A DNA stretch of 64,000 nucleotides, from assembly GCA_025963715.1 (NCBI GenBank), contig JAOQAG010000008.1, forward strand, positions 87,907-151,906. The letters are read 5' to 3'. Each line of letters starts with the position of its first letter. Position 1 is the stretch's first letter. This stretch comes from Bacteroidota bacterium (GTDB lineage: Bacteria > Bacteroidota > Bacteroidia > 2-12-FULL-35-15). Positions 1-64,000 of this stretch are shown one piece after another. Under the pieces are notes generated by a model. That model made no database searches. It was not told the origin of the DNA and was given only the letters and a program-made list of their open reading frames with translations. The position numbers were made by a program, and so were the translations under genes.

Positions 1-1
1 T

Positions 2-361
2 GCCTGCGCTAATAATCCGATCTGGATCATCCGTGAACAGAAATTGCTGGAATTTAAACCCGATAAACAACCGATCGGAATGTATAAAATTTACGAAGAA
101 AATGAGCAAAAACCGTTCACACTTCAAACCGTTCAATTGCAAAAAGGTGATCTCGTTTACACATTTACCGATGGATATGCCGATCAGTTTGGCGGCGAAA
201 AAGGTAAAAAATTCAAATACAAACAATTGCAGGAAACATTGATGCAGATCAATAAACTGCCAATGCAGGAACAACAAAATGTTCTTGACAAAATAATTGA
301 GGACTGGAAAGGCAAGCTGGACCAGGTGGATGATATTTTATTGATCGGGATCCGCGTTTAA
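2..361 (+). CDS. SpoIIE-type PP2C protein phosphatase, C-terminal end (partial)
   Basis: The reading frame is open at the left edge of the window, so only the last 119 residues are present. They match the end of SpoIIE/RsbU-type serine phosphatase domains: a GDLVYTFTDGYADQFGG block, where the TDG motif carries a metal-binding aspartate, and the terminal DDILLIGIRV block, where the paired aspartates also bind metal. In Bacteroidota such domains usually sit behind TPR, GAF or 7TM sensor regions and act on anti-sigma-factor antagonists. The sensor part lies outside the window, so the input signal cannot be assigned. The family call is confident; the full architecture is unknown. Confidence 0.85.
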   Translation, partial: ACANNPIWIIREQKLLEFKPDKQPIGMYKIYEENEQKPFTLQTVQLQKGDLVYTFTDGYADQFGGEKGKKFKYKQLQETLMQINKLPMQEQQNVLDKIIEDWKGKLDQVDDILLIGIRV

Positions 362-435
362 ACTCACCTGCTTATTTCTATTCTTGTTAGACGCTACGCC
401 CAACACGGGGTTACTGTACGCAGATGCTGTGCGCT

Positions 436-493
436 TTTCTACCACATACCGCACATAGAAACACATAAGGCGCGATGTAAAATGCCAATGTAT
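436..493. repeat. Fragment of the TACCACATA palindromic repeat
   Basis: This stretch matches one end of the larger repeats at 1582-1829, 2810-3106 and 4141-4358: a TACCACATA block, an ACACATAAGG block and then the GCCAATGTATA block, equivalent to GCCAACGTGTA in the other copies. It lies exactly where the sigma-factor remnant at 485-844 loses similarity to its family, so it probably arrived with or after that gene's truncation. The rest of 362-484 contains a short GCTACGCCCAAC motif also seen near 36340 and 36680. Confidence 0.6.
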
Positions 494-844
494 AATTCTT
501 CCGCATCCAACCGCTGAATGATCTCGGCCTGCATCGGAATATTTTCTACTTCTTCATCTATTGTGAGCATAAATACGTTGCCTCAGGAACATCAGCGATT
601 CATTTACCATGATCCTTCTCGTCCATACAAACAAACTGTGTTCGTTCTCATAATTGAAACGATCCAGGTTTTGAAACACTTTCATAAAACCACGCATCAG
701 GCAATCTTCTGCATCGGCTTCACGACCAACATATCTCATGCAAATGCGAAACATTGGCGCGTACAATTGTTCGAACAATTGCTTTTGTGCTTTTTTATCT
801 GCTTTGTGACAGTCGTTAATAAATGTTTCGCTGAATAATTTCAT
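485..844 (-). pseudogene. Broken ECF-type RNA polymerase sigma factor
   Basis: From a start at 844 the protein reads as sigma region 2 (MKLFSETFINDCHKADKKAQ onward, then DAEDCLMRGFMKVFQNLDRF and the FVWTRRIMVNESLMFLRQR block). It then runs into a stop at 554-556 after six unrelated residues. Moving to another minus-strand frame just after FLRQR restores family-like sequence (VFMLTIDEEVENIP, then QRLDAEELY) down to about 485, where it meets a repeat fragment. The DNA-binding region 4 is therefore missing, and a frameshift separates region 2 from the linker. I infer a decayed gene. A sequencing error could explain the frameshift but not the loss of region 4. Confidence 0.75.
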
Positions 845-1069
845 TTGTTCTACCTGTATAATGCTTAAAAACAGCCCGGCGTTGCCCGGACATGAAAATA
901 AATGCATCTCTTTTACAAATGTAACAACTATTACCAGGATAAACAGGCTATTTCATTGGCCTTCCAGAGAGAATAACCAGTATAAAAGAGGAATTGGCAG
1001 GCAGTTTTTCGCTTTTAAAAGTGTGCAAAAAACCTATCCAACGGTAGTTTCTTTAAAAAATCACTTTTT

Positions 1070-1077
1070 TACCTTTG
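1070..1077 (+). promoter_or_regulatory. Candidate -7 promoter element
   Basis: TACCTTTG matches the Bacteroidota -7 consensus TAnnTTTG. No gene follows on this strand. The transcript would run almost at once into the hairpin at 1105-1146. No convincing TTTG -33 box is visible at the usual 19-21 bp spacing. The stretch 845-1312 contains nothing else recognisable. Confidence 0.35.
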
Positions 1078-1104
1078 CAAAGATCGTGTTTTACGACATT
1101 TGAT

Positions 1105-1146
1105 AAAATGAAACCCGGAAGTACAATTTCCGGGTTTCATTTTTTT
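1105..1146 (+). terminator. Strong intrinsic terminator hairpin
   Basis: A perfect 13-bp stem (ATGAAACCCGGAA paired with TTCCGGGTTTCAT) closes a short loop and is followed by seven T residues. The T tract is on the + strand. The minus-strand tail (TTTTAT) is weaker but could also stop the lipoprotein transcript from 1510. With TACCTTTG at 1070 it could bound a small RNA of about 65 nt. Confidence 0.7.
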
Positions 1147-1312
1147 AAGAGATTATTTGAACTGTAAAGCAGGACACCATTTTAAATTGTTCGATTTTTT
1201 TGTGGTGAATCCACTTTACATAAAGCATGTCAGCAATGGCATGCTTTCTTTTTTTACATATTACTTCCTCCCTGGTTGCCACAGATTCACAGATTTTTCA
1301 AACCGCAGGATC

Positions 1313-1510
1313 TTACATACTGTCTTTTACATGCAGGCTGTCTTTCACCGGATCTTTAGCATTATCGCCGCCTAATTTACCACCGCTGTTCGCCGGATCT
1401 GCAGAACCTTCAAGGCTGGGATGTCCGTCACTATCGGCATGACCGACACAGGCAGGAAGAGAAATGGCAACAGTTGCGCAAAGCAATGCAATTTTGAAAT
1501 ACTTTTTCAT
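1313..1510 (-). CDS. Small hydrophilic lipoprotein
   Basis: A 65-residue protein with an export signal: MKKYFKIALLCATVAISLPAC, where SLPAC is a clear lipobox, so lipidation at Cys21 is expected. The mature part is about 44 residues, rich in Gly, Asp, Ser and Lys, with the repeated word KDSLHVKDSM at its end, and has no recognisable domain. An AAAAAAAGAAAAACC stretch lies directly before the ATG. It stands alone between repeats. Function unknown; the coding call rests on the signal peptide and lipobox. Confidence 0.7.
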   Translation of the reverse strand: MKKYFKIALLCATVAISLPACVGHADSDGHPSLEGSADPANSGGKLGGDNAKDPVKDSLHVKDSM

Positions 1511-1581
1511 GGTTTTTCTTTTTTTAGATTATACATGCTGTACTAAAAAAGGATGCCATGTAAAACATTACACGCTAAAAT

Positions 1582-1829
1582 CTACCACATAAGACACAAA
1601 GAGGTACAGCACAAAAGGAACAAAAGAGCTGTGTGTTAAACCGGGTGCAGGAAATACACGTTGGCATTCGCATCTTGCCTTATGTGTTTCTTTCTGCGGT
1701 ATGTGGTAGAAAAATACTTTGGTATGTTACAGCGCACCTTTTGATTCTTTTGTTTTCTTTTGTGGTTCAAAATTACACGTTGGTATGTCACAGTTTGCCT
1801 TATGTGTTTCTTTGTGCCTTATGTGGTAG
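1582..1829. repeat. MITE-like palindromic repeat, copy 1
   Basis: About 250 bp bounded by inverted ends: CTACCACATAAGACACAAAG at the left, and the complementary CTTTGTGCCTTATGTGGTAG at the right. A second inverted pair lies inside (ACAAAAGGAACAAAAGAG against CTTTTGATTCTTTTG). The internal words TACACGTTGGCATTCGCATC and TTACACGTTGG are shared with the copies at 2810 and 4141. No transposase is encoded. It fills most of the gap between the lipoprotein and the LytTR regulator. Confidence 0.7.
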
Positions 1830-1854
1830 AAAATAAGCTGGCAGGTTTAAAACC

Positions 1855-2550
1855 TCAGGAAGCAGAAGGATGAATAAGCGCAAGAAAAGTTTTTTTGTAC
1901 GTTTCGGAAACGGGAATGTACACCTCATTTATTTTGATGCGGTCGCGCTCAACGGAATCGATCTTTGCGATCGAAACCATGAATGATTTGTGCACGCGGC
2001 AAATGATGGAAGCAGGGATCTCTTTTTCAAGATCTTTGAATGTCTGCAAAGTCATGATACGCTTATTTACTGTATGGATCCGCCGGTAATCGCGCATACC
2101 TTCAATGTAGAGAATTTCATCAAGTTGGATCTTTTCCAGGCGGTATTCCGTTTTCACAAAAATAAATTTCTTGTCGCCTGCTACGTGGCTTTTCGATAAT
2201 TCATTCTCTACACGTTCTACCGCCTGGTAAAAACGCTCAAACGTAAACGGCTTCAGCAGGTAATCCGTTACATTGAGCTCAAATCCTTTTAACGCGTATT
2301 CGTTATACGCTGTGGTAATGATCACCTCAGCTTTGGTGCCGCTTGCTTCCAGCAGCTGGATGCCGGAGATCTCGCCTAAGTTAATATCAAGAAAAATAAG
2401 ATCAACCAGGTTTGATTTTAAAAATGCAAGCGCTTCCATGCTGTTGTCGAACGTAGCCAGCAATTGCAAATGCGGCAGCTTCAGCACGTAGCTTTTTGTA
2501 CGTTCCATTGCCAAAGGCTCATCTTCTATGATCACACAATTAATCCGCAC
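1855..2550 (-). CDS. LytTR-family response regulator
   Basis: A 231-residue regulator: receiver domain at residues 3-120 with acidic pocket Glu9/Asp10, phospho-acceptor Asp55 (LIFLDINL) and conserved Lys100 (YLLKPF), then a LytTR DNA-binding domain at about 130-225. The start codon is GTG, the only one in frame that gives the canonical INCVIIEDEP beginning. In Bacteroidota these proteins normally pair with a LytS-type histidine kinase encoded next to them. None is present here, so this is an orphan. The family is firm; the target genes are unknown. Confidence 0.93.
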   Translation of the reverse strand: MRINCVIIEDEPLAMERTKSYVLKLPHLQLLATFDNSMEALAFLKSNLVDLIFLDINLGEISGIQLLEASGTKAEVIITTAYNEYALKGFELNVTDYLLKPFTFERFYQAVERVENELSKSHVAGDKKFIFVKTEYRLEKIQLDEILYIEGMRDYRRIHTVNKRIMTLQTFKDLEKEIPASIICRVHKSFMVSIAKIDSVERDRIKINEVYIPVSETYKKTFLALIHPSAS

Positions 2551-2809
2551 GATTGTTTATTATCCCTTTTATTTTGTAAATATTGTCTGTATCTGTAATT
2601 GCCAGCGAATGTTTTTCCGCGCCTGTAAATTTAAGCTGAATAACTGATCAAAAGTAGTTTCGGTAGCAGTTCATTCAAATTGTATTATGCCATTTAGCGG
2701 GATTTATCTGCAAAACAGGGCTTTTGATCTGCAAAACGAAAAAACTACTACAAAAGAATCAAAAGATTTGAGTGGTGGGTGAGATTCTAACCGCAGAAAA
2801 AAATAAAAA

Positions 2810-3106
2810 CCACCACATAAGACACAAAGAAACACATAAGGCGTGGCGTATAAAAAAGGTTCACCACAAAAGGAACAAAAGAAAACAAAAGAGCTGTGTG
2901 TTAAACCGAATGTGAAAAATACACGTTGGCATTCGCATCTTACCTTATGTGTTTCTTTGTGCGGTATGTGGTAGAAAGAGGCGGGGGAAATATATTTGCA
3001 TGTCACATCTCTCCTTTTGATCCTTTTGTTTTCTTTTGTGGTTCAAAATTACACGTTGGCAGGTCACGTCTTACCTTATGTGTTTCTTTGTGTCTTATGT
3101 GGTAGA
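2810..3106. repeat. MITE-like palindromic repeat, copy 2
   Basis: The longest copy (about 297 bp). It begins CACCACATAAGACACAAAGA and ends TTTGTGTCTTATGTGGTAG, so its termini are inverted. The middle carries an additional TTATGTGTTTCTTTGTGCGG end-like block, suggesting two units fused or nested. The gap 2551-2809 before it shows no gene or recognisable signal, only a few short repeats of CTGCAAAAC. Confidence 0.7.
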
Positions 3107-3201
3107 AAAATACGTTGGTTAGTTGTTTTTCACCGGAATGTTGATCGTTTGAATTTTAATTGGTAAGTTCGTTATGTTCTAAGCCCTTAAAATTATTCCA
3201 C

Positions 3202-3408
3202 ATGTATTTTCCAATTATTCTTTTCATCATTTTATTAGTAAGCGGCGTACCCGCGTTTTTTATTGCCCGGAAAATAATGGATGTAATGGCGGCCAGGGAA
3301 AACAAGTGGGCAACACTCGCTGGCGTATTGTCGTTCATGGCATTTTTTGTCATCTTCCTGTTTATCATTATCGCCATCATTCTTTCCAGTGTGGATTTCG
3401 GACGGTAA
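3202..3408 (+). CDS. Small two-helix membrane protein
   Basis: A 68-residue protein starting MYFPIILFIILLVSGVPAFF, with a second hydrophobic helix (about residues 40-63) ending in SSVDFGR. The two helices are joined by a charged stretch (ARKIMDVMAARENK). I chose the ATG at 3202 because the longer frame adds a non-hydrophobic leader with no support. Its stop codon abuts that of the convergent gene at 3409-4041 with no bases between. No family recognised. Confidence 0.6.
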   Translation: MYFPIILFIILLVSGVPAFFIARKIMDVMAARENKWATLAGVLSFMAFFVIFLFIIIAIILSSVDFGR

Positions 3409-4041
3409 TTACCAGATTTTTTTCCTGATGATGTATTCTGCCAACAGTAAGTTGGGCACAAACCCCAGCCACGCATCAATCATATAAAGCGACACCGGAT
3501 CGATGGTAAACGTGTGTGATAAAATTAATTTCCAGGTACGCAGCGCAATCGCCGAACAGGTAAGTGCATAACTCCTGATCATATATTTTTTATGACTGCT
3601 GATATTCCCTTTCCGCGCTTCCGTAAAGGCTTTAAGCGTAAACCAAAACCACAGGCAATCCAGTATAAAAAATGCAATTTTAGATGGCAAAAAACCATTG
3701 GCATAATACGCCATGATGAGCGCCGCCGGAAAATTAATAATGAGAATATCCAACACATATATTTTACCGATGAGCCGGTGCAGCTTGCGGTAATGAGTTT
3801 GCAGATACGTTGAAAATTGCGTGAAACCTGCCAGCAATGTAAAAATACTGGAGAACACATGAATGTAAAAAGCAATTTTCCATACGGTGATGTGGATGTA
3901 TTCCTGCTTTACGCTAAGGAAACCGGCATGATCATCAAACGTGTCGTACCTGCTGATCGTACGTGCCATTAAAAAAGTGCCGGTGCAAAGCAACAGGTAA
4001 ACAAGGGTGGTTTTAAATACAGAAAAAAGCGCTGATCTCAT
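3409..4041 (-). CDS. DUF2306-type integral membrane protein
   Basis: A 210-residue protein with about six hydrophobic helices. The region around residues 53-90 (KIAFYIHVFSSIFTLLAGFT, then YRKLHRLIGKIYV) has the HR..G..Y signature of the DUF2306/YozB-like family, whose members are multi-helix inner-membrane proteins with conserved histidines, possibly redox- or haem-related. The function is not established for this family. It is convergent with the small membrane protein at 3202-3408, with directly adjoining stop codons. Confidence 0.75.
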   Translation of the reverse strand: MRSALFSVFKTTLVYLLLCTGTFLMARTISRYDTFDDHAGFLSVKQEYIHITVWKIAFYIHVFSSIFTLLAGFTQFSTYLQTHYRKLHRLIGKIYVLDILIINFPAALIMAYYANGFLPSKIAFFILDCLWFWFTLKAFTEARKGNISSHKKYMIRSYALTCSAIALRTWKLILSHTFTIDPVSLYMIDAWLGFVPNLLLAEYIIRKKIW

Positions 4042-4140
4042 TTAAACAGATATTTTTTATAGCAGCATGCAAACATAAATGTAAACATTTAATGAGGATC
4101 CGGAACTTTTGAGCAACTGCATATTACCATTACCCTTTTT

Positions 4141-4358
4141 CCACCACATAAGACACAAAGAAACACATAAGGCGTGGCGTATAAAAAAGGTTTACCACAA
4201 AAGGAACAAAAGAAAACAAAAGAGCTGTGTGTTAAACCGGATGCAAGAAATACACGTTGGCAGGTTACAGTTTATCTTTTGTTTTCTTTTGTGGTTCAAA
4301 ATTACACGTTGACAGGTCACGTCTTACCTTATGTGTTTCTTTGTGCCTTATGTGGTGG
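4141..4358. repeat. MITE-like palindromic repeat, copy 3
   Basis: About 218 bp with the same inverted termini (CCACCACATAAGACACAAAG at the left and CTTTGTGCCTTATGTGGTGG at the right) and the same internal blocks (ACAAAAGGAACAAAAGAAAA, TTTTCTTTTGTGGTTCAAAA, TACACGTTGG). It is a slightly shorter version of copy 2. It occupies about a third of the 4042-4656 gap; the remainder holds only the promoter candidate at 4570. Confidence 0.7.
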
Positions 4359-4569
4359 AAAGGGGCGAGGGAAAATGTCCTGATGTTTTTTTAAAAATCA
4401 TACACGAAACGGCGGCATTCATTCCCCTACTATTTGCATGTTTATTACACATACATCGCTTGTCAGCCATGGCATAAGTGCACAGCCCCGGGCTGCCGGA
4501 TCTCACTTTTTTATCCGCCTCCATCCTGTTCCTGATATTTTCGCAAAATCATATCCGCTTTTTTAGCCG

Positions 4570-4602
4570 TTTGTGCCACTGCCACAGATTGTTGTATATT
4601 TA
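4570..4602 (+). promoter_or_regulatory. Candidate promoter of the adhesin operon
   Basis: TTTG at 4570-4573 and TATATTTA at 4595-4602, separated by 21 bp. This fits the Bacteroidota TTTG / TAnnTTTG layout with one mismatch in the -7 box. It would give a leader of about 50 nt before the ATG at 4657. Confidence 0.4.
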
Positions 4603-4656
4603 ATCCGATGTAGAAAAAGAGGATAAACTTTTATACACGCTCTAAACACAAAAAAC

Positions 4657-5142
4657 ATGAAAAAACAATCGTGGGCAGGCATTTTATGCCTTGCACAAGT
4701 ATTTTGTTTTGCACTGAACGCACATGGCGCAGCTGTATACAAAACACAACAAGCTACTGTGATCCTGCTTCCCGCAGGCATTACCGCATCCTGGAAAGAG
4801 GAATACAAAGACGAGCAGATCCTGATCGAATCGTCGGTTGCCGTGTATGAAGATGTAATAAATGGCATCAGGCACGAGCGTGTTGTATTCCGTTACACCA
4901 ATTTAACTTCCCAAACGATCACCGTTTCGTTCAACAGAACCATGAATTACGATGGCGTTTGTTACGGCTGCGATCATCCGGATAAAAAATATTCCATTAC
5001 GTTAGCGCCAATGGAATCAAAGGAATATGCGAATGATAACAAAGACAAGCTCTTTTTTATTTTCTCAAAAGACCTGAACAAAACCATTACTAAAAAACTG
5101 GATAGCTTCCGCATCCTTAACATCGAAAAGCTGGCAAAATGA
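4657..5142 (+). CDS. Secreted protein of unknown function, operon with adhesin
   Basis: A 161-residue protein with a signal peptide (MKKQSWAGILCLAQVFCFAL, cleavage near AHGA). The mature part looks like a single beta-sandwich: alternating strands, an ASWKEEYKDEQILIESSVAVYED segment split by turns, and one Cys pair in YDGVCYGCDHP. Its last codon overlaps the start of the adhesin gene in an ATGA, so the two are translationally coupled. It may assist or accompany the adhesin at the cell surface, but that is inference from position only. No family recognised. Confidence 0.75.
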   Translation: MKKQSWAGILCLAQVFCFALNAHGAAVYKTQQATVILLPAGITASWKEEYKDEQILIESSVAVYEDVINGIRHERVVFRYTNLTSQTITVSFNRTMNYDGVCYGCDHPDKKYSITLAPMESKEYANDNKDKLFFIFSKDLNKTITKKLDSFRILNIEKLAK

Positions 5143-8100
5143 AAAAAGGTATCCTGATCGCACTCGTCTTATTTTCTTTCTATAAAGGAAAAGCACAGTG
5201 TAATGTAAATGTTTCTGCAAGCGCTACTACTATCACTTGCGGACAACCGGTTTCTTTAACTGCTTTCGGACAATCAACGGGAACGGTTATTTTAAATGAG
5301 AATTTTAACACCGGCGGTTTCGGCCCCGGCTGGAGCTCCACACCGGGCGCCGTAAATTTCAGTAATCCTTGTTCGCCGGGAGGCGTGGATGGTACGCCGC
5401 ATGCCTGGATGGACAATAACACCACCGAACCGCGCACGTTAACTTCTACTGCATACAACCTCAGCTCCGCTACTGCAGGTGTAACCATCTGTTTTGATCT
5501 GTTGTACGCCATCCAGGGAAATGCCGCGCCATGCGAAGGCCCGGATGAACCGGATGAAGGGGTATATCTGCGTTATTCCACCAATGGCGGCGCCACCTGG
5601 GTAACCATTCATTATTTTGATCCCAATGGCGGAAACGATCCGACACTTACCAACTGGAACAACTACTGTTTTGTGATCCCGGCAGCAGCCATCACTTCCA
5701 GTACCATGTTCAGCTGGTACCAGGATGTGGGATCCGGTGCGGATTACGATCACTGGGGAATTGATAATGTGCAGATCTATCAGAACGATGTAAATGCGGA
5801 TCTGATCTGGCTGCACGATGGCTATAACTATGGAGTTGGAAACCCGGGCGGTGTGGATCCCACACAGGTAACGCCTACCAGCACCACTACTTACACGGCA
5901 CAGCTTACTACCGGCAGCGGTGTGGTTTGTACGCAAAGCATTACCGTTACTGTACTTCCACCGGTATTTGACGTAAACATTACAGCAGCGCCCACTTCTA
6001 TTTGTCCCGGCGATTGCTCCAATATCACAGCAACGGCGCAGGAAGTCATCAGTCCGGCCAGCACACCCACGTTTGAAAACACCGAATTTTCCGTTGTTGC
6101 CAGCGGATCGGCCAGCGTGAATATTAATGTGCAGGGATTGAATACCACCAGCTTAAGCAACGGTTCCATCACACAAGTCGTCATCAACGGCTTTACCTTT
6201 TCGGGAAGCTCCTTTTGTACTTCCTTTGGCGGATGTCCTTGCGGAACAGGTACCGTGTCCTTCGGGCAAACCTGTACATTAACCCCGGGCAGCTTTACCG
6301 TAACATTAACATCTCCGGGAGGATGCTCCATTACGCTTGTCCCTGCCGGACTTGCGGGCGGCGGTTATTCCAATACCGTGTTTGTTCCCGTAGGGGGAAC
6401 TACCCTGGGCGGATCATTTCCAACAGGCGGGCCATGGAATCCAAGTCAGCCATTTTCCAATTTAAATGGCTGCGATCCAAACGGTGTCTGGACACTTTCT
6501 TTTAACGCACCCGGCGTTGGCTTTGGAATTGGTACATTGCAAGGCTGGAGCATCAGCTTCGACGATCCGGCAATTTATGGCCCGGTAACTTATGTATGGT
6601 CGCCAACTACCAACATGAGTAACTCAACAACATTGAGTCCTACTGTTTGTCCGACCACCACCACTACGTATTCATTAACTGTTGCCAACCCTACACCGGG
6701 TTGTCCGACGCATACCGAGCCTGTAACAATTACTGTTACACCCTGCGGAACCTGTACACCGCCAACAGCTACCATTACCAATCCTGTAGCGGTATGCGCA
6801 CCTGCAACCGTTAATCTGGCAACAGCGGTATCGGCATCAGGAGCAAATGTTTTATCGTATTACGCCACCAATGCCAATGCAACAGCAGGAACAAGTGCGC
6901 TTGCAAGCAGCGTAGTGAGCGCATCCGGCACGTATTATGTACGCGTTCAGGATCCTGTAAATGCAACCTGCTTTACGGTTTACCCGATCACAGTTACCGT
7001 TAATCCGGCAATAACTGTATCTGTATTGCCTGCTGCACCAACTATTTGTCCGGGATCATCCGTGAGCTTAACAGCCAGCGGTGCTGCCACATACAGCTGG
7101 GCTAATGCAACGGGATTAAGCGGCACAACAGGAGCAACCGTTACGGCATCGCCTGCAACAACTACTACGTATACTGTTACCGGAACAAGCGCGGGATGTA
7201 CCGCTACAACTACGGTTCCTGTTACCGTTGCAAGCAGCTTAGTGGTAAGCGTAACACCGGCCAGCCCTACCATTTGTCCGGGCGGAAGCACCACGCTTAC
7301 AGCAAGCGGCGCTACCACATACACCTGGGCAAATGCAACAGGATTAAGCGCAACAAGCGGCACCAGTGTAACGGCATCGCCTGCAACCACTACCACGTAT
7401 ACCGTTACCGGAACAAGCGGAACATGTACGGCCACCACAACGGTTACTGTTACTGTATCCAACAGCTTAATAGTAAGTGTAACACCAACCAGTGCAACCA
7501 TTTGTCCGGGTGGCAGCGCAGCACTTACAGCAAGCGGCGCTACTGCTTATACATGGGCCAATGCAACAGGATTGGATGTAACTACAGGCGCTACTGTTAA
7601 CGCATCGCCTGCAACCACTACCACCTATACCGTTACCGGAACAAGCGGAACCTGTACCGCCGATACAACTGTTACCATTACTGTATCCAATAGTTTAATA
7701 GTAAGTGTAACACCAACCAGTGCAACCATTTGTCCGGGTGGCAGTGCAGCACTTACAGCAAGCGGCGCATCCACATATACCTGGGCCAACGCAACAGGGT
7801 TGGATGTGACAAGCGGCGCTACTGTTAACGCATCGCCTGCAACCACCACCACGTATACCGTTACCGGAACAAGCGGAACATGTACCGCCGATACAACTGT
7901 TACCATTACTGTTTCCAATAGTTTAGCGGTGAATGTAACACCGGCTAGTGCAAACATTTGTCCGGGCGGAAGCACCGCGCTTACAGCAAGCGGCGCTACT
8001 ACTTATACATGGGCCAATGCAACAGGGTTGGATGTAACCAGCGGTGCTACCGTTAACGCATCGCCTGCAACTACTACTACGTATACCGTTACCGGAACAA

Positions 8101-9809
8101 GCGGAACATGTACTGCTGATACAACGGTTACTGTTACCGTTGGTCCCGGCATCACTGTTTCTGTAACACCGCCTGCACAGGTAATTTGTCCGGGCTCCTC
8201 CGTAAGCTTAACTGCAAGCGGCGCTACAAGCTATACCTGGGCCAATGCAACAGGGCTGGATGTAACAAGCGGCGCTACTGTAAACGCATCACCGGCAACT
8301 ACTACAACCTATACTGTTACCGGAACAAGCGGAACGTGTATTGCTGATACAACTGTTACAGTTACGGTTTCCAATAACATCATCGTATCTGTAACACCGG
8401 CAAGTGCAAGCATTTGTCCGGGTGGCAGCACTTCGCTTACCGCGAGTGGAGCTACAACATACACCTGGGTAAATGCAACAGGACTGGATGCAACCACAGG
8501 TACTACTGTTAACGCATCGCCTGCAACTACTACTACGTATACTGTTACAGGTGTAAGCGGTACCTGTACTGCCGATACAACTGTTACGGTTACTTTATTA
8601 ACTAACCCGGTGATCACTGTAACACCAAGCAGTGCAACCATTTGTGCAGGTTCATCCACTTCGTTAACAGCAAGCGGTGCGGCAACGTATACATGGCTTC
8701 CTGCAACAGGATTAAATACTGCGAGCGGCGCTACTGTTACGGCATCTCCGGCAGTAACTACCACATACACAGTAACCGGTACAACAGCGGGCGGCTGCTC
8801 ACACGATACCACTGTAACAATTACTGTTACACCATTGCCGGTGCTTTCCATTACGGGAACAACCAGCATTTGTGCAGGCAGCTCTACCAGCTTAACGGCA
8901 AACGGCGCTACCACTTATTTATGGTCGCCAAGCGCTACGCTTAGCGCTTCCAGCGGCGCAACGGTAACTGCAACGCCAGCCGTAACAACGGTGTACACCA
9001 TCATCGGCTCGACCGGAACCTGTACTTCCAACACTACGGTTACTGTAACGGTTAACCCTGTGGCTATTGCCGACGCGGGACTGAACGATACTATTTGTCT
9101 TGGACAATCGGTACAATTATCGGCAACGGGCGGCGATACTTACAGCTGGAACCCACCGTTCGGATTGAGCGATCCGAACATTCAAGATCCAATTGCAGCT
9201 CCTTTATCTACAACAATGTACACTGTAACGGCCAGCAATAGCGGCATCTGCGGTTCAACCGATGTGGTTCTTGTTGTGGTAAATCCTCTTCCGCAGGTAA
9301 GCGCAAGTGGTAGTACTACTATTAACATCGGCGACAGCACACCGCTGATGGGTAGCAGCACTGCTAATAGTGGACAAATAACCTGGACAGAAAGCGGAGG
9401 CGGAGGTACACTCAACTGTTATACCTGTAACAATCCTTTTGCCAGCCCGCTTGTAAACACAACTTATTCTATAACTACGGTTGACGAGAATGGCTGTGTA
9501 AATTCCACCAGTGTTTTTATCGATGTAACACAGGAATCGGCGTTGTTTATTGCCAATGCATTTACACCGGATGGCGATGGATTGAATGATCTTTTTTATG
9601 CGAAAGGATATGGCATAAAGGAGGTTCACATGATGGTATTTAACCGCTGGGGACAAAAAATATTTGAAACTGAAAAAATGGGAGTTGGTTGGGACGGAAC
9701 TTATCTGGGTAATCCGGTTGAGCAGGATGTTTATTCTTACGTAATTACAGCTACGCCATACGTCGGCAATAAAATAAAACGGATCGGTAGTGTAACCGTT
9801 GTCCGGTAG
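5139..9809 (+). CDS. Large gliding-type T9SS surface protein with tandem Ig-like repeats
   Basis: A 1556-residue secreted protein. In order: signal peptide (1-20); a reelin/MAM-like module at about 48-217 (EGPDEPDEGVYLRYSTNGGA, then DHWGIDNVQIY); an Ig-like segment; a region at about 310-475 resembling a proprotein-convertase P domain (DPNGVWTLSFNAPG...GTLQGWSISF); roughly nine 76-residue Ig-like repeats at 624-1307, each with an ICPGGS core; more Ig-like sequence; and a gliding-motility-type C-terminal domain at 1467-1556 (ANAFTPDGDGLNDLF, VFNRWGQKIFE, WDGTYLGNPV). That CTD directs export by the type IX system. The repeats and CTD suggest a surface adhesin or filament; the ligand is unknown. 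Confidence 0.9.
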   Translation: MKKGILIALVLFSFYKGKAQCNVNVSASATTITCGQPVSLTAFGQSTGTVILNENFNTGGFGPGWSSTPGAVNFSNPCSPGGVDGTPHAWMDNNTTEPRTLTSTAYNLSSATAGVTICFDLLYAIQGNAAPCEGPDEPDEGVYLRYSTNGGATWVTIHYFDPNGGNDPTLTNWNNYCFVIPAAAITSSTMFSWYQDVGSGADYDHWGIDNVQIYQNDVNADLIWLHDGYNYGVGNPGGVDPTQVTPTSTTTYTAQLTTGSGVVCTQSITVTVLPPVFDVNITAAPTSICPGDCSNITATAQEVISPASTPTFENTEFSVVASGSASVNINVQGLNTTSLSNGSITQVVINGFTFSGSSFCTSFGGCPCGTGTVSFGQTCTLTPGSFTVTLTSPGGCSITLVPAGLAGGGYSNTVFVPVGGTTLGGSFPTGGPWNPSQPFSNLNGCDPNGVWTLSFNAPGVGFGIGTLQGWSISFDDPAIYGPVTYVWSPTTNMSNSTTLSPTVCPTTTTTYSLTVANPTPGCPTHTEPVTITVTPCGTCTPPTATITNPVAVCAPATVNLATAVSASGANVLSYYATNANATAGTSALASSVVSASGTYYVRVQDPVNATCFTVYPITVTVNPAITVSVLPAAPTICPGSSVSLTASGAATYSWANATGLSGTTGATVTASPATTTTYTVTGTSAGCTATTTVPVTVASSLVVSVTPASPTICPGGSTTLTASGATTYTWANATGLSATSGTSVTASPATTTTYTVTGTSGTCTATTTVTVTVSNSLIVSVTPTSATICPGGSAALTASGATAYTWANATGLDVTTGATVNASPATTTTYTVTGTSGTCTADTTVTITVSNSLIVSVTPTSATICPGGSAALTASGASTYTWANATGLDVTSGATVNASPATTTTYTVTGTSGTCTADTTVTITVSNSLAVNVTPASANICPGGSTALTASGATTYTWANATGLDVTSGATVNASPATTTTYTVTGTSGTCTADTTVTVTVGPGITVSVTPPAQVICPGSSVSLTASGATSYTWANATGLDVTSGATVNASPATTTTYTVTGTSGTCIADTTVTVTVSNNIIVSVTPASASICPGGSTSLTASGATTYTWVNATGLDATTGTTVNASPATTTTYTVTGVSGTCTADTTVTVTLLTNPVITVTPSSATICAGSSTSLTASGAATYTWLPATGLNTASGATVTASPAVTTTYTVTGTTAGGCSHDTTVTITVTPLPVLSITGTTSICAGSSTSLTANGATTYLWSPSATLSASSGATVTATPAVTTVYTIIGSTGTCTSNTTVTVTVNPVAIADAGLNDTICLGQSVQLSATGGDTYSWNPPFGLSDPNIQDPIAAPLSTTMYTVTASNSGICGSTDVVLVVVNPLPQVSASGSTTINIGDSTPLMGSSTANSGQITWTESGGGGTLNCYTCNNPFASPLVNTTYSITTVDENGCVNSTSVFIDVTQESALFIANAFTPDGDGLNDLFYAKGYGIKEVHMMVFNRWGQKIFETEKMGVGWDGTYLGNPVEQDVYSYVITATPYVGNKIKRIGSVTVVR
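7015..9060 (+). repeat. Tandem 228-bp coding repeats
   Basis: The block ATTTGTCCGGG (coding ICPG) recurs near 7043, 7271, 7499, 7727, 7955, 8183 and 8411, exactly 228 bp apart. Diverged copies follow near 8639 and 8870. Adjacent units from 7499 to 8183 share long near-identical stretches (for example the ACGTATACCGTTACCGGAAC block), which points to recent unequal recombination or gene conversion. Copy number is likely to vary between strains and may be miscounted in short-read assemblies. Confidence 0.85.
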
Positions 9810-9831
9810 GATATAATTTTTAAATTTAAGA

Positions 9832-9871
9832 AGCATCCCACAAAATAAAAATTGTGGGATGCTTTTTTTAT
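9832..9871 (+). terminator. Intrinsic terminator of the adhesin operon
   Basis: The stem AGCATCCCACA pairs with TGTGGGATGCT across a 10-nt A-rich loop and is followed by a T tract. It starts 22 bp after the adhesin stop codon. Confidence 0.8.
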
Positions 9872-10023
9872 TGCGGTACCATGGCTCATCACAGCCCTAA
9901 AACATTTGGAAACACAATCGTTCCACACACATGGCACATTCTTTTAAAGTTAAGCCTACAGACTGACGTTAGCGCCTATGATGCTAAATTCCCGGAGAAA
10001 AATAGTGTTTATCGTAAGAAAAC

Positions 10024-10464
10024 ATGACCACAGATGAATACACGGAAGAGTTAATTGCTGCGAGCAGACAACTGGCTTTTCAATATAAAGAAAAAGAAAA
10101 ACGGGAAGCGGAATTAGTCCTCGCCAATCATGAACTGGCTTTCCAGAATGAAGAAAAAGAGAAGCGGGCGGAAGAGCAGATCATCCTGTACAATAATCTC
10201 AAAAAAGCAGAGGAGTTCCAGGAACAATACATCCACGGACTGGAAGAAATGATGTTTATGATCTCTCATAAAATACGGCAACCGGTTGCTCATATCTTAG
10301 GCTTATCAAACATGATCGGCGAGTCCATTAACTCGGTGGATGTGCTGACAAAGCTGATCGGCTATATTAAAGATTCGGCATTGTCGCTTGATAATTTTAC
10401 GCGACAAATGACAGCGATCGTACACAAATTGGTTAAGAAAAAACATTCCGGTGAACATATTTAA
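10024..10464 (+). CDS. DHp-only histidine-kinase-like protein
   Basis: A 146-residue cytoplasmic protein with no signal peptide. Residues 10-70 form a charged coiled coil containing two copies of a 22-residue word (RQLAFQYKEKEKREAEL, then HELAFQNEEKEKRAEEQ), known from linkers of Bacteroidota sensor kinases. Residues 75-140 look like a HisKA dimerisation domain with the phospho-acceptor region MISHKIRQPVAHILG. The protein then ends: there is no ATP-binding catalytic domain, and none follows in another frame. It could be a phosphotransfer or decoy dimerisation protein, or a truncated kinase. Confidence 0.7.
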   Translation: MTTDEYTEELIAASRQLAFQYKEKEKREAELVLANHELAFQNEEKEKRAEEQIILYNNLKKAEEFQEQYIHGLEEMMFMISHKIRQPVAHILGLSNMIGESINSVDVLTKLIGYIKDSALSLDNFTRQMTAIVHKLVKKKHSGEHI

Positions 10465-10494
10465 TACTTTCATCATCATAAAATCTCATAAATA

Positions 10495-10620
10495 TTTGCA
10501 GGATGTTATTTCCGGTTTTTAATTGACCGATCCCGCAACAGGTGCGGGATCGCGTAAATGTTTGCAGGATCTTGATTCTGGTTTTTAATTGGCAGATCCC
10601 GGATCAGGCCCGGGATGACA
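10495..10620. repeat. GTCATCCCG-family palindromic repeats, two tandem units
   Basis: Two units each contain a GGTTTTTAATTG word and a palindrome (GATCCCGCAACAGGTGCGGGATC, with its arms around CAACAGGT, and GATCCCGGATCAGGCCCGGGATGAC). This is the commonest intergenic repeat family of the window. Other copies lie at 11522, 19641, 32212, 36391, 36735, 40481, 40638, 49387, 50353 and 58674. Confidence 0.8.
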
Positions 10621-10710
10621 GTCAAAAAGGTGATTCGTTTCCATAATAAAATTAATACGTCAGCATCCCGTTAAAATTTGTTATAACACTGTTTCCCGCA
10701 CATAGATTTG

Positions 10711-10718
10711 TACATTTG
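10711..10718 (+). promoter_or_regulatory. Candidate -7 element of the DUF1003 gene
   Basis: TACATTTG is an exact match to TAnnTTTG and lies 26 bp before the ATG at 10744. The Pho-type TTAAC repeats seen elsewhere are not in phase here. Confidence 0.5.
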
Positions 10719-10743
10719 TATTCATTCGTAATCCGTAAAAAAC

Positions 10744-11445
10744 ATGAGTACAAAACCAAAATCAGTGACCTGCCAGTTATCGCAAAAGGAAATTCCTTTG
10801 CAACATGCGGTAAAATTAGATTCGATCAGCAACACACTTTTAAATAAGATCAAAGAAAAACAACCGGAAATTGACGTTGCCGGTTATGTTGGTACAGATG
10901 CGCTGAACCAGATCCGTGAAGAATCCATTAAAGAAATGCTTGAATCCGATAAGGGAGAAATTTCGAAGCTGGATGCGGAAGTATTGGAAAATATTAAATC
11001 CAATGAATTGCTTTCGCTGGATCTGAAAGATGAAAGCAATGAAAATGAAAGCTTCGGGATCCGCCTGGCAGATAACATTGCAGAGTTTGGCGGCAGCTGG
11101 AAATTCATTATTATTTTCGGATCGTTTATCCTGGTATGGATCGCATCCAACATTTACCTGCTGGCAAATAAAGGCTTTGACCCGTACCCGTTTATTTTAC
11201 TGAATTTAATTTTATCCTGTCTTGCTGCATTACAGGCACCGGTAATCATGATGAGCCAAAACCGCATGGAAGTGAAAGACAGAAAACGTGCTGAAAATGA
11301 TTACAAAATAAATTTAAAAGCCGAATTGGAGATCCGCCATTTGCATGAAAAAATGGATCACCTGATCATGAAGCAAATGCAGCATTTGAATGAGATCCAG
11401 CAGATCCAGATTGAACTTTTGGAAGAGATCAATAATAAGAAATAG
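10744..11445 (+). CDS. DUF1003 family membrane protein
   Basis: A 233-residue protein: a soluble N-terminal region of about 115 residues, then the family core with two membrane helices (WKFIIIFGSFILVWIASNIY and PFILLNLILSCLAALQAPVI) followed by the diagnostic MMSQNRMEVKDRKRAENDYK. A C-terminal amphipathic coiled coil (HLHEKMDHLIMKQMQHL) closes it. DUF1003 proteins are widespread inner-membrane proteins without an agreed function. It is a single-gene unit, convergent with the efflux operon and separated from it by the shared terminator at 11601. Confidence 0.88.
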   Translation: MSTKPKSVTCQLSQKEIPLQHAVKLDSISNTLLNKIKEKQPEIDVAGYVGTDALNQIREESIKEMLESDKGEISKLDAEVLENIKSNELLSLDLKDESNENESFGIRLADNIAEFGGSWKFIIIFGSFILVWIASNIYLLANKGFDPYPFILLNLILSCLAALQAPVIMMSQNRMEVKDRKRAENDYKINLKAELEIRHLHEKMDHLIMKQMQHLNEIQQIQIELLEEINNKK

Positions 11446-11521
11446 TAGCAAGTCGTTAGTATTAAGTATCAAGTATCGGATGTTATACAATTTTAATTAA
11501 AAGCAGTATCATTAATCACGA

Positions 11522-11554
11522 CTGTCATCCCGCAACAGGTGCGGGATGACAGTC
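11522..11554. repeat. GTCATCCCG-family palindrome
   Basis: A single unit with arms ACTGTCATCCCGCA and TGCGGGATGACAGT around ACAGG. It sits between convergent genes just upstream of the bidirectional terminator. Confidence 0.75.
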
Positions 11555-11600
11555 AAAAAAGGTGATTGATTTTCATAAAAAAAAGAAAATCACATTCAAT

Positions 11601-11638
11601 AAAAAAACGCATCACAAAATTCTGTGATGCGTTTTTTT
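11601..11638. terminator. Bidirectional intrinsic terminator
   Basis: The stem AACGCATCACA pairs with TGTGATGCGTT, flanked by seven A residues on the left and seven T residues on the right. It can therefore end transcription of the DUF1003 gene on the + strand and of the RND operon on the - strand. Confidence 0.85.
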
Positions 11639-11673
11639 ACACATTATCTACATCTGCACATCAGTAATCCTTT

Positions 11674-14600
11674 TTACTTCTCCGGCATCTCTATCTCAAT
11701 TTGCCCGTGCTCATCTTCCGGTGTTTTAAAACGCGCTGCAAATTTATTCACACGCACTCTCCAGCCGTCGATGATCATGTACATGGATGGAACCAAGACC
11801 AGTGTGAGCAACATCGAACTGATCAAACCACCGATGATCACCCATGCCATACCGTTTTTCACTTCGGCTCCGGCACCGCTTGCAATGGCGATTGGCATCA
11901 TCCCAAACACCATGGCCAGCGTGGTCATCATGATCGGCCGCAACCGTTCTTTACCGGCTTCCACCAGCGATTCTTTCACCGACATGCCGGTCGATTTTAA
12001 ATGATTGGCAAAATCAACAATTAAAATCGCGTTCTTGGAAACCAATCCCAGCAACATGATCAAGCCGAGGATCGCAAAAATTGTCAACGAGTTCATCGTC
12101 AGCGCAAGCGCTAAAATAGCGCCGATCATTGCTACCGGAATGGAGAATAATACCACGAACGGATACACCACACTTTCATACAACGCCACCATGATCAGGT
12201 ATACCAGCAAAATTCCGATCCCCATTGCCAACCCCAAACTGCTGAATGCATCACCCTGATTTTTAGCATCACCCTGGTAATCTAAAATAATTCCTTCCGG
12301 TAACTTTACAGTTTGCATGCTTTTTTTAATGTCGGCAACAATGGTTCCCGATGGGCGGCCAACTGCTGCAGATGTAATTTTGATCGAGTTTAAACGATCG
12401 GTGCGTTCCAATACGGATTGACCGATGGTTTCGTGCACATCCGCAAACTGATCCAAACGAATGATCGCACCGCGACTGTTTTTGATCGTCAGGTCGCGCA
12501 CACTTCCAATGTTTTGTTTATCGGATTTATCAAATGCGATATTGATATCGTATTCTTCGCCGTTGTCTTTGTACTTTGTATTTGTATTTCCCTGGAATGC
12601 CAACTGCACAGCCTGCCCTACTTCCGGGATGCTCAAGCCTGCATCCGATAATTTATCACGGTCAATATCAATTGAAATTTCTGTTTTCGCCGTTTTTGTA
12701 CTGTATTGCACATAATCTGTTCCTGCAGTTTTTACAACTACAGCTCTCACCATCGCGGCAGCTTTTACCACATCATTAATGTCGGTACCTTTTACCGCAA
12801 TCATGATCGGGTTTTGTGTATTACCGGTAATGGATGCAGGCAATACCGTTACTTTTACTCCGGGAATTTTTGAAACTTCATCGCGGATGCCTTGCCCGAA
12901 TGCATCCGTCGACATTTTACGTTTCTCTTTATCCACCAATGTTACCGATACTTCTGCAAGATTGCTGTTCGCGGAAGCGCTGGTAGTTAACGCACCCGAT
13001 TGTGTTCCTACATTCGAGAATACTTTTACCACTTCCTTGTGTTTCATCAGGATCTCTTCCACTTTTTTTACCGTTTGATTGGTTTGATACAATGGAGTGG
13101 ACGGTGCCAGATCCAATTGCACTACAAACTCGCCACGATCCGATTGCCCGATGAACGTTGCGCCCACAAAGCCCGCAGGGATTAATGAACAGGAACCGAT
13201 CAGCAATACAAACACACCTGAAATAATGTAACGTTTGTGTGATAACGACCATGTTAAAATACGGCCGTAGCTTTCTTTTAAATAATTAATGAAGCGTTCA
13301 AAATTAATATTCAGTTTTCCCCATAATGTTTTAGGATTCAGAATTTCTATTTTCCCCCAACGCGATGCTAACAGCGGTGTTAATGTAAAGGATACAAATA
13401 AGCTCATCAGCGTGGAAAATACGATCACGAGTGAAAATTCTTTTAAAATATTTCCAATCAATCCGCCTGCCAATGAAAGCGGTAAAAACACCACCACATC
13501 CACCAGCGTAATTGCCATTGCGGTAAAGCCGATCTCGTTACGGCCTTCCAATGCAGCAACACGTTTTGATTTTCCCATTTCCAAATGGCGGTAAATATTT
13601 TCGAGCACCACAATACTGTCATCCACCAAAATCCCTACTACCAGCGACAATGCCATCAACGTCATTAAGTTTAACGAAAAACCGAATGCCCACATTAAAA
13701 TAAATGTCGGGATCATGGCCGATGGAATGGCCACCAATACAAACAAAGAACTTCTGACACTGTGCAGGAACATGATCATGACCAATGCCACGATGATCAC
13801 TGCTAAATACAAATCATGCATTACGCCGTTTGCGGAAGCAAGCGTGTACACCGACTGATCGGTTGCGATCTCGTAATTAAAATCTTTAGATGCAAAAATT
13901 GTTTTGATCTCCGCCAGTTTTTTCTTTACATCATTGCTCACACCCACTGCATTTGCATCGGTTTGTTTGGTGATCTGGATCCCGATCGCTTGTTTTCCGT
14001 TGATCCTGTTCATCAGCGTCGATTCTGCGGAAGCATCCGTAACTGTTGCCACATCGCTTAATAAAACGCGGCTTCCATCCACGTTTTCACGAATGATCAA
14101 GTTACGCAATTCCGATACTTTTTTAATTTTTGCATCCAAACGGATCGCAAAACGGTTCTCGGTTGTCTTTACATTTCCGGCAGGATATGAAACACCGCTC
14201 CCCGCAATCACCTGGTTTACCTGCGTTGCAGAAATATTGTACGCATGTAATTTATCATTGTCCAATGCTACTTCAATTTCACGTTCGTTGCCACCGATGA
14301 TCGCCACCTGTGCTACACCGGAAACATTGGTCAGTAACGGTTTCACTTTCTGATCGATAAAATCATACAAATCCGTTTGCGGCATTTTGGAAGTGATACT
14401 TAATTTTAAGATCGGTGCATCATCCGTACTGAAACGGTTTACTACCGGGTCTTCCACGTCATCCGGAAGTGTTGCTTTGATCTGGTTGATCTTCCGTTCC
14501 GCATCGCGCTGTGCGTTAATGCTGCTGATCCCGGATTTTAATGTAACGGTGATCACCGAAACGCCTTCCTGCGAAGTGGATGTGATCACGTCCACGCCTT

Positions 14601-14823
14601 CGATCGCGGAAACCGCTTCTTCAATAGGTTTGGTCACGCTGGTTTGTACTTCCTCCGAAGATGCGCCGCGGTAAACGGTTTGCACCGAGATCACATTTGC
14701 TTCGAATTTCGGAAGCAAATTATAATTGAGTGATTTATAACTTATAAATCCAAACAATATGAGTGTTACGAAAATTACTGTAATCAGTAACGGCCGTTTG
14801 ATGGATACTTCTGTAATTGACAT
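11674..14823 (-). CDS. RND-family efflux transporter, inner-membrane pump
   Basis: A 1049-residue AcrB/HAE1-type proton-driven exporter, full family length. It starts MSITEVSIKRPLL, as many members do, with twelve predicted helices and two large periplasmic loops. The proton-relay region in helix 4 is visible (GILVDDSIVVLENIYRHLE, paired aspartates), as is a helix-10 lysine (GLVSKNAILIVDFANHL). It is the last gene of a regulator-OMF-adaptor-pump cluster and starts 12 bp after the adaptor stop, so the cluster encodes a complete tripartite pump. Substrates cannot be read from sequence. Confidence 0.95.
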   Translation of the reverse strand: MSITEVSIKRPLLITVIFVTLILFGFISYKSLNYNLLPKFEANVISVQTVYRGASSEEVQTSVTKPIEEAVSAIEGVDVITSTSQEGVSVITVTLKSGISSINAQRDAERKINQIKATLPDDVEDPVVNRFSTDDAPILKLSITSKMPQTDLYDFIDQKVKPLLTNVSGVAQVAIIGGNEREIEVALDNDKLHAYNISATQVNQVIAGSGVSYPAGNVKTTENRFAIRLDAKIKKVSELRNLIIRENVDGSRVLLSDVATVTDASAESTLMNRINGKQAIGIQITKQTDANAVGVSNDVKKKLAEIKTIFASKDFNYEIATDQSVYTLASANGVMHDLYLAVIIVALVMIMFLHSVRSSLFVLVAIPSAMIPTFILMWAFGFSLNLMTLMALSLVVGILVDDSIVVLENIYRHLEMGKSKRVAALEGRNEIGFTAMAITLVDVVVFLPLSLAGGLIGNILKEFSLVIVFSTLMSLFVSFTLTPLLASRWGKIEILNPKTLWGKLNINFERFINYLKESYGRILTWSLSHKRYIISGVFVLLIGSCSLIPAGFVGATFIGQSDRGEFVVQLDLAPSTPLYQTNQTVKKVEEILMKHKEVVKVFSNVGTQSGALTTSASANSNLAEVSVTLVDKEKRKMSTDAFGQGIRDEVSKIPGVKVTVLPASITGNTQNPIMIAVKGTDINDVVKAAAMVRAVVVKTAGTDYVQYSTKTAKTEISIDIDRDKLSDAGLSIPEVGQAVQLAFQGNTNTKYKDNGEEYDINIAFDKSDKQNIGSVRDLTIKNSRGAIIRLDQFADVHETIGQSVLERTDRLNSIKITSAAVGRPSGTIVADIKKSMQTVKLPEGIILDYQGDAKNQGDAFSSLGLAMGIGILLVYLIMVALYESVVYPFVVLFSIPVAMIGAILALALTMNSLTIFAILGLIMLLGLVSKNAILIVDFANHLKSTGMSVKESLVEAGKERLRPIMMTTLAMVFGMMPIAIASGAGAEVKNGMAWVIIGGLISSMLLTLVLVPSMYMIIDGWRVRVNKFAARFKTPEDEHGQIEIEMPEK

Positions 14824-14834
14824 TGTTTGTATGT

Positions 14835-15893
14835 TTAGTTGTTAATTTTTTCGATCACACTTCCTTCGATCAGGTTGATCTGTCCGTCCACAATAATTTC
14901 ATCTCCTGCATTCAATCCACTCAGCACTTCAATGTTTTCGCCTATTTCGCGGCCCAATACCAATTTGCGTTGTGTTGCTTTATTTCCGGCAGTGATGTAC
15001 ACATACGGATTTTTCATTCCGTCGGCCAATGCTCTTTTAGGAATTTGTAAAGCGTTTGCAGTTGTTCCCAAATCAAATTCCGCTTTTACATACGTGCCCG
15101 CTTTTAATTGCGTGCTGTTATTGTCCACTAATATTTCCACCTGGTAATTGTGGTTCTCATCGCCTTTCGGACTGATGAACGTAATTTTACCATTGAATTT
15201 TTTACCCGGAAAAACATCACTCGTGATAATTGCTTTATCGCCTTCTTTCAATTGGTATACATCCTTTTCATTCACATACACCACTGCTTTCAACTGGTTC
15301 ACATTTACTACCGTTCCAATGGTTGTACCGATGTTGGCAAACTCTCCTTCCATTAATTTCCTTGACGTGATGATCCCGCTGATCGGTGCTACAATGTTAG
15401 CATCCGCGATTTGTTGTTTGATCTGGTCGGCCTGCAATTTATTATTTTCATAATTGTATTTTGCATCGGTCACCGCCGTTTCATTGATCGCATTTCCTTT
15501 CAACAGATCCTGGTTGCGCTCATAATCATTTTTTAATTTTTCTACGGTCAGCTCAGTTGTTTGCAGCGTGATCTGTTTTTGTTTCGTATCAACCGATCCG
15601 ATCACTTCGCCTTTGGTTATTTTTGTTCCAAGGTCAAATCTCAGTGACGTGATTTTTCCCAGTACGCTGGAAGAGATCACCGCTTCTTCTTCCGGTGCCA
15701 ATACCGAAGGAACCGATAAATTTCCTGCGATCGGTAATAATTGCACTTTCTGTACTGCAACGGATACGGGTACTTCCGTGCGATCCACTACTTTATTATT
15801 TTCATTGATTGCTTTTTTATTTTTTGCAAGTGTGATTGCTATCGAGGCAACAACAATAACAATGATGGCGATGGTGATGATCCTGTTTTTCAT
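14835..15893 (-). CDS. RND efflux periplasmic adaptor (membrane fusion protein)
   Basis: A 352-residue adaptor with one N-terminal membrane helix (RIITIAIIVIVVASIAITLA). It has a barrel-sandwich/lipoyl half-motif (VLGKITSLRFDLGTKITKGE), a helical hairpin at about 110-150 (QTTELTVEKLKNDYERNQDL), the returning lipoyl half (ANIVAPISGIITSRKLMEGE), and the beta-barrel and membrane-proximal domains. It bridges the pump at 11674 and the outer-membrane channel at 15914. Spacing to neighbours is about 10-20 bp on each side, as in an operon. Confidence 0.93.
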   Translation of the reverse strand: MKNRIITIAIIVIVVASIAITLAKNKKAINENNKVVDRTEVPVSVAVQKVQLLPIAGNLSVPSVLAPEEEAVISSSVLGKITSLRFDLGTKITKGEVIGSVDTKQKQITLQTTELTVEKLKNDYERNQDLLKGNAINETAVTDAKYNYENNKLQADQIKQQIADANIVAPISGIITSRKLMEGEFANIGTTIGTVVNVNQLKAVVYVNEKDVYQLKEGDKAIITSDVFPGKKFNGKITFISPKGDENHNYQVEILVDNNSTQLKAGTYVKAEFDLGTTANALQIPKRALADGMKNPYVYITAGNKATQRKLVLGREIGENIEVLSGLNAGDEIIVDGQINLIEGSVIEKINN

Positions 15894-15913
15894 TTTGAAT
15901 GTGATTTAATATT

Positions 15914-17260
15914 TTATAACTGTTTGATATAAGTGCTTAATGTTCCCTGTGATTTTTCGTAATCCAACCTGCCCGATAAAAAATTAAGCAGTGATGTAAT
16001 GTAATTGCTTTGCGCTTCTTTGTAAGCGTAATCCGAATTTAAAAAATCGGATAACGACGCTGTTCCTTTCTGGTATTGCAAACTGGTGGATTCAAAAACA
16101 TCTTTTGCCAGGTCCAGATTTTCTTTATTGTTGTTCAGATTGGTATAAGAGCTTAATAATTGTGTAGTTGAATTTTGATATTGCAATTGAAAATTATTGA
16201 TGCTCAGCTTCATATTTTCCTGTGCGTTGGCATAGTTCAATTTGCTTTCTTCCAGCTGACTGTATCTGCGCAAGCCGCTGAAAATAGGCACCGATAATTT
16301 TAATCCTACGGATGAATAATCAAACCAACTGTCAAATGCCATGTCAAACTGGTTGGAATATGCTTGTCCGCCGTAGCGTGCATACCCTGATAACACAGGG
16401 AAAAATGCTGCTTTTTTCCGTTTCACATCCAGGTCCTGGATCACTAAGTTTTTTTCCTGAATTTTGTAATCCAATCTATTATTTGCATCAAACGTTAATG
16501 TGGCAGGCATGCTCATTTGCGTATTGTAATTCAGCGAATCTTCCACAAGCAATGGCTGGGTCAGGTCCATTCCCATTGCATTTTTCAGCCTGTTTAATGC
16601 TAATTGCCTGTTTGTTTCCAATACCGTTTTTTGCGACGTAATGTTGTTCATGCTCACTTTCACGCGATCGTAATCAATTTTTTTCGCAACGCCTCTTTCA
16701 TATTGCAGCTTCAATACATTCAATAGCTCAGTATATTTTTTTTCATTTTGCAACAGTAATTTCGCCTGTTCGCTGTAGATCAGCACCTGGTAGTATGCTA
16801 CCGTTGTATTGTAAATTAAATTTTCGTTGTTCTGTAATAATTGCAGATCAGCAATGGCTGTACCGGCTTTGCTTGCAGCGGTTGCATAAAAAACGGTTTG
16901 ATCATAAATTGTTTGATCCAGCTGTACAGAAGCGTTGGTGCTGTACTGGCTCCCGAATTGCAAATGCGTTTCCTGTGGGCCAAAAATACCGGCAGGTAAA
17001 ATGGTTACCTGGCGTTTTAAGTTATCGTCGAATGCAACACTTCCGTTGATCTGGGGCAGATAACCCGCCAGCGCCTCGTTCTTCTGCTGTTGTGCCAACT
17101 CTACATTGTTGGCGTAAATGGTACTGTTTGGATTATTTTTCAAACTGTAATCGATACAGTCTTTTAATTTAAGAACCGTTTCTTTTGTTTGTCCCTGCAT
17201 CGCAAATGGCGTGATCCAGAGAAACAGCAGAAAAAAAGCGGCCGATGTTTTTGTTTTCAT
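15914..17260 (-). CDS. TolC-family outer-membrane efflux channel
   Basis: A 448-residue protein with a signal peptide (MKTKTSAAFFLLFLWITPFA, cleavage near MQGQ). It has the duplicated TolC coiled-coil architecture: LKDCIDYSLKNNPNSTIYAN begins the first half, and the second half contains SVGLKLSVPIFSGLRRYSQL and the DVFESTSLQYQKGTASLSDF motif typical of the family. It is the first gene of the pump operon after the regulator. The 20-bp palindrome at 17289-17308, just before its start, is a probable operator. Confidence 0.93.
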   Translation of the reverse strand: MKTKTSAAFFLLFLWITPFAMQGQTKETVLKLKDCIDYSLKNNPNSTIYANNVELAQQQKNEALAGYLPQINGSVAFDDNLKRQVTILPAGIFGPQETHLQFGSQYSTNASVQLDQTIYDQTVFYATAASKAGTAIADLQLLQNNENLIYNTTVAYYQVLIYSEQAKLLLQNEKKYTELLNVLKLQYERGVAKKIDYDRVKVSMNNITSQKTVLETNRQLALNRLKNAMGMDLTQPLLVEDSLNYNTQMSMPATLTFDANNRLDYKIQEKNLVIQDLDVKRKKAAFFPVLSGYARYGGQAYSNQFDMAFDSWFDYSSVGLKLSVPIFSGLRRYSQLEESKLNYANAQENMKLSINNFQLQYQNSTTQLLSSYTNLNNNKENLDLAKDVFESTSLQYQKGTASLSDFLNSDYAYKEAQSNYITSLLNFLSGRLDYEKSQGTLSTYIKQL

Positions 17261-17288
17261 TGTGTTGATTGGTTTACATTAATTAATT

Positions 17289-17308
17289 GGTTCTGAATTA
17301 AAAGAACC
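17289..17308. promoter_or_regulatory. Candidate GbsR/MarR operator upstream of the efflux genes
   Basis: The inverted repeat GGTTCT-N8-AGAACC lies in the 63-bp gap between the regulator stop and the channel gene start. The same half-site with the same 8-bp spacing recurs in the regulator's own promoter at 17845-17864, the pattern expected for a local autorepressor that also controls its neighbours. Confidence 0.6.
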
Positions 17309-17323
17309 GATATCTCAAAAAAA

Positions 17324-17797
17324 TTATTTTCGGGTTGCTTCCCACTTTTTAAACAGCAAAGGAATCTCTTTGCGCAGGTATTCAAAAAGACTGATGAACT
17401 CACTCAGGCTTTTGTTAAATTCTTTGGTGGAAGCGGTGCGTTGCTGCAATACTTCTTTCATTATTTCGTGCAGCATGCCGGTTTCTGCAAATTTTTCTTT
17501 TACACTGTCTTTCCAGTTGGCGATGTGCGTTCTGAAATAGCGTTTGCGGTCGCCTGGTTTGGTAATGTATTCGATGCGATCCATGCTCAGCATCATATTA
17601 ATGGCATTGCTGGTGGCGCTTTTGCTGATGTTCAGCGTTTCGCGGATCTCGTCGAATGTTAATTCCGTATTGTCGGCTACCAGCAACAACCCTTCTATCC
17701 GTGCAGCTGCAGGAGTTAACCCCAGCTTTTCAAAAACAACGCCCAGCTTTTCTATCAGCTTTAATTGTTCTTCGGTTATTTTGATCTTATTGCTCAT
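17324..17797 (-). CDS. GbsR/MarR-type transcriptional regulator of the efflux operon
   Basis: A 157-residue winged-helix protein. Residues 20-95 form the DNA-binding domain (LTPAAARIEGLLLVADNTEL, FDEIRETLNISKSATSNAIN recognition helix, wing YITKPGDRKRYFRT), and the C-terminal 60 residues form the dimerisation helices. This layout is characteristic of the GbsR subgroup, which in Bacteroidota is often encoded ahead of RND pumps. It is probably a ligand-responsive repressor of itself and of the three downstream genes. The shared palindromes at 17289 and 17845 support this. Confidence 0.9.
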   Translation of the reverse strand: MSNKIKITEEQLKLIEKLGVVFEKLGLTPAAARIEGLLLVADNTELTFDEIRETLNISKSATSNAINMMLSMDRIEYITKPGDRKRYFRTHIANWKDSVKEKFAETGMLHEIMKEVLQQRTASTKEFNKSLSEFISLFEYLRKEIPLLFKKWEATRK

Positions 17798-17824
17798 GAT
17801 GATGTGTTATTTATAATTCCGGAA

Positions 17825-17868
17825 CAAAGGTAAATAGTTTTCTTGGTTCTGCAATAACAGAACTAAAG
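17825..17868 (-). promoter_or_regulatory. Regulator promoter with overlapping operator
   Basis: On the minus strand the -7 element TACCTTTG occupies 17832-17825. Directly upstream, at 17845-17864, is GGTTCT-N8-AGAACT, nested in a longer imperfect palindrome of about 36 bp. Binding there would cover the spacer and -33 region and so block initiation. Confidence 0.55.
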
Positions 17869-18052
17869 AAACTTTATTAAAAATTACATAAACTATTGAT
17901 AATCAATAATATAATTTTAACCAAATAGTTAAAAAAAAGTAGACAAGTTAAAAGTAGACAGTAAACAATAAGAAAAAGTAAACAAAAAAGCTACGAACGC
18001 GGCTTTCACACATAGCACAGCATCTGCACATCAGTAATTTGCTCATCAGAAA

Positions 18053-18391
18053 TCACAGCGCCAGCTCCACCATCGGATCCCAGTAATATTTATCGAAATT
18101 TTTGACCTTATCTTTTACCACCTTTACACCTTCTTTTTCCAGCAATTCCTGCATTAAAAAAGGAGTGGCAAAATGATGTTTGCCGGTGAGTTCTCCATTA
18201 CGGTTAACAACACGGTGTGCGGGAACCACTTTTTTTTGCGAGTGCGCCGCATTCATTGCCCAGCCTACCATCCGCGACGAGCGAGCTGTTCCTAAATATT
18301 TCGCAATAGCGCCATAGCTGGTTACGCGTCCTTTCGGGATCAGGCGGACCACCTGGAATACCATTTGAAAAAAATCTTCGTGTTTTTCCAT
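18053..18391 (-). CDS. Alkyltransferase-like (ATL) DNA-binding protein, MGMT fold
   Basis: A 112-residue protein covering only the DNA-binding part of O6-alkylguanine-DNA alkyltransferases: FFQMVFQVVRLIPKGRVTSY, IAKYLGTARSSRMVGWAMNA and VPAHRVVNRNGELTG. The active-site motif PCHRV reads PAHRV here, so the acceptor cysteine is absent. By family knowledge such proteins bind alkylated guanine and hand it to nucleotide excision repair instead of repairing it directly. I took the ATG at 18391, because the longer frame adds hydrophobic residues foreign to the family. Confidence 0.88.
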   Translation of the reverse strand: MEKHEDFFQMVFQVVRLIPKGRVTSYGAIAKYLGTARSSRMVGWAMNAAHSQKKVVPAHRVVNRNGELTGKHHFATPFLMQELLEKEGVKVVKDKVKNFDKYYWDPMVELAL

Positions 18392-18479
18392 GTGATAAAA
18401 ATAGAAAATAATTTGTACAGATAACACCCGCCTGAACGATTCGGGCAGGAACAGGAACGAAATTACGAATCTGTGTGCT

Positions 18480-18758
18480 TTAGTTTATAAATTCACACCA
18501 TGCACTAATCAAACAATAAATAAAAAATACAATAAAAATGAGCGTTGTTAGAATACCTTTTAACCATTTCTTCTTTACAAACTGATATATTGCTGAGGGA
18601 ATCAGCCCCAAATAACCTATGATAAATAGAGAATAACTAATGTACCAGAATGTTTCATTTTTCCTGTAATCACTTATTATTGAAAGTCCTGTTGTTAAAA
18701 CAAAAACCCAAATGGGCAACCACCAATTATTAAAGTAATAGATGATTGTTTTTTTCAT
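18480..18758 (-). CDS. Small three-helix membrane protein, unknown
   Basis: A 92-residue protein with three hydrophobic segments: LPIWVFVLTTGLSII, FWYISYSLFIIGYLGLIPSA and GILTTLIFIVFFIYCLISAW. A positively charged loop (VKKKWLK) lies between helices two and three. It starts MKKTIIYYFNNWWLP. Neither the sequence nor the neighbours suggest a function. The regular coding pattern across the whole frame supports it being real. Confidence 0.55.
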   Translation of the reverse strand: MKKTIIYYFNNWWLPIWVFVLTTGLSIISDYRKNETFWYISYSLFIIGYLGLIPSAIYQFVKKKWLKGILTTLIFIVFFIYCLISAWCEFIN

Positions 18759-18831
18759 TGTTATTTTCTTTTATTGAAGTTTGTGAGCTTTATTCCTGCT
18801 CATTTGAGATGAGCGTACTAATCGCTTAGCT

Positions 18832-18874
18832 AACCCTGCCAGGAGCAAATAAGCCCTGGCAGGGTGTTATTTTT
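18832..18874. terminator. Hairpin after trmB
   Basis: CCCTGCCAGG pairs with CCTGGCAGGG around a 10-nt loop, followed on the + strand by TGTTATTTTT. It lies 11 bp beyond the trmB stop. The T-rich tail is on the + strand, so its efficiency for trmB is uncertain. Confidence 0.5.
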
Positions 18875-18884
18875 AAAGATACTG

Positions 18885-19556
18885 TTAGAATCTAAACTTC
18901 AAATAACAGATCTTAAATCCCTTCTCCGAAAATTTTTTCTCGTAATAGGTTTTGATCGTTGTTAATACTTCATCGCGTGAAGCCGGATCAGCATACAGAT
19001 CATTGGTGGCATCCAGCTCCGTAAAATTATTTTCCTTTACCACTTCCCTGCTGTAATCATAAAAAAATTCGCTGTCGGTTTTCAGATTTACAATGCCATT
19101 TTCAATTAAAATCCGCTTGTATCTTTCCAGGAAGATCATGTTCGTAAGCCGTTGCCGGATGGTGGTTTTCAGTGGCTGCGGATCCGGGAACGTGATCCAG
19201 ATCTCATTCACTTCCTGCGCTGCAAAACACGCCTCAATAAAATCAATTCGCGTACGGATAAACGCCACATTGCTCATGTTGTTTTCAATCGCTTCTTTGG
19301 CGCCGGTCCAGATCCGGTTTCCTTTAATATCCACCCCGATAAAATTTTTATCCGGGTAACGTTTTGCCAGGCCAACCGTGTATTCGCCTTTGCCACAGCC
19401 TAATTCCAACACAATGGGATTGTCATTTTTAAAATATTGGTTGTTCCATTTCCCTTTTAACAACAAGCCATTGTCACGGGATTGTTCAAAGGAAAGAAAA
19501 AAGCAATTATCAAAATTAGATACCTGCTCAAACTTCATTAATTTACGTTTTGCCAT
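18885..19556 (-). CDS. trmB: tRNA (guanine-N7-)-methyltransferase
   Basis: A 223-residue SAM-dependent enzyme that methylates G46 in the variable loop of tRNAs. Visible motifs are the SAM-binding LELGCGKGEYTVGLAKRYPD, the acidic strand end FIGVDIKGNRIWTGAKEA, the catalytic-region EIWITFPDPQPLKTTIRQRL and the terminal YYEKKFSEKGFKICYLKFRF. I start at the ATG at 19556 (MAKRKLMKFEQ); the longer frame upstream runs through a palindromic repeat. It stands alone here. Confidence 0.93.
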   Translation of the reverse strand: MAKRKLMKFEQVSNFDNCFFLSFEQSRDNGLLLKGKWNNQYFKNDNPIVLELGCGKGEYTVGLAKRYPDKNFIGVDIKGNRIWTGAKEAIENNMSNVAFIRTRIDFIEACFAAQEVNEIWITFPDPQPLKTTIRQRLTNMIFLERYKRILIENGIVNLKTDSEFFYDYSREVVKENNFTELDATNDLYADPASRDEVLTTIKTYYEKKFSEKGFKICYLKFRF

Positions 19557-19640
19557 AATTTTTATTGCGCTGCAAATGTGTAATTTAAAATGGTTATGTT
19601 GTAATAAAATGTTGCTACAAAGCAGAAACACTCTCCTGTT

Positions 19641-19724
19641 CGTCATCCCGCACTTGTTGCGGGATCGGTTAATTAAATACCTGCTAACATTAACGAGATC
19701 CCGCAACAAGTGCGGGATGACAGT
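19641..19724. repeat. GTCATCCCG-family nested inverted repeat
   Basis: GTCATCCCGCACTTGTTGCG at the left and its complement, ending GTGCGGGATGAC, at the right form an 84-bp inverted pair. Each arm is itself a small palindrome (CCCGCACTTGTTGCGGG). It lies between divergent trmB and a glycosyltransferase gene. Confidence 0.8.
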
Positions 19725-19842
19725 ATTATTTGTGAATATTGTACAAAAAACATTCTCCTTACAACATAAACTTAAAAGGTCAATCTGCGGCTACTTACAC
19801 TAATTCATCATTAAAAGGTTATTTTTACAAAAATAAGAATTA

Positions 19843-20910
19843 ATGGATCAACCTAAACGAATATTAATTTGTCCGCTGGATTGGGGCTTAGGCCACGCCA
19901 CGCGCTGCATCCCGATCATTCGTTTATTGATACAAAAAAAAGCGGAAATTTTTATTGCTGCTGATGGCCGACCATTAGAACTGCTCAAACAGGAATTTCC
20001 ACAGCTTACTTTCATCCCGTTCAAAGGTTACGAAATCAACTATCCCCGCTCCGGTTCCATGGCGTTTAAAATGCTCTTGGCCGTTCCCGGCATTTTAAAA
20101 AAAATAAAACGCGAGCACCTCGAATTACAGCAAATAATTGACACACATAAAATTGATATAGTGATCTCGGACAATCGCTATGGCTGCTGGAATAAAAACA
20201 TAAAAAGTATTTTCATCACGCACCAGCTGATGATCAAAACACCATTTTTTGAAAAAACGGCGCATGCAAAAATTTTAAATTACATTCGAAATTATAATGA
20301 GTGCTGGATCCCGGATACTGCAGGATCAGAAAACCTTTCCGGCGACCTTTCACACAAATATGTATTACAAAAAAATACATATTTCATAGGAAATTTATCA
20401 CGGTTTAAAAAGCCGGATGCTGTAAATGATAATTTTAAATATGATGTCATGGCCATTGTTTCCGGGCCGGAACCGCAGCGGAGTATTTTTGAAAATTCAC
20501 TTTTACAGCAATTCAATACAACTGATCTTAAAACATTGTTGGTTTCCGGTTTGCCCGAAGGAAAAAAAAATCCGGAAATAAGATCAAACGTAACAATTGT
20601 ATCGCATTTAAATGCAACGGAAATGCAGGCGGCAATTTTGAATTCAAAAATTATCATCGCACGCAGCGGTTATTCTACCATTATGGATTTGGCAGCGCTT
20701 GGTAAAAAAGCAGTGTTTGTGCCTACACCCGGGCAAACAGAACAGGAATATTTAGCGGAATTATTGTTGCAGAAAAACATTTCTTATTTCCAGCAGCAAT
20801 CAGCATTTGACCTGAAGAAAGCGCTGCTAATAAGTGAAAAATTTACGGGCTTTACAGCATTGGATAATACAGGAGAATTAGAAAAGCGGATTGATTTGTT
20901 GTTGAAATAG
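19843..20910 (+). CDS. MurG-like (GT-B fold) glycosyltransferase
   Basis: A 355-residue protein. The N-terminal RILICPLDWGLGHATRCIPI contains the glycine-rich GHATR motif of GT28/MurG-type enzymes. The C-terminal half has the nucleotide-sugar region (KIIIARSGYSTIMDLAALGK, VFVPTPGQTEQEYLAELLLQ), which matches the GG.NT..E / PG..EQ..N pattern. It is related in layout to the second enzyme of this type at 37978-39030. The substrate is unknown. It is transcribed alone, divergently from trmB. Confidence 0.82.
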   Translation: MDQPKRILICPLDWGLGHATRCIPIIRLLIQKKAEIFIAADGRPLELLKQEFPQLTFIPFKGYEINYPRSGSMAFKMLLAVPGILKKIKREHLELQQIIDTHKIDIVISDNRYGCWNKNIKSIFITHQLMIKTPFFEKTAHAKILNYIRNYNECWIPDTAGSENLSGDLSHKYVLQKNTYFIGNLSRFKKPDAVNDNFKYDVMAIVSGPEPQRSIFENSLLQQFNTTDLKTLLVSGLPEGKKNPEIRSNVTIVSHLNATEMQAAILNSKIIIARSGYSTIMDLAALGKKAVFVPTPGQTEQEYLAELLLQKNISYFQQQSAFDLKKALLISEKFTGFTALDNTGELEKRIDLLLK

Positions 20911-20917
20911 CAAAATG

Positions 20918-21260
20918 CAGCCACAGATTCACAGATTAAAAAAGGAATTTAAAATTACAGGGATTGTTCAGGCGCGAGTGTCCCAACGTGCCATTTTAAT
21001 TGATGGCATCTTGCCATCGCGATATATTCAGCCACAGATTCACAGATTAAAAAAAGTAATTTAAAATTACAGGGATTGTTCAGGCGCGAGTGTCCCAACG
21101 TGCCATTTTATTTGATGGCATCTTGCCATCGCGCTATATTCAGCCACAGATTCACAGATTAAAAAAAGTAATTTAAAATTGCACTGATTATTCAAAATCG
21201 CTTTGCGATTTTTCATCTGTGTAATAATTTTAAGAGAAAAAATCTGTGAATCTGTGGCAA
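20918..21260. repeat. Composite repeat: tandem 111-bp units inside a long palindrome
   Basis: Units begin CAGCCACAGATTCACAGATT at 20918, 21029 and 21141 (steps of 111 and 112 bp). The first two also carry GGCGCGAGTGTCCCAACGTG and GATGGCATCTTGCCATCGCG. The block ends with AATCTGTGAATCTGTGGC, the complement of its beginning, so the whole array is enclosed by inverted ends. The GCGCGAGTGTCCCA word recurs at 62780. Confidence 0.75.
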
Positions 21261-21316
21261 AACACACCCCTAACCCCTCTCAAGAGGGGAATTCATCCTG
21301 CATGCATTTTTAATTA

Positions 21317-21480
21317 CACACAGATTTGTAAATTCGTATTGATTTGTAATTTGTAACCACACAGATTGGTATATTAGTACAAATTGGTATTTAGTAGATA
21401 CACAGATTTGTAATTTCGTATTGATTTGTAATTTGTAACCACACAGATTGGTAAATTAGTACAAATTGGTATTTAGTAGA
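21317..21480. repeat. Tandem 82-bp repeat, two copies
   Basis: Two units share ACACAGATTTGTAA, then CGTATTGATTTGTAATTTGT, ACCACACAGATTGG and TAGTACAAATTGGTATTTAG. Related words occur near 49450, 50275 and 58590. The array ends directly at the phoR stop codon. Confidence 0.7.
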
Positions 21481-22521
21481 TTATGCTTTTTTTAACGTAA
21501 ACGAAAACACCGTCCCCACACCTTCCGTGCTCATCACATTGATGTTTTGTCCGTGTGCTTCCAAAATATGTTTTACAATGGCGAGTCCTAAACCGGTGCC
21601 GCCCATTTCGCGGGAACGACTTTTATCCACACGGTAAAAGCGTTCGAACAAGCGCGGTAAATGTTCTTTCGCAATTCCCAAACCATTATCAGCAATTTCA
21701 ATGGAAATATTATCACCGGCATCGTAAAAACGAACCCGGGTTTCGCCGTATTCCTTGCCGTATTTAATAGAATTTACAATTAAATTGGTAAGCACCTGCC
21801 GTACGCGAAACCGGTCGGCAAATACAAATACCTGTTTGCCGTCTTCCGGTAAAGAAAGAATAATGCCTTTACCGGTAGCTTTCATTTCCTGCGCTTCGCA
21901 TACATCTTTTGCCATGGCGGCAATATCAAAACGTTCGGATTCAATTTGCAGTTCACCGGTTTCCAGCTGTGAGATCGCTTCCAGATCGTCAATGATCGTG
22001 ATCATCCTGTCGATGCTGCGTTCTGCACGCATTAAATAATCGCGGTTAATGTTCTCATCTTCCAGTCCGCCATCCAGCAGCGTAAGCACATATCCCTGTA
22101 TATTAAAGATCGGTGTTTTTAATTCGTGCGATACATTTCCTAAAAATTCCTTGCGGTATACTTCCAGTTTTTTTAATCGCTCGATCTCATTTTTACGGTC
22201 ATCGGCCCAGGCCAGGATCTCGCAATTAAGATTGTTGAGCTCGTTTCCTTTATGGCTCACAGGTACAAGTGCTTTATCGCTTTGGGTCCTGTAATTTTTA
22301 ACCGTATTCAACAATAAATTGAGCTTACTAAAAATAAGCACATTGATAAATGCCAGTAACAAAAGCGATGTAACAAAAGAACTGAGAAAAACCACGGCCA
22401 CCAGCTTCCATTTTATTTGCCCGAATGCCGATTGCATATAAATAACAAGGCTTGCCGAAATGATCGCGGCAAGCAAAATGGAAAGGATAAACAGTACCGT
22501 TTTAAGGGAATAATTTTTCAT
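21481..22521 (-). CDS. phoR: Phosphate-type sensor histidine kinase
   Basis: A 346-residue inner-membrane kinase. Two helices lie at about 7-29 and 38-63 with almost no periplasmic loop, as in PhoR, followed by a cytoplasmic linker. Then come the HisKA domain with His132 (FLGNVSHELKTPIF), the N box around Asn250 (LTNLIVNSIKYG), the ADNGLGI box at 278-284 and GGTGLGLAI near 308. It lies 56 bp downstream of phoB. Absence of an extracellular sensor suits signalling through the Pst transporter and PhoU. The PhoR name rests on architecture, the phoB partner and the Pho-type sites nearby. Confidence 0.88.
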   Translation of the reverse strand: MKNYSLKTVLFILSILLAAIISASLVIYMQSAFGQIKWKLVAVVFLSSFVTSLLLLAFINVLIFSKLNLLLNTVKNYRTQSDKALVPVSHKGNELNNLNCEILAWADDRKNEIERLKKLEVYRKEFLGNVSHELKTPIFNIQGYVLTLLDGGLEDENINRDYLMRAERSIDRMITIIDDLEAISQLETGELQIESERFDIAAMAKDVCEAQEMKATGKGIILSLPEDGKQVFVFADRFRVRQVLTNLIVNSIKYGKEYGETRVRFYDAGDNISIEIADNGLGIAKEHLPRLFERFYRVDKSRSREMGGTGLGLAIVKHILEAHGQNINVMSTEGVGTVFSFTLKKA

Positions 22522-22577
22522 GATGTATGTACTACAACACTAATATAGCAAGATTTGAACAGATCCGGAAAACCGGT

Positions 22578-23264
22578 TTAAAATTCGAATTTATAACCGA
22601 TTCCTTTAACGGTACGGATAAAATCTTCACCTAGTTTTTCGCGCAGCTTGCGGATGTGTACATCAATGGTACGGTCGCCCACCACTACTTCTCCGCCCCA
22701 TACTTTATCCAGGATCACCTCGCGGGTAAATACTTTTCCGGGTTTGGAAGCCAGCAATGCCAGCAATTCAAATTCTTTTTTAGGAAGGTTGATTTCTCTT
22801 CCATCCTGCACCACTACGTAGCGTTCGCGGTCAATTTTAATTCCGCCCATGTCCACTTTATCAGTAGATGTGCTTTCGGAATTTCCGCCACGACGCAGCA
22901 ATGCTTTGATCCTGCTGATCAGCACACGCGGCTTGATCGGTTTATTGATATAATCATCCGCCCCTACTTCAAATCCTGCGATCTGCGAATAATCCTCGCT
23001 GCGTGCCGTTAAAAATGCGATCATCACATCCTTCAGGCCCGGGATTTCGCGGATCTCGCGACAGGTTTCGATCCCGTCCATGTCGGGCATCATCACATCC
23101 AGTATAATTAAATTGGGATTTTCTTTTTTAGCGATCACTACGGCTTCCTTGCCATTATTGGCAGTAAACACATTGTATCCTTCTTTTTTAAGGTTATAGC
23201 TTAAAAATTCAAGAATATCCGGTTCGTCATCCACCAATAAAATTTTGTATTCGTTGTTGTTCAT
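22578..23264 (-). CDS. phoB: OmpR/PhoB-type response regulator
   Basis: A 228-residue regulator. The receiver domain has acidic pocket Asp12/Asp13, phospho-acceptor Asp56 (LIILDVMMPDMDG), Thr86 and Lys108. A winged-helix DNA-binding domain follows at about 128-228 (KEFELLALLASKPGKVFTRE, then GDRTIDVHIRKLREKLGEDF). It is the first gene of the phoB-phoR pair. The 11-bp-spaced TTAAC repeats at 23315-23341 in its own promoter match those ahead of porin and pst genes, so it is the likely binder of those sites and autoregulated. Confidence 0.9.
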   Translation of the reverse strand: MNNNEYKILLVDDEPDILEFLSYNLKKEGYNVFTANNGKEAVVIAKKENPNLIILDVMMPDMDGIETCREIREIPGLKDVMIAFLTARSEDYSQIAGFEVGADDYINKPIKPRVLISRIKALLRRGGNSESTSTDKVDMGGIKIDRERYVVVQDGREINLPKKEFELLALLASKPGKVFTREVILDKVWGGEVVVGDRTIDVHIRKLREKLGEDFIRTVKGIGYKFEF

Positions 23265-23285
23265 ATCTGTCTTTTTAATTCAGTG

Positions 23286-23341
23286 TAAAGTTCTTTTTAA
23301 TTTATCAACTCTATGTTAATTCGATATTACCATAAGATTAA
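23286..23341 (-). promoter_or_regulatory. Candidate Pho-box promoter of phoB
   Basis: On the minus strand, pentamers TTAAT, GTAAT and TTAAC start at 23341, 23330 and 23319, exactly 11 bp apart. The -7 position, 26 bp after the last start, reads GAACTTTA (23293-23286), a weak match that keeps the central TTT. The geometry equals that of the promoters at 59111, 61747 and 63004. Confidence 0.6.
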
Positions 23342-23366
23342 CAAGTAGCGGATTTTTAGGATTTAG

Positions 23367-23422
23367 TTAACAAACTGGTAAACCCGCATTAACACAGCCT
23401 GGTTGTTTTTGAAACAACTTTG
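23367..23422 (+). promoter_or_regulatory. Second, distal Pho-type promoter facing the secreted-protein operon
   Basis: TTAAC at 23367, GTAAA at 23378 and TTAAC at 23389 in 11-bp steps, with CAACTTTG at 23415, 26 bp after the last start. It would add a leader of about 200 nt, in which the only open frame is a 23-codon one starting at 23427. An extra small RNA or leader peptide is possible but unsupported. Confidence 0.5.
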
Positions 23423-23534
23423 CGTAATGATTTTTAAGAACGGAATCAGGTGCAATCTGCCTGCTGCAATTACACACAGCAAAGGTAATGCTTTTTGAAT
23501 TAAAACGGATGAACATCGGCGGAAGCAGGCTTTA

Positions 23535-23590
23535 TTAACCTAAGATTAACTTAAAAGAAATCTTTTTTTTATACTGCCCGGCTACTTTTG
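23535..23590 (+). promoter_or_regulatory. Pho-box promoter of the VEKYY/TonB operon
   Basis: TTAAC at 23535 and again at 23546 (11 bp apart), with the third, degenerate step GAAAT at 23557. TACTTTTG at 23583-23590 is an exact TAnnTTTG -7 box, 26 bp from the third step. The start codon of the first gene lies 46 bp beyond the -7 box. Confidence 0.7.
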
Positions 23591-23635
23591 CGGGAGCTGA
23601 AAAAAATAACAAGAGAGAAAACAAGAATAAAAATA

Positions 23636-24433
23636 ATGAATATCAAAACAAAAAAATATAGTTGCGTATTTCTTTGCCTGATCTGCATCGCACTGATCAG
23701 CACGCCGCTGCGCGCGCAGGTAAAACGCCCGCTCAGCGATGCCGACAAAAGTGCGCTGGAAAGCGTGGAAGTGGAAAAATATTATACCTATACCGCTGCC
23801 GATAAAATGGACACACTCGGCGGTTGCCTTCCAAAAGGCGCTGTAACCTACCGTATTTACATCGACCTGAAACCGGGTTATTCATTACAGGCAGTGTACG
23901 GTGTATTGAACCATCCTTTATTTATCAAAACCAGCACGCTGTTTTTTAATAATACGCAATACGGGCAAGGCACCGGCGATTATATAGATCATAAAAAAAT
24001 GCTGGGTAGCACCGCCTCATTTGATTCGTTTTTAACGATGGGCGCTGCCAGCAATTCCGATATGGGCGTACCGAAAGCAGATGATAAAGACGGTTCGCTG
24101 ATCAAAGCAAATTCTTTTGCTTCCGCAGATGGTTTGATGGCAGCGAAAATAAAACCGGTTACCTATTTCGGCATCATCCCCAACTTTTTTAACACCTACA
24201 ATCCCGCAAATACATTTACCACCGATAACGGATCCTGGGCGGTATTTGGCGGTGTGACCGGCGCAACCGAAAGTAATAAGATCTTAATTGCGCAGCTGAC
24301 CACCGACGGCGTGCTTTCATACGAGCTGAACATACAGGTGGGAACACCTAACGGAGGCAGCATTAATTACGTGGCAAAAAATCCACAGGAGCAGGAAATT
24401 AAATTTGACGCACTCACAAAAGCAATAAACTAA
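23636..24433 (+). CDS. Secreted VEKYY-domain protein A
   Basis: A 265-residue secreted protein with a signal peptide (MNIKTKKYSCVFLC onward, cleavage near LRAQ). The mature part is one domain of about 230 residues, shared with the proteins at 24468, 28675 and 34544: LESVEVEKYYTYTAADK, VTYRIYIDLKPGYSLQAVYG, FFNN, FDSFLTMGAAS, DDKDGS and a terminal QLTTDGVLSYELNIQVGTPN. Unlike its paralogues it has no sorting domain, so it probably stays periplasmic or uses another route. It is the first gene behind a strong Pho-type promoter. I do not recognise the domain; the function is unknown. Confidence 0.8.
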   Translation: MNIKTKKYSCVFLCLICIALISTPLRAQVKRPLSDADKSALESVEVEKYYTYTAADKMDTLGGCLPKGAVTYRIYIDLKPGYSLQAVYGVLNHPLFIKTSTLFFNNTQYGQGTGDYIDHKKMLGSTASFDSFLTMGAASNSDMGVPKADDKDGSLIKANSFASADGLMAAKIKPVTYFGIIPNFFNTYNPANTFTTDNGSWAVFGGVTGATESNKILIAQLTTDGVLSYELNIQVGTPNGGSINYVAKNPQEQEIKFDALTKAIN

Positions 24434-24467
24434 AAACGAACATAAAACAATTTAAACATAAATAATC

Positions 24468-25556
24468 ATGGGAAAAAATACTCTTAAAAATGTAATTGCA
24501 GGCGCACTGCTTACAACACTTGGAAGCGCAACATTCGCACAAGGACTTGAATCGGTGATCGTAGAAAAATATTATGTGGCTGATGCGGCAGATGCAGCAG
24601 GCAGTGTAGGAACATTAGCCGTTGGATCGGTTACGTACCGCGTATATGTGGATCTGTTGCCGGGATATAAATTTGAAGCGCTGTATGGGGTACCGGGACA
24701 CACGATGACGATCAATACCACCACTACGTTTTTTAACAACGAAGATCGTGGCGCAACAACTCCATCTTACACAAAAGCACAAGCTGCCGGAAATACGGTA
24801 ATGCTTGATTCATGGTTTTCTGCAGGTGCTGCAGCAAGCAACCAAATGGGAATTTTAAAATCGGAAGATGATGGTGCTGCCAACCAAACGAATGCTGACG
24901 GAATTTTACAAAATACAGATCCGCAGGCAGGAATTCCATTAACCACACAAGATGGTTTTATTGCCGGAACACCACAATCGGTAACGTTTGTAGGATTAAG
25001 CACAACCGACCTGAATGTATTTGATGCTACCAGCGCCGTAGGAAATTCATTCTCCACCAGCAACGGTTCCATCGCTTGTTTGGTTGGTTCTACAGGACCT
25101 GTGCCTGCTACCAACAAAGTATTGGTTGGACAATTTACAACAGACGGTACTTTCACATTTGCATTGAATATCCAGATCGGAACACCATCCGGCGGAACCG
25201 AAAATTATGTAGCTACAAGCCCTGCAAGCGGCGAGATCTCTATTCCTTCACTGATCTATAACAGCTCGGTTGGAGTTTCGGTTGCTGATATTAAATCAAA
25301 CGAAAGCAATTTTATTTTGTATCCAAACCCTGCTACTGATGTTGTGAAAATGGACATTACTTCTACCAACAAGATCACCAACAACAGCTATAAAATTGTG
25401 AACTTGTTAGGCGATGTGGTAATGCAAAAAACGATCGGCGAAGTTTCGGGAACAACTACAGAAGTGATTGATTTGAGTTCTTTATCAACCGGGTTGTATT
25501 TTGTTGAATTGAACCTGAACGGAAAGATCACGACCAAAAAGATCATCAAAAAATAA
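24468..25556 (+). CDS. Secreted VEKYY-domain protein B with T9SS sorting domain
   Basis: A 362-residue protein with signal peptide cleavage near TFAQ. The VEKYY domain spans about 25-265: GLESVIVEKYYVADAAD, SVTYRVYVDLLPGYKFEALY, FFNNEDRG, LDSWFSAGAAASNQMG, SEDDGAANQ and VLVGQFTTDGTFTFALNIQI. A type A sorting domain follows at 285-362 (NFILYPNPATDVVKMDIT ... GLYFVELNLNGK, ending KKIIKK), so it is exported by the type IX system and probably fixed to the surface. It lies 34 bp after protein A. It is closest to the paralogue at 34544. Function unknown. Confidence 0.85.
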   Translation: MGKNTLKNVIAGALLTTLGSATFAQGLESVIVEKYYVADAADAAGSVGTLAVGSVTYRVYVDLLPGYKFEALYGVPGHTMTINTTTTFFNNEDRGATTPSYTKAQAAGNTVMLDSWFSAGAAASNQMGILKSEDDGAANQTNADGILQNTDPQAGIPLTTQDGFIAGTPQSVTFVGLSTTDLNVFDATSAVGNSFSTSNGSIACLVGSTGPVPATNKVLVGQFTTDGTFTFALNIQIGTPSGGTENYVATSPASGEISIPSLIYNSSVGVSVADIKSNESNFILYPNPATDVVKMDITSTNKITNNSYKIVNLLGDVVMQKTIGEVSGTTTEVIDLSSLSTGLYFVELNLNGKITTKKIIKK

Positions 25557-25571
25557 ATTAAATAATTCTCA

Positions 25572-25604
25572 TTTTCCTCCGGTGTAAAACCGGGGGAAAA
25601 TTTT
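25572..25604 (+). terminator. Intercistronic hairpin before the TonB receptor
   Basis: TTTTCCTCCGGT pairs with ACCGGGGGAAAA (one mismatch) around GTAAA, followed by TTTT. It lies inside an apparent operon, 15 bp before the next start codon, so it may be a partial terminator or an RNA-processing or stability hairpin that sets different levels of the two proteins. Confidence 0.55.
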
Positions 25605-25618
25605 AGAGAAGCAACACT

Positions 25619-28600
25619 ATGAAAAAAACACTTTTACTACTCCTTCTACTTGTTATCGCTTCGGGCGCTCTTTTTTCGCAAGGAACGATCAGGGGAAAAG
25701 TAACCGATAAAAATGGCGAAACACTTATCGGTGTTACGATCGTTCTTAAATCCAACCCGGGCATGGGCGCCAGTACCGACCTGGATGGAAATTACACATT
25801 GAAAATAAAAGATTCGACGGAGCAAACGCTCGTGATCTCTTACATCAGCTTTCAAACCATTGAACAAAAAGTATTTCCAAAAAACGGCGAGGTCATCATT
25901 AAAAATTTTACGCTGCAGGATGCATCACAGGAATTAGGAGTGGTGGAAGTAGAAGCAAAAGCTGTGAAAGCAGCCGGAAGCTACATGGAAAACATCAAAA
26001 AAAATTCGGCTGTTACCTTTGATTACATCTCCAACGAGAGCATGAAAAAAACAGGCGATGCCAATGTTACCGCAGCAGTTGCAAGAGTTACAGGCGTTTC
26101 CACAAACGGCGGTTTTATCACCGTAAGGGGAATTGGCGACCGTTATGTAAAAACCACGATCAACGGAAACCGCATCCCTACGCTGGATCCGTTTACCAAC
26201 AACATTAAGCTGGACATGTTCCCGGCAAGTTTGGTGGATAACGTAATTATTACAAAAACCGCAAGTCCTGACCTGCCGGGCGATTGGGCCGGTGCTTATT
26301 TATCAGTAGAAACAAAAGATTATCCGGATGCACTGAGTGTGAGTGTAGAATCCGTAGTTGGATACAACACACAATCCACATTCAAAGATGTGATCAGCTC
26401 GGAACGCAGCAATACCGACTGGCTTGGCTACGACAATACATTTCGTGAACACGATCACACGCAATTTCAATCGGCAGTAAAACATCCAAACCAATACCAG
26501 GAAATGACGGCATTGGGTTTGGGTGATTATTTCAGATCGATGGGCGTAACCGGCTGGACCGACGGGAGCAGCAGCGGCGACCTGTATTTTAAATTAGGAT
26601 TGATACAACTTGGTTTATTACCTCCTGCACAGATCAACGATCCCATCGCGGTAAACGCTGCAAAAGCAGCTTACAACAGCGGATCTTACCATTCACAGGC
26701 ATTTGCAACCATTAATGCAGGCGCTGCAAAAACCGGGCAATCATTCCCTGATAACTGGAATACTACCAAACGTAAAGCACCATTGAATTTCAGCCAAAGC
26801 TTTACCGTGGGCGATCAATTACAATTGTTTGGAAAACCACTTGGTTTTATTGCCGGTTTCCGTTATGGAACAGCAACGCAATACGACCCGAACTCTATCA
26901 AGGAAGAGCCGTATGCAGCTTCGGAGCTGATCGCAGGACATGCGGAACGCGAAGTGAGCAGGGAAATAAATACCTGGAGCGCCTTGGTAAATCTTGCTTA
27001 TAAATTAAATCCGAACAACAGCATTGCACTTTTGTTCATGCCTAATTTCAGCGGAACAAATGATGTGCGCGATGGTTACGATACCATTAAAAACACCACC
27101 ACCAAAGCGCAGTTTTATGAAGCACGCAAACAAATGGTGTATCAATATAAATCGGAACATTTTATTCCGGCGGCAAAAATGAAAGTAGAATTGAATGCTT
27201 CCTATACCAAAGGAAACAGTAATGCACCCGATTTTAAATATTTGCAATACGACGGAAACCCAAATACCAATAGCTTTGTGCTGGATCCGGGGGTGCATGA
27301 CATTGATCGTTTTTACCGTTATTTATCTGATAATTTATTTGACTCGCGGATCTCTGCAGAAATTCCGTTGGGAGATAAACCGGGATTAACGCGCAAAATA
27401 AAATTTGGCGGTGCGTATCAACACGATTATCAAAAAAGCGATCAATATCAATATTTACTGGGTAAAGGCGATTACACCACGCCATTGCCAAGCAGCGATC
27501 TCAATTCGTATTTAAGTTTGGATCAATTTCAGATCTCAAATGGCATTAACAGTAGCGGCGTTCCATACAGCACACTCAACTGGTATTACAACCTGAACAA
27601 TTTACCGACGGATCATACTTTTGGAAAAAGCAATATTTATGCAGCGTTTGTAATGGCTGATTATACTATTGTTCCGCGCTTACGCCTGACAGGCGGTGTG
27701 CGCATGGAGCATACGGAAATGTTTACGGACGTGGATAAATTTGATTCACTCGGGTTAAGCGATACCGATCCGCGCCGCTTTTATGAAGAAGGAACATTGC
27801 CTGCAACACCGGGCCGTTTGAATAAAACCAACTTTTTGCCAAGCGCTACGCTGATCTATAAATTAGTAAATAAGGAAGAAAGTCCGACCAACATCCGCCT
27901 TGGTTACAGCCAAACCATTGCACGCCCAAGCTTACGCGAGATCTCGAACGTAACCAATTTTGATTACGAGCTGCAGGCAAATGTTACCGGTAACCCGGAT
28001 TTGAAAATGGTGGAGATTAAAAATTACGACCTGCGCATCGAATCTTATTTTAAGAACAAGGACAATGTTTCGGTGAGTGTATTTTACAAAGATTTTAAAA
28101 ACCACATCGAGCTGGAGCGCGCCGATAATTATTACTGGCAAAACGTTGATAAATCGCATGTAGCCGGGATTGAGATCGAAGGAAGAAAAGGAATCATCAA
28201 AGGATTGGAAGCACGCGCTAACGTAACGCTGGTAAAATCACAAACCTCGTATGTGCGCACGCGTCAGGAAATTATCGGATCAACGGTAACAACTTATTAC
28301 CTGGATACGGTAAAACGCCAGATGTTCGGGCAAGCGCCATACATCATCAACGCGATTTTATCTTATACGTCGGATTCGCTGGGATTGACTGCTACAGCAA
28401 GCTACAACATCCAGGGGCCGCGTTTGGTAATTGGTTCCAACAACAAATCCATCCCGGATGTGTATGAATTGCCAAGGCATTTGCTGGATTTTAAAGTGAC
28501 AAAAACATTCGGTAAACATTTCAGCGTAAGCTTCACGATCAAGGATCTTTTAAATTCGAAAATTACACGCGCTTATAAATTTGATGATGGTTATAATGTG

Positions 28601-28660
28601 ATCTACGATCAATACAGATGGGGAACAAATTATTTACTGGGCGTTTTGTATAAGCTCTAA
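25619..28660 (+). CDS. TonB-dependent outer-membrane receptor
   Basis: A 1013-residue protein with signal peptide (cleavage near LFSQ), then a CarboxypepD-like domain at about 22-105 (GTIRGKVTDKNGETLIGVTI, DLDGNYTL), a plug at about 110-225 (MKKTGDANVTAAVARVTGVS, GGFITVRGIGDRYVKTTING) and a 22-strand barrel ending YRWGTNYLLGVLYKL. Such receptors bring ligands across the outer membrane using TonB energy. No SusD gene accompanies it; the secreted VEKYY proteins on both sides take that position. With a Pho-type promoter upstream, a phosphorus-containing ligand is plausible. Confidence 0.93.
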   Translation: MKKTLLLLLLLVIASGALFSQGTIRGKVTDKNGETLIGVTIVLKSNPGMGASTDLDGNYTLKIKDSTEQTLVISYISFQTIEQKVFPKNGEVIIKNFTLQDASQELGVVEVEAKAVKAAGSYMENIKKNSAVTFDYISNESMKKTGDANVTAAVARVTGVSTNGGFITVRGIGDRYVKTTINGNRIPTLDPFTNNIKLDMFPASLVDNVIITKTASPDLPGDWAGAYLSVETKDYPDALSVSVESVVGYNTQSTFKDVISSERSNTDWLGYDNTFREHDHTQFQSAVKHPNQYQEMTALGLGDYFRSMGVTGWTDGSSSGDLYFKLGLIQLGLLPPAQINDPIAVNAAKAAYNSGSYHSQAFATINAGAAKTGQSFPDNWNTTKRKAPLNFSQSFTVGDQLQLFGKPLGFIAGFRYGTATQYDPNSIKEEPYAASELIAGHAEREVSREINTWSALVNLAYKLNPNNSIALLFMPNFSGTNDVRDGYDTIKNTTTKAQFYEARKQMVYQYKSEHFIPAAKMKVELNASYTKGNSNAPDFKYLQYDGNPNTNSFVLDPGVHDIDRFYRYLSDNLFDSRISAEIPLGDKPGLTRKIKFGGAYQHDYQKSDQYQYLLGKGDYTTPLPSSDLNSYLSLDQFQISNGINSSGVPYSTLNWYYNLNNLPTDHTFGKSNIYAAFVMADYTIVPRLRLTGGVRMEHTEMFTDVDKFDSLGLSDTDPRRFYEEGTLPATPGRLNKTNFLPSATLIYKLVNKEESPTNIRLGYSQTIARPSLREISNVTNFDYELQANVTGNPDLKMVEIKNYDLRIESYFKNKDNVSVSVFYKDFKNHIELERADNYYWQNVDKSHVAGIEIEGRKGIIKGLEARANVTLVKSQTSYVRTRQEIIGSTVTTYYLDTVKRQMFGQAPYIINAILSYTSDSLGLTATASYNIQGPRLVIGSNNKSIPDVYELPRHLLDFKVTKTFGKHFSVSFTIKDLLNSKITRAYKFDDGYNVIYDQYRWGTNYLLGVLYKL

Positions 28661-28674
28661 ACAACACATTGAAA

Positions 28675-30012
28675 ATGAAAAAATTAATTGCAATTCTTTT
28701 CCCCATACTCTTACTGCAGGTCGCTGCCAAGGCACAGATCCAGCATGTGATCGTAGAAAAATATTATGTATCAGATTCGCTGGATAATACCGATACGATT
28801 GACGGTGCAGCAAGAGCCTTACCGGTAGGATCAAAAACATACCGCGTGTATGTGCAGCTGGATGCAGGTTACCGCCTGAAGAAAATGTACGGCACTGCCA
28901 ATCATCCATTAAAAATAAAAAGCACGGCTAACTTTTTTAATAACATCGACCGGCCAACCGCTTATTTCGGTTACTTAATAAACAAAGCATGGTTTTCCGG
29001 CAACCCAACATTGGCATTGGATAGCTGGCTGACATTGGGATTATGCGCTACCAATTACAACGGCGTTTTAAAAACGGATGACACCGATGGTTCAGTGATC
29101 CTGCCTTCATGGGGCGGAACAGCAAGCGTACCGGGTGGAATATTGAGAAACAATGATACGGCTGCGGGAATCCCAATTACTACCGAAGACGGAATGAAGC
29201 CTAAAACAGGCACGTTCACGACCTGGATCAACAATGGTTTTATTGATTCGCCAACAGGCACAGAAGATACCACCGTGTTTGGTTCAGTCAATACGGGATC
29301 ACAATTTATCAGCACCACTGCATTTTTACAGCAAAACAGCGGCGTGATCGGCGATTCGCTTACCGGCGAAAAAGTACTGGTAGCACAATTAACAACTACC
29401 GGCGAAATTTCGTTTGAGCTGAATTTACAATTGATCACACCAGGCGGTGCGAGCATGAACATTGTTCCCGGCAACAACTCACTGCCAACTACCGGCGACA
29501 CTACTGTGAACGGAATGCTGAAATACCCGCCGGATGCACCGGTTTGCGGATGTAAAGATCCCAACTATTTAGAATACAATGCCGCTTACGCCTGCTCTGA
29601 TCCATTTTCCTGCATTCACCTGGTTGTTTTGGGATGTATGGATACACTGGCTTGCAACTATGATCCGGCTGTGAATTTTCACATTCAATCACTTTGCTGC
29701 TATCCCGGCAATTGCAATAACCGCGACATTGCGCTGGTATGCCCTGGCATTGCTACCGAAGCGGGCGTACAATTATATCCGAACCCTGCAACAGAAGGGA
29801 TCACCATCCAGTTTTCTGCAGGCGAATACATTGAAACAAAATATGCCATTTTCGATTCGTACGGAACGGTTGTGCTACAAAGGGACCTGGGAATGCGTAC
29901 AGGAAACGTAGTGGAAAACGTAGACATTTCCAACCTGCAAACCGGTTTGTATCTACTGAAAGTATTCAAAGGAAATAACAACGTGGAAAGTAAAACATTC
30001 ATGAAACAATAG
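28675..30012 (+). CDS. Secreted VEKYY-domain protein C with Cys-rich insert and T9SS sorting domain
   Basis: A 445-residue protein. The start is the ATG at 28675; a TTG two codons upstream is less likely. Signal peptide cleavage is near AKAQ. The VEKYY domain covers about 20-275 (HVIVEKYYVSDSLDNTD, KTYRVYVQLDAGYRLKKMYG, FFNNIDRP, LDSWLTLGLCA). Then comes a Cys-rich stretch at about 285-355 with GCMDTLACNYDPAVNFH, the GC.D..ACNYD-type repeat common in secreted Bacteroidota proteins, and a sorting domain (LYPNPATEGITIQFS ... TGLYLLKVFKG) at the end. It begins 14 bp after the receptor stop and belongs to its operon. Confidence 0.85.
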   Translation: MKKLIAILFPILLLQVAAKAQIQHVIVEKYYVSDSLDNTDTIDGAARALPVGSKTYRVYVQLDAGYRLKKMYGTANHPLKIKSTANFFNNIDRPTAYFGYLINKAWFSGNPTLALDSWLTLGLCATNYNGVLKTDDTDGSVILPSWGGTASVPGGILRNNDTAAGIPITTEDGMKPKTGTFTTWINNGFIDSPTGTEDTTVFGSVNTGSQFISTTAFLQQNSGVIGDSLTGEKVLVAQLTTTGEISFELNLQLITPGGASMNIVPGNNSLPTTGDTTVNGMLKYPPDAPVCGCKDPNYLEYNAAYACSDPFSCIHLVVLGCMDTLACNYDPAVNFHIQSLCCYPGNCNNRDIALVCPGIATEAGVQLYPNPATEGITIQFSAGEYIETKYAIFDSYGTVVLQRDLGMRTGNVVENVDISNLQTGLYLLKVFKGNNNVESKTFMKQ

Positions 30013-30055
30013 TTTTACCACTAAGGACACGAAGAACACTAAGAAGAATTAAAAA

Positions 30056-30799
30056 ATGAAGCATAAAAACAAACTAATTATACTGATCGGTATATTTTTT
30101 ATACTCTTCAACAGCTCTTGTAAAAAAACGGAGGAAACTGCACCTGTTATTGAAACAGGAACGGTAACCGATAATGACGGTAATACTTACCGCACGGTAA
30201 AAATTGGCAATCAGTGGTGGATGGCGGAAGACCTGCGCACTACCAAATACCGCGATAGTAGCTTTATTTCACTGGTACCTGCACCGCCTGCAGATACTAC
30301 ATGGAAACATTATACCACCGGCGCTTTTTGTAACAACACAGATGCTGGTGGACATATTATCGGGCGTTTTTATAATTATTACACAATTGTTGATTCGCGT
30401 GGAATAGCACCTGCAGGCTGGCACATTCCAAGTGATGCGGAATGGAAAACGCTGGAAGAGCATTTGGGAATGAGCGCAAACGATGCGGATAATACCGGTT
30501 GGAGAGGAACACATGAAGGCGAGAAATTAAAAGTGGTAAAAGGAACGGTAAACGGCTGGTCGGATTACGGCAACGTATGGACCACCAACGAAAGCGGTTT
30601 TAGCGCACTGGCTGGCGGATGCCGCATGTTCAACGGTAGCTGGGGAACACCCGGACAATACAGTACCGGCTTCTGGTGGACGATCTCCACAAATGGAAGC
30701 AATGCATGGTACCGTTACCTGGATTACAAAAATGCAAACGTATTCCGTTATTATGGTCTGAAAACGTATGGTTTTGGCGTGCGTTGCGTGAAGGATTGA
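30056..30799 (+). CDS. FISUMP-domain lipoprotein
   Basis: A 247-residue lipoprotein with lipobox in IFFILFNSSCKK (Cys22). From about residue 35 the fibrobacter-succinogenes major-paralogous (FISUMP) domain fills the protein: VTDNDGNTYRTVKIGNQWWM, EDLRTTKYRD, GWHIPSDAEWKTLEEHLG, GFSALAGGCR and the terminal YGFGVRCVKD. These are lectin-fold-like surface lipoproteins of unknown role. It is 43 bp after protein C, with an ACCACTAAGGACACGAAGAA repeat word in the gap, so cotranscription is possible but not certain. Confidence 0.88.
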   Translation: MKHKNKLIILIGIFFILFNSSCKKTEETAPVIETGTVTDNDGNTYRTVKIGNQWWMAEDLRTTKYRDSSFISLVPAPPADTTWKHYTTGAFCNNTDAGGHIIGRFYNYYTIVDSRGIAPAGWHIPSDAEWKTLEEHLGMSANDADNTGWRGTHEGEKLKVVKGTVNGWSDYGNVWTTNESGFSALAGGCRMFNGSWGTPGQYSTGFWWTISTNGSNAWYRYLDYKNANVFRYYGLKTYGFGVRCVKD

Positions 30800-30879
30800 T
30801 TTTAGTTTTGAGTTGGTTGTTCGGAGTTTTGAGTTGCGAAACCCGGTTTAGAATTTTAGAAATTAGAGTTTATATTTTG

Positions 30880-31581
30880 ATGAAAAAAATAATTACATTT
30901 TTAGCAATTGTTTTCCCTTTCGTGATCTTCGGACAAACCGATACGATCAAACGAAAAAAGATAGAACTGGGAATTTCCTTTTCGCCGGATTATGCATACA
31001 GAATGTTGAAAGCAGACGCGGACAGTAAAGCCATCACTGATTACAGGGATACAGCCGAAGTAGCAAAATTTGGTTACACCACGGGACTGAATGCAGAATT
31101 TAAATTGAATAAAAAATGGAATGTGGAAGCCGGTATTTTATTTTCCGATAACGGCGAACGGATCAAAAAACAGTCGCTGGAAAGTGTTCCGTACGGACAA
31201 CAGGCAGTAACGTACGCTTATAATTTTCACTATTATTATTTGAACATTCCTGTAAAAGCCGATTATTTTATTGTAACCGGAAAATTGAAATTTTATATCA
31301 CAGCAGGTATTTCTGCTAATATTTTTCTGTCCGAAAATATTACTTCCATTACCGGCCTCGGCAACAGCGAATCGAAAAAAACAACAAAAGCCGATCACGG
31401 CTTTTCAAGGGTAAACCTGGGAATGCTGGCAGGATGTGGCATTCGCTACCCAATCGGCAAACGCACCGATTTACTTGTTGAACCGCTTTACAGAAGATCC
31501 CTGACGTCCATTGTTGATGCACCTGTAAAAGGATATTTATATTCGGCTGGGTTAAACATTGGTTTTTATTACAATTTATAA
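30880..31581 (+). CDS. Outer-membrane beta-barrel protein (PorT-like fold)
   Basis: A 233-residue protein; I use the ATG at 30880, which gives a clean signal peptide (MKKIITFLAIVFPFVIFGQ). The longer frame begins inside the previous gene. The mature part is a run of amphipathic strands (YTTGLNAEFKLNKKWNVEAG, YLNIPVKADYFIVTGKLKFY, GMLAGCGIRYPIGKRTDLLV) ending in SAGLNIGFYYNL with a C-terminal aromatic-rich strand, as in OMP_b-brl_2/PorT-like barrels. Role unknown. Its stop codon overlaps the next start. Confidence 0.75.
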   Translation: MKKIITFLAIVFPFVIFGQTDTIKRKKIELGISFSPDYAYRMLKADADSKAITDYRDTAEVAKFGYTTGLNAEFKLNKKWNVEAGILFSDNGERIKKQSLESVPYGQQAVTYAYNFHYYYLNIPVKADYFIVTGKLKFYITAGISANIFLSENITSITGLGNSESKKTTKADHGFSRVNLGMLAGCGIRYPIGKRTDLLVEPLYRRSLTSIVDAPVKGYLYSAGLNIGFYYNL

Positions 31582-32144
31582 TGACACGCATTTTTACAAT
31601 GAAAAAAATAATTTTCTTTTTTCTTTTTCTTTTTCCGGGTTCATTTATTTATTCGCAAACCGACCTGCTTGCAGCTTCTAACAACAAGGAAGCGCTCAAA
31701 AAAACACTGGATAGCGCCCTGATCGCGCATTATTATATTTCCAATGGAGATGCTGCAAAAATTTTAAACCAACCGGTATATTTAAAAGACAGCACGTATA
31801 AATATTCGGGCGGGATCCTGAGATTTACCTTTGATTATTTAGCAAAAAAAGTAGACAGCACATCAAAAGGCAGGGTCTTTTTCAGCTTTGAACAATACAA
31901 AGATCCGGAGATCGCGAAAGTGACCTACCAGAGTATCAAAACTGAAAACGAAAAAAGCAGCAATACCAGCACCTTAAAAAATTTGGGGGAAGATGCTTTT
32001 CTGCAAAAAGATAATCTCAACCAGCCGTTCATTATGATCCTCGATCATACTAAAATTTATAAGATCAGGGTGTTTTCAGTTACCAGTCAGCAGTCGCAGG
32101 ATGAATTAATGAATGTTGCTAAAAAGTTAGTAGCCAGCCATTAA
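31581..32144 (+). CDS. Secreted protein of unknown function
   Basis: A 187-residue protein whose ATG shares one base with the preceding TAA, suggesting translational coupling. A start at 31599 (MKKIIFFFLFLFPGS) would give an equally good signal peptide. The mature part resembles a small alpha/beta domain: DSALIAHYYISNGDAAKILN, FDYLAKKVDSTSKGRVFFSF, and a final MNVAKKLVASH helix. The pattern of a Lys-rich substrate-free fold with helix-strand alternation resembles PsbP/MOG1-like proteins, but I cannot make a firm family call. Confidence 0.65.
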   Translation: MTRIFTMKKIIFFFLFLFPGSFIYSQTDLLAASNNKEALKKTLDSALIAHYYISNGDAAKILNQPVYLKDSTYKYSGGILRFTFDYLAKKVDSTSKGRVFFSFEQYKDPEIAKVTYQSIKTENEKSSNTSTLKNLGEDAFLQKDNLNQPFIMILDHTKIYKIRVFSVTSQQSQDELMNVAKKLVASH

Positions 32145-32211
32145 TTTTTTAAGTGTTGTTGTAGGAAAATGTTATTTTTTTACAATATTCACAAACAGTA
32201 CTGTCATCCCG

Positions 32212-32283
32212 GGCTTGACCCGGGATCTCATGAATGGTAGTAGGATTCGATTGGCAGATCCCGGGTCAAGCCCGGGATGACAG
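32212..32283. repeat. GTCATCCCG-family nested inverted repeat
   Basis: Begins TGTCATCCCGGGCTTGACCC and ends AAGCCCGGGATGACA, its complement, with small palindromes in both arms. Confidence 0.8.
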
Positions 32284-32371
32284 CTTAAGAAAGTACTTCT
32301 GTTTCCATAAACAACATTGTTCTATAACATAGCTATTCGGTATAAAACTTTGTAAAAAGCTTAATATCGCT

Positions 32372-32453
32372 CGTCATTGCGAGCGATAGCGAAGCAATCT
32401 CACACCAGCACGTATTCTATTAATGAGATTGCTTCGTTCCTCGCAATGACGTT
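32372..32453. repeat. CGTCATTGCGAG-family inverted repeat, copy 1
   Basis: CGTCATTGCGAGCGATAGCG followed by AAGCAATCTCA, then about 25 bp, then TGAGATTGCTTCG and CTCGCAATGACG. It is a separate family from the GTCATCCCG repeats; the other copy is at 54179. It precedes the Pho-type promoter at 32553 in a 564-bp gap. Confidence 0.8.
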
Positions 32454-32552
32454 CTTAATTTGACATTCACAGAGTATTATCCTTCCCAACCACGCAATGT
32501 TAAATTAGCTTTAAGCCAATGCTTATTTTTTTAATGTTTCCGCCCCTTTAAC

Positions 32553-32608
32553 ATAATACACACATAATTCGCGCTTAATTATCCAATAACAGCCCCCTTC
32601 TACTTTTA
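32553..32608 (+). promoter_or_regulatory. Pho-box promoter of the beta-helix protein operon
   Basis: ATAAT at 32553, ATAAT at 32564 and TTAAT at 32575, in exact 11-bp steps. TACTTTTA at 32601 is 26 bp after the last start and one mismatch from TAnnTTTG. The leader to the ATG at 32709 is about 95 nt. Confidence 0.6.
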
Positions 32609-32708
32609 TGCCCGCTAACCTTAATTACTAAGGGAAATAATATGAGTACTACTTAACCTAACCTTTTAACAACAAGATTTAAAACTTAAAACAATTAAAA
32701 ACAAAAAC

Positions 32709-34523
32709 ATGAAAAAATTTTCACACTTAATTGCTACTGCTTTATTCGCTGTAGCGGCAATGGAAACAGGAGTGGCGCAAACGGACTTAGGTTCTTCCTG
32801 CGGCTGCCCTTCTGTATCTTCACGACCTACCGTTAACTTGTCGACACTGGCAGTGAGCGGCGGTGCTAATGATGGTAACTTATTAGCCAACACAACACTT
32901 ACCTGCGATAAATTGTGGGTACTTGACAAGAAAATCTACGTTCCAAACGGAGTAACATTAACAATCCAGCCGGGAACCGTAGTAAAAGGAATGAACACAG
33001 GTGTTCCTGCTACTGCTACTGCTTTGATCGTTTCAAGAGGTGGTAAAATTTATGCGGTAGGAACCGAAGATTGCCAGATCGTATTTACTGCACAAGCAGA
33101 TGCGATGGACGGTACTTATGCCATCCACAACGTTGGACAATGGGGTGGTTTAGTAATTGCCGGACAAGCTTCCAACAACTTAACATTGGCTAAGAACGGT
33201 CCGTTTGCAGCTGGTACCGGTGACGGTAAATTAGCTGTTGCTGACGGTTTAGGAACATTCGAAGGTTTTGCTTCTTCGGATTACCGCGATCAGTTTGGTG
33301 TAAACTTAACTACGCCGCAAGCTGGTTACTTAACTACATTTGATGACAACGATAATTCAGGGATCCTGAAATACGTTTCTGTTCGTTACGCAGGTCAGAT
33401 CCTTGCTGTAGGCGGAGAGTTGAACGGAATTTCTTTGGGTTCAGTAGGAAGAGGAACAACCATTGATCACGTGGAAGTAATTTCTGCAGCAGATGATAAC
33501 ATGGAATTTTTCGGTGGAACTGTAAACGTTAAAAATGCAGCGTTCATGTTCGGTAACGATGATATGTTCGATTGGGATGACGGATACAGCGGAAAAGTTC
33601 AAAACGTTTTCGCGATCGGTGTTTCTTCAAACGATACAACAGGTACTGTAACAGGTGCTGGTGACAACGGTTTTGAAATGGATGCAGATGATCAGCAATC
33701 AGGTAACGGTTCAGGTGTTGCAGTTGGAACAATCGGTGCAGGCGGTTACCGTTCTCACCCGGTTATTTATAATGTAACTATGATCGGAACAAACAAACGC
33801 CAGGAAAACTCGGATAACACAGGTATGGCTGCTATCCAGGCAAAAGAATTAACAGAAGGTGAAATTTACAACTCTGTATTCGCAAATTTTGCAATCGGCT
33901 TGAACTTATGGACTGGTAACAAACCGGGAGAAGGAACAAGAACAAGCACTACCAGCTCAACGGGTCAGCCTGTTTTAGATTCTTATGACAACTGGAGAAA
34001 CGATAACGGAACCCCAAGCTTAATTGTTAAAAACAACACATTCGTTGGAATGGGTGCTGGCAATGCTGGTGCTGCAACTGCAACATTAACAATGGATGTT
34101 TCTAAAATCGCAGGAAGTAACTCTTATTTCAGAAACCCTGCATCTCATGCTGCAACGGCAAGAGACACGATGCAATTTTATGTAACTGACGGAAACGTAC
34201 GTACAACAACTGTTGCGGGCTTCACACCAATCTGGGCAATGGACGGATCAACAAACGCAGTAAGCACACAATACGATGCTACTCCGGATCCTTCTTTATC
34301 TACTACAAGTGTTGCTCCTGCTGATGGTTTCTTCACACCGGAAAACTACAGAGGTGCATTTGCATCAGGATATCCATCATGGTTATCAGGATGGTCATAC
34401 GGTACTTTATTAGCTACTACAGGCGGATTAGCACCATGCCCTACGGATATTAACCGCGATGGTGTTACCAACAACGTTGACTTTTTATTACTGTTAGGTC
34501 AATTCAACCAATCTTGCCACTAA
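32709..34523 (+). CDS. Secreted beta-helix-like surface protein with dockerin-like C-terminus
   Basis: A 604-residue secreted protein (signal peptide to GVAQ). The body has repeated strand-turn blocks typical of parallel beta-helix proteins: WVLDKKIYVPNGVTLTIQPG, LKYVSVRYAGQILAVGGELN, DHVEVISAADDNMEFFGGTV and MFGNDDMFDWDDGYSGKVQN, rich in Asp. Related proteins occur beside TonB receptors in Bacteroidota. The last 28 residues (CPTDINRDGVTNNVDFLLLL, then GQFNQSC) form an EF-hand-like dockerin-type motif instead of a T9SS sorting domain. It shares the Pho-type promoter at 32553 with the next gene, 20 bp downstream. Confidence 0.8.
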   Translation: MKKFSHLIATALFAVAAMETGVAQTDLGSSCGCPSVSSRPTVNLSTLAVSGGANDGNLLANTTLTCDKLWVLDKKIYVPNGVTLTIQPGTVVKGMNTGVPATATALIVSRGGKIYAVGTEDCQIVFTAQADAMDGTYAIHNVGQWGGLVIAGQASNNLTLAKNGPFAAGTGDGKLAVADGLGTFEGFASSDYRDQFGVNLTTPQAGYLTTFDDNDNSGILKYVSVRYAGQILAVGGELNGISLGSVGRGTTIDHVEVISAADDNMEFFGGTVNVKNAAFMFGNDDMFDWDDGYSGKVQNVFAIGVSSNDTTGTVTGAGDNGFEMDADDQQSGNGSGVAVGTIGAGGYRSHPVIYNVTMIGTNKRQENSDNTGMAAIQAKELTEGEIYNSVFANFAIGLNLWTGNKPGEGTRTSTTSSTGQPVLDSYDNWRNDNGTPSLIVKNNTFVGMGAGNAGAATATLTMDVSKIAGSNSYFRNPASHAATARDTMQFYVTDGNVRTTTVAGFTPIWAMDGSTNAVSTQYDATPDPSLSTTSVAPADGFFTPENYRGAFASGYPSWLSGWSYGTLLATTGGLAPCPTDINRDGVTNNVDFLLLLGQFNQSCH

Positions 34524-34543
34524 TCTTTATAAAAAAATAAAAG

Positions 34544-36082
34544 ATGAAAAAAAATAAAAATCTAATGCTGAGCTTGCTCCTTGCCTTCACAGGCGGGGTA
34601 AGCTTTGCACAGAACGGGTTGGAAAGCGTAATAGTTGAAAAATACTACGTATCCAATGCCGCTGATGCAACCGGCAGTATCGGCGCATTGCCTGCAGGCT
34701 CTGTTACATACAGGGTATATGCAGACATGCTACCCGGATATAATTTCCAGGCACTGTACGGTGTTTCGGGACACACATTATTGATCAACACCACTACTTC
34801 ATTTTTTAATAATGAAGACAGAGGTAGCACCAGCCCTAATTTTGCAGCAATGTATCTGAACGACAACTCTGTTGCGATCGACTCATGGTTCTCCGTAGGC
34901 GGCGCTGCTAACGGACAAATGGGCGTTCCTAAATCGGAAGATGACGGAGCTGCAAACCAGATCACCGGAAATACCATGTTATTGAATACCAGCCCCACCG
35001 CAGGTATTCCATTGGGTACGCAAGACGGGATCATGGCAGGAAGCCCTGTATCTGTAACCTTTGTAGGATTATCCAATACCGACCTGGAAGTATTTAATGC
35101 AACCAGCAATGCTGGAAATTCATTCAGCACTGCTAACGGTTCTGTGGCTGCTTTAGGCGGCGCTGTTGGACCTACAGTAACCAACAAAGTATTGGTTGGC
35201 CAGTTTACAACAGATGGCAGCTTACATTTTGAATTGAACATCCAGATCGGGACACCATCCGGAGGAACTCAAAATTATGTGGCAATGAATCCTGTTGGCG
35301 CTGAAATCAGCATCCCAAGCCTTATTTACACATCTGCACCGGCATTGGCTGCAGCTACTGTACAATATTGTTCAGGTAGCACAGCATCGCCATTGAGCGC
35401 AACACCGGCTGCAGGCTGTACATTAAACTGGTACACCAGCATGACAGGTACTGCAAGTGCAACGGCTCCAACACCATCTACAGCAACGGCTGGCACTACT
35501 ACTTATTATGTGAGCCAAACCAACGCAATGGGCGACACAAGCGTTCAGGCACCGGTTACTGTAATCGTGAATACCACGCCTACAGCAGCGGGAAGCGTTG
35601 TTTCAACTGTTGGAAGCGTAGTAACATTCTCTAACACATCCACAGGTGCAAGCACGTATGCATGGGATTTCGGCGATGGTAATAACTCTACCGCAACAAG
35701 CCCTGTTTATACATACGCTGCAAATGGTAACTATACGGTTACATTAGTTGCTATCAATGGATCTTGTACGGATACAACTACATTAACAACCGATATCACT
35801 ACCGGAATTAATGAGAACCAGGCAAACCAAAATATTTCATTGTATCCTAACCCGGCAACTGAAAACGTTACATTAACGGCTACTATATCAAAAGCATCTG
35901 ATATTATAGTAACCATTTATGATGTAACCGGCAAAGTGATCGCGACTCCGTTAAACGAGAAAGCGAATGCAGGAACAGTAACTTACAAATTAAATGTTTC
36001 TGATATCCCTGCCGGATTGTATTTTGCGTCGATCAAAACAAATGATGCAACAAAAACAATTCGTTTTGTGATCAGTAAATAA
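34544..36082 (+). CDS. Secreted VEKYY-domain protein D with PKD and T9SS sorting domains
   Basis: A 512-residue protein. Signal peptide to SFAQ; VEKYY domain at about 25-270, very close to protein B (GLESVIVEKYYVSNAADATG, SVTYRVYADMLPGYNFQALY, FFNNEDRG, SEDDGAANQ). An Ig-like segment follows at about 270-345, then a PKD domain at about 345-425 (VTFSNTSTGASTYAWDFGDG) and a type A sorting domain (ISLYPNPATENVTLTATISK ... IPAGLYFASIKT). It follows the beta-helix gene by 20 bp and ends at a strong terminator, so the two form one operon. It is probably cell-surface anchored; the binding target is unknown. Confidence 0.87.
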   Translation: MKKNKNLMLSLLLAFTGGVSFAQNGLESVIVEKYYVSNAADATGSIGALPAGSVTYRVYADMLPGYNFQALYGVSGHTLLINTTTSFFNNEDRGSTSPNFAAMYLNDNSVAIDSWFSVGGAANGQMGVPKSEDDGAANQITGNTMLLNTSPTAGIPLGTQDGIMAGSPVSVTFVGLSNTDLEVFNATSNAGNSFSTANGSVAALGGAVGPTVTNKVLVGQFTTDGSLHFELNIQIGTPSGGTQNYVAMNPVGAEISIPSLIYTSAPALAAATVQYCSGSTASPLSATPAAGCTLNWYTSMTGTASATAPTPSTATAGTTTYYVSQTNAMGDTSVQAPVTVIVNTTPTAAGSVVSTVGSVVTFSNTSTGASTYAWDFGDGNNSTATSPVYTYAANGNYTVTLVAINGSCTDTTTLTTDITTGINENQANQNISLYPNPATENVTLTATISKASDIIVTIYDVTGKVIATPLNEKANAGTVTYKLNVSDIPAGLYFASIKTNDATKTIRFVISK

Positions 36083-36103
36083 TTCTTAATTAAAATTTTG
36101 AAA

Positions 36104-36138
36104 AAACACCCTGCAAGGATTTGCAGGGTGTTTTTTTA
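36104..36138 (+). terminator. Intrinsic terminator of the beta-helix operon
   Basis: AACACCCTGCAA pairs with TTGCAGGGTGTT around GGAT, followed by a T tract. It starts 22 bp after the stop codon. Confidence 0.85.
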
Positions 36139-36310
36139 TGGAGTGATTTATTTTTTGGAGCAGTAACATTTCGTTCCAAAATAAGCATTCACCCGCTTTA
36201 CGCTGCAATCTTTTTGCGAAGTGCAAAAAGGATTTTCGCTACAATCGGGGCTATTGGGGTATGTTAAATGTTTTTAATTAAGATCGGTAGGCGCAGTGTT
36301 AGTGTTTTTA

Positions 36311-36990
36311 ATTACGATTTGTTAGGCGTAGCATCCCGCTACGCCCAACGAGGGAAAATGTTTATTTTACCTGATATTTCATTTCGATTTGTCATCCCGG
36401 GCCTGACCCGGGATCTCATAAATGTTTGCAGAATGTTGATCCCGGTTTTTAATTGGCAGATCCCGGGTCAGGCCCGGGATAACAATACAGAGCGAGGTTG
36501 CAATCTCCGAATTTAGCGCAGACAGCATCTTCACACAGCAAACTTTGAACTTTCAAACTTTGAACTTTGAACTCTTTCCATATTTCCTCAACATTACCCA
36601 TTTCCTTCAAAAAGATCGCATTCAAATAATCAGCACATCACATTCCGGTAATAATTACGATTTGTTAGGCGTAGCGTCCCGCTACGCCCAAACGAGGGAA
36701 AATGTTTATTTTACCTGATATTTCATTTCGATTTGTCATCCCGGGTCAGACCCGGGATCTCATAAATGTTTGCAGAATGTTGATCCCGGTTTTTAATTGG
36801 CAGATCCCGGGTCAGGCCCGGGATGACAATACAGAGCAAGGTTGCAGTCTTCGAATTTAGCGCACACAGCACCTGCACACAGCAAACTTTGAACTTTCAA
36901 ACTTTGAACTCTTTCCATATTTCCTCAACATTACCCATTTCCTTCAAAAAGATCGCATTCAAATAATCAGCACATCACATTCCGGTAATA
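36311..36990 (+). repeat. Direct tandem duplication of a 340-bp intergenic block
   Basis: Copy 1 (36311-36653) and copy 2 (36654-36990) are directly adjacent and nearly identical, both beginning ATTACGATTTGTTAGGCGTA and ending CACATCACATTCCGGTAATA. Each contains a GGCGTAGC...GCTACGCC palindrome, a GTCATCCCGGG-family inverted repeat (36391-36483, 36735-36828) and ACTTTGAACTTTCAAACTTT words. The remainder of the gap 36139-37132 shows no gene and no clear promoter. Confidence 0.9.
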
Positions 36991-37132
36991 TATACCGCCG
37001 AAATTTGCTGTATGAAAACAACACTCACATACATCATCCATTTCGTTCATGAGTTGCGTTCGCGATTACTCTTCTTCTGTTTTCATTCCTTTTTTTCGGC
37101 ATTCAAATATTATAAAACCAATCACACGGTAG

Positions 37133-37981
37133 ATGCTCTTTAAAAGGAAAGTTCAGTTAGCAGTGATCTCAGATGTCCACCTCGGAACATTCGGATGCCA
37201 GGCCAAAGAACTTTTGCAATACCTTAACAGCATCGATCCCGAGATCCTAGTGCTGAATGGTGACATCATCGACATCTGGCAATTCTCCAAACGTTACTGG
37301 CCTGCGGCACACATGATGGTGGTGAATCACCTGATCAATTTAATTGCAGGCGGAACCAGGATCTATTACATTACCGGCAACCACGATGAAATGCTCCGCA
37401 AATTTACGGGATTCAACATTTCTAATTTTTACATTACCAATAAGCTTGTGTTAACAATCGATAAAAAGAAAGCCTGGATCTTTCACGGCGATGTGTTTGA
37501 TGTAACCATGAAACACTCCAAATGGCTGGCAAAGCTGGGCGCTATCGGTTACGATGCACTCATCCTGATCAACAGCGCTTTTAACTGGTATTTGAAAAAA
37601 CGCGGAAAAGAAAAATATTCATTCTCCAAAAAAGTAAAAGACAGTGTAAAAAGTGCTGTAAAATTCATCAACGATTTTGAAAGCATTGCGGCCGAGATCG
37701 GCATTAACAATGGCTATGATTATGTGGTATGCGGACACATCCACCAACCGGTGATCAAGGAAATTAAAACAGAAAAAGGATCCATTCAATATCTTAATTC
37801 CGGCGATTGGATCGAAAACCTGACCGCGTTGGAGTACAATTACGGAGCCTGGGAAATATACAAATACAATGAAGATGCACTGGCAAAATCCATTGAGCTG
37901 GATTTCAGCACCAGTGTTTCCAAAAAAAGCGATGAGCTGTTCCAGGAGCTCGTCTGCGAATTCAAATTAAAAGCGTCATGA
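37133..37981 (+). CDS. LpxH-like metallophosphoesterase
   Basis: A 282-residue calcineurin-fold phosphatase with all metal-site motifs: Asp14 and His16 (VISDVHLGTF), Asp44 (LNGDIIDIW), Asn83-His84 (ITGNHDEM), His118 (FHGDVFD), and His202/His204 (CGHIHQPV). The order and the DIW...TGNHD pattern match UDP-2,3-diacylglucosamine diphosphatases of lipid A synthesis, although Bacteroidota have several paralogues and the true substrate is uncertain. It heads an operon with a glycosyltransferase (ATGA overlap) and a GH1 enzyme, which suggests a glycolipid or envelope-glycan role. Confidence 0.85.
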   Translation: MLFKRKVQLAVISDVHLGTFGCQAKELLQYLNSIDPEILVLNGDIIDIWQFSKRYWPAAHMMVVNHLINLIAGGTRIYYITGNHDEMLRKFTGFNISNFYITNKLVLTIDKKKAWIFHGDVFDVTMKHSKWLAKLGAIGYDALILINSAFNWYLKKRGKEKYSFSKKVKDSVKSAVKFINDFESIAAEIGINNGYDYVVCGHIHQPVIKEIKTEKGSIQYLNSGDWIENLTALEYNYGAWEIYKYNEDALAKSIELDFSTSVSKKSDELFQELVCEFKLKAS

Positions 37982-39030
37982 AAATATTATACGCAGTACA
38001 GGGCACAGGAAACGGGCACATTACAAGAGCGATGGCCATTGTACCGGTTTTAAAAAAATACGCTTCAGTGGATGTACTCATCAGCGGTTTTTCCTACAAC
38101 CTAGATCTGCCTTTTAAAGTAAAATACGAATTCAAAGGAATGAGCTTTTGTTTTGGTAAAAAAGGCGGCATTGATTATTTGCAGACCTTTAAAAAAAATA
38201 AGCTCAACCGTTTCCGGAAAGAAATAAAACAGCTCGATTTAAAAGAATACGATTTTGTGATCAGCGATTTTGAACCGATCTCGTGCTGGGCGGCCATCAA
38301 ACAAAAAAAGCTCTGTATCGGGCTTAGCAACCAGGCTTCCATCTTTACCGAAAATGTACCGCTGCCAAAATCATTTGATGTGGCTGGTAAATTTGTATTA
38401 AAATATTATGCACCCTGCAGCATTAATTTCGGGATCCATTTTCAGCAATACAACCCGCAGATCTTTACACCCATCGTTAGTGAAGATGTACGGAAATTAA
38501 AAACCGTGAACGATGGTTTTTATTTGGTGTATTTACCGGCTTACGATCCCGAAAAAATAAAATCCATATTCAAACAATTTGAAAAAGAAAAATTTGTAGT
38601 ATTCTCTGATGTAAAAGAAAAAATACAAAAAAAGAACATCACCATTTATCCGCTCGGTCGTGCCGAATTTATCAAACAACTTTCCAGTTGTTACGGAGTA
38701 ATAACGGCAGCAGGATTTTCCACCACTTCCGAAGCGCTTTACCTGAAAAAGAAATTACTCGTGATTCCGCAAAAAAATCAATTCGAGCAAAAGTGCAATG
38801 CGCTTGCGTTAAAAAAAATGGGGATCACAATTGTAAAAAAATTAAAAAATAAATTCATTCCGGAAATAGAAAGCTGGATGAACGAACCAAAAACAATCAA
38901 TGTAAATTACGAAGACAATGCGGAGCTGATCGTGCAAAACATTATTAAAGCGGGCATTAACGAACGCAAAGTAAAAAGCAGCTACGTGCCGCCATTGGAT
39001 TACAGCATCATTAATTCCGCAAAAATTTAG
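37978..39030 (+). CDS. MurG-like (GT-B fold) glycosyltransferase
   Basis: A 350-residue protein starting MKILYAVQGTGNGHITRAMA, whose GNGHITR glycine-rich loop is that of GT28-type enzymes. The C-terminal nucleotide-sugar site reads CYGVITAAGFSTTSEALYLK, then KKLLVIPQKNQFEQKCNALA, equivalent to the GG..T..E and P....EQ..NA motifs. The start codon overlaps the preceding stop (ATGA). It resembles the enzyme at 19843 in layout but the two are well diverged. A lipid-linked acceptor is plausible given the LpxH-like neighbour; this is not proven. Confidence 0.83.
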   Translation: MKILYAVQGTGNGHITRAMAIVPVLKKYASVDVLISGFSYNLDLPFKVKYEFKGMSFCFGKKGGIDYLQTFKKNKLNRFRKEIKQLDLKEYDFVISDFEPISCWAAIKQKKLCIGLSNQASIFTENVPLPKSFDVAGKFVLKYYAPCSINFGIHFQQYNPQIFTPIVSEDVRKLKTVNDGFYLVYLPAYDPEKIKSIFKQFEKEKFVVFSDVKEKIQKKNITIYPLGRAEFIKQLSSCYGVITAAGFSTTSEALYLKKKLLVIPQKNQFEQKCNALALKKMGITIVKKLKNKFIPEIESWMNEPKTINVNYEDNAELIVQNIIKAGINERKVKSSYVPPLDYSIINSAKI

Positions 39031-39034
39031 TTTT

Positions 39035-40369
39035 TTGAAAGCAGCTGATTTCGGATCCGATTTTACCTGGGGTGTTTCCACATCCGCTTACCAGGTAGAA
39101 GGCGCGCACAATGCAGACGGCAAAGGTTCATCCATTTGGGATGTATTTTCCAATACTTCACGCAAAGTATATCAAAACCACAATGGCAATACTGCAACGG
39201 ATTTTTACAATCGTTTTAAAGAAGACATTGCCTTATTAAAAACGCTGAACATCCGGCATTTTCGTTTTTCCATTTCATGGTCGCGGCTCCTGCCGAATGG
39301 CACCGGAGCCGTAAATCAAAATGGGATTTTTTTTTATCATCAGCTGCTCGACGAATGCATTGCCAATGGCATCACACCCTGGGTTACGCTCTATCATTGG
39401 GATTTGCCAAATGAATTAGAAAAAAAAGGCGGCTGGGCCAACCGTGAGGTCATTCACTGGTTCCGGGAATATGTAACACTTTGTGTAAAACATTTCGGCA
39501 GCAAAATAAAACACTGGATGATCCTGAATGAACCGATCGTGTTTACCGGCGCCGGTTATTTTTTAGGAATTCATGCACCGGGCAGAACAGGATTGAAAAA
39601 TTTTTTACCCGCCATTCATCATGCTTCCTTGTGTCAGCAGATCGGGTTTAACATCATCAAAGAAAAATATCCGGACAGTGAAGTTGGCACCACATTTTCC
39701 TTCTCGCATGTGGAACCGTACAACGGGAGCCTGCGCAACATTGCCGCCACCAGGCGCGTGGATGCTGTGATCAACCGCCTCGCAATTGAACCCACACTGG
39801 GGTTATCCTATCCGCATACCGATTTGAATTTGCTGAAAGCCATGCATAAATACATGCAGGAACAGGATGAGCATCACTTAAAAACATCTTTTGATTTTGT
39901 AGGTGTACAAGTATATACGCGCGAAATTGTAAAACATTCCTGGTTTATTCCGTACATCAAAGCCCGGCTGATCAGCGCCGAAAAACGTAAAGTGGAACGC
40001 ACCACCATGAACTGGGAAATTCATCCGCCTTCGTTGTATGAGATCATTAAAAAAGTGGCAGGCTATAGCGGTGTAAAAAAAATAATTGTAACAGAAAATG
40101 GTGCAGCCTTCAATGATCTGCCTTCCGGCGAAGGAGTGCACGATCCTTACAGGGTAAGCTATTTAAAAGATCATATTGCCGAATTAAAAAAAGCAAAAGA
40201 CGAAGGCATCAACATCACCGGATATTTTATCTGGTCGTTCACTGATAATTTTGAATGGAGTGAAGGGTATTATCCCCGCTTCGGAATTGTGTATGTGGAT
40301 TTTAAAACACAGCAGCGCATTGTGAAGGATTCGGGATATTGGTACAGGGATTTTCTGGAACGCGGATGA
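39035..40369 (+). CDS. Glycoside hydrolase family 1 enzyme
   Basis: A 444-residue GH1 beta-glycosidase, full length for the family. The N-terminal DFTWGVSTSAYQVEGAHNAD is diagnostic; the acid/base is Glu166 in WMILNEPIVF and the nucleophile Glu354 in IVTENGAAF. The NFEWSEGYYPRFGIVYVDF block closes the barrel. There is no signal peptide, so it is cytoplasmic. The start is a TTG at 39035, four bases after the glycosyltransferase stop; no ATG lies ahead of the conserved start. Linked with a glycosyltransferase, it might trim or turn over the same glycan. Confidence 0.93.
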   Translation: MKAADFGSDFTWGVSTSAYQVEGAHNADGKGSSIWDVFSNTSRKVYQNHNGNTATDFYNRFKEDIALLKTLNIRHFRFSISWSRLLPNGTGAVNQNGIFFYHQLLDECIANGITPWVTLYHWDLPNELEKKGGWANREVIHWFREYVTLCVKHFGSKIKHWMILNEPIVFTGAGYFLGIHAPGRTGLKNFLPAIHHASLCQQIGFNIIKEKYPDSEVGTTFSFSHVEPYNGSLRNIAATRRVDAVINRLAIEPTLGLSYPHTDLNLLKAMHKYMQEQDEHHLKTSFDFVGVQVYTREIVKHSWFIPYIKARLISAEKRKVERTTMNWEIHPPSLYEIIKKVAGYSGVKKIIVTENGAAFNDLPSGEGVHDPYRVSYLKDHIAELKKAKDEGINITGYFIWSFTDNFEWSEGYYPRFGIVYVDFKTQQRIVKDSGYWYRDFLERG

Positions 40370-40480
40370 TGCGGATACGGCGGATTAAAACGGATTTTTG
40401 TTTTTATTATTTCCGAAGACTTGTTCCTTTTTATACCGTCATCCTGCATGTTTTACAGAGAACAATCCTTATTTTATATT

Positions 40481-40664
40481 GTCATCCCGGGCCTGACCCG
40501 GGATCTCATAAATGTTTGCAGAATGTTGATCCCGGTTTTTAATTGGCAGATCCCGGGTCAGGCCCGGGATGACAGATCAGGAGAGTATTTCTGTTTCCAT
40601 AGCAACATTGTTCTACAACATAACCTTTTTAATTAACAGATCCCGGGTCAAGCCCGGGATGACA
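40481..40664. repeat. GTCATCCCG-family repeats, one full and one half copy
   Basis: The full copy at 40481-40574 is almost identical to those at 36391 and 36735, including AATGTTTGCAGAATGTTGAT between the arms. A half copy lies at 40638-40664. ACTTTAAACTTTTGAACTTT words follow near 40720. Confidence 0.8.
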
Positions 40665-40802
40665 ATCAATTTTATAATCAGCTTTCCATATCCGGCAAAC
40701 CCAGCATCTGCGTACAGCAAACTTTAAACTTTTGAACTTTAAACTTTGAACTTCCTTAATTAACCAGCCGGTTACATTTTTTTTACAATCCCTCCCCGCT
40801 AA

Positions 40803-40858
40803 TTAAGCATTCCATAATATACAGCTATCATTAATATAAGATCATACAGGCACTTTTG
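40803..40858 (+). promoter_or_regulatory. Weak Pho-type promoter of the large LTD protein
   Basis: TTAAG at 40803, ATAAT at 40814 and the degenerate CTATC at 40825, in 11-bp steps. CACTTTTG at 40851 is 26 bp after the last start. The spacing matches the strong sites but the third pentamer is poor. Confidence 0.4.
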
Positions 40859-40902
40859 TTCCCAAATCAGAACAGATCACTATTAAAATTAAATCCATAC
40901 CA

Positions 40903-43900
40903 ATGAAAAAGAATTTCTACTCATTATTTCTATCGGTTGCATTGCTGAATACCGCTTCATTTGCGCAAACCGGCACACACTTCAACGACGGATACATTAC
41001 CGTATACAAAGCAACATCTGCATCGGCGCTTACCAATACAGGAACAGCAATTGTTGCAGAAGAATATAATACGACAACACCAGCACAAGCTGCTCCCAAT
41101 TTCAGTGTGGCCATTCCGACTGCCAGCGGAAATAAATTAGTTGTGTCGGGAACAGCAACAGCATCCGGCGGAATTTCCCGCTCGGAGAACGGCAGGTATT
41201 TATTGATGCCGGGATACAATGGTTTGGTTGGTGACGCCAATTCTACGTTCACTACCAACGGCGCCGTGCGTACCATCAATGCATCCGGAACAGTGGGTGC
41301 AGGAATTGCTGCAGGCGGAACGCTCTGGCTATCGAGCAGTAACAATTTAAGAGGCGCTACCAGCGATGACGGAACCAATTACTGGATCTCCGGGAACGGT
41401 GTGGGCGTGCAAACTTCCAGCAATGGAACAACCATCACTACGGTTTCTGCTACCAGCACCAACAACCGCGATGTGGTTATTTATAACGGGCAATTGTATT
41501 TAACAACCGGTGCCGGATCGCAGGGAATTTATGCCGTGGGTACGGGAAAACCGGTTACCAGCGGGCAAACAAGCACACGTTTATTTGTGCCTACCAATAC
41601 AGATCCATACGCTTTTTCTATCAGTCCCGACGGGAAAACCATTTATTATGTGGCTGCATCCGGCGGTGGAATTTACAGAAGCACTTTTAACGGAACTGTA
41701 TGGACAGGTGGAACACAGATCTTCAGTGGAACCGGTTATACTGGTTTAGCGGTTGACTGGAACAATTATACATTTAATACAGCTGCTGCAAACGGCGCGC
41801 GTATTTTTGCCTGCAACCCTTCCACGATCGTTGCTGCAAACGATAATGGAACTATCACTACAACCACTACTATTTTAAGGACCGAGCCGGTAACAGCAAA
41901 TAATGCATTCCGCCAGATCACCTTTTCTCCTTCCAAACAAAGCGTGAGCCTGGGTACCAACAGCCCGGTTGCAGGTACTATCAATACTTCCACAGCTGAT
42001 GCAGTTTTGTTTCAATTCAATTTAAGTGCTGACGAAGGAAATTCAACATTAAAAAAATTAATTTTAAATCAGTCGGGGACAGCTACCATTGGCGTAGGAA
42101 ACGACATCAGCAATTTTAAGCTGATCGAAGATGCAAACAACAACGGAGTAGCGGATGCAGGCGAATTAGCTGCAGTATTTGCTAACGGAACTGTTGCGGG
42201 CTCTAACATTACATTCAGTAATATTAATCTTGCTGCTTATATTAACGAAGGTGCATCCAAAAATTTTATTGTTACAGGAGATCTTGCTGCAACGGCAACC
42301 GTCGCACACACATTTATTCCGGCAATTGTTTCAGATAAAATACTGAACGGTATAAATTATTCCAGCAATATCAGCAATGCCGGAGGGAGCTGGATCAATA
42401 TTGGCGCAACGCCACCAACAGGAAATACATTAACGATCAATGCACCGGCGTCCACCAATTTTACATTGGGAAATATCGTAGTAGTAAAAACCACCGGCTC
42501 TGTTTCCAAAGCAGGATCGGCTGTAACGCTGAATGAATATACCACCGGCGGAGCACCAACGATATCCATCGCGATCCCGGCTACAGGTGCTACACCTTTG
42601 CAAATGGCAGCAGGTTCGGGCGGGTCCGAAGGTTTTTTAACACGCAACACCAATGGTACGGCATTAACGTTGGCCGGATATTCAACCGATACAGCATCCA
42701 TTGCAGATATTACAGTAACCGCATCCAACCTGGTGCCACGCGTTATTTTTAAAGTGGATGGCACAGGTGCGTATACACAAATAGGATCAAGCAATACAAA
42801 TTACACAGGTAACGACATTCGCGGTGCTATCTCCGATGGTACTAATTACTGGGCTTTCGGAGCTTCTGTTGCAGGAGTGGACGGAATTGATTATTACGGA
42901 CCTTCCGCAGCAACAGCATTAGGTATCAGCTCCAAAGCTTATGGCTTGCAAATTTTTAACGGACAAATTTATTTCTCCACGCAAAAAGTAGTTGCGGGCG
43001 TTACTCCTAATTTCGGGATCTATGCACTGGGAACCGGAATGCCGATCAGCGGAAGCGGCACACCTGTAATGGTTATCAATACAGGATCGGCAACACCTAC
43101 TGATTTTTCTTTCAACCCGGGTGGAACTATTTGTTACATCGCCATCAATTTAAATACACCTGCTGGCGGGATCCAGAAATGGGTAAAAACTGCAGGCACC
43201 TGGAACATTGCTTACACACTGGGAACTGGTGTAACAAATATTGGTGCATACGGATTGGTAGTGGATTATTCGGGAAGCAACCCGGTGATCTACGCAAGTA
43301 CATTTGAAGCAGGCACTACCGGCAACCGCATTATTAAAATTACAGATACAGGCGCAGCTTCCACAGCAGGAACACTAATAGCTTCAACGCCTAATACATT
43401 TTTTCACGGTGTGGCTTTTGCACCTTCCACAACCTGCGTAGCTGCAGCACAACCTGCTGCATTTACAGCAAGCGCGGATACAGTGTACAACGGACAAAAC
43501 AGTGTAACGTATACCGTACCAAATGATGCTTCTGTATTTTATACATGGAGCTACAGCGGAACCGGCGCTACCATTCACGGAAATGGTAACAGCGTAACGA
43601 TTGACTTTTCGGTATCGGCAACAAGCGGTATGTTAAACGTGATCGCTACCAATGCCTGCGGAACAAGCAGCGCTACTACAAAAAATGTAAGCATGCTTCC
43701 TTTACCCGGAACGATGCGCATTACAGAGTACATGTACAACGGCAGCGGATCGGGTGCAGGAGAATTTGTTGAATTTACAAACGTGGGTACCACGCCTGTA
43801 AACATGGCGGGATGGAGCTTTGACGATAACAGCCGTACAGCGGGATCACAATCGCTAAGCGGATTTGGAACGGTACAACCGGGCGAATCGGTTGTATTTA

Positions 43901-46900
43901 CAGATGTAACCGCATCGGCTTTCCGCAGCAACTGGGCTTTATGTTCGGGCATAAAAGTAATTGGCGGCAACTCCAATAACCTTGGCCGCGAAGATGAAAT
44001 TAATTTATACAATTCATCTAATACATTGATAGACCGCCTGACATACGGCGATCAAACATATTCGGTAGGATCGATCCGGACAACTGCTGTGAGCGGTTGG
44101 GTAAATGCTGCAGGTTTAGGAAATAACATTATTACTGATTGGACCTTATCAGCAGTGGCAGATGCGGAAGCATCGTATACATCCGGCGCAGGAGAGATCG
44201 GCAGTCCGGGAAAAAGCAGCAGAGCCATTGTTGCATATAACCCGTGTTTGGTTACTAACGGTTCGCCAACCATTGTGATGAACGTGAGCAGCACTACCAA
44301 TTATATTGATAATGCAGTAACTGTAGCGCCAACAAGCCCGTTCCCGGTTAGTGCTGTGATCAGTGATCCGACAGATCCTGCAAAAACACTGGGTATTGAT
44401 TTTACGATCAACGATGCGGAAACAGTTGCAGATAGTTTAACAATAACGGCAACAAGCAGCAATACAGGGGTGGTTCCGAATGCAAACATCAGCATTAGCG
44501 GAAGCAGCGCAAACAGAAATATTAAAATTATACCGATCGGTATCGGGTATGCAACTATTACAATAATTGTATCTGACGGAACAACCAATACATCTTATTT
44601 ATTGAGCTACGCAGCATCGGCTGCATCGGCAACACCGGCGGCTACTTTCTGGCACACGGGAATGTCTGACGGTTCGGATGGGTTTGCGCTGGATGATAAT
44701 TATTACATCAGTGCCGATGACGAATTGGATGTGTTGAATGTGTATTCACGTGCTGCATCGGGCTTACCGTTTGTATCCTACGATTATTCTTCCAACTTAG
44801 CTTTACCGGACCCAACCAAGCCGGAAGTGGATGTGGAAGCGGCAACCGGAAGCCCGGCTACGCCTGATAAAGTATATTGGTTAGGTTCCATGAGCAATGG
44901 AAAAGCGCCATTCAATGATAAGCCAAACAGGAACCGCATTTTTGCAACCACGCATACAGGCACGGGAGCAAGCACTGCGTTTACGTTTGCCGGATATTAC
45001 GGAAATTTAAGACAAAGCTTAATTACCTGGGGTGATGCGCACGGGTACAATTTTACAGCAAGTGCAGCAGCAGGTGTGGATTCAAAAACAGTGAGCGGCT
45101 TTGCTGCAGAAGGAATGGTTTTCGGGCCGGACAATACTACTTTGTACATTGCATTCAGAGCGCCATTGGTGCCGGTTGCCACTCGTACAAAAGCAGTAAT
45201 TGCACCGATCGTAAATTTTGAAACATGGTTCAACAATGGCTCACCGGTGGGTAACCCGGTGTTTGGATCACCAATTGAACTGGACCTGGGCGGAAGAGGT
45301 TTCCGCGATCTGACACGTTTATCAAATGGTACATATATTATTGTTGCCGGTAATCCGGCTGGCAGTCCGCTTACCAGCGCGATCTACAAATGGACCGGAA
45401 ATGCAGCGGATGCACCGATCATGATAACGACTGCCGCAGATGGTTTGCTGAACCTGGAAGGTGTGATGCCTGTAAATACTGCAGGACATTTAGACCTGAA
45501 TAAATTACAGGTGATCAGCGATGGCGGTGATGAGGATTTGTATGCTGACGGAAACGAAGCAAAAGATTTTAATGATCTTATTTTGAGAAAATTCAGATCG
45601 GATAATCTAACGGCGATCGACCTTTGTATGACTTCTACCGGTGATACAACGGTAACGGCTTGTAACAATTTTACATGGCATGGTATTACCTATTCTACAT
45701 CGGGAACGCCAACGCATTTAATGACGGGCGTTGCGGGTTGCGATTCGGTAGTAACACTTCATTTAACGATCAACACATTGCCTGCAAATACTGTAACAGC
45801 AAACAGTGCAACTACTTTTTGCCAGGGTGATTCGGTAACGTTTACAACGGTTGCCGGAAATAATTACCAATGGCAATTGAATGGCAGCGATATTAGCGGC
45901 GCTGTTTCAAATTTTTACACAGCACACGCTGCCGGAAATTATTCGGTGATCGTGACCAGTGCCAGCAGCTGCGTAAATACATCATCCGCACAAACAGTAA
46001 CGGTAAATGCATTGCCGGACAACAGTGTAACGGCAGGTAGTGCAACAACATTCTGTGCCGGTGGATCGGTAACGTTTACAGCTGCAACAGGAAATAGCTA
46101 TCAATGGCAATTGAATGGAAGCAATATTGGCGGTGCTACCGCAAACGCTTATACAGCAAATGCTTCGGGAAATTATTCAGTGGTGGTTACCAATGCAAGC
46201 ACGTGTATAAATACATCAAACGCACAAATAGTAACGGTAAATGTATTGCCTGATAACAGTGTAACAGCAGGTAGTGCAACAACATTCTGTGCCGGTGGAT
46301 CGGTAACGTTTACAGCTGCAACAGGAAATAGCTATCAATGGCAATTGAATGGAAGTGATATTGGCGGTGCTACCGCAAACATGTATACAGCAAATGCTTC
46401 CGGAAATTATTCGGTAGTGGTTACCAATGCAAGCACGTGTACAAACACATCATCCGCACAAACGGTAACGGTAAATGCATTGCCTGATAACAGTGTAACA
46501 GTGAGTGGTGCAACTACTTTCTGCCAGGGCGATTCGGTTATTTTAACAGCTGCAAACGGATTAAATTATCAGTGGATGCTGAACGGCATTAACATAACAG
46601 GCGCTACTGCGGATACATATACTGCTGCTGCAAATGGAAATTATAGTGTAACGGTAAGCAACGCTACCTGCCCGGATACATCAGCAGTTACAAGCGTTAC
46701 AGTAAACGCATTGCCATCACAACCGGTGATCACACAAGTGGGTAATACGTTAACAAGCACTGCAGCTAGCGGCTACCAGTGGTATTACAACGGGGCGATC
46801 ATCAGCGGTGCTACCTCACAAACGTACGAGGCTGCACTGGATGGAAATTACATGGTAGTGGCATCAAACACTGCAGGCTGCGAAGCTGCATCGGATACAT

Positions 46901-47199
46901 TGCTGGTAACGGTAACCGGAATTGCTTCACTGGAAGCGGCAAACAGTCTGAATATTTATCCAAATCCTTATGCAGGATCTACTTCCATACAATTAACACT
47001 GGCGGATAATGCCATGGTAACAATGGAAGTATATTCCATGATCGGTGAAAAAGTACAAACACTTGCTGCACAAAATTATTCAGCCGGAACGTATACGTTT
47101 ACATTCGGTGCGAAACAACAAGGATATGCAGGCGGTGTGTATTTTGTAAAAACAACAATCAACGGAAGTGTAAAAGTGAATAGGATAGTTGAAAACTAG
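40903..47199 (+). CDS. Giant T9SS surface protein with LTD and DUF3616-like domains
   Basis: A 2098-residue secreted protein. After the signal peptide (to SFAQ), two related beta-propeller-like regions (about 20-330 and 520-850) each contain the words ...LRGATSDDGTNYW / DIRGAISDGTNYW and IYAVGTGKPV / IYALGTGMPI. A lamin-tail (LTD) domain sits at about 930-1106 (MRITEYMYNGSGSGAGEFVE), a DUF3616-like region at about 1245-1565 (GFAAEGMVFGPDNTTLYIAF), four 78-residue Ig-like repeats at about 1620-1930 (SYQWQLNGS), and a type A sorting domain at 2011-2098. The combination suggests a surface hydrolase or adhesin. A weak Pho-type promoter lies upstream. Confidence 0.85.
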   Translation: MKKNFYSLFLSVALLNTASFAQTGTHFNDGYITVYKATSASALTNTGTAIVAEEYNTTTPAQAAPNFSVAIPTASGNKLVVSGTATASGGISRSENGRYLLMPGYNGLVGDANSTFTTNGAVRTINASGTVGAGIAAGGTLWLSSSNNLRGATSDDGTNYWISGNGVGVQTSSNGTTITTVSATSTNNRDVVIYNGQLYLTTGAGSQGIYAVGTGKPVTSGQTSTRLFVPTNTDPYAFSISPDGKTIYYVAASGGGIYRSTFNGTVWTGGTQIFSGTGYTGLAVDWNNYTFNTAAANGARIFACNPSTIVAANDNGTITTTTTILRTEPVTANNAFRQITFSPSKQSVSLGTNSPVAGTINTSTADAVLFQFNLSADEGNSTLKKLILNQSGTATIGVGNDISNFKLIEDANNNGVADAGELAAVFANGTVAGSNITFSNINLAAYINEGASKNFIVTGDLAATATVAHTFIPAIVSDKILNGINYSSNISNAGGSWINIGATPPTGNTLTINAPASTNFTLGNIVVVKTTGSVSKAGSAVTLNEYTTGGAPTISIAIPATGATPLQMAAGSGGSEGFLTRNTNGTALTLAGYSTDTASIADITVTASNLVPRVIFKVDGTGAYTQIGSSNTNYTGNDIRGAISDGTNYWAFGASVAGVDGIDYYGPSAATALGISSKAYGLQIFNGQIYFSTQKVVAGVTPNFGIYALGTGMPISGSGTPVMVINTGSATPTDFSFNPGGTICYIAINLNTPAGGIQKWVKTAGTWNIAYTLGTGVTNIGAYGLVVDYSGSNPVIYASTFEAGTTGNRIIKITDTGAASTAGTLIASTPNTFFHGVAFAPSTTCVAAAQPAAFTASADTVYNGQNSVTYTVPNDASVFYTWSYSGTGATIHGNGNSVTIDFSVSATSGMLNVIATNACGTSSATTKNVSMLPLPGTMRITEYMYNGSGSGAGEFVEFTNVGTTPVNMAGWSFDDNSRTAGSQSLSGFGTVQPGESVVFTDVTASAFRSNWALCSGIKVIGGNSNNLGREDEINLYNSSNTLIDRLTYGDQTYSVGSIRTTAVSGWVNAAGLGNNIITDWTLSAVADAEASYTSGAGEIGSPGKSSRAIVAYNPCLVTNGSPTIVMNVSSTTNYIDNAVTVAPTSPFPVSAVISDPTDPAKTLGIDFTINDAETVADSLTITATSSNTGVVPNANISISGSSANRNIKIIPIGIGYATITIIVSDGTTNTSYLLSYAASAASATPAATFWHTGMSDGSDGFALDDNYYISADDELDVLNVYSRAASGLPFVSYDYSSNLALPDPTKPEVDVEAATGSPATPDKVYWLGSMSNGKAPFNDKPNRNRIFATTHTGTGASTAFTFAGYYGNLRQSLITWGDAHGYNFTASAAAGVDSKTVSGFAAEGMVFGPDNTTLYIAFRAPLVPVATRTKAVIAPIVNFETWFNNGSPVGNPVFGSPIELDLGGRGFRDLTRLSNGTYIIVAGNPAGSPLTSAIYKWTGNAADAPIMITTAADGLLNLEGVMPVNTAGHLDLNKLQVISDGGDEDLYADGNEAKDFNDLILRKFRSDNLTAIDLCMTSTGDTTVTACNNFTWHGITYSTSGTPTHLMTGVAGCDSVVTLHLTINTLPANTVTANSATTFCQGDSVTFTTVAGNNYQWQLNGSDISGAVSNFYTAHAAGNYSVIVTSASSCVNTSSAQTVTVNALPDNSVTAGSATTFCAGGSVTFTAATGNSYQWQLNGSNIGGATANAYTANASGNYSVVVTNASTCINTSNAQIVTVNVLPDNSVTAGSATTFCAGGSVTFTAATGNSYQWQLNGSDIGGATANMYTANASGNYSVVVTNASTCTNTSSAQTVTVNALPDNSVTVSGATTFCQGDSVILTAANGLNYQWMLNGINITGATADTYTAAANGNYSVTVSNATCPDTSAVTSVTVNALPSQPVITQVGNTLTSTAASGYQWYYNGAIISGATSQTYEAALDGNYMVVASNTAGCEAASDTLLVTVTGIASLEAANSLNIYPNPYAGSTSIQLTLADNAMVTMEVYSMIGEKVQTLAAQNYSAGTYTFTFGAKQQGYAGGVYFVKTTINGSVKVNRIVEN

Positions 47200-47242
47200 T
47201 TTGTAGTTGGAAGTTCGTAGTTAGTAGACGGTAATAAACTTT

Positions 47243-47281
47243 AAGGGAAGGCTTTCTGGAAACAGGAGGCTTTCCCTCTTT
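47243..47281 (+). terminator. Probable terminator after the giant LTD gene
   Basis: GGGAAGGCTTTCTGG and its near complement CAGGAGGCTTTCCC form an imperfect stem followed by TCTTTT. Confidence 0.6.
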
Positions 47282-47282
47282 T

Positions 47283-47365
47283 AACACAGAGCGCACGGAG
47301 AAAAAAGAGGCGCACAGAGTTCTCTGCGAAACTCTCCTTTCCCTGTATCTCTGTGTTTACCTAAT
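47283..47365. repeat. AACACAGAG-family inverted repeat
   Basis: AACACAGAGCGCACGGAGAA at the left and TCTCTGTGTTTACC at the right, with internal CGCACAGAGTTCTCTGCG. Related words occur at 49270-49320 and 58960-59110. Confidence 0.65.
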
Positions 47366-47377
47366 CATCATAGAGAG

Positions 47378-47422
47378 TTAAAACCATCCTAAAACTATAA
47401 TAACTCCTCCCGCTTATTTTTG
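47378..47422 (+). promoter_or_regulatory. Promoter of the second LTD protein, possibly Pho-type
   Basis: TATTTTTG at 47415-47422 is an exact TAnnTTTG. TTAAA at 47378 and CTAAA at 47389 are 11 bp apart, and the second starts 26 bp before the -7 box. The pentamers lack the final C of the stronger sites. Confidence 0.4.
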
Positions 47423-47455
47423 CTTTGTCAAACAGTTCTACTCAAAACACAAACA

Positions 47456-49111
47456 ATGCAAAAGCTACTCCTGCTCCCGCTTTTCCTTTTTATAGGTTTT
47501 CATTCCATGGCTCAACAAGTGGTGGTGAATGAATATTTTAATGCTGCCGATCAGCGCGATGAATGGACGGAGCTGCTGGTGATCAGCGACAATGTGGATA
47601 TGCGTGGCTGGAGCATCCGCGATAATAATGGCAGCCAGACTTCCTGGCAACCAGGCGTTACGTTTTCGAATGATGCACTCTGGAATAATTTGCGGGCGGG
47701 CACTATTATTATTTTGTGGCACCGCATTACATCGTCCAGTAATACAGCACATACAACGGATGTGAATAAAGCTGACGGATACATTGAAATTAACGTACAG
47801 AATGCTACTTATTTCTCGGGCGGCTCATTTGGATCATCACCCGGCTGGGCCGGAAACTCACTGAACGTAGCAGGTGGCGGCGATGTGATCGAACTGCTGA
47901 ATGCGGGCGGTACACACGTGCATGCGCTGGGACATATGAGCTCGCCGGGATCCAACTGGACGGCATTACCGACACCAAAATTAAATCATGCCAATAGCGC
48001 CAGCTCCGGCGATGCCATTTATGCTTGTCCCGGCGCCACTCTTAGCGATTACAACGGGCCCGGCACCGGAAATAATTTCACCTCCAAAAATGACATCACA
48101 ACCACCTTCGGATTGCCGAATACCTGCGGTGCAAGTGCCAACGGCAACACTGTGTATACTAATTCCCTACGCGAGCCTTCCATTACTTCGCAAACAATTA
48201 CGCCGGGCACCGCTCTTCCGGGCGACATTACATTTTCCTGGACGGCTGCAACAGATGCCAATCCCGGCGATCATACAACCGGTTACATGATCCTGAGAAA
48301 CACCAGTAATACTTTTACTGCTCCTTCAGATGGCACTACATACACGGTTGGCAGCACGCTCGGAAGCGCTACCGTGATCACGGAAATAAATTCATCTGCT
48401 ACCGTTACATATACTGATAATACTGTAACTGCAGGCAATTGTTATTATTACCGTGTGTATGCGTTCCGTTACGGCACCGATAATCTCAACGGAAATAGTT
48501 TTGATGATTCAAGAGGAAGAGCTTACAACCAAACCAATTTTATTTTTGTGAATTGTCTGACAGTGCTGCCAATAGAGCTTTTGAGCTTTGATGCAAAAAC
48601 ACTGGACAATAAAGTGGATGTAAGCTGGAGCACTGCTTCCGAAACCAACAACGATTTTTTTACACTTGAACGCAGCGCGGATGCGATCAATTTTAATTCC
48701 GTTGCCACGATACAAGGCGCCGGTAACAGCACACAGTTATTGAATTACAGATATACTGATGAAGCGCCACTGGACGGCACATCGTATTACCGGTTGATGC
48801 AAACCGATTTTAACGGTACATCACATGTTTCAGAAATGGTGCCTGTTACTACCGGAACATTCAGCATATCCGCAGTATATCCCAATCCTGCAGATGATGC
48901 CCTGACCATCGATCTTCATTTTCCACAGGAAAGCAGCGTGGAAATAAGTGTAAAAAACATGTTGGGAATTACGTTACAGGTTACTGAATTTTCACAAAAA
49001 GAAGGAGATCAGTCCTGTACGTTACACCTGGCCTCTATCCCAAAAGGAATTTATTTGCTTTGCATTAAAAGCGGGGACAAGCTCTATCAAAACAAATTTA
49101 TAAAACAATAA
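47456..49111 (+). CDS. Secreted LTD-domain protein with T9SS sorting domain
   Basis: A 551-residue protein from the ATG at 47456 (MQKLLLLPLFLFIGFHSMAQ signal peptide). A lamin-tail domain occupies about 20-170 (VVVNEYFNAADQRDEWTELL, GDVIELLNAGG), a fibronectin-like segment follows at about 240-365, then the LPIELLSFDAKTLDNKVDVS module that often precedes sorting domains, and a type A sorting domain (AVYPNPADDALTIDLHF ... IPKGIYLLCIKSG) at the C-terminus. Ligand and activity are unknown. It shares the LTD with the preceding giant protein, suggesting a joint surface role. Confidence 0.85.
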   Translation: MQKLLLLPLFLFIGFHSMAQQVVVNEYFNAADQRDEWTELLVISDNVDMRGWSIRDNNGSQTSWQPGVTFSNDALWNNLRAGTIIILWHRITSSSNTAHTTDVNKADGYIEINVQNATYFSGGSFGSSPGWAGNSLNVAGGGDVIELLNAGGTHVHALGHMSSPGSNWTALPTPKLNHANSASSGDAIYACPGATLSDYNGPGTGNNFTSKNDITTTFGLPNTCGASANGNTVYTNSLREPSITSQTITPGTALPGDITFSWTAATDANPGDHTTGYMILRNTSNTFTAPSDGTTYTVGSTLGSATVITEINSSATVTYTDNTVTAGNCYYYRVYAFRYGTDNLNGNSFDDSRGRAYNQTNFIFVNCLTVLPIELLSFDAKTLDNKVDVSWSTASETNNDFFTLERSADAINFNSVATIQGAGNSTQLLNYRYTDEAPLDGTSYYRLMQTDFNGTSHVSEMVPVTTGTFSISAVYPNPADDALTIDLHFPQESSVEISVKNMLGITLQVTEFSQKEGDQSCTLHLASIPKGIYLLCIKSGDKLYQNKFIKQ

Positions 49112-49134
49112 AAAATCAAAATCATTTATTTAGT

Positions 49135-49260
49135 ATGAGAACATTTTTTGCAAAAAGATTAAAAAGAGAACGCGAGATCAATATTCATGAAATTGTTTTT
49201 TGGATCACTGCATTTTTTTCCATGTTGTTTTTGATCGTGCTGATCTTTCACCCGCTTTAA
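49135..49260 (+). CDS. 41-residue single-helix membrane protein
   Basis: The frame reads MRTFFAKRLKREREINIHEI, then one membrane helix (VFWITAFFSMLFLIVLIFHP) and a stop. A basic N-terminus and a single helix indicate an inner-membrane protein with its N-terminus in the cytoplasm. It begins 24 bp after the LTD protein stop and is followed by the terminator at 49302, so it sits inside a defined transcription unit. No family recognised. Its small size leaves some doubt. Confidence 0.55.
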   Translation: MRTFFAKRLKREREINIHEIVFWITAFFSMLFLIVLIFHPL

Positions 49261-49301
49261 CACAGCTTTAACACAGCTTTAACACAGAGGCCACGGAGAG
49301 A

Positions 49302-49348
49302 AAAAAGAGTTGCACGGAGAAAATATATTTCCCTGTGCAACTCTTTTT
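49302..49348 (+). terminator. Intrinsic terminator
   Basis: AAAAAGAGTTGCAC pairs with GTGCAACTCTTTTT, with a second short pairing (GGAG/TCCC) in the loop; the T tract is part of the right arm. The flanking TTAACACAGAGG word belongs to the AACACAGAG repeat family. Confidence 0.75.
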
Positions 49349-49386
49349 CTATCTACGATCAAAATATATTATTACATCGAATAAAC

Positions 49387-49414
49387 GGATCCCGCATCAA
49401 GTGCGGGATGACAG
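49387..49414. repeat. GTCATCCCG-family half repeat
   Basis: GGATCCCGCATCAAGTGCGG followed by GATGAC: one palindromic arm only. Confidence 0.65.
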
Positions 49415-49494
49415 TCAAAGGAAAAAATTGTACTTCGAATCAAACATAGTGTAAACACAGATTCGTAAAATTCGTTTCTGTTCGTTATCCGTAC

Positions 49495-50178
49495 CTAAAC
49501 TTCTAAACTATACCCGATCCCTTTGATGGTTTTGATATACCGCTCGCCCAATTTTTCGCGCAGTTTGCGGATATGTACATCAATGGTACGGTTTTTTGAA
49601 AAGATCTCGTAGCCCCAGATCAGCTGGGAAATTTCCTTACGGGTAAATACTTTTCGGGGAGAAGTAGCCAGCAGCGCCAGCAATTCAAATTCTTTGCGCG
49701 GTAATATAATTTCGTCGCCGTCTTTAAAGATCACGTAACGTTCCCTGTCGATGGTAAGTCCCGATACTTCCTTTTTTACGGACGAATCGGAATAGCCCAC
49801 ATGTCGCTTTAGCAACGCTTTTAACCGGCTTACCAATACGCGTGCTTTTACGGGCTTAATGATGTAATCATCGGCACCGGCATTAAATGCAGCGATCTGC
49901 GAATAATCTTCGTTGCGTTCGGTATGGAAAACAATGAGCGTATCGGCCAGCGTTTCATCTGCCCGCAATTCAATGCAAATATCAATGCCATCCAGCTCGG
50001 GCATGAGCAGATCCACGAGCACCATCTGCGGAAGCTCCTGCTTTGCAAGTGCAATGGCCTCGCGCGAAACGGAGGATGTAAAAACTATAAAACCTTCTGC
50101 TTTTAAAGCGGCTTCTGTTGTCGAAAGCACTTCCAGGTCTGCATCAATCACCAAAATTTTAAAACTAGCTGTCGTCAT
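49495..50178 (-). CDS. Orphan PhoB-like response regulator with altered acidic pocket
   Basis: A 227-residue OmpR/PhoB-type regulator, colinear with PhoB at 22578. Receiver residues: Asp12 is kept but the second pocket acid is Ala13 (VIDADLEV, compared with VDDEPD in PhoB); phospho-acceptor Asp56 (VLVDLLMPELDG), Thr86 and Lys108 are present. The winged-helix domain is well conserved (KEFELLALLATSPRKVFTRK, NRTIDVHIRKLREKLGERYI), so it probably reads similar DNA. No kinase gene adjoins it. Its own promoter carries the Pho-type repeat array at 50197-50252, placing it under phosphate control, perhaps as a modulator of PhoB. Confidence 0.88.
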   Translation of the reverse strand: MTTASFKILVIDADLEVLSTTEAALKAEGFIVFTSSVSREAIALAKQELPQMVLVDLLMPELDGIDICIELRADETLADTLIVFHTERNEDYSQIAAFNAGADDYIIKPVKARVLVSRLKALLKRHVGYSDSSVKKEVSGLTIDRERYVIFKDGDEIILPRKEFELLALLATSPRKVFTRKEISQLIWGYEIFSKNRTIDVHIRKLREKLGERYIKTIKGIGYSLEV

Positions 50179-50196
50179 TAAAGAATTATTAATGCG

Positions 50197-50252
50197 CTAA
50201 AGTACTTTTGTAATTGTGCTTTTACATTAAGGTAAGATTAACTTTACTTTAC
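50197..50252 (-). promoter_or_regulatory. Pho-box promoter of the orphan regulator
   Basis: On the minus strand GTAAA, TTAAT and TTAAT start at 50252, 50241 and 50230, 11 bp apart. TACTTTAG (50204-50197) starts 26 bp after the last and has one mismatch to TAnnTTTG. The same block can be read on the plus strand as TTAAG, TTAAC, TTACC. Confidence 0.65.
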
Positions 50253-50352
50253 CTTACGGGGATGATCTACTAATTACCAATTAATACGAATATACTAATC
50301 TGGATGATACTGTGTGTTAGATGTTTCTTTAACAATAATCTTTCTTCGGAGT

Positions 50353-50382
50353 TGTCATCCCGTGCCTGACACGGGATCTCAT
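50353..50382. repeat. GTCATCCCG-family half repeat
   Basis: TGTCATCCCGTGCCTGACAC then GGGATCTCAT: a single palindromic arm between divergent genes. Confidence 0.65.
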
Positions 50383-50423
50383 GCATGCATGCAGATCTAA
50401 AGCTATAGTTCTGTAATATTGCT

Positions 50424-50431
50424 TATATTTG
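50424..50431 (+). promoter_or_regulatory. Candidate -7 element of the small membrane protein and serpin-like operon
   Basis: TATATTTG is an exact TAnnTTTG match, 28 bp before the ATG at 50460. No in-phase TTAAC repeats precede it, so it does not look Pho-controlled. Confidence 0.5.
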
Positions 50432-50459
50432 AGTGAGCAGCTAATCTGCAATACAAACC

Positions 50460-50651
50460 ATGACAGAACAAAAACAACCAAGTCCTGCGGTAGGCTATTT
50501 TTTAATTGTGATCGGGATCCTTGGCATTGCAGCCCGCCTGTTCATAAGCTCGGGGAGTCTCTGGAGCACAGTAGCCATCGTTAAGTTAGTATTTTCCATT
50601 GCGGTGCTTGCATTTGGATTGTTTACGGTGTTTAAAAAAAGGCAATCATAG
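50460..50651 (+). CDS. Small two-helix membrane protein
   Basis: A 63-residue protein: a short polar N-terminus (MTEQKQPSP), helix one (AVGYFLIVIGILGIAARLFI), a short loop (SSGSLWS) and helix two (VAIVKLVFSIAVLAFGLFTV), ending FKKRQS. The basic C-terminus should be cytoplasmic. It lies 8 bp before the serpin-like gene, so the two are probably one operon. No family recognised. Confidence 0.65.
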   Translation: MTEQKQPSPAVGYFLIVIGILGIAARLFISSGSLWSTVAIVKLVFSIAVLAFGLFTVFKKRQS

Positions 50652-50659
50652 AAAATTCC

Positions 50660-51667
50660 ATGCGGTCACTTTCCTCTATCCTGTTTTTGGCTTTATTTTG
50701 TATATTTTATTCCTGCTCACCAAAACGGGAATTCCCTCCAAAAACAGATTTAAATACATACAGTGCAACCACATTTGCAGCAACCCCGGAAGAAAAGATC
50801 GATCCCGGTAAGAATGTTATTTATTCGCCGTCATTGTTATATGCATGGGATAAATTAAGGAAAGAATTCAGCGTTCCGTTTGAGATCAACCAATCATTTC
50901 CTGAATTGTACGCTTTAAATGCTTCACAATCGCACATCAACTCATTGCCCGAATCGGAATATGAAACCAACGTTGTAAGAGAGGGATTGAATATTTCGGT
51001 AACTGCTTTTTTTAAAAAATCGCTCCCGTATGAAACCAAACTGCAGCGTTTTGATGATCCGCTGATCTTTAACAAACATGCAGTAGCCGCATTTGGCGCC
51101 TGGGGCAGTGATAAAGAAATGGCAAAAATGTTTAAGATCCTGTATTACAAAAACGACAGTGATTTTATCATCAGTATACAGCCAAAAGACGAAACGCAGG
51201 AAATTATTTTATTCAAAAAGGAAAACAATAATGACACAACACTGGCGGCGATCTTAAATGAGCTGAATGCAAAAACAGAGATCGGAAAAAAAGAACAGCT
51301 TTCGAGAGATAACTGGAAATATGAGCTAAAAGAGGACGATAAAATTGTTATTCCGGTATTGCGATTTAATATTGAAAACGAATATAAAAAAATGATGAGA
51401 AATTCGCTTGATGTAGCGGGAATGCATTACACGATCACAGTGATGAAACAACAAACTGCTTTTATCCTGGACGAAATTGGTGCTGAAGTTGAAAGTGAGG
51501 CAACTACCGGTATGGCAGGAGCGGCACTTCCACCGGAAAATGAACATCCCAAACATCTTATTTTTAATTCTTCTTTTTTAATTGTGCTGAAAGAAAAAGA
51601 CAAAACAAATCCTTATTTTGCAATGTGGACGGTGAATAATGAATTAATGCAAACGGGAATAAAATAA
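50660..51667 (+). CDS. Divergent serpin-like lipoprotein
   Basis: A 335-residue lipoprotein with lipobox LFCIFYSC (Cys19). Near the C-terminus, at about 268-302, is a serpin-type hinge and reactive-loop region: AFILDEIGAEVESEATTG, which matches the serpin pattern DE.G.EA.A.TG, then MAGAALPPENEH. The closing strand FNSSFLIVLKEKDKTNPYFA corresponds to the serpin F.F.I.....G..LF.G end. An early segment (PGKNVIYSPSLLYAWDKL) corresponds to serpin NVF.SP.S...AL. The protein is shorter than typical serpins (about 370-400) and the middle is poorly conserved. If functional, it would be an envelope-anchored protease inhibitor. Confidence 0.65.
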   Translation: MRSLSSILFLALFCIFYSCSPKREFPPKTDLNTYSATTFAATPEEKIDPGKNVIYSPSLLYAWDKLRKEFSVPFEINQSFPELYALNASQSHINSLPESEYETNVVREGLNISVTAFFKKSLPYETKLQRFDDPLIFNKHAVAAFGAWGSDKEMAKMFKILYYKNDSDFIISIQPKDETQEIILFKKENNNDTTLAAILNELNAKTEIGKKEQLSRDNWKYELKEDDKIVIPVLRFNIENEYKKMMRNSLDVAGMHYTITVMKQQTAFILDEIGAEVESEATTGMAGAALPPENEHPKHLIFNSSFLIVLKEKDKTNPYFAMWTVNNELMQTGIK

Positions 51668-51670
51668 TAA

Positions 51671-51949
51671 GATACGGATGAAACCAACGGTGCCTTAAAA
51701 GTAATTGCCGGTTCACATGCAAAAGGCATCTGCAGACCGGGAACAATTGATAAAGCAGCAGAAACAGAAACATGTTGTAACGTAAAAAAAGGCGGGATCA
51801 TGATCATGCGCCCCCTATTACTGCACAGCTCCGCACGATCTACCGAAAACACCCAACGCCGCGTGATCCACATCGAATTCACAAACCAGCAACTTCCCGG
51901 AAATCTGAACTGGGCGGAATACCTGGATGTTCTTAGCCCAAATAATTAA
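51671..51949 (+). pseudogene. C-terminal remnant of a phytanoyl-CoA dioxygenase (PhyH) family gene
   Basis: Immediately after two in-frame stop codons the frame reads DTDETNGALKVIAGSHAKGI, then an HSSARSTENTQRRVIHIEFT block and NLNWAEYLDVLSPNN before a stop: 92 residues. This is the C-terminal third of non-haem iron/2-oxoglutarate dioxygenases of the PhyH type, including the second iron-binding His (LLLHSSARST) and the 2-oxoglutarate-binding Arg. There is no start codon and the N-terminal part with the HxD motif is absent, so it is a decayed or truncated gene. Confidence 0.8.
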
Positions 51950-51970
51950 TACTTCTTTTATCTTTCAGTC

Positions 51971-52463
51971 TTGCATTAGAAAAATGTAGGTTTTTGTTTG
52001 AATCTTTAGAAATATAAAAATGCGGCTCCATTTCATCCTCTTTTCTTTTTGTCTTGAAACAAAAAGAAACAAAAAATTCAAGAACAAGCCATCGGTCTCA
52101 CGCACCATCCGACGCGCCCCCGCTACTTGTTCCGGCCACCGCGCCCTTCTGAATTTGTTTTTCTTACTCCCTCCGGATCGGGATGAATTAAAATCCTACT
52201 CCGCTTCTCAAACATTCTGCTGCCAATTTTTAAAAACAATAGGATACTCATTCTGAAGACTATTTCAGCCTGTCCAGTAATAGCGGGAATAAGCGCCAGA
52301 AAAATCATAGCTACGAAGCGATCAACCGCATGCGCGAAATTAACCGCGGTTTTCCTGCAGCGTTAGCGGAAGGAAAAATTACCTTACAGGCAGAAAAGGT
52401 TTTTGTTACTTTTTGCCTTCAAAAAGTAAAAGGTAGAGGAAAACCTACATTTTACTAATGCAA
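51971..52463. mobile_element. MITE-like element with 23-bp terminal inverted repeats
   Basis: TTGCATTAGAAAAATGTAGG at 51971 and the complement of 52441-52463 (TTGCATTAGTAAAATGTAGG) differ at one position over 23 bp. Next to each end is a further hairpin: TTTCTTTTTGT / ACAAAAAGAAA near 52047 and TACTTTTTG / CAAAAAGTA near 52420. No transposase is encoded. An open stretch at 52248-52458 (…SYEAINRMREINRGFPAALA) looks codon-structured but has no good start and may be captured gene debris. No clear target-site duplication is visible. Confidence 0.6.
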
Positions 52464-52567
52464 AATCTATCTTTTATGATATTTCAGTATATTTATAAAC
52501 AGTAATACCGGATTGTGATCCGGTTAAACCGATAAAGCTTTACTATTCATTAAAAATTAACCACACC

Positions 52568-53065
52568 ATGAAAAAAGTACTATTTCTATTCCTGCTTATT
52601 TCTGCAAACACTGCATTTTCACAAAATTATTTTTACCTGGAAGATGTAAAACTGAAAGAGAAAGTTGATTTTACAGCCAACGAAGGAAACGCGGTAAAAG
52701 CAATTGATTATTTAATGAGCACACCGGCGGAGGAAAACGTTGACCGTAAAGCCTGCATCCGTTTCATACTGCGTTATGCAGAAGGAAGCCCGATCACTGT
52801 AAGTCTTGATAGTTATTTTACTACTTTCTATAAAAAAAACCTGGACTTGCTTCCGATGTACATCGGCCTTTGGGTAAAATCTGCGATCAGCAACCCGGAT
52901 GGAAAACCGGAAGATCATGAAAAATATCTTTATACTGAATTGTATAAATACATCAAAGCCGGAAATAATATCAAATCAAATGACAAGATTAAATCCTTGA
53001 TCACTGCCGGAGATGCCGGAACTATAGACGATTGGCTGAAAAAGAATGTGTACGAAAAAAAATAA
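52568..53065 (+). CDS. Secreted protein of unknown function
   Basis: A 165-residue protein with signal peptide (MKKVLFLFLLISANTAFSQ). The mature part is mostly helical by pattern: KAIDYLMSTPAEENVDRKAC, RFILRYAEGSPITVSLDSYF, LDLLPMYIGLWVKSAIS and DKIKSLITAGDAGTIDDWLK. No family recognised. The next secreted gene starts 12 bp after its stop, so they are probably cotranscribed. The leader upstream (AAAATTAACCACACC before the ATG) has no clear ribosome site, as is usual in this phylum. Confidence 0.72.
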   Translation: MKKVLFLFLLISANTAFSQNYFYLEDVKLKEKVDFTANEGNAVKAIDYLMSTPAEENVDRKACIRFILRYAEGSPITVSLDSYFTTFYKKNLDLLPMYIGLWVKSAISNPDGKPEDHEKYLYTELYKYIKAGNNIKSNDKIKSLITAGDAGTIDDWLKKNVYEKK

Positions 53066-53077
53066 GGGAACCGCTCA

Positions 53078-53518
53078 ATGAAAAAATTGATTTCTTTCTT
53101 TTTTATCATTTTTATTTTCAACACAGTCGTATCTGCACAAACAGATACGATCCGGATCAACGGAATAAAATTTATTACGGTAAAACAAACTGTAAAAAAT
53201 ATAGATTTTGATGATAAGAAAGATACCGTTTTAAAATTTTACCGGATGGAAAATGGCAAAGCAAAATATTTACTTAGTCATTATTTGCATGCTTATAGCG
53301 CCGATTGTAACAATGAATTTACAGACATTGGTTCTTATAAAATCCAAAACGACAGCCTGATCTTTATTACAAAATATTTACAAAAAACCGGGCTGGATCC
53401 GATTCCTGTGATGCGGAAACAGATCTACAAAGCAGATGCAAAAGGAAGGCTCAGCAATATTTACGATTGGGAACAGCAGCGCTCCGGCGAATGGGTGGAA
53501 GTGCAAAGCAATCATTAA
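53078..53518 (+). CDS. Secreted protein of unknown function
   Basis: A 146-residue protein with signal peptide (MKKLISFFFIIFIFNTVVSA, cleavage near SAQ). The mature region alternates short strands (DTIRINGIKFITVKQTVKNI, VLKFYRMENGKAKYLLSHYL) and ends QQRSGEWVEVQSNH. It has a single Cys (Cys86). It follows the 52568 gene closely, within the same operon. No family recognised. Confidence 0.7.
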   Translation: MKKLISFFFIIFIFNTVVSAQTDTIRINGIKFITVKQTVKNIDFDDKKDTVLKFYRMENGKAKYLLSHYLHAYSADCNNEFTDIGSYKIQNDSLIFITKYLQKTGLDPIPVMRKQIYKADAKGRLSNIYDWEQQRSGEWVEVQSNH

Positions 53519-53551
53519 GCGAACGTTCCATCAGAAATAAAGAGTTTGATC

Positions 53552-54109
53552 ATGAAGCTGCTTGCTAAAATAAAATTTGTTTTTTACCTGCTGCTTTTAT
53601 GGCTGATCGTGCATTTAACCTGCATTACCATTGATGGCTTATCCGATAATGGCGCTACGGCTGATGTTGCTGTGATCCTTGGCAACAAAGTAAATCCGGA
53701 TGGAACAATTTCGGAGCGCTTGCAAAAACGACTTGAATGCGGATTGGAATTATATAAAGCCAAACGTGTAAAAAAAATAATCGTCAGCGGCGGATTAGGA
53801 AAAGAAGGATTTTACGAAGGTGATAAAATGAAGGAATTTTTAATTAAAAATAGCGTGCTTGATTCGGTTATAACAGTTGATAATAATGGAAATAACACAT
53901 TATTAACCGTTGAGAATACCTTAAAATTAAAGGATCAGCTGCATTTTAACAGCATTATTGTGGTATCGCAATTTTACCATGTAACACGCACAAAAATGTT
54001 ATTTAAAAAACAGGGATTTAAAAATGTAAGCAGCGTAAGTCCGCATTATTTTGAGTTGCGGGATGTATATTCGATGCTGCGGGAATTTGTGGCGTATTAT
54101 GTAGAATAA
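53552..54109 (+). CDS. DUF218/SanA-ElyC-type membrane protein
   Basis: A 185-residue protein with one N-terminal helix (IKFVFYLLLLWLIVHLTCIT) and a DUF218 domain: ADVAVILGNKVNPDGTISER, LELYKAKRVKKIIVSGGLGK, VENTLKLKDQL and IIVVSQFYHVTRTKMLFKKQ. Family members (SanA, ElyC, YdcF) act in envelope integrity and peptidoglycan-precursor metabolism. I start at the ATG at 53552; a TTG two codons earlier is less likely. The stop precedes a CGTCATTGCGAG-family repeat. Confidence 0.88.
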   Translation: MKLLAKIKFVFYLLLLWLIVHLTCITIDGLSDNGATADVAVILGNKVNPDGTISERLQKRLECGLELYKAKRVKKIIVSGGLGKEGFYEGDKMKEFLIKNSVLDSVITVDNNGNNTLLTVENTLKLKDQLHFNSIIVVSQFYHVTRTKMLFKKQGFKNVSSVSPHYFELRDVYSMLREFVAYYVE

Positions 54110-54178
54110 AAAATAAATGATTTACCGAAAAGTTAATTCTGGCTACAGCAATTTTATTGAAGAACGTTTTAATCAGCA

Positions 54179-54268
54179 CGTCATTGCGAGGGCTTTTCGT
54201 CCGGAGCAATCTCATTATAGTGCATATAAGCTGGTGTGAGATTGCTTCGCTACCGCTCGCAATGACGT
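54179..54268. repeat. CGTCATTGCGAG-family inverted repeat, copy 2
   Basis: CGTCATTGCGAGGGCTTTTC then GAGCAATCTCA at the left; TGAGATTGCTTCGCTACCGC then TCGCAATGACG at the right. It matches the copy at 32372. Confidence 0.8.
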
Positions 54269-54287
54269 TCTAAAAAGAATCCATTCA

Positions 54288-55133
54288 ATGAACAAACATA
54301 CTAAGCTTATTTTCATTTTTCTCCTCTTCTGCGCTTCTTCTTTTGCACAGGATTCGCTATTTGCAAAAATCCAGAAAACAAAATATTATCATTACCTGCG
54401 TTATGCAGATTCTACCAGTCAGAATCATTTGCTTATAATAAATTATCAATTTATGGTAAACCCGGTTGGTAAAACATTTGGGGCACAAGGCCTTATTCCA
54501 ACGTTCGGTTTCAATATTGCCCGGCTTTTTTCAAAAAAAATAATCATTGCAGCATGTCTTGATTTCAAAGCCTTTCCGGGATTTGCAACAAAAAAATTAT
54601 CCAGTCAATTTGTTTCTGATTTTAATAAAAATTACACCCAAACGTATCATACACCTTTGGATTCGGCAAACACATATACGGTCAAAGAAGGAATTAACAG
54701 TAATAGTATTATTTCGGGGAACGATGTTTTTAATATCGGGATCATGATCTCTTTGTTTCCACAACGTTATGGCGGCATTTTACTGCAGGTAAAACATGGC
54801 GAAGATGATTTTGAATTTCATTCTGTCTTAAACAATAAGTATGTCGACGGAGGTGGTCGTGATAAATTTCCAATGGGTATTTCCGATAACTGGACGTATG
54901 AGCTTACGTTAAAACCTTATGCATTTTTCAGCAATAGCTATATCAGCTTCACAAGCGGATCCGATGATATTATCTGGAAAAGTATTTGTGTTTCTTTTTT
55001 TTACGAACGGCTTAATTTTAAAAGCGCGGAATTTAACGGCACACCACTTTCCACTATGGTAAAACCCGAATTCATGAATAAATATGGCATCGACAATCGT
55101 TTTGGATTTAAGATCGGATTTGCATTTTATTGA
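54288..55133 (+). CDS. Probable outer-membrane barrel protein, unknown
   Basis: A 281-residue protein with signal peptide (MNKHTKLIFIFLLFCASSFA, cleavage near FAQ). The mature part contains repeated amphipathic strands (LLIINYQFMVNPVGKTFGAQ, FNIGIMISLFPQRYGGILLQ, YELTLKPYAFFSNSYISFTS) and ends with FGFKIGFAFY, an aromatic-terminated last strand typical of outer-membrane barrels. No specific family recognised. It stands alone between a repeat and the SulP/carbonic anhydrase group. Confidence 0.68.
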   Translation: MNKHTKLIFIFLLFCASSFAQDSLFAKIQKTKYYHYLRYADSTSQNHLLIINYQFMVNPVGKTFGAQGLIPTFGFNIARLFSKKIIIAACLDFKAFPGFATKKLSSQFVSDFNKNYTQTYHTPLDSANTYTVKEGINSNSIISGNDVFNIGIMISLFPQRYGGILLQVKHGEDDFEFHSVLNNKYVDGGGRDKFPMGISDNWTYELTLKPYAFFSNSYISFTSGSDDIIWKSICVSFFYERLNFKSAEFNGTPLSTMVKPEFMNKYGIDNRFGFKIGFAFY

Positions 55134-55193
55134 TCGTTTGTATTTTTTTAACAATTCATCTTTTAAAATAATTAGTACTTTTGCAGCATCATT

Positions 55194-55529
55194 ATGCAAA
55201 AAACGATCGCTAAATATATTTTATTCCTGTTTTTTACGGTATTCATCACGAATGCCGTAACTACCATGCTGGAGAAAAAAAGCGACTCAAAAGTGTTGTG
55301 TTTACAGGCAAATGATAATGATTCGGATTCCGACGACAAACCGGAAAAAGATCCGGATCAGAAAAAATTCCAGTACAATCCAAACACCGGCCCTTCCGAT
55401 GATGATATCTGTCATGAATTTCATTTCAGTAATTATTTTGTACACATCAACCATTTAAAATACAACAGCTCCGAACCTTCGCTGCTGGATGCTGCTGTAA
55501 AAAAATTGTATTCGCCTCCTAAAGCGTAA
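55194..55529 (+). CDS. Small protein with N-terminal membrane anchor
   Basis: A 111-residue protein: an N-terminal hydrophobic helix (YILFLFFTVFITNAVTTMLE), which may be a signal anchor or uncleaved signal, then a very acidic linker (NDNDSDSDDKPEKDPDQKKF) and a short aromatic C-terminal part (CHEFHFSNYFVHINHLKYNS). A TACTTTTG element at 55176-55183, 11 bp before the ATG, is probably the -7 promoter box, leaving almost no leader. No family recognised. The transporter gene follows after 125 bp. Confidence 0.6.
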   Translation: MQKTIAKYILFLFFTVFITNAVTTMLEKKSDSKVLCLQANDNDSDSDDKPEKDPDQKKFQYNPNTGPSDDDICHEFHFSNYFVHINHLKYNSSEPSLLDAAVKKLYSPPKA

Positions 55530-55654
55530 TCCCTACTCTTCACGTTAATTGTCTCCTTCCGGAGAATCCAGATCTCATTTTTATTAAAAAAAATGTCACG
55601 CATTGCTGTGCTTTTGCACAAGCGATACAGGCGGCATTTGCAAAAAAATTTTGT

Positions 55655-57226
55655 ATGAACGCACAACATAAAAACACATTTAATTTCAACTATTTTAAAA
55701 ATGATCTTTCCGCCGGACTGGTTGTTTTTCTTGTAGCATTGCCGCTTTGCCTTGGTATTGCACTTGCATCCGGCGCACCATTATTCTCCGGAATTATTTC
55801 CGGCATCATCGGTGGCCTCGTGGTAGGATTTGTCAGCGGCTCCTCGCTCAGCGTAAGCGGCCCGGCAGCAGGCCTTACAGCCATTGTAGCTGCAGCCATC
55901 ATTCACCTGGGCAGCTACGAAACATTTTTGCTCAGCGTGCTCATTGCCGGAATTATTCAGCTGATCCTGGGTTATTTAAAAGCCGGGATCATCGGGCATT
56001 ATTTTCCATCCAGCGTGATCAAAGGAATGTTAGCTGCCATCGGTTTAATTTTAGTGCTGAAACAGATTCCGCACGCCTTTGGATATGACAAAGACAGCGA
56101 AGGTGATTTTACTTTTTTCCAGCTGGATAATAATAACACCTTTACGGAGATCATTAATTCGGTAAACCACATCAACGCCGGTGCCACGCTCATTGCGCTT
56201 ATTTCATTGCTATTACTGATTACCTGGGAATGGCCTGCTTTAAAAAAATATAGTTTTTTCAAAAATGTTCCGGGCGCACTGGTAGTAGTATTAGCAGGAT
56301 TGGCGCTCAACATAACATTCGAATATTTTGCTCCTGCACTATTTTTAGGAAGCGAAGAACTGGTGCAATTGCCTGTAAGCAGTTCATTTCAGGGTTTTGT
56401 ACATTTATTTACCTTGCCGGATTTTACACAGCTTGGTAATTTTAAAGTGTACAGCATTGCGTTTACCATTGCCATTGTGGCCAGCCTCGAATCCTTGCTC
56501 AGCGTGGAAGCCACCGACAAACTAGATCCGTACAAACGCAGCACGCCCACCAACCGTGAATTAAAAGCACAGGGGTTCGGAAATTTAATTTCAGGACTGA
56601 TCGGTGGATTACCGCTCACAGCTGTAATTGTAAGAAGCTCCGCCAATATTAATTCGGGTGGAAAAACAAAATTAGCAGCCATCATTCACGGCATTTTTTT
56701 ATTGGTCAGCGTTATTTTACTGGCGCCATTCTTAAATAAAATTCCGCTGGCATCGCTTGCCGCGATCTTGCTACTGGTCGGATACAAGCTGGCAAAAGTT
56801 TCATTGTTTAAATCGATGTACAAGTTAGGCTGGAATCAATTTTTGCCGTTCATCATCACCGTAGTGGCTATTTTATTGACTGACTTGCTGAAAGGAATTT
56901 CTGTAGGATTAATTGTTTCCATATTTTTTATTTTACGGAACAATTACAGGCGGCCGTATTTTTTTGTACAAAGCGAACACAAAGAAGGCAAGATCATTTC
57001 CATCGAATTATCGGAAGATGTGACTTTTATTAACAAAGGCAGCATCGCGCTTACGCTGGATCATTTACCTGAAAATTCCACGGTGATCATTGATGGAACA
57101 CGCTCCCGCAACATCGACCTGGATGTGCTCGAGATCATTCACAATTTTAAAGAAACAGCAATTCTTAAAAATATCGAATTGCAATTAAAATCAATTCCTG
57201 CGTTCAATGGAACTGCAGCACATTAA
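55655..57226 (+). CDS. SulP-family anion transporter
   Basis: A 523-residue transporter. It begins with the family signature region (NYFKNDLSAGLVVFLVALPL, CLGIALASGAPLFSGIISGI), has about 12-14 helices, contains the conserved VASLESLLSVEATDKLDP block and ends in a STAS domain at about 430-515 (SIELSEDVTFINKGSIALTL, VIIDGTRSRNIDLDVLEII). SulP proteins carry bicarbonate, sulfate or other anions. Two carbonic anhydrase genes follow directly, which favours bicarbonate uptake here. Confidence 0.93.
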   Translation: MNAQHKNTFNFNYFKNDLSAGLVVFLVALPLCLGIALASGAPLFSGIISGIIGGLVVGFVSGSSLSVSGPAAGLTAIVAAAIIHLGSYETFLLSVLIAGIIQLILGYLKAGIIGHYFPSSVIKGMLAAIGLILVLKQIPHAFGYDKDSEGDFTFFQLDNNNTFTEIINSVNHINAGATLIALISLLLLITWEWPALKKYSFFKNVPGALVVVLAGLALNITFEYFAPALFLGSEELVQLPVSSSFQGFVHLFTLPDFTQLGNFKVYSIAFTIAIVASLESLLSVEATDKLDPYKRSTPTNRELKAQGFGNLISGLIGGLPLTAVIVRSSANINSGGKTKLAAIIHGIFLLVSVILLAPFLNKIPLASLAAILLLVGYKLAKVSLFKSMYKLGWNQFLPFIITVVAILLTDLLKGISVGLIVSIFFILRNNYRRPYFFVQSEHKEGKIISIELSEDVTFINKGSIALTLDHLPENSTVIIDGTRSRNIDLDVLEIIHNFKETAILKNIELQLKSIPAFNGTAAH

Positions 57227-57253
57227 TAATTTATCAATTTAAAAACAGAAATC

Positions 57254-57886
57254 ATGGGAACTAAATATCATCAGTTGTTTCACAACAATCAAAAATGGGT
57301 GCAAAAAAAATTGCAGGAAGATGTCCACTATTTTCAAAAATTAGCAAAAGGACAATCGCCGGAATATCTCTGGATCGGTTGCTCCGACAGTCGCGTACCG
57401 GCCAACGAAATTACCGGAACACAACCCGGTGAAATGTTTGTGCACCGTAATATTGCCAACATGGTAGTAAAAAACGATATGAATTTATTAAGCGTTTTAT
57501 CGTATGCCGTGGAAGTGCTCAAAGTAAAACACATTATCGTATGCGGACATTATGGCTGCGGCGGCGTACTTGCAGCCATGAGCAAAAAAAAATACGGGCT
57601 GATCGACAACTGGCTGAGCCATATTGATGCGGTATATAAAATCCATCACAACGAGCTGGATGCGATTGAGGATCAGGAGGCGCGCTTCCGCAGATTTGTG
57701 GAGTTGAATGTAACCGAGCAGGTAAACGGATTGTGCCGTACCTCCATCGTGCAAAACGCCTGGAAAGCCGGGCAGGACTTGCAGGTGCACGGCTGGGCAT
57801 ACGATATTCACGATGGGCTGTTACACGATCTGGGATTTACATTCAGTAAAATGGAAGAACAAGTGGTGTTGAATCAATTTGAATAA
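57254..57886 (+). CDS. Beta-class carbonic anhydrase 1
   Basis: A 210-residue enzyme interconverting CO2 and bicarbonate. Zinc and catalytic residues are visible: Cys43-Asp45-Arg47 (IGCSDSRVPANEITG), then His99 and Cys102 (VCGHYGCGGV). No signal peptide, so cytoplasmic. It starts 28 bp after the SulP stop. The second anhydrase gene starts 33 bp beyond its stop. Confidence 0.96.
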   Translation: MGTKYHQLFHNNQKWVQKKLQEDVHYFQKLAKGQSPEYLWIGCSDSRVPANEITGTQPGEMFVHRNIANMVVKNDMNLLSVLSYAVEVLKVKHIIVCGHYGCGGVLAAMSKKKYGLIDNWLSHIDAVYKIHHNELDAIEDQEARFRRFVELNVTEQVNGLCRTSIVQNAWKAGQDLQVHGWAYDIHDGLLHDLGFTFSKMEEQVVLNQFE

Positions 57887-57918
57887 TTTAGTATCTTCAC
57901 ATTATCAATCCGAGCAAG

Positions 57919-58551
57919 ATGAAAGAAAGTTATGACCGCCTGTTATCAGGCAATAAAGAATGGGCCGTTGAAAAGCTAAAGCAGGATCCCAATTATTTTA
58001 AAGACCTTTCCCTGGGTCAGAATCCTGAATATTTGTGGATCGGCTGTTCCGACAGCCGCGTTCCTGCAAATGAAATTACGGGAACAAAATCAGGTGAAAT
58101 ATTTGTACACCGCAACATTGCCAATGTGGTGGTGCATACCGATATGAATTTGCTGAGCGTATTGTATTACGCAGTGGAAGTGCTGCACGTAAAACATGTG
58201 ATCGTATGCGGGCATTACGGCTGCGGCGGTGTGATCGCAGCGATGGGAAACACCGACAATGGCTTTGTGAACAACTGGCTGCGCAACATCAAGGAAGTGT
58301 ATGAAAAATACAGTACGGAGCTAAATGCAATTACCGATCTGAAACAACGGGAGAATCGTTTGGTAGAGTTAAACGTGATCGAGCAGGTACACAATCTTGC
58401 AAAAACAAAAATTGTACAGCAAGCCTGGAAACGTCGCGAACTGCAGGTACACGGCTGGGTTTACGGCTTTAACGACGGCCTGATAAAAGACCTGCATGTG
58501 ATGATGGATGAGTTAAGTGATCTGGAACCAATTTTCAGGTACGACCTGTAG
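57919..58551 (+). CDS. Beta-class carbonic anhydrase 2 (tandem paralogue)
   Basis: A 210-residue enzyme of the same length and with the same ligand positions as its neighbour (Cys43, Asp45, Arg47, His99, Cys102). The two share long identical segments around the active site (SDSRVPANEITGT, MNLLSVL, VCGHYGCGGV) but differ throughout the helices, so the duplication is old. Hetero-oligomers or different kinetics are possible. The group ends at the terminator at 58741. Confidence 0.96.
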   Translation: MKESYDRLLSGNKEWAVEKLKQDPNYFKDLSLGQNPEYLWIGCSDSRVPANEITGTKSGEIFVHRNIANVVVHTDMNLLSVLYYAVEVLHVKHVIVCGHYGCGGVIAAMGNTDNGFVNNWLRNIKEVYEKYSTELNAITDLKQRENRLVELNVIEQVHNLAKTKIVQQAWKRRELQVHGWVYGFNDGLIKDLHVMMDELSDLEPIFRYDL

Positions 58552-58673
58552 GTTACGAATAACGAATAAAAAACGAAGCTACGAATCTGTGTATCTACTA
58601 AATACCAATTTTTACTAATATACCAATCTGTATAGTGCTGCGTGTTTATTTACAATAAAAATCATAAAAAAAT

Positions 58674-58703
58674 TGTCATCCCTCACTTGTTGCGGGATCT
58701 CAT
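58674..58703. repeat. GTCATCCCG-family half repeat
   Basis: TGTCATCCCTCACTTGTTGC then GGGATCTCAT: a single, slightly degenerate palindromic arm. Just before it (58560-58650) lie words of the 82-bp repeat seen at 21317. Confidence 0.6.
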
Positions 58704-58740
58704 AAATTATTGCAGAAACTAATAGTACAATTTATATTAA

Positions 58741-58775
58741 AACCGCTTTCTAAAAAGGAAGCGGTTTTTTATTTT
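58741..58775 (+). terminator. Terminator of the SulP/carbonic anhydrase operon
   Basis: AACCGCTTTC pairs with GGAAGCGGTT around TAAAAA, followed by a T-rich tail. Confidence 0.75.
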
Positions 58776-58799
58776 TAATAAATACAGCACACATCCAAT

Positions 58800-59105
58800 C
58801 TCTGCGAAAGCGAAGCCTCAAATAGTCTGAAGTATTTAGTTATTAGGATTTAGACGGAGTTTAAATAAACATTCTGCAAAAATTCAATGATTTCCGTCCT
58901 CTGCGAAAGCGAAGCCTCAAAAGCACACAGAAAAAATACAGAACGGCATAACCTCCGCGTTCTCTGCGTCTCTGCGAGAAATTACAGAGTATATAAAACA
59001 CAGAAACTACCCATCCTTTGCGTTCTTTGCGCCTTTGCGAGAAAATAACACAGCAAACACCCAACCCTGTGAGCCCCCCCCCTCCTTCTCCGCGCTCTCT
59101 GTGTT
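58800..59105. repeat. Mixed TCTGCGAAAGCGAAGCC / AACACAGAG repeat block
   Basis: TCTGCGAAAGCGAAGCCTCA occurs at 58800 and 58899. Between and after are CTCTGCGTCTCTGCGAGAAA, CTTTGCGTTCTTTGCGCCTT and CGCTCTCTGTGTTAATTA. No gene is supported in this 650-bp gap. It ends at the Pho-type promoter of the porin. Confidence 0.6.
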
Positions 59106-59110
59106 AATTA

Positions 59111-59166
59111 TTCACATAACCTTAACATTGAGATAACAATTTGATCCAAATCCAAAAATATATTTG
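59111..59166 (+). promoter_or_regulatory. Pho-box promoter of the porin gene
   Basis: TTCAC at 59111, TTAAC at 59122 and ATAAC at 59133, in 11-bp steps. TATATTTG at 59159-59166 is an exact TAnnTTTG starting 26 bp after the last pentamer. Confidence 0.72.
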
Positions 59167-59203
59167 CACCAGTTAAAGTTATATTAACCACCACATAACC
59201 AAA

Positions 59204-60535
59204 ATGACACTAAAAACAAACTTTTTATTAACGCTGATCACCACTGTAGCAATAACAGGATTAAGTGTTACCGCCGTAAAAGCACAGGATGTGCAGGAGG
59301 CTCCAATTGATACGCTTACACGCAGCGTAAGCAAGCTCCAGGATGAGCTGGCCAATCTGAAAAAGATCAAAATATCGGGTTACATTCAATCACAATTCCA
59401 GTGGACCGATTCTGCCGGTGCCAAATCGTTTGCTGGCGGCGACTTTCCGGTAAACGTGGATAAACGTTTTAAAGTTCGCAGGGCAGAATTTAAAGTGACT
59501 TACGACAATGTAAGAACGCAGGTGGTAGCAAACATCAACATCTCACAGGATGGTGTGACCATCAAAGATGCTTACGGAAAATTTAATGAGCAACGCTTAA
59601 AAATGTTTTCGTTAACAGCGGGGATCTTTAACCGTCCGTTTGGATTCGAAATTCCTTATTCTTCCAGCATGCTTGAATCACCGGAAAGATCAAGGGTGAT
59701 GCAGGTAATGTTTCCGGGAGAGCGCGACCTTGGCGCGATGTTGACCTTCCAGATGCCGGTTGGCTCCGTATTGCATCCTTTAAAAATAGAAGGCGGATTA
59801 TTCAACGGATCAGGAAACAACGTGAATGATTTCGATTATTACAAAGATTTTATCGGGAACATTCACTGGAACAGCACTTCCAAATCGGAAAAAATAAAAT
59901 ACGGGATCGGTGTATCGTATTATTATGGAGGTGTACGCCAGAATACATCCAAAGTATACAGCATGCATCCGGATTCATTGGGATTAAGTGCATTTGAGCT
60001 GAACAAGGATACTGCAAACTTCGGGGCAATTGCCAAAAGAGTTTACATCGGTGCTGATGCGCAGGTATCTATTGATTTTCCTTTCGGGATTACCACCATC
60101 AGGGGGGAATACATCCAGGGACAACAACCGGGAACAAATGCAACCACTACCAGTCCATCCGCTCAGCCTGCAGGCGATACATACATGCGTAATTTTAACG
60201 GCGGATATGCAATGCTGGTACAAAACATCGGGCAATCAAAACACCAGATCGTAGTGAAATACGATTGGTATGATCCAAACACCAATACTTCCGGAAACAG
60301 CGTTGACAAAGCTCCTTTAGCATTAAAAAATACAGCTTTCGCGAAAACAAATGCACAGGATATAAAATACACTACGATTGGGATCGGTTACATTTTTAAA
60401 CTGGATAACAATGTAAAATTTATGCTGTACTATGACATGGTAACAAACGAAGCCAGCCAAAACCTTCCTGCTGGCGGTTACTGGAGAGATTTAAAAGACA
60501 ATGTATTAACAGCACGCGTTCAGTATAAATTCTAA
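59204..60535 (+). CDS. Phosphate-selective-type porin (OprP/OprO family)
   Basis: A 443-residue outer-membrane protein with signal peptide (cleavage near VKAQ). A short coiled stretch follows (RSVSKLQDELANLKKIKISG), then a 16-strand-type barrel: IQSQFQWTDSAGAKSFAGGD, FKVRRAEFKVTYDNVRTQVV, LTAGIFNRPFGFEIPYSSSM, ending DNVLTARVQYKF. The FxVRRA and GxFxxPFG blocks are typical of the OprP/OprO family. The gene has a clear Pho-type promoter and is followed by pstS, so phosphate or polyphosphate entry is a good inference. Confidence 0.9.
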   Translation: MTLKTNFLLTLITTVAITGLSVTAVKAQDVQEAPIDTLTRSVSKLQDELANLKKIKISGYIQSQFQWTDSAGAKSFAGGDFPVNVDKRFKVRRAEFKVTYDNVRTQVVANINISQDGVTIKDAYGKFNEQRLKMFSLTAGIFNRPFGFEIPYSSSMLESPERSRVMQVMFPGERDLGAMLTFQMPVGSVLHPLKIEGGLFNGSGNNVNDFDYYKDFIGNIHWNSTSKSEKIKYGIGVSYYYGGVRQNTSKVYSMHPDSLGLSAFELNKDTANFGAIAKRVYIGADAQVSIDFPFGITTIRGEYIQGQQPGTNATTTSPSAQPAGDTYMRNFNGGYAMLVQNIGQSKHQIVVKYDWYDPNTNTSGNSVDKAPLALKNTAFAKTNAQDIKYTTIGIGYIFKLDNNVKFMLYYDMVTNEASQNLPAGGYWRDLKDNVLTARVQYKF

Positions 60536-60627
60536 TACTTACAAAAAAGCAATTATTAATCATTAACGCATTTAACAAAACAAAGATCAGGTAATAACAT
60601 TTTACCATCTTTGAAAAAATAAAACAC

Positions 60628-61443
60628 ATGAAAACAAAAGTAATCTTGATCGCATTGACCCTGTATACAGGAATGAGCTTTGCACAAAAATTAAAAGGAA
60701 GTGATACCGTTTTACCGCTTGCGCAGAAGGAAGCGGAAAGCTATATGAAAGCGGATAAAAATGCAAAGATCACGGTTACAGGTGGTGGGAGCGGTGTTGG
60801 ATTGGCAGCGTTGGTAGACAATACAACGGACATCGCGATGTCGTCCCGCAAAATTAAAATGGATGAAAAAATAAAATTACAGGATGCCGGAAGAGCTTAC
60901 AAAGAAACCATCATTGCATACGATGCATTGTCTGTGATCATCAATCCGGGCAACAAAGTAACGCAGCTTACCCGCGAACAACTGGAAGGAATCTACACCG
61001 GAAAAATAAAAAACTGGAAAGAAGTGGGTGGAGATGATCTGCAGATCGTTGTGTATTCACGCGAATCCAGCTCCGGTACTTACGAATTTTTCAAAGAACA
61101 TGTAATGAACAAAAAAAATTATGCTTCTTCTGTATTGAGTATGCCTGCAACCGGCGCTATCGTTCAATCGGTAAGCCAGACAAAAGGTGCGATCGGGTAC
61201 ATTGGCCTTGCATACATGGACAAAGCGGTAAAAGCTGTAAAAGTTTCTTACGACCAGGGAAAAACATATATCGCGCCTTCCATGGCAACGGCAAAAGATA
61301 AAACATATCCAATTGTCCGCCCATTGTATTACTATTATTTGACCACTGTTGAAAAAACAGTAAAACCGTTTATTGATTATGTTTTATCGGCAGAAGGGCA
61401 AAAAATTGTGGAACAGGTAGGGTATGTGCCATTAACAAAATAA
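60628..61443 (+). CDS. pstS: Phosphate-binding protein 1 (periplasmic)
   Basis: A 271-residue substrate-binding protein with a cleavable signal (MKTKVILIALTLYTGMSFAQ). Family motifs: KLKGSDTVLPLAQKEAESYM, TVTGGGSGVGLAALVDNTTD, IAMSSRKIK, and YSRESSSGTYEFFKEHVM, where the SSGT and S/D residues bind phosphate. It ends QVGYVPLTK. No lipobox, unlike the second copy. CATCTTTG at 60606 could be a weak -7 box, but in-phase TTAAC repeats are absent, so it may depend on read-through from the porin gene. Confidence 0.93.
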   Translation: MKTKVILIALTLYTGMSFAQKLKGSDTVLPLAQKEAESYMKADKNAKITVTGGGSGVGLAALVDNTTDIAMSSRKIKMDEKIKLQDAGRAYKETIIAYDALSVIINPGNKVTQLTREQLEGIYTGKIKNWKEVGGDDLQIVVYSRESSSGTYEFFKEHVMNKKNYASSVLSMPATGAIVQSVSQTKGAIGYIGLAYMDKAVKAVKVSYDQGKTYIAPSMATAKDKTYPIVRPLYYYYLTTVEKTVKPFIDYVLSAEGQKIVEQVGYVPLTK

Positions 61444-61745
61444 GTTCAAAGTTTAAAGTTCAAAAGTTTAAAGTTTGCTGTGTGTGGCTCCTTCGGAGCC
61501 GGTTTTACCGCGAAGGCGCAAAGACGCAAAGAAAATTTCTGTGTGTAGAATTACGGCATCCTACAAAAATAAAAAATGCTGGTCACAAATTAGTGTGACC
61601 AGCATTCTCTGTTTGCAATACTATTTAAATTCTTTTTTTCTTCTTCTTGCGTCTTTGCGCCTTCGTGGTAAAAATAACGCTCCGCAGGAGCCACGCAACA
61701 ATACACAGCAAACTTTAAACTTTTGAACTTTAAACTTTGAACTCT
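61443..61745. repeat. 300-bp nested composite palindrome between the two pstS genes
   Basis: From outside in: GTTCAAAGTTTAAAGTTC at the left matches the complement of GAACTTTAAACTTTGAAC at the right; TTTGCTGTGTG matches CACAGCAAA; GGCTCCTTCGGAGCC matches GCTCCGCAGGAGCC; ACCGCGAAGGCGCAAAGACG matches CGTCTTTGCGCCTTCGTGGT; and AATGCTGGTCACA pairs with TGTGACCAGCATT at the centre (61575-61606). Five repeat words are thus arranged concentrically. Confidence 0.8.
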
Positions 61746-61746
61746 T

Positions 61747-61802
61747 TTAACACAAGCATAATCTTAAATTAACGCTATCCTCCCCTCTTCTGTTTAGTTT
61801 TG
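61747..61802 (+). promoter_or_regulatory. Pho-box promoter of the second pstS
   Basis: TTAAC at 61747, ATAAT at 61758 and TTAAC at 61769, in 11-bp steps. TAGTTTTG at 61795-61802 is an exact TAnnTTTG starting 26 bp after the last. Confidence 0.75.
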
Positions 61803-61835
61803 CTGCCATAAAAATCAATTATAAAAAGAAATAAC

Positions 61836-62699
61836 ATGAACAAAAAAATGATTTCATTACTTCTTATTCCTGTACTGGGATTAATGAGTTGTGGCAACGA
61901 CAAAAAAGAAACATCAGACACAAAACAACCGCAAAAAACAGTGATCACCTTAAAAGGAAGTGATACTGTATTGCCGCTTGGACAAAAAGAAGCGGAAGAT
62001 TTCATGAAAAAAGATACCACAGCTTCTGTTACTGTTGTTGGTGGCGGATCGGGCGTTGGGATCACAGCTTTGGTAGATGGAACTACAGATATAGCAATGG
62101 CTTCCCGCGATTTAAAAACCGAAGAAAAATTAAAATTTACAGAACAGAAAAAAGACATTCAGCAAATTACCATTGCTTTTGACGCACTTTCAGTAGTTGT
62201 AAATCCTGAAAATAAAGTAAGCCAGCTTACACGCGAACAACTGGAGAAAATCTACACCGGCGAGATCACCAACTGGAAAGAAGTAGGCGGCGCCAACGAA
62301 AAAATCGTAGCTTATTCACGTGAATCCAGTTCCGGAACATTTGAATTTTTTAAAGAACACGTAATGAATAAAAAAAATTACGCAACTACGGTATTGAGCA
62401 TGCCTGCAACTGGCGCTATCGTTCAATCGGTGAGCCAGACAAAAGGCGCGATCGGGTACATCGGGCTTGCGTATGAAACAAAAGAAGTAAAATCTATCGC
62501 GGTTTCTTACGACCAGGGAAAAACATACGTAGCACCAAGTGTAGCTGCTGCAAAAGATAAAACCTATCCTATTTCCCGTCCACTGTATTATATGTACGAC
62601 AAAGTAAACGAAGCAAAAGTTAAAACATTTGTAGATTACGCTTTATCTGACGAAGGACAAAAAGTTGTTTCTGAGATTGGTTACGTTCCGCTTAAATAA
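61836..62699 (+). CDS. pstS: Phosphate-binding lipoprotein 2
   Basis: A 287-residue binding protein closely related to the one at 60628 (shared KLKGSDT/TLKGSDTVLPL, GGGSGVGITALVDGTTDIAM, YSRESSSGTFEFFKEHVMNK, LSMPATGAIVQSVSQTKGAI). It carries a lipobox (VLGLMSCGND, Cys19), so it is anchored in the membrane, while copy 1 is soluble. It has its own strong Pho-type promoter and a terminator at 62716. Two binding proteins with different anchoring may serve two affinities or compartments. Confidence 0.94.
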   Translation: MNKKMISLLLIPVLGLMSCGNDKKETSDTKQPQKTVITLKGSDTVLPLGQKEAEDFMKKDTTASVTVVGGGSGVGITALVDGTTDIAMASRDLKTEEKLKFTEQKKDIQQITIAFDALSVVVNPENKVSQLTREQLEKIYTGEITNWKEVGGANEKIVAYSRESSSGTFEFFKEHVMNKKNYATTVLSMPATGAIVQSVSQTKGAIGYIGLAYETKEVKSIAVSYDQGKTYVAPSVAAAKDKTYPISRPLYYMYDKVNEAKVKTFVDYALSDEGQKVVSEIGYVPLK

Positions 62700-62715
62700 G
62701 TTTTCATTTTTTTGG

Positions 62716-62752
62716 AAAACGGCTTTTCGATACATCGGAGAGCCGTTTTTTT
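62716..62752 (+). terminator. Terminator after the second pstS
   Basis: AAAACGGCT pairs with AGCCGTTTT around a 16-nt loop that itself contains a short TCGATACATCGG pairing; a T tract follows. Confidence 0.8.
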
Positions 62753-62779
62753 ATGCGCGCGTTTAGCCACGATTTTATG

Positions 62780-62891
62780 CTGGCGCGAGTGTCCCACTCG
62801 TGCCATTTTTATTTAATGGCATCTTGCCATTGTGCAATGTAAGGGCGGGACGCCCTTGAATAGTTTGGCACGAGTGGGACACTCGCGCCGG
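62780..62891. repeat. GGCGCGAGTGTCCCACTCG inverted repeat
   Basis: CTGGCGCGAGTGTCCCACTC at the left and its complement GAGTGGGACACTCGCGCC at the right enclose AATGGCATCTTGCCATT and AAGGGCGGGACGCCCTT palindromes. It is related to the units at 20918-21140. CTTTTGTTTTCTTTTGTGGT follows near 62910. Confidence 0.8.
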
Positions 62892-63003
62892 TACACACAG
62901 TCTTTTGTTTCTTTTGTTTTCTTTTGTGGTCCATCGGGGCGGGGGCTCCTTGCCCTTAGTGCCTTAGTGGTAAAATTTGCCTCAGTGGTAAAACCCCTCC
63001 TTC

Positions 63004-63070
63004 ATAACATTAAATTAACACAAGCATAATGTTTACTAAACCGCCACAAAAACACGTCGGATTATCTTTG
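63004..63070 (+). promoter_or_regulatory. Pho-box promoter of pstC
   Basis: Four pentamers in phase: ATAAC at 63004, TTAAC at 63015, ATAAT at 63026 and TAAAC at 63037, each 11 bp on. TATCTTTG at 63063-63070 is an exact TAnnTTTG starting 26 bp after the last. Confidence 0.75.
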
Positions 63071-63108
63071 CCCCAGATTATTGAAAGAAGAATTGATCCC
63101 AACCACGC

Positions 63109-64000
63109 TTGAAAACATTTTATAAAAAATTCTCCGAAAAATTTATTGAAGGCCTGCTCATGCTGAGCGGCACAGTAACAAGCTTAACAGTTGTACTGAT
63201 CGTTATTTTCCTTTTCAAAGAAGGCCTGGGCGTATTCGATAAAAAACCGGTAGAAGACGGATACGTGATTGCCCTCAATAAAAACAATCCCGTTCAAAAA
63301 CTTTCTTCCGAACAAATAAAAAATATTTACGATCAAAAGATCACCCACTGGAGTGAACTGGGCGGTAAACCCGATTCTATTGTTTTGTTCCGTTTGGAAG
63401 ACATCTCTAATTTTTACAGTGACGATGAGATCGGTGCTAATTTTGAAGGATTGCCAAACTGCATCAATCGTTTGATAGACAGCCTTCCCGACATCATCGC
63501 ATTTTTCCCCGATAAATACCTCGATAAAAATTTTAAAGGAAAACAACTCGCCGTTGACAAGATCTCCTTTAAAGAATTTTTTGGCGGAAAAGAATGGTTT
63601 CCTACGGCACAACCATCCGCACAATTGGGTGTATTACCTTTAATCCTCGGCACACTTTGGGTAAGCCTTGGAGCTATTTTATTAGCATTACCGCTTGGTT
63701 TGGCAGCAGCCGTATACATGAGCGAAATTGCAAACGACCGCGTGCGCCGCATCATGAAACCTTTAATCGAGCTATTGGCGGGCATTCCATCCGTAGTCTA
63801 CGGATTCTTTGGTTTGGTAATTATTGTTCCGTTGATCCAAAAAACATTTAACCTGCCCGTAGGCGAAACAGGTTTAGCAGGAAGCATTGTACTCGGCATC
63901 ATGGCATTGCCCACCATCATTACCATTTCGGAAGATGCCATGCGCAACACGCCGCGCGCCATGAAAGAAGCCAGTCTTGCACTCGGTGCCAGCAAATGGC
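63109..64000 (+). CDS. pstC: Phosphate ABC transporter permease with PstS-like loop (partial)
   Basis: The first 297 residues of the permease; the gene runs off the window. The likely start is TTG at 63109 (MKTFYKKFSEKFIEG), about 40 bp after the -7 box; the next in-frame ATG at 63160 would cut into the first helix. Helix one is at about 20-38. Residues 45-155 are an extra periplasmic stretch containing NPVQKLSSEQIKNIYDQKIT and HWSELGGKPDSIVLFR, clearly related to the REQLE.IYTG.I.NWKEVGG segment of the two PstS proteins here. Then the normal permease follows: EWFPTAQPSAQLGVLPLILG, AGIPSVVYGFFGL and EASLALGASKW (the EAA loop). Confidence 0.92.
   Translation, partial: MKTFYKKFSEKFIEGLLMLSGTVTSLTVVLIVIFLFKEGLGVFDKKPVEDGYVIALNKNNPVQKLSSEQIKNIYDQKITHWSELGGKPDSIVLFRLEDISNFYSDDEIGANFEGLPNCINRLIDSLPDIIAFFPDKYLDKNFKGKQLAVDKISFKEFFGGKEWFPTAQPSAQLGVLPLILGTLWVSLGAILLALPLGLAAAVYMSEIANDRVRRIMKPLIELLAGIPSVVYGFFGLVIIVPLIQKTFNLPVGETGLAGSIVLGIMALPTIITISEDAMRNTPRAMKEASLALGASKW

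Follow-up and report, generated by a model that had tools for sequence, protein, structure and literature searches.

In a stretch of 64,000 nucleotides from a Bacteroidota genome (hereafter the window), a known phosphate-scavenging pair, an outer-membrane transporter and a beta-helix protein, is rebuilt into a larger cassette with several copies of an unnamed surface domain, VEKYY. These domains may hold a calcium-loop tail that replaced the usual membrane anchor of the beta-helix protein (BH) of the cassette. Bacteroidota starved of Pi produce uncharacterised TonB receptors and beta-helix surface proteins in abundance. The features that concern us here are the following.

19843..20910, + strand: glycosyltransferase (Pfam Glyco_tran_28_C / Glyco_trans_1_3), a conserved neighbour of phoR-phoB
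21481..22521, - strand: PhoR-like histidine kinase (Pfam HisKA/HATPase_c)
22578..23264, - strand: PhoB response regulator (TIGR02154 PhoB, E 4.5e-69; NF053854, E 7e-66)
23532..23551, + strand: Pho box TTATTAACCTAAGATTAACT, with TTAAC half sites repeated at a distance of 11 bp; the VEK-A ATG follows 84 bp downstream
23583..23590, + strand: -7 promoter element TACTTTTG of the TAnnTTTG type, read from the sequence
23636..24433, + strand: VEK-A, signal peptide and one VEKYY domain, without sorting domain
24468..25556, + strand: VEK-B, VEKYY domain (24546-25250) and T9SS type A sorting domain
25619..28660, + strand: TonB-dependent receptor with CarboxypepD_reg-like N-terminus (PF00593, E 1.9e-34; TIGR01782, E 1.4e-56)
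28675..30012, + strand: VEK-C, VEKYY domain, Cys-rich repeat and T9SS sorting domain; conserved position after the receptor
30056..30799, + strand: FISUMP-domain protein, probable lipoprotein (PF09603, E 6.3e-42)
30880..31581, + strand: outer-membrane beta-barrel protein, OMP (PF13568, E 2.5e-13), found in a subset of cassettes
31581..32144, + strand: small exported protein without family match, accompanying the OMP gene in some cassettes
32601..32608, + strand: -7-like element TACTTTTA of the second unit, resembling TAnnTTTG, from motif discovery
32709..34523, + strand: BH, parallel beta-helix protein with signal peptide (model and fold search)
34446..34484, + strand: dockerin-type calcium loop of BH, DINRDGVTNNVDF (residues 580-592), C-terminal, from alignments
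34544..36082, + strand: VEK-D, VEKYY domain, Ig_7, PKD and T9SS sorting domain, beginning 20 bp after BH

TIGR02154 and NF053854 are the best matches of the window PhoB, though they fall under their curated cut-offs. In same-genus genomes, PhoR orthologues (500-558 bits) lie beside PhoB, and a homologue of the glycosyltransferase adjoins phoBR in loci L126, L127 and L130. VEK-A starts at an ATG, a longer TTG ORF beginning within the promoter; its C-terminus is the end of the VEKYY domain, and this short, CTD-less form occupies the same position in most loci. The start codon of the OMP gene is uncertain (the ORF opens at 30676), and the lipobox pattern of the FISUMP protein is present in 33 of 44 orthologues.

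The four VEK proteins have in common one well conserved domain of about 235 residues. An earlier sequence-only reading of this DNA had proposed a single domain in four proteins, with T9SS sorting domains on three of them, and had assigned it to no recognised family. All of this held: the four ORFs are real, the domains align over their full length to that of VEK-B (41-69% identity), the motifs it listed are correct, and type A sorting domains are present on VEK-B, -C and -D and absent from VEK-A. Searches of Pfam, NCBIfam families and PDB chains gave no sequence match to the domain; across 114 relatives, E7, Y10, D16, R32, D88, D108, D136, G137, Q196, T198 and G201 are invariant. By these searches VEKYY is a so far unnamed domain family of predicted surface proteins. 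Neighbouring modules in the VEK proteins are Ig, PKD and Big_7, and SprB-repeat stalks are also found. An enzymatic role was rejected, no catalytic domain being present in the window VEK proteins or their relatives, and a search for VEKYY on plasmids returned chance-level matches only.

The structure prediction that had been suggested as a check gave a confident AlphaFold model (VEK-B domain, pLDDT 96.8) and only weak fold matches; none was significant in the PDB and viral fold libraries. Cohesins are the commonest family among these weak matches, with VIA Z scores of 3.4-4.8 that lie below the informative range and Foldseek E values of 0.5 or worse, and yeast Als adhesins score as high. No member of the VEKYY alignment matches cohesin PF00963 in sequence, and a cohesin search of the window's genome found none.

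VEKYY relatives occur at 65 Bacteroidota loci, almost always in one syntenic cassette ordered VEK-A, VEK-B, TonB receptor, VEK-C, FISUMP protein, (OMP, small protein), beta-helix, VEK-D, the last following BH in 42 loci. Carriers include lake-dwelling and other environmental Bacteroidota. A phoB gene lies clearly next to the cassette only in the window, L070 and L049; the PhoB-like genes beside cassettes L108, L045 and L061, which do not reach E 1e-50 with the PhoB models, were left uncounted. Co-occurrence with TonB receptors, another check proposed at the outset, is constant and concerns one receptor type: the receptors of VEKYY cassettes form a single clade in the tree (support 100). The best full-length model of the window receptor is TonB-Xanth-Caul (TIGR01782), and the SusC model TIGR04056 matches it at residues 23-162 only. 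As noted from the sequence, this receptor has no SusD partner: no cluster gene matches the SusD families. The cassette resembles SusCD/PusCD systems in that TonB transport at the outer membrane goes together with accessory proteins on the surface; it differs from them in having no SusD and a receptor that, over its length, falls outside the SusC/RagA subfamily. The pair of receptor and beta-helix protein recurs in 13 of 14 other Bacteroidota loci, and receptors related to this one have such a partner and no SusD. The suggestion that VEKYY proteins act in place of SusD is therefore unsupported, and we rejected it, because the receptor is not SusC-like and its relatives use a beta-helix protein without SusD.

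What VEKYY appears to take over is instead the surface attachment of the beta-helix protein. The helix itself, described earlier as a beta-helix surface protein, was borne out by the model (pLDDT 80) and by fold searches that returned alginate/pectin lyases and epimerases (VIA Z about 16-20); no lipobox and no recognisable sorting domain were found to account for its place at the surface, which is predicted for BH as for VEK-A, both devoid of a T9SS signal. A terminal EF loop fitting the F-hand pattern DxNxDGxxxxxD is present in 46/46 unique VEKYY-linked beta-helix proteins, probably not 46 independent events, as tail and VEKYY probably arose once together, versus 0/32 unlinked ones. Conversely, the Por_Secre_tail sorting domain is found in 0/38 linked versus 27/32 unlinked proteins, lipoboxes being visible in others of the unlinked set. 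Since all 46 linked proteins carry the loop without a sorting domain and none of the 32 unlinked ones carries it, we propose that VEKYY replaces the beta-helix anchor. The tail is strictly C-terminal, has conserved flanking residues and comprises one calcium loop, versus the two loop-helix repeats of classical dockerins; two of 38 relatives match PF00404 (best E 0.0045), and the window BH does not. Tail distance tracks VEK-B distance with receptor and helix controlled (partial r 0.37, P 0.006, one of six tests), and partial Mantel tests against VEK-C and VEK-D were null: a weak signal of coevolution, for VEK-B alone of the three.

Both transcription units had been read as starting at Pho-type promoters, which stood for the first and not for the second. 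The Pho box of the first unit scores 13.7 bits (local shuffle P 0.01) with a matrix from other species, its own site left out, and includes an exact TTAAY-N6-TTAAY at 23535; the -7 element downstream follows the Bacteroidota consensus TAnnTTTG. Upstream of the second unit the matrix detects no significant box (7.5 bits, shuffle P 0.43), the promoter showing, besides its -7-like element, three weak WTAAT words phased at 11 bp. Some BH upstreams in VEKYY loci may have a Pho box, as 6/42 reach P 0.05 where about 2 are expected. TTAA-N7-TTAA is present in 14/24 non-redundant VEK-A upstreams versus 1.2 expected; the repeat spacing there peaks at 11 bp, and the repeat is absent from in-operon gaps. 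In a scan of the window, the pst region and two control regions, the matrix without the window's site marks the oprP, pstS2, pstC and phoU-like/pitA promoters of this genome; the second pst operon (contig C8) and a PstS-like gene (C25) have no Pho box of at least 11 bits, and no PhoX was found in the genome. The same matrix places a Pho site before the receptor in 12/12 same-genus phoBR loci. There is thus good support for PhoB control of the first unit: the motif learned from cassette promoters of other species marks oprP, pst and phoU/pit promoters, and phoB-phoR is adjacent.

Same-genus genomes without VEKYY carry, at the same phoBR place, a glycosyltransferase-PhoR-PhoB-receptor-beta-helix arrangement; the window's genome has the VEKYY version only. 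In Flavobacterium johnsoniae, PUSIV (phoBR operon, Fjoh_0541-0549) is a Pi-induced cluster whose glycosyltransferase, Fjoh_0541, lies in the phoBR operon (PMC8115612). Like the window, it combines a glycosyltransferase, PhoR and PhoB with a TonB receptor and with FII, a surface protein of polygalacturonase fold, and no SusD is listed there; in contrast to the window, FII is a lipoprotein and no VEKYY proteins are described (PMC8115612). The likeness of PUSIV, with its Fjoh_0545/0546, to the simple same-genus pair is one of gene arrangement. A receptor gene and a beta-helix gene next to phoBR, as in PUSIV, are present in the window, and anchoring of the beta-helix protein by lipid or T9SS domain is absent from VEKYY-linked forms. 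Analogy to this Pi-induced cluster (PMC8115612) supports a role in acquiring phosphorus, and bears out the first reading in its link to phosphorus compounds. In Caulobacter crescentus, ElpS (CC0170), with relatives reported in Shewanella and Bacteroides, is likewise a surface protein of phosphate starvation, its gene adjoining that of a TonB receptor (CC0171); ElpS is a lipoprotein with T2SS-dependent release (PMC2996285). BH, by contrast, lacks both a lipid and a T9SS signal and carries a calcium loop at its end, and the likeness is one of description and gene setting.

The explanation we favour, at slightly under an even chance as a whole, is that VEKYY is a cohesin-like docking module within a PhoB-controlled outer-membrane system that scavenges phosphorus, the substrate perhaps being some organic phosphorus compound or a phosphate-bearing glycan. 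Its core would be the old pair of TonB-dependent receptor and beta-helix surface protein seen in PUSIV and resembling CC0171/ElpS. In one lineage, the beta-helix protein would have exchanged its own anchor, a T9SS sorting domain or a lipid, for the dockerin-type calcium loop at its C-terminus, and VEKYY proteins would meanwhile have appeared next to it. The T9SS-anchored VEK-B, -C and -D would display the non-catalytic domain, in some cases on Ig/PKD stalks; next to the receptor, they would grip the tail of the beta-helix protein, and they may carry this protein through T9SS. Against this explanation stand the weak cohesin matches, the single loop of the window's tail, the probable single origin of tail and VEKYY, the null tests for VEK-C and VEK-D, the missing T9SS signals of VEK-A and BH and the small number of clear phoB neighbours. 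The likeness to the cohesin-dockerin pairs of cellulosomes lies in the C-terminal F-hand calcium loop and in the beta-sandwich modules that anchored proteins from the same locus carry; here, however, there is one loop instead of two, the setting is Gram-negative and T9SS, VEKYY has no cohesin sequence match and weak fold similarity, and the interaction is proposed. More tentatively, we envisage a 'phosphosome', in which a beta-helix protein that scavenges phosphate is bound through its dockerin-like tail by T9SS-anchored VEKYY adaptors, non-covalent docking replaces direct anchoring, and signal-less cargo may be ferried across the outer membrane.

VEKYY proteins could also bind the substrate themselves: as functional analogues of SusD/PusD or of surface glycan-binding proteins, they would catch a phosphorus compound on behalf of the receptor, and the BH tail would be unrelated to them. 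We consider this possible, at rather less than an even chance: the constant company of one receptor clade, the several paralogues per locus and the lack of an enzyme domain suit it, and the invariant E7, R32, D88, D108 and D136 could line a site, but it leaves unexplained why anchor loss and loop gain coincide exactly with VEKYY, and the receptor is not SusC-like and has relatives that do without SusD or VEKYY. A less likely reading makes the tail an autonomous signal that binds calcium and serves retention or export, a new kind of C-terminal sorting signal, and VEKYY proteins structural adhesins of the same Pho-controlled operon. The terminal position and conserved flanks of the tail agree with it, as do the Als-type adhesins among the top weak fold matches and the Ig/PKD/SprB-repeat stalks; a general signal would however be expected on other proteins, yet the tail profile finds BH alone in the window's genome at this sensitivity, and the tie to VEKYY is again left unexplained.

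Least likely of all, in our view, is a general receptor/adhesin system, not primarily for phosphorus, that lies beside phoBR by chance. The scarcity of clear phoB neighbours elsewhere speaks for it, together with three of the five other same-genus cassettes, in which the first gene has no significant Pho box. Against this, most non-redundant loci of other species have Pho-type repeats at the promoter, the same matrix marks pst/oprP promoters, and the simple version at the same site has the Pi-induced PUSIV arrangement (PMC8115612).

In this cassette, nature has in effect run an experiment by exchanging the way in which a beta-helix protein is attached, which points to a partner and gives a simple binding test. 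The Pho-box matrix is usable in Bacteroidota, and VEKYY is a new domain family to register. If docking is true, a cohesin/dockerin-like assembly would here be put to use for phosphorus instead of cellulose, and one would have to ask whether T9SS cargo can be non-covalent.

The VEKYY domain is a real, conserved family without an earlier name, and it resides in a phosphate locus. One common domain was found in all four window reading frames, at or near where the sequence-only reading had placed them (69% identity for the best pair, 41-45% for the others against the same reference). No Pfam or NCBIfam model matches the window domains alone or 114 relatives, and the VEKYY profile matched no PDB chain; the claim of an unassigned family common to the four proteins is upheld. 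VEK-A has nothing beyond a signal peptide and the domain, while VEK-B, VEK-C and VEK-D end in C-terminal T9SS type A sorting domains. The very confident structure model (pLDDT 96.8, pTM 0.93) consists predominantly of beta strands, with long loops, and gave zero significant Foldseek matches; VIA-align returned Als adhesins (Z 5.2) and many cohesins (Z 3.4-4.8), values that by the tool's own yardstick may reflect merely a common arrangement.

Scanning 84,980 species genomes yielded 169 VEKYY stretches, the best 80 of which form 65 distinct loci; the records of these best 80 are titled Bacteroidota or uncultured bacteria, and many come from lakes. The domain is present in 3 of 296 genomes drawn evenly over the phylum, and in 13/36 of the window's own genus, window included. 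Across loci the common order is VEK-A, VEK-B, TonB receptor, VEK-C, FISUMP protein, beta-helix protein and VEK-D, some loci having an outer membrane protein and a small protein inserted between the FISUMP and beta-helix proteins. The receptors of these cassettes form a single clade (support 100). Genome G045 has ten VEKYY matches; a single cluster accounts for eight of these, all full-length, and the genome also encodes, at locus L075, a 2366-residue reading frame with at least two VEKYY domains. Longer VEK-D orthologues (for example, L016:14444-17875 and L059:6859-10380) combine VEKYY with Big_7 repeats and with a dockerin-like segment inside the protein, and might therefore bind one another.

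Motif discovery in VEK-A upstream regions gave TAATTAATATAAACTTAAT. TTAA is repeated at exactly 11 bp, the period of PhoB, in 14 of 24 non-redundant VEK-A upstreams (1.2 expected); this peak is absent upstream of the in-cassette VEK-C, FISUMP and receptor genes. A Pho matrix built from other species' sites, with the window's site left out, nevertheless recovers that site; in the window's genome it also marks oprP, the second pstS and pstC as having upstream sites and shows an array of four half sites in front of a phoU-like/pitA operon, with zero sites in two control regions. The same matrix places a site before the receptor in 12/12 same-genus simple loci, which pair a TonB receptor with a beta-helix gene and have no VEKYY genes. 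Together, these repeats and matches argue that the first unit, from VEK-A, is very probably a PHO regulon member. Pho promoters had been proposed for both units; this holds for the first, whereas the matrix shows no significant box ahead of the window's second, beta-helix unit. The stretch separating the two units holds intergenic elements (32201-32283 and 32373-32400), namely a perfect 28-bp inverted repeat and a separate repeat, GTCATTGCGAGCGATAGCGAAGCAATCT, which has a second window copy at 54239-54266. A second OmpR-family response regulator (49495-50178, minus strand) is preceded, 47 bp before its start, by a strong Pho-like box (16.8 bits), and has no PhoB match by NCBIfam at E 1e-50.

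The surroundings are consistent with phosphorus stress because of two neighbouring regions:

Phosphorus-related regions near the cassette
37133-39030: calcineurin-like phosphoesterase (metallophosphoesterase), then glycosyltransferase
59204-63000, with G000:C16:147111-157206 (L089): complete phosphate uptake region, namely OprP-like porin, two PstS, PstC, PstA, PstB, PhoU, then PhoU-like protein and PitA

In the uptake region, oprP, pstC and the phoU-like/pitA unit are preceded by Pho boxes. The phosphoesterase-glycosyltransferase pair appears to resemble PlcP/Agt, which remodel lipids by phospholipid replacement under phosphorus stress; similar phosphoesterases lie near the VEKYY cassettes of L015, L021, L028, L034 and L040. 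A lamin-tail domain is part of the 2098-residue T9SS protein encoded at window 40903-47199, and a relative of it (2702 residues), adjoining another VEKYY cassette (L069:136-8244), has a calcineurin-like phosphoesterase domain, which suggests a surface phosphoesterase family.

Relatives of the beta-helix protein are widespread (100/148 genomes), and a TonB receptor adjoins them in 13/14 sampled genomes and in 20/20 of a second sample. In same-genus genomes without VEKYY, receptor and beta-helix gene are divergent from glycosyltransferase, PhoR and PhoB genes. The same arrangement is found in the PUSIV cluster of F. johnsoniae, which is Pi-induced (PMC8115612), and Caulobacter ElpS and CC0171 form a pair similarly arranged (PMC2996285). 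A search of the window's genome found no simple version, so the VEKYY cassette occupies the phoBR site of that version; another genome, G330, carries both, the simple version adjoining phoBR and the cassette elsewhere. The idea that VEKYY proteins act in place of SusD was not borne out.

The beta-helix protein itself was modelled at pLDDT 80; its fold is that of the lyase/epimerase type of parallel beta-helix (Z up to 20). A C-terminal F-hand loop, such as DINRDGVTNNVDF, is present in 46/46 unique intact VEKYY-linked forms versus 0/32 unlinked ones; the association is exact, but the count overstates independence since a single event probably gave rise to the linked forms. Conversely, sorting domains occur in 0/38 linked versus 27/32 unlinked proteins, and lipoboxes are visible in other unlinked ones. 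In G330 only the linked protein has the loop, and a profile of the tail has one match in the window's genome.

We propose that under phosphate starvation PhoB would turn on the cassette, whose receptor would take in a phosphorus-containing ligand that the beta-helix protein, judging from its fold and relatives, may bind or process at the surface. VEK-B, VEK-C and VEK-D, exported and anchored by T9SS, would display VEKYY domains that may grip the calcium-loop tail of the beta-helix protein. Lacking a sorting domain, VEK-A may act as a soluble or periplasmic competitor, or as a bridge. To get across the outer membrane, the beta-helix protein might travel together with a VEKYY partner, an attractive candidate route.
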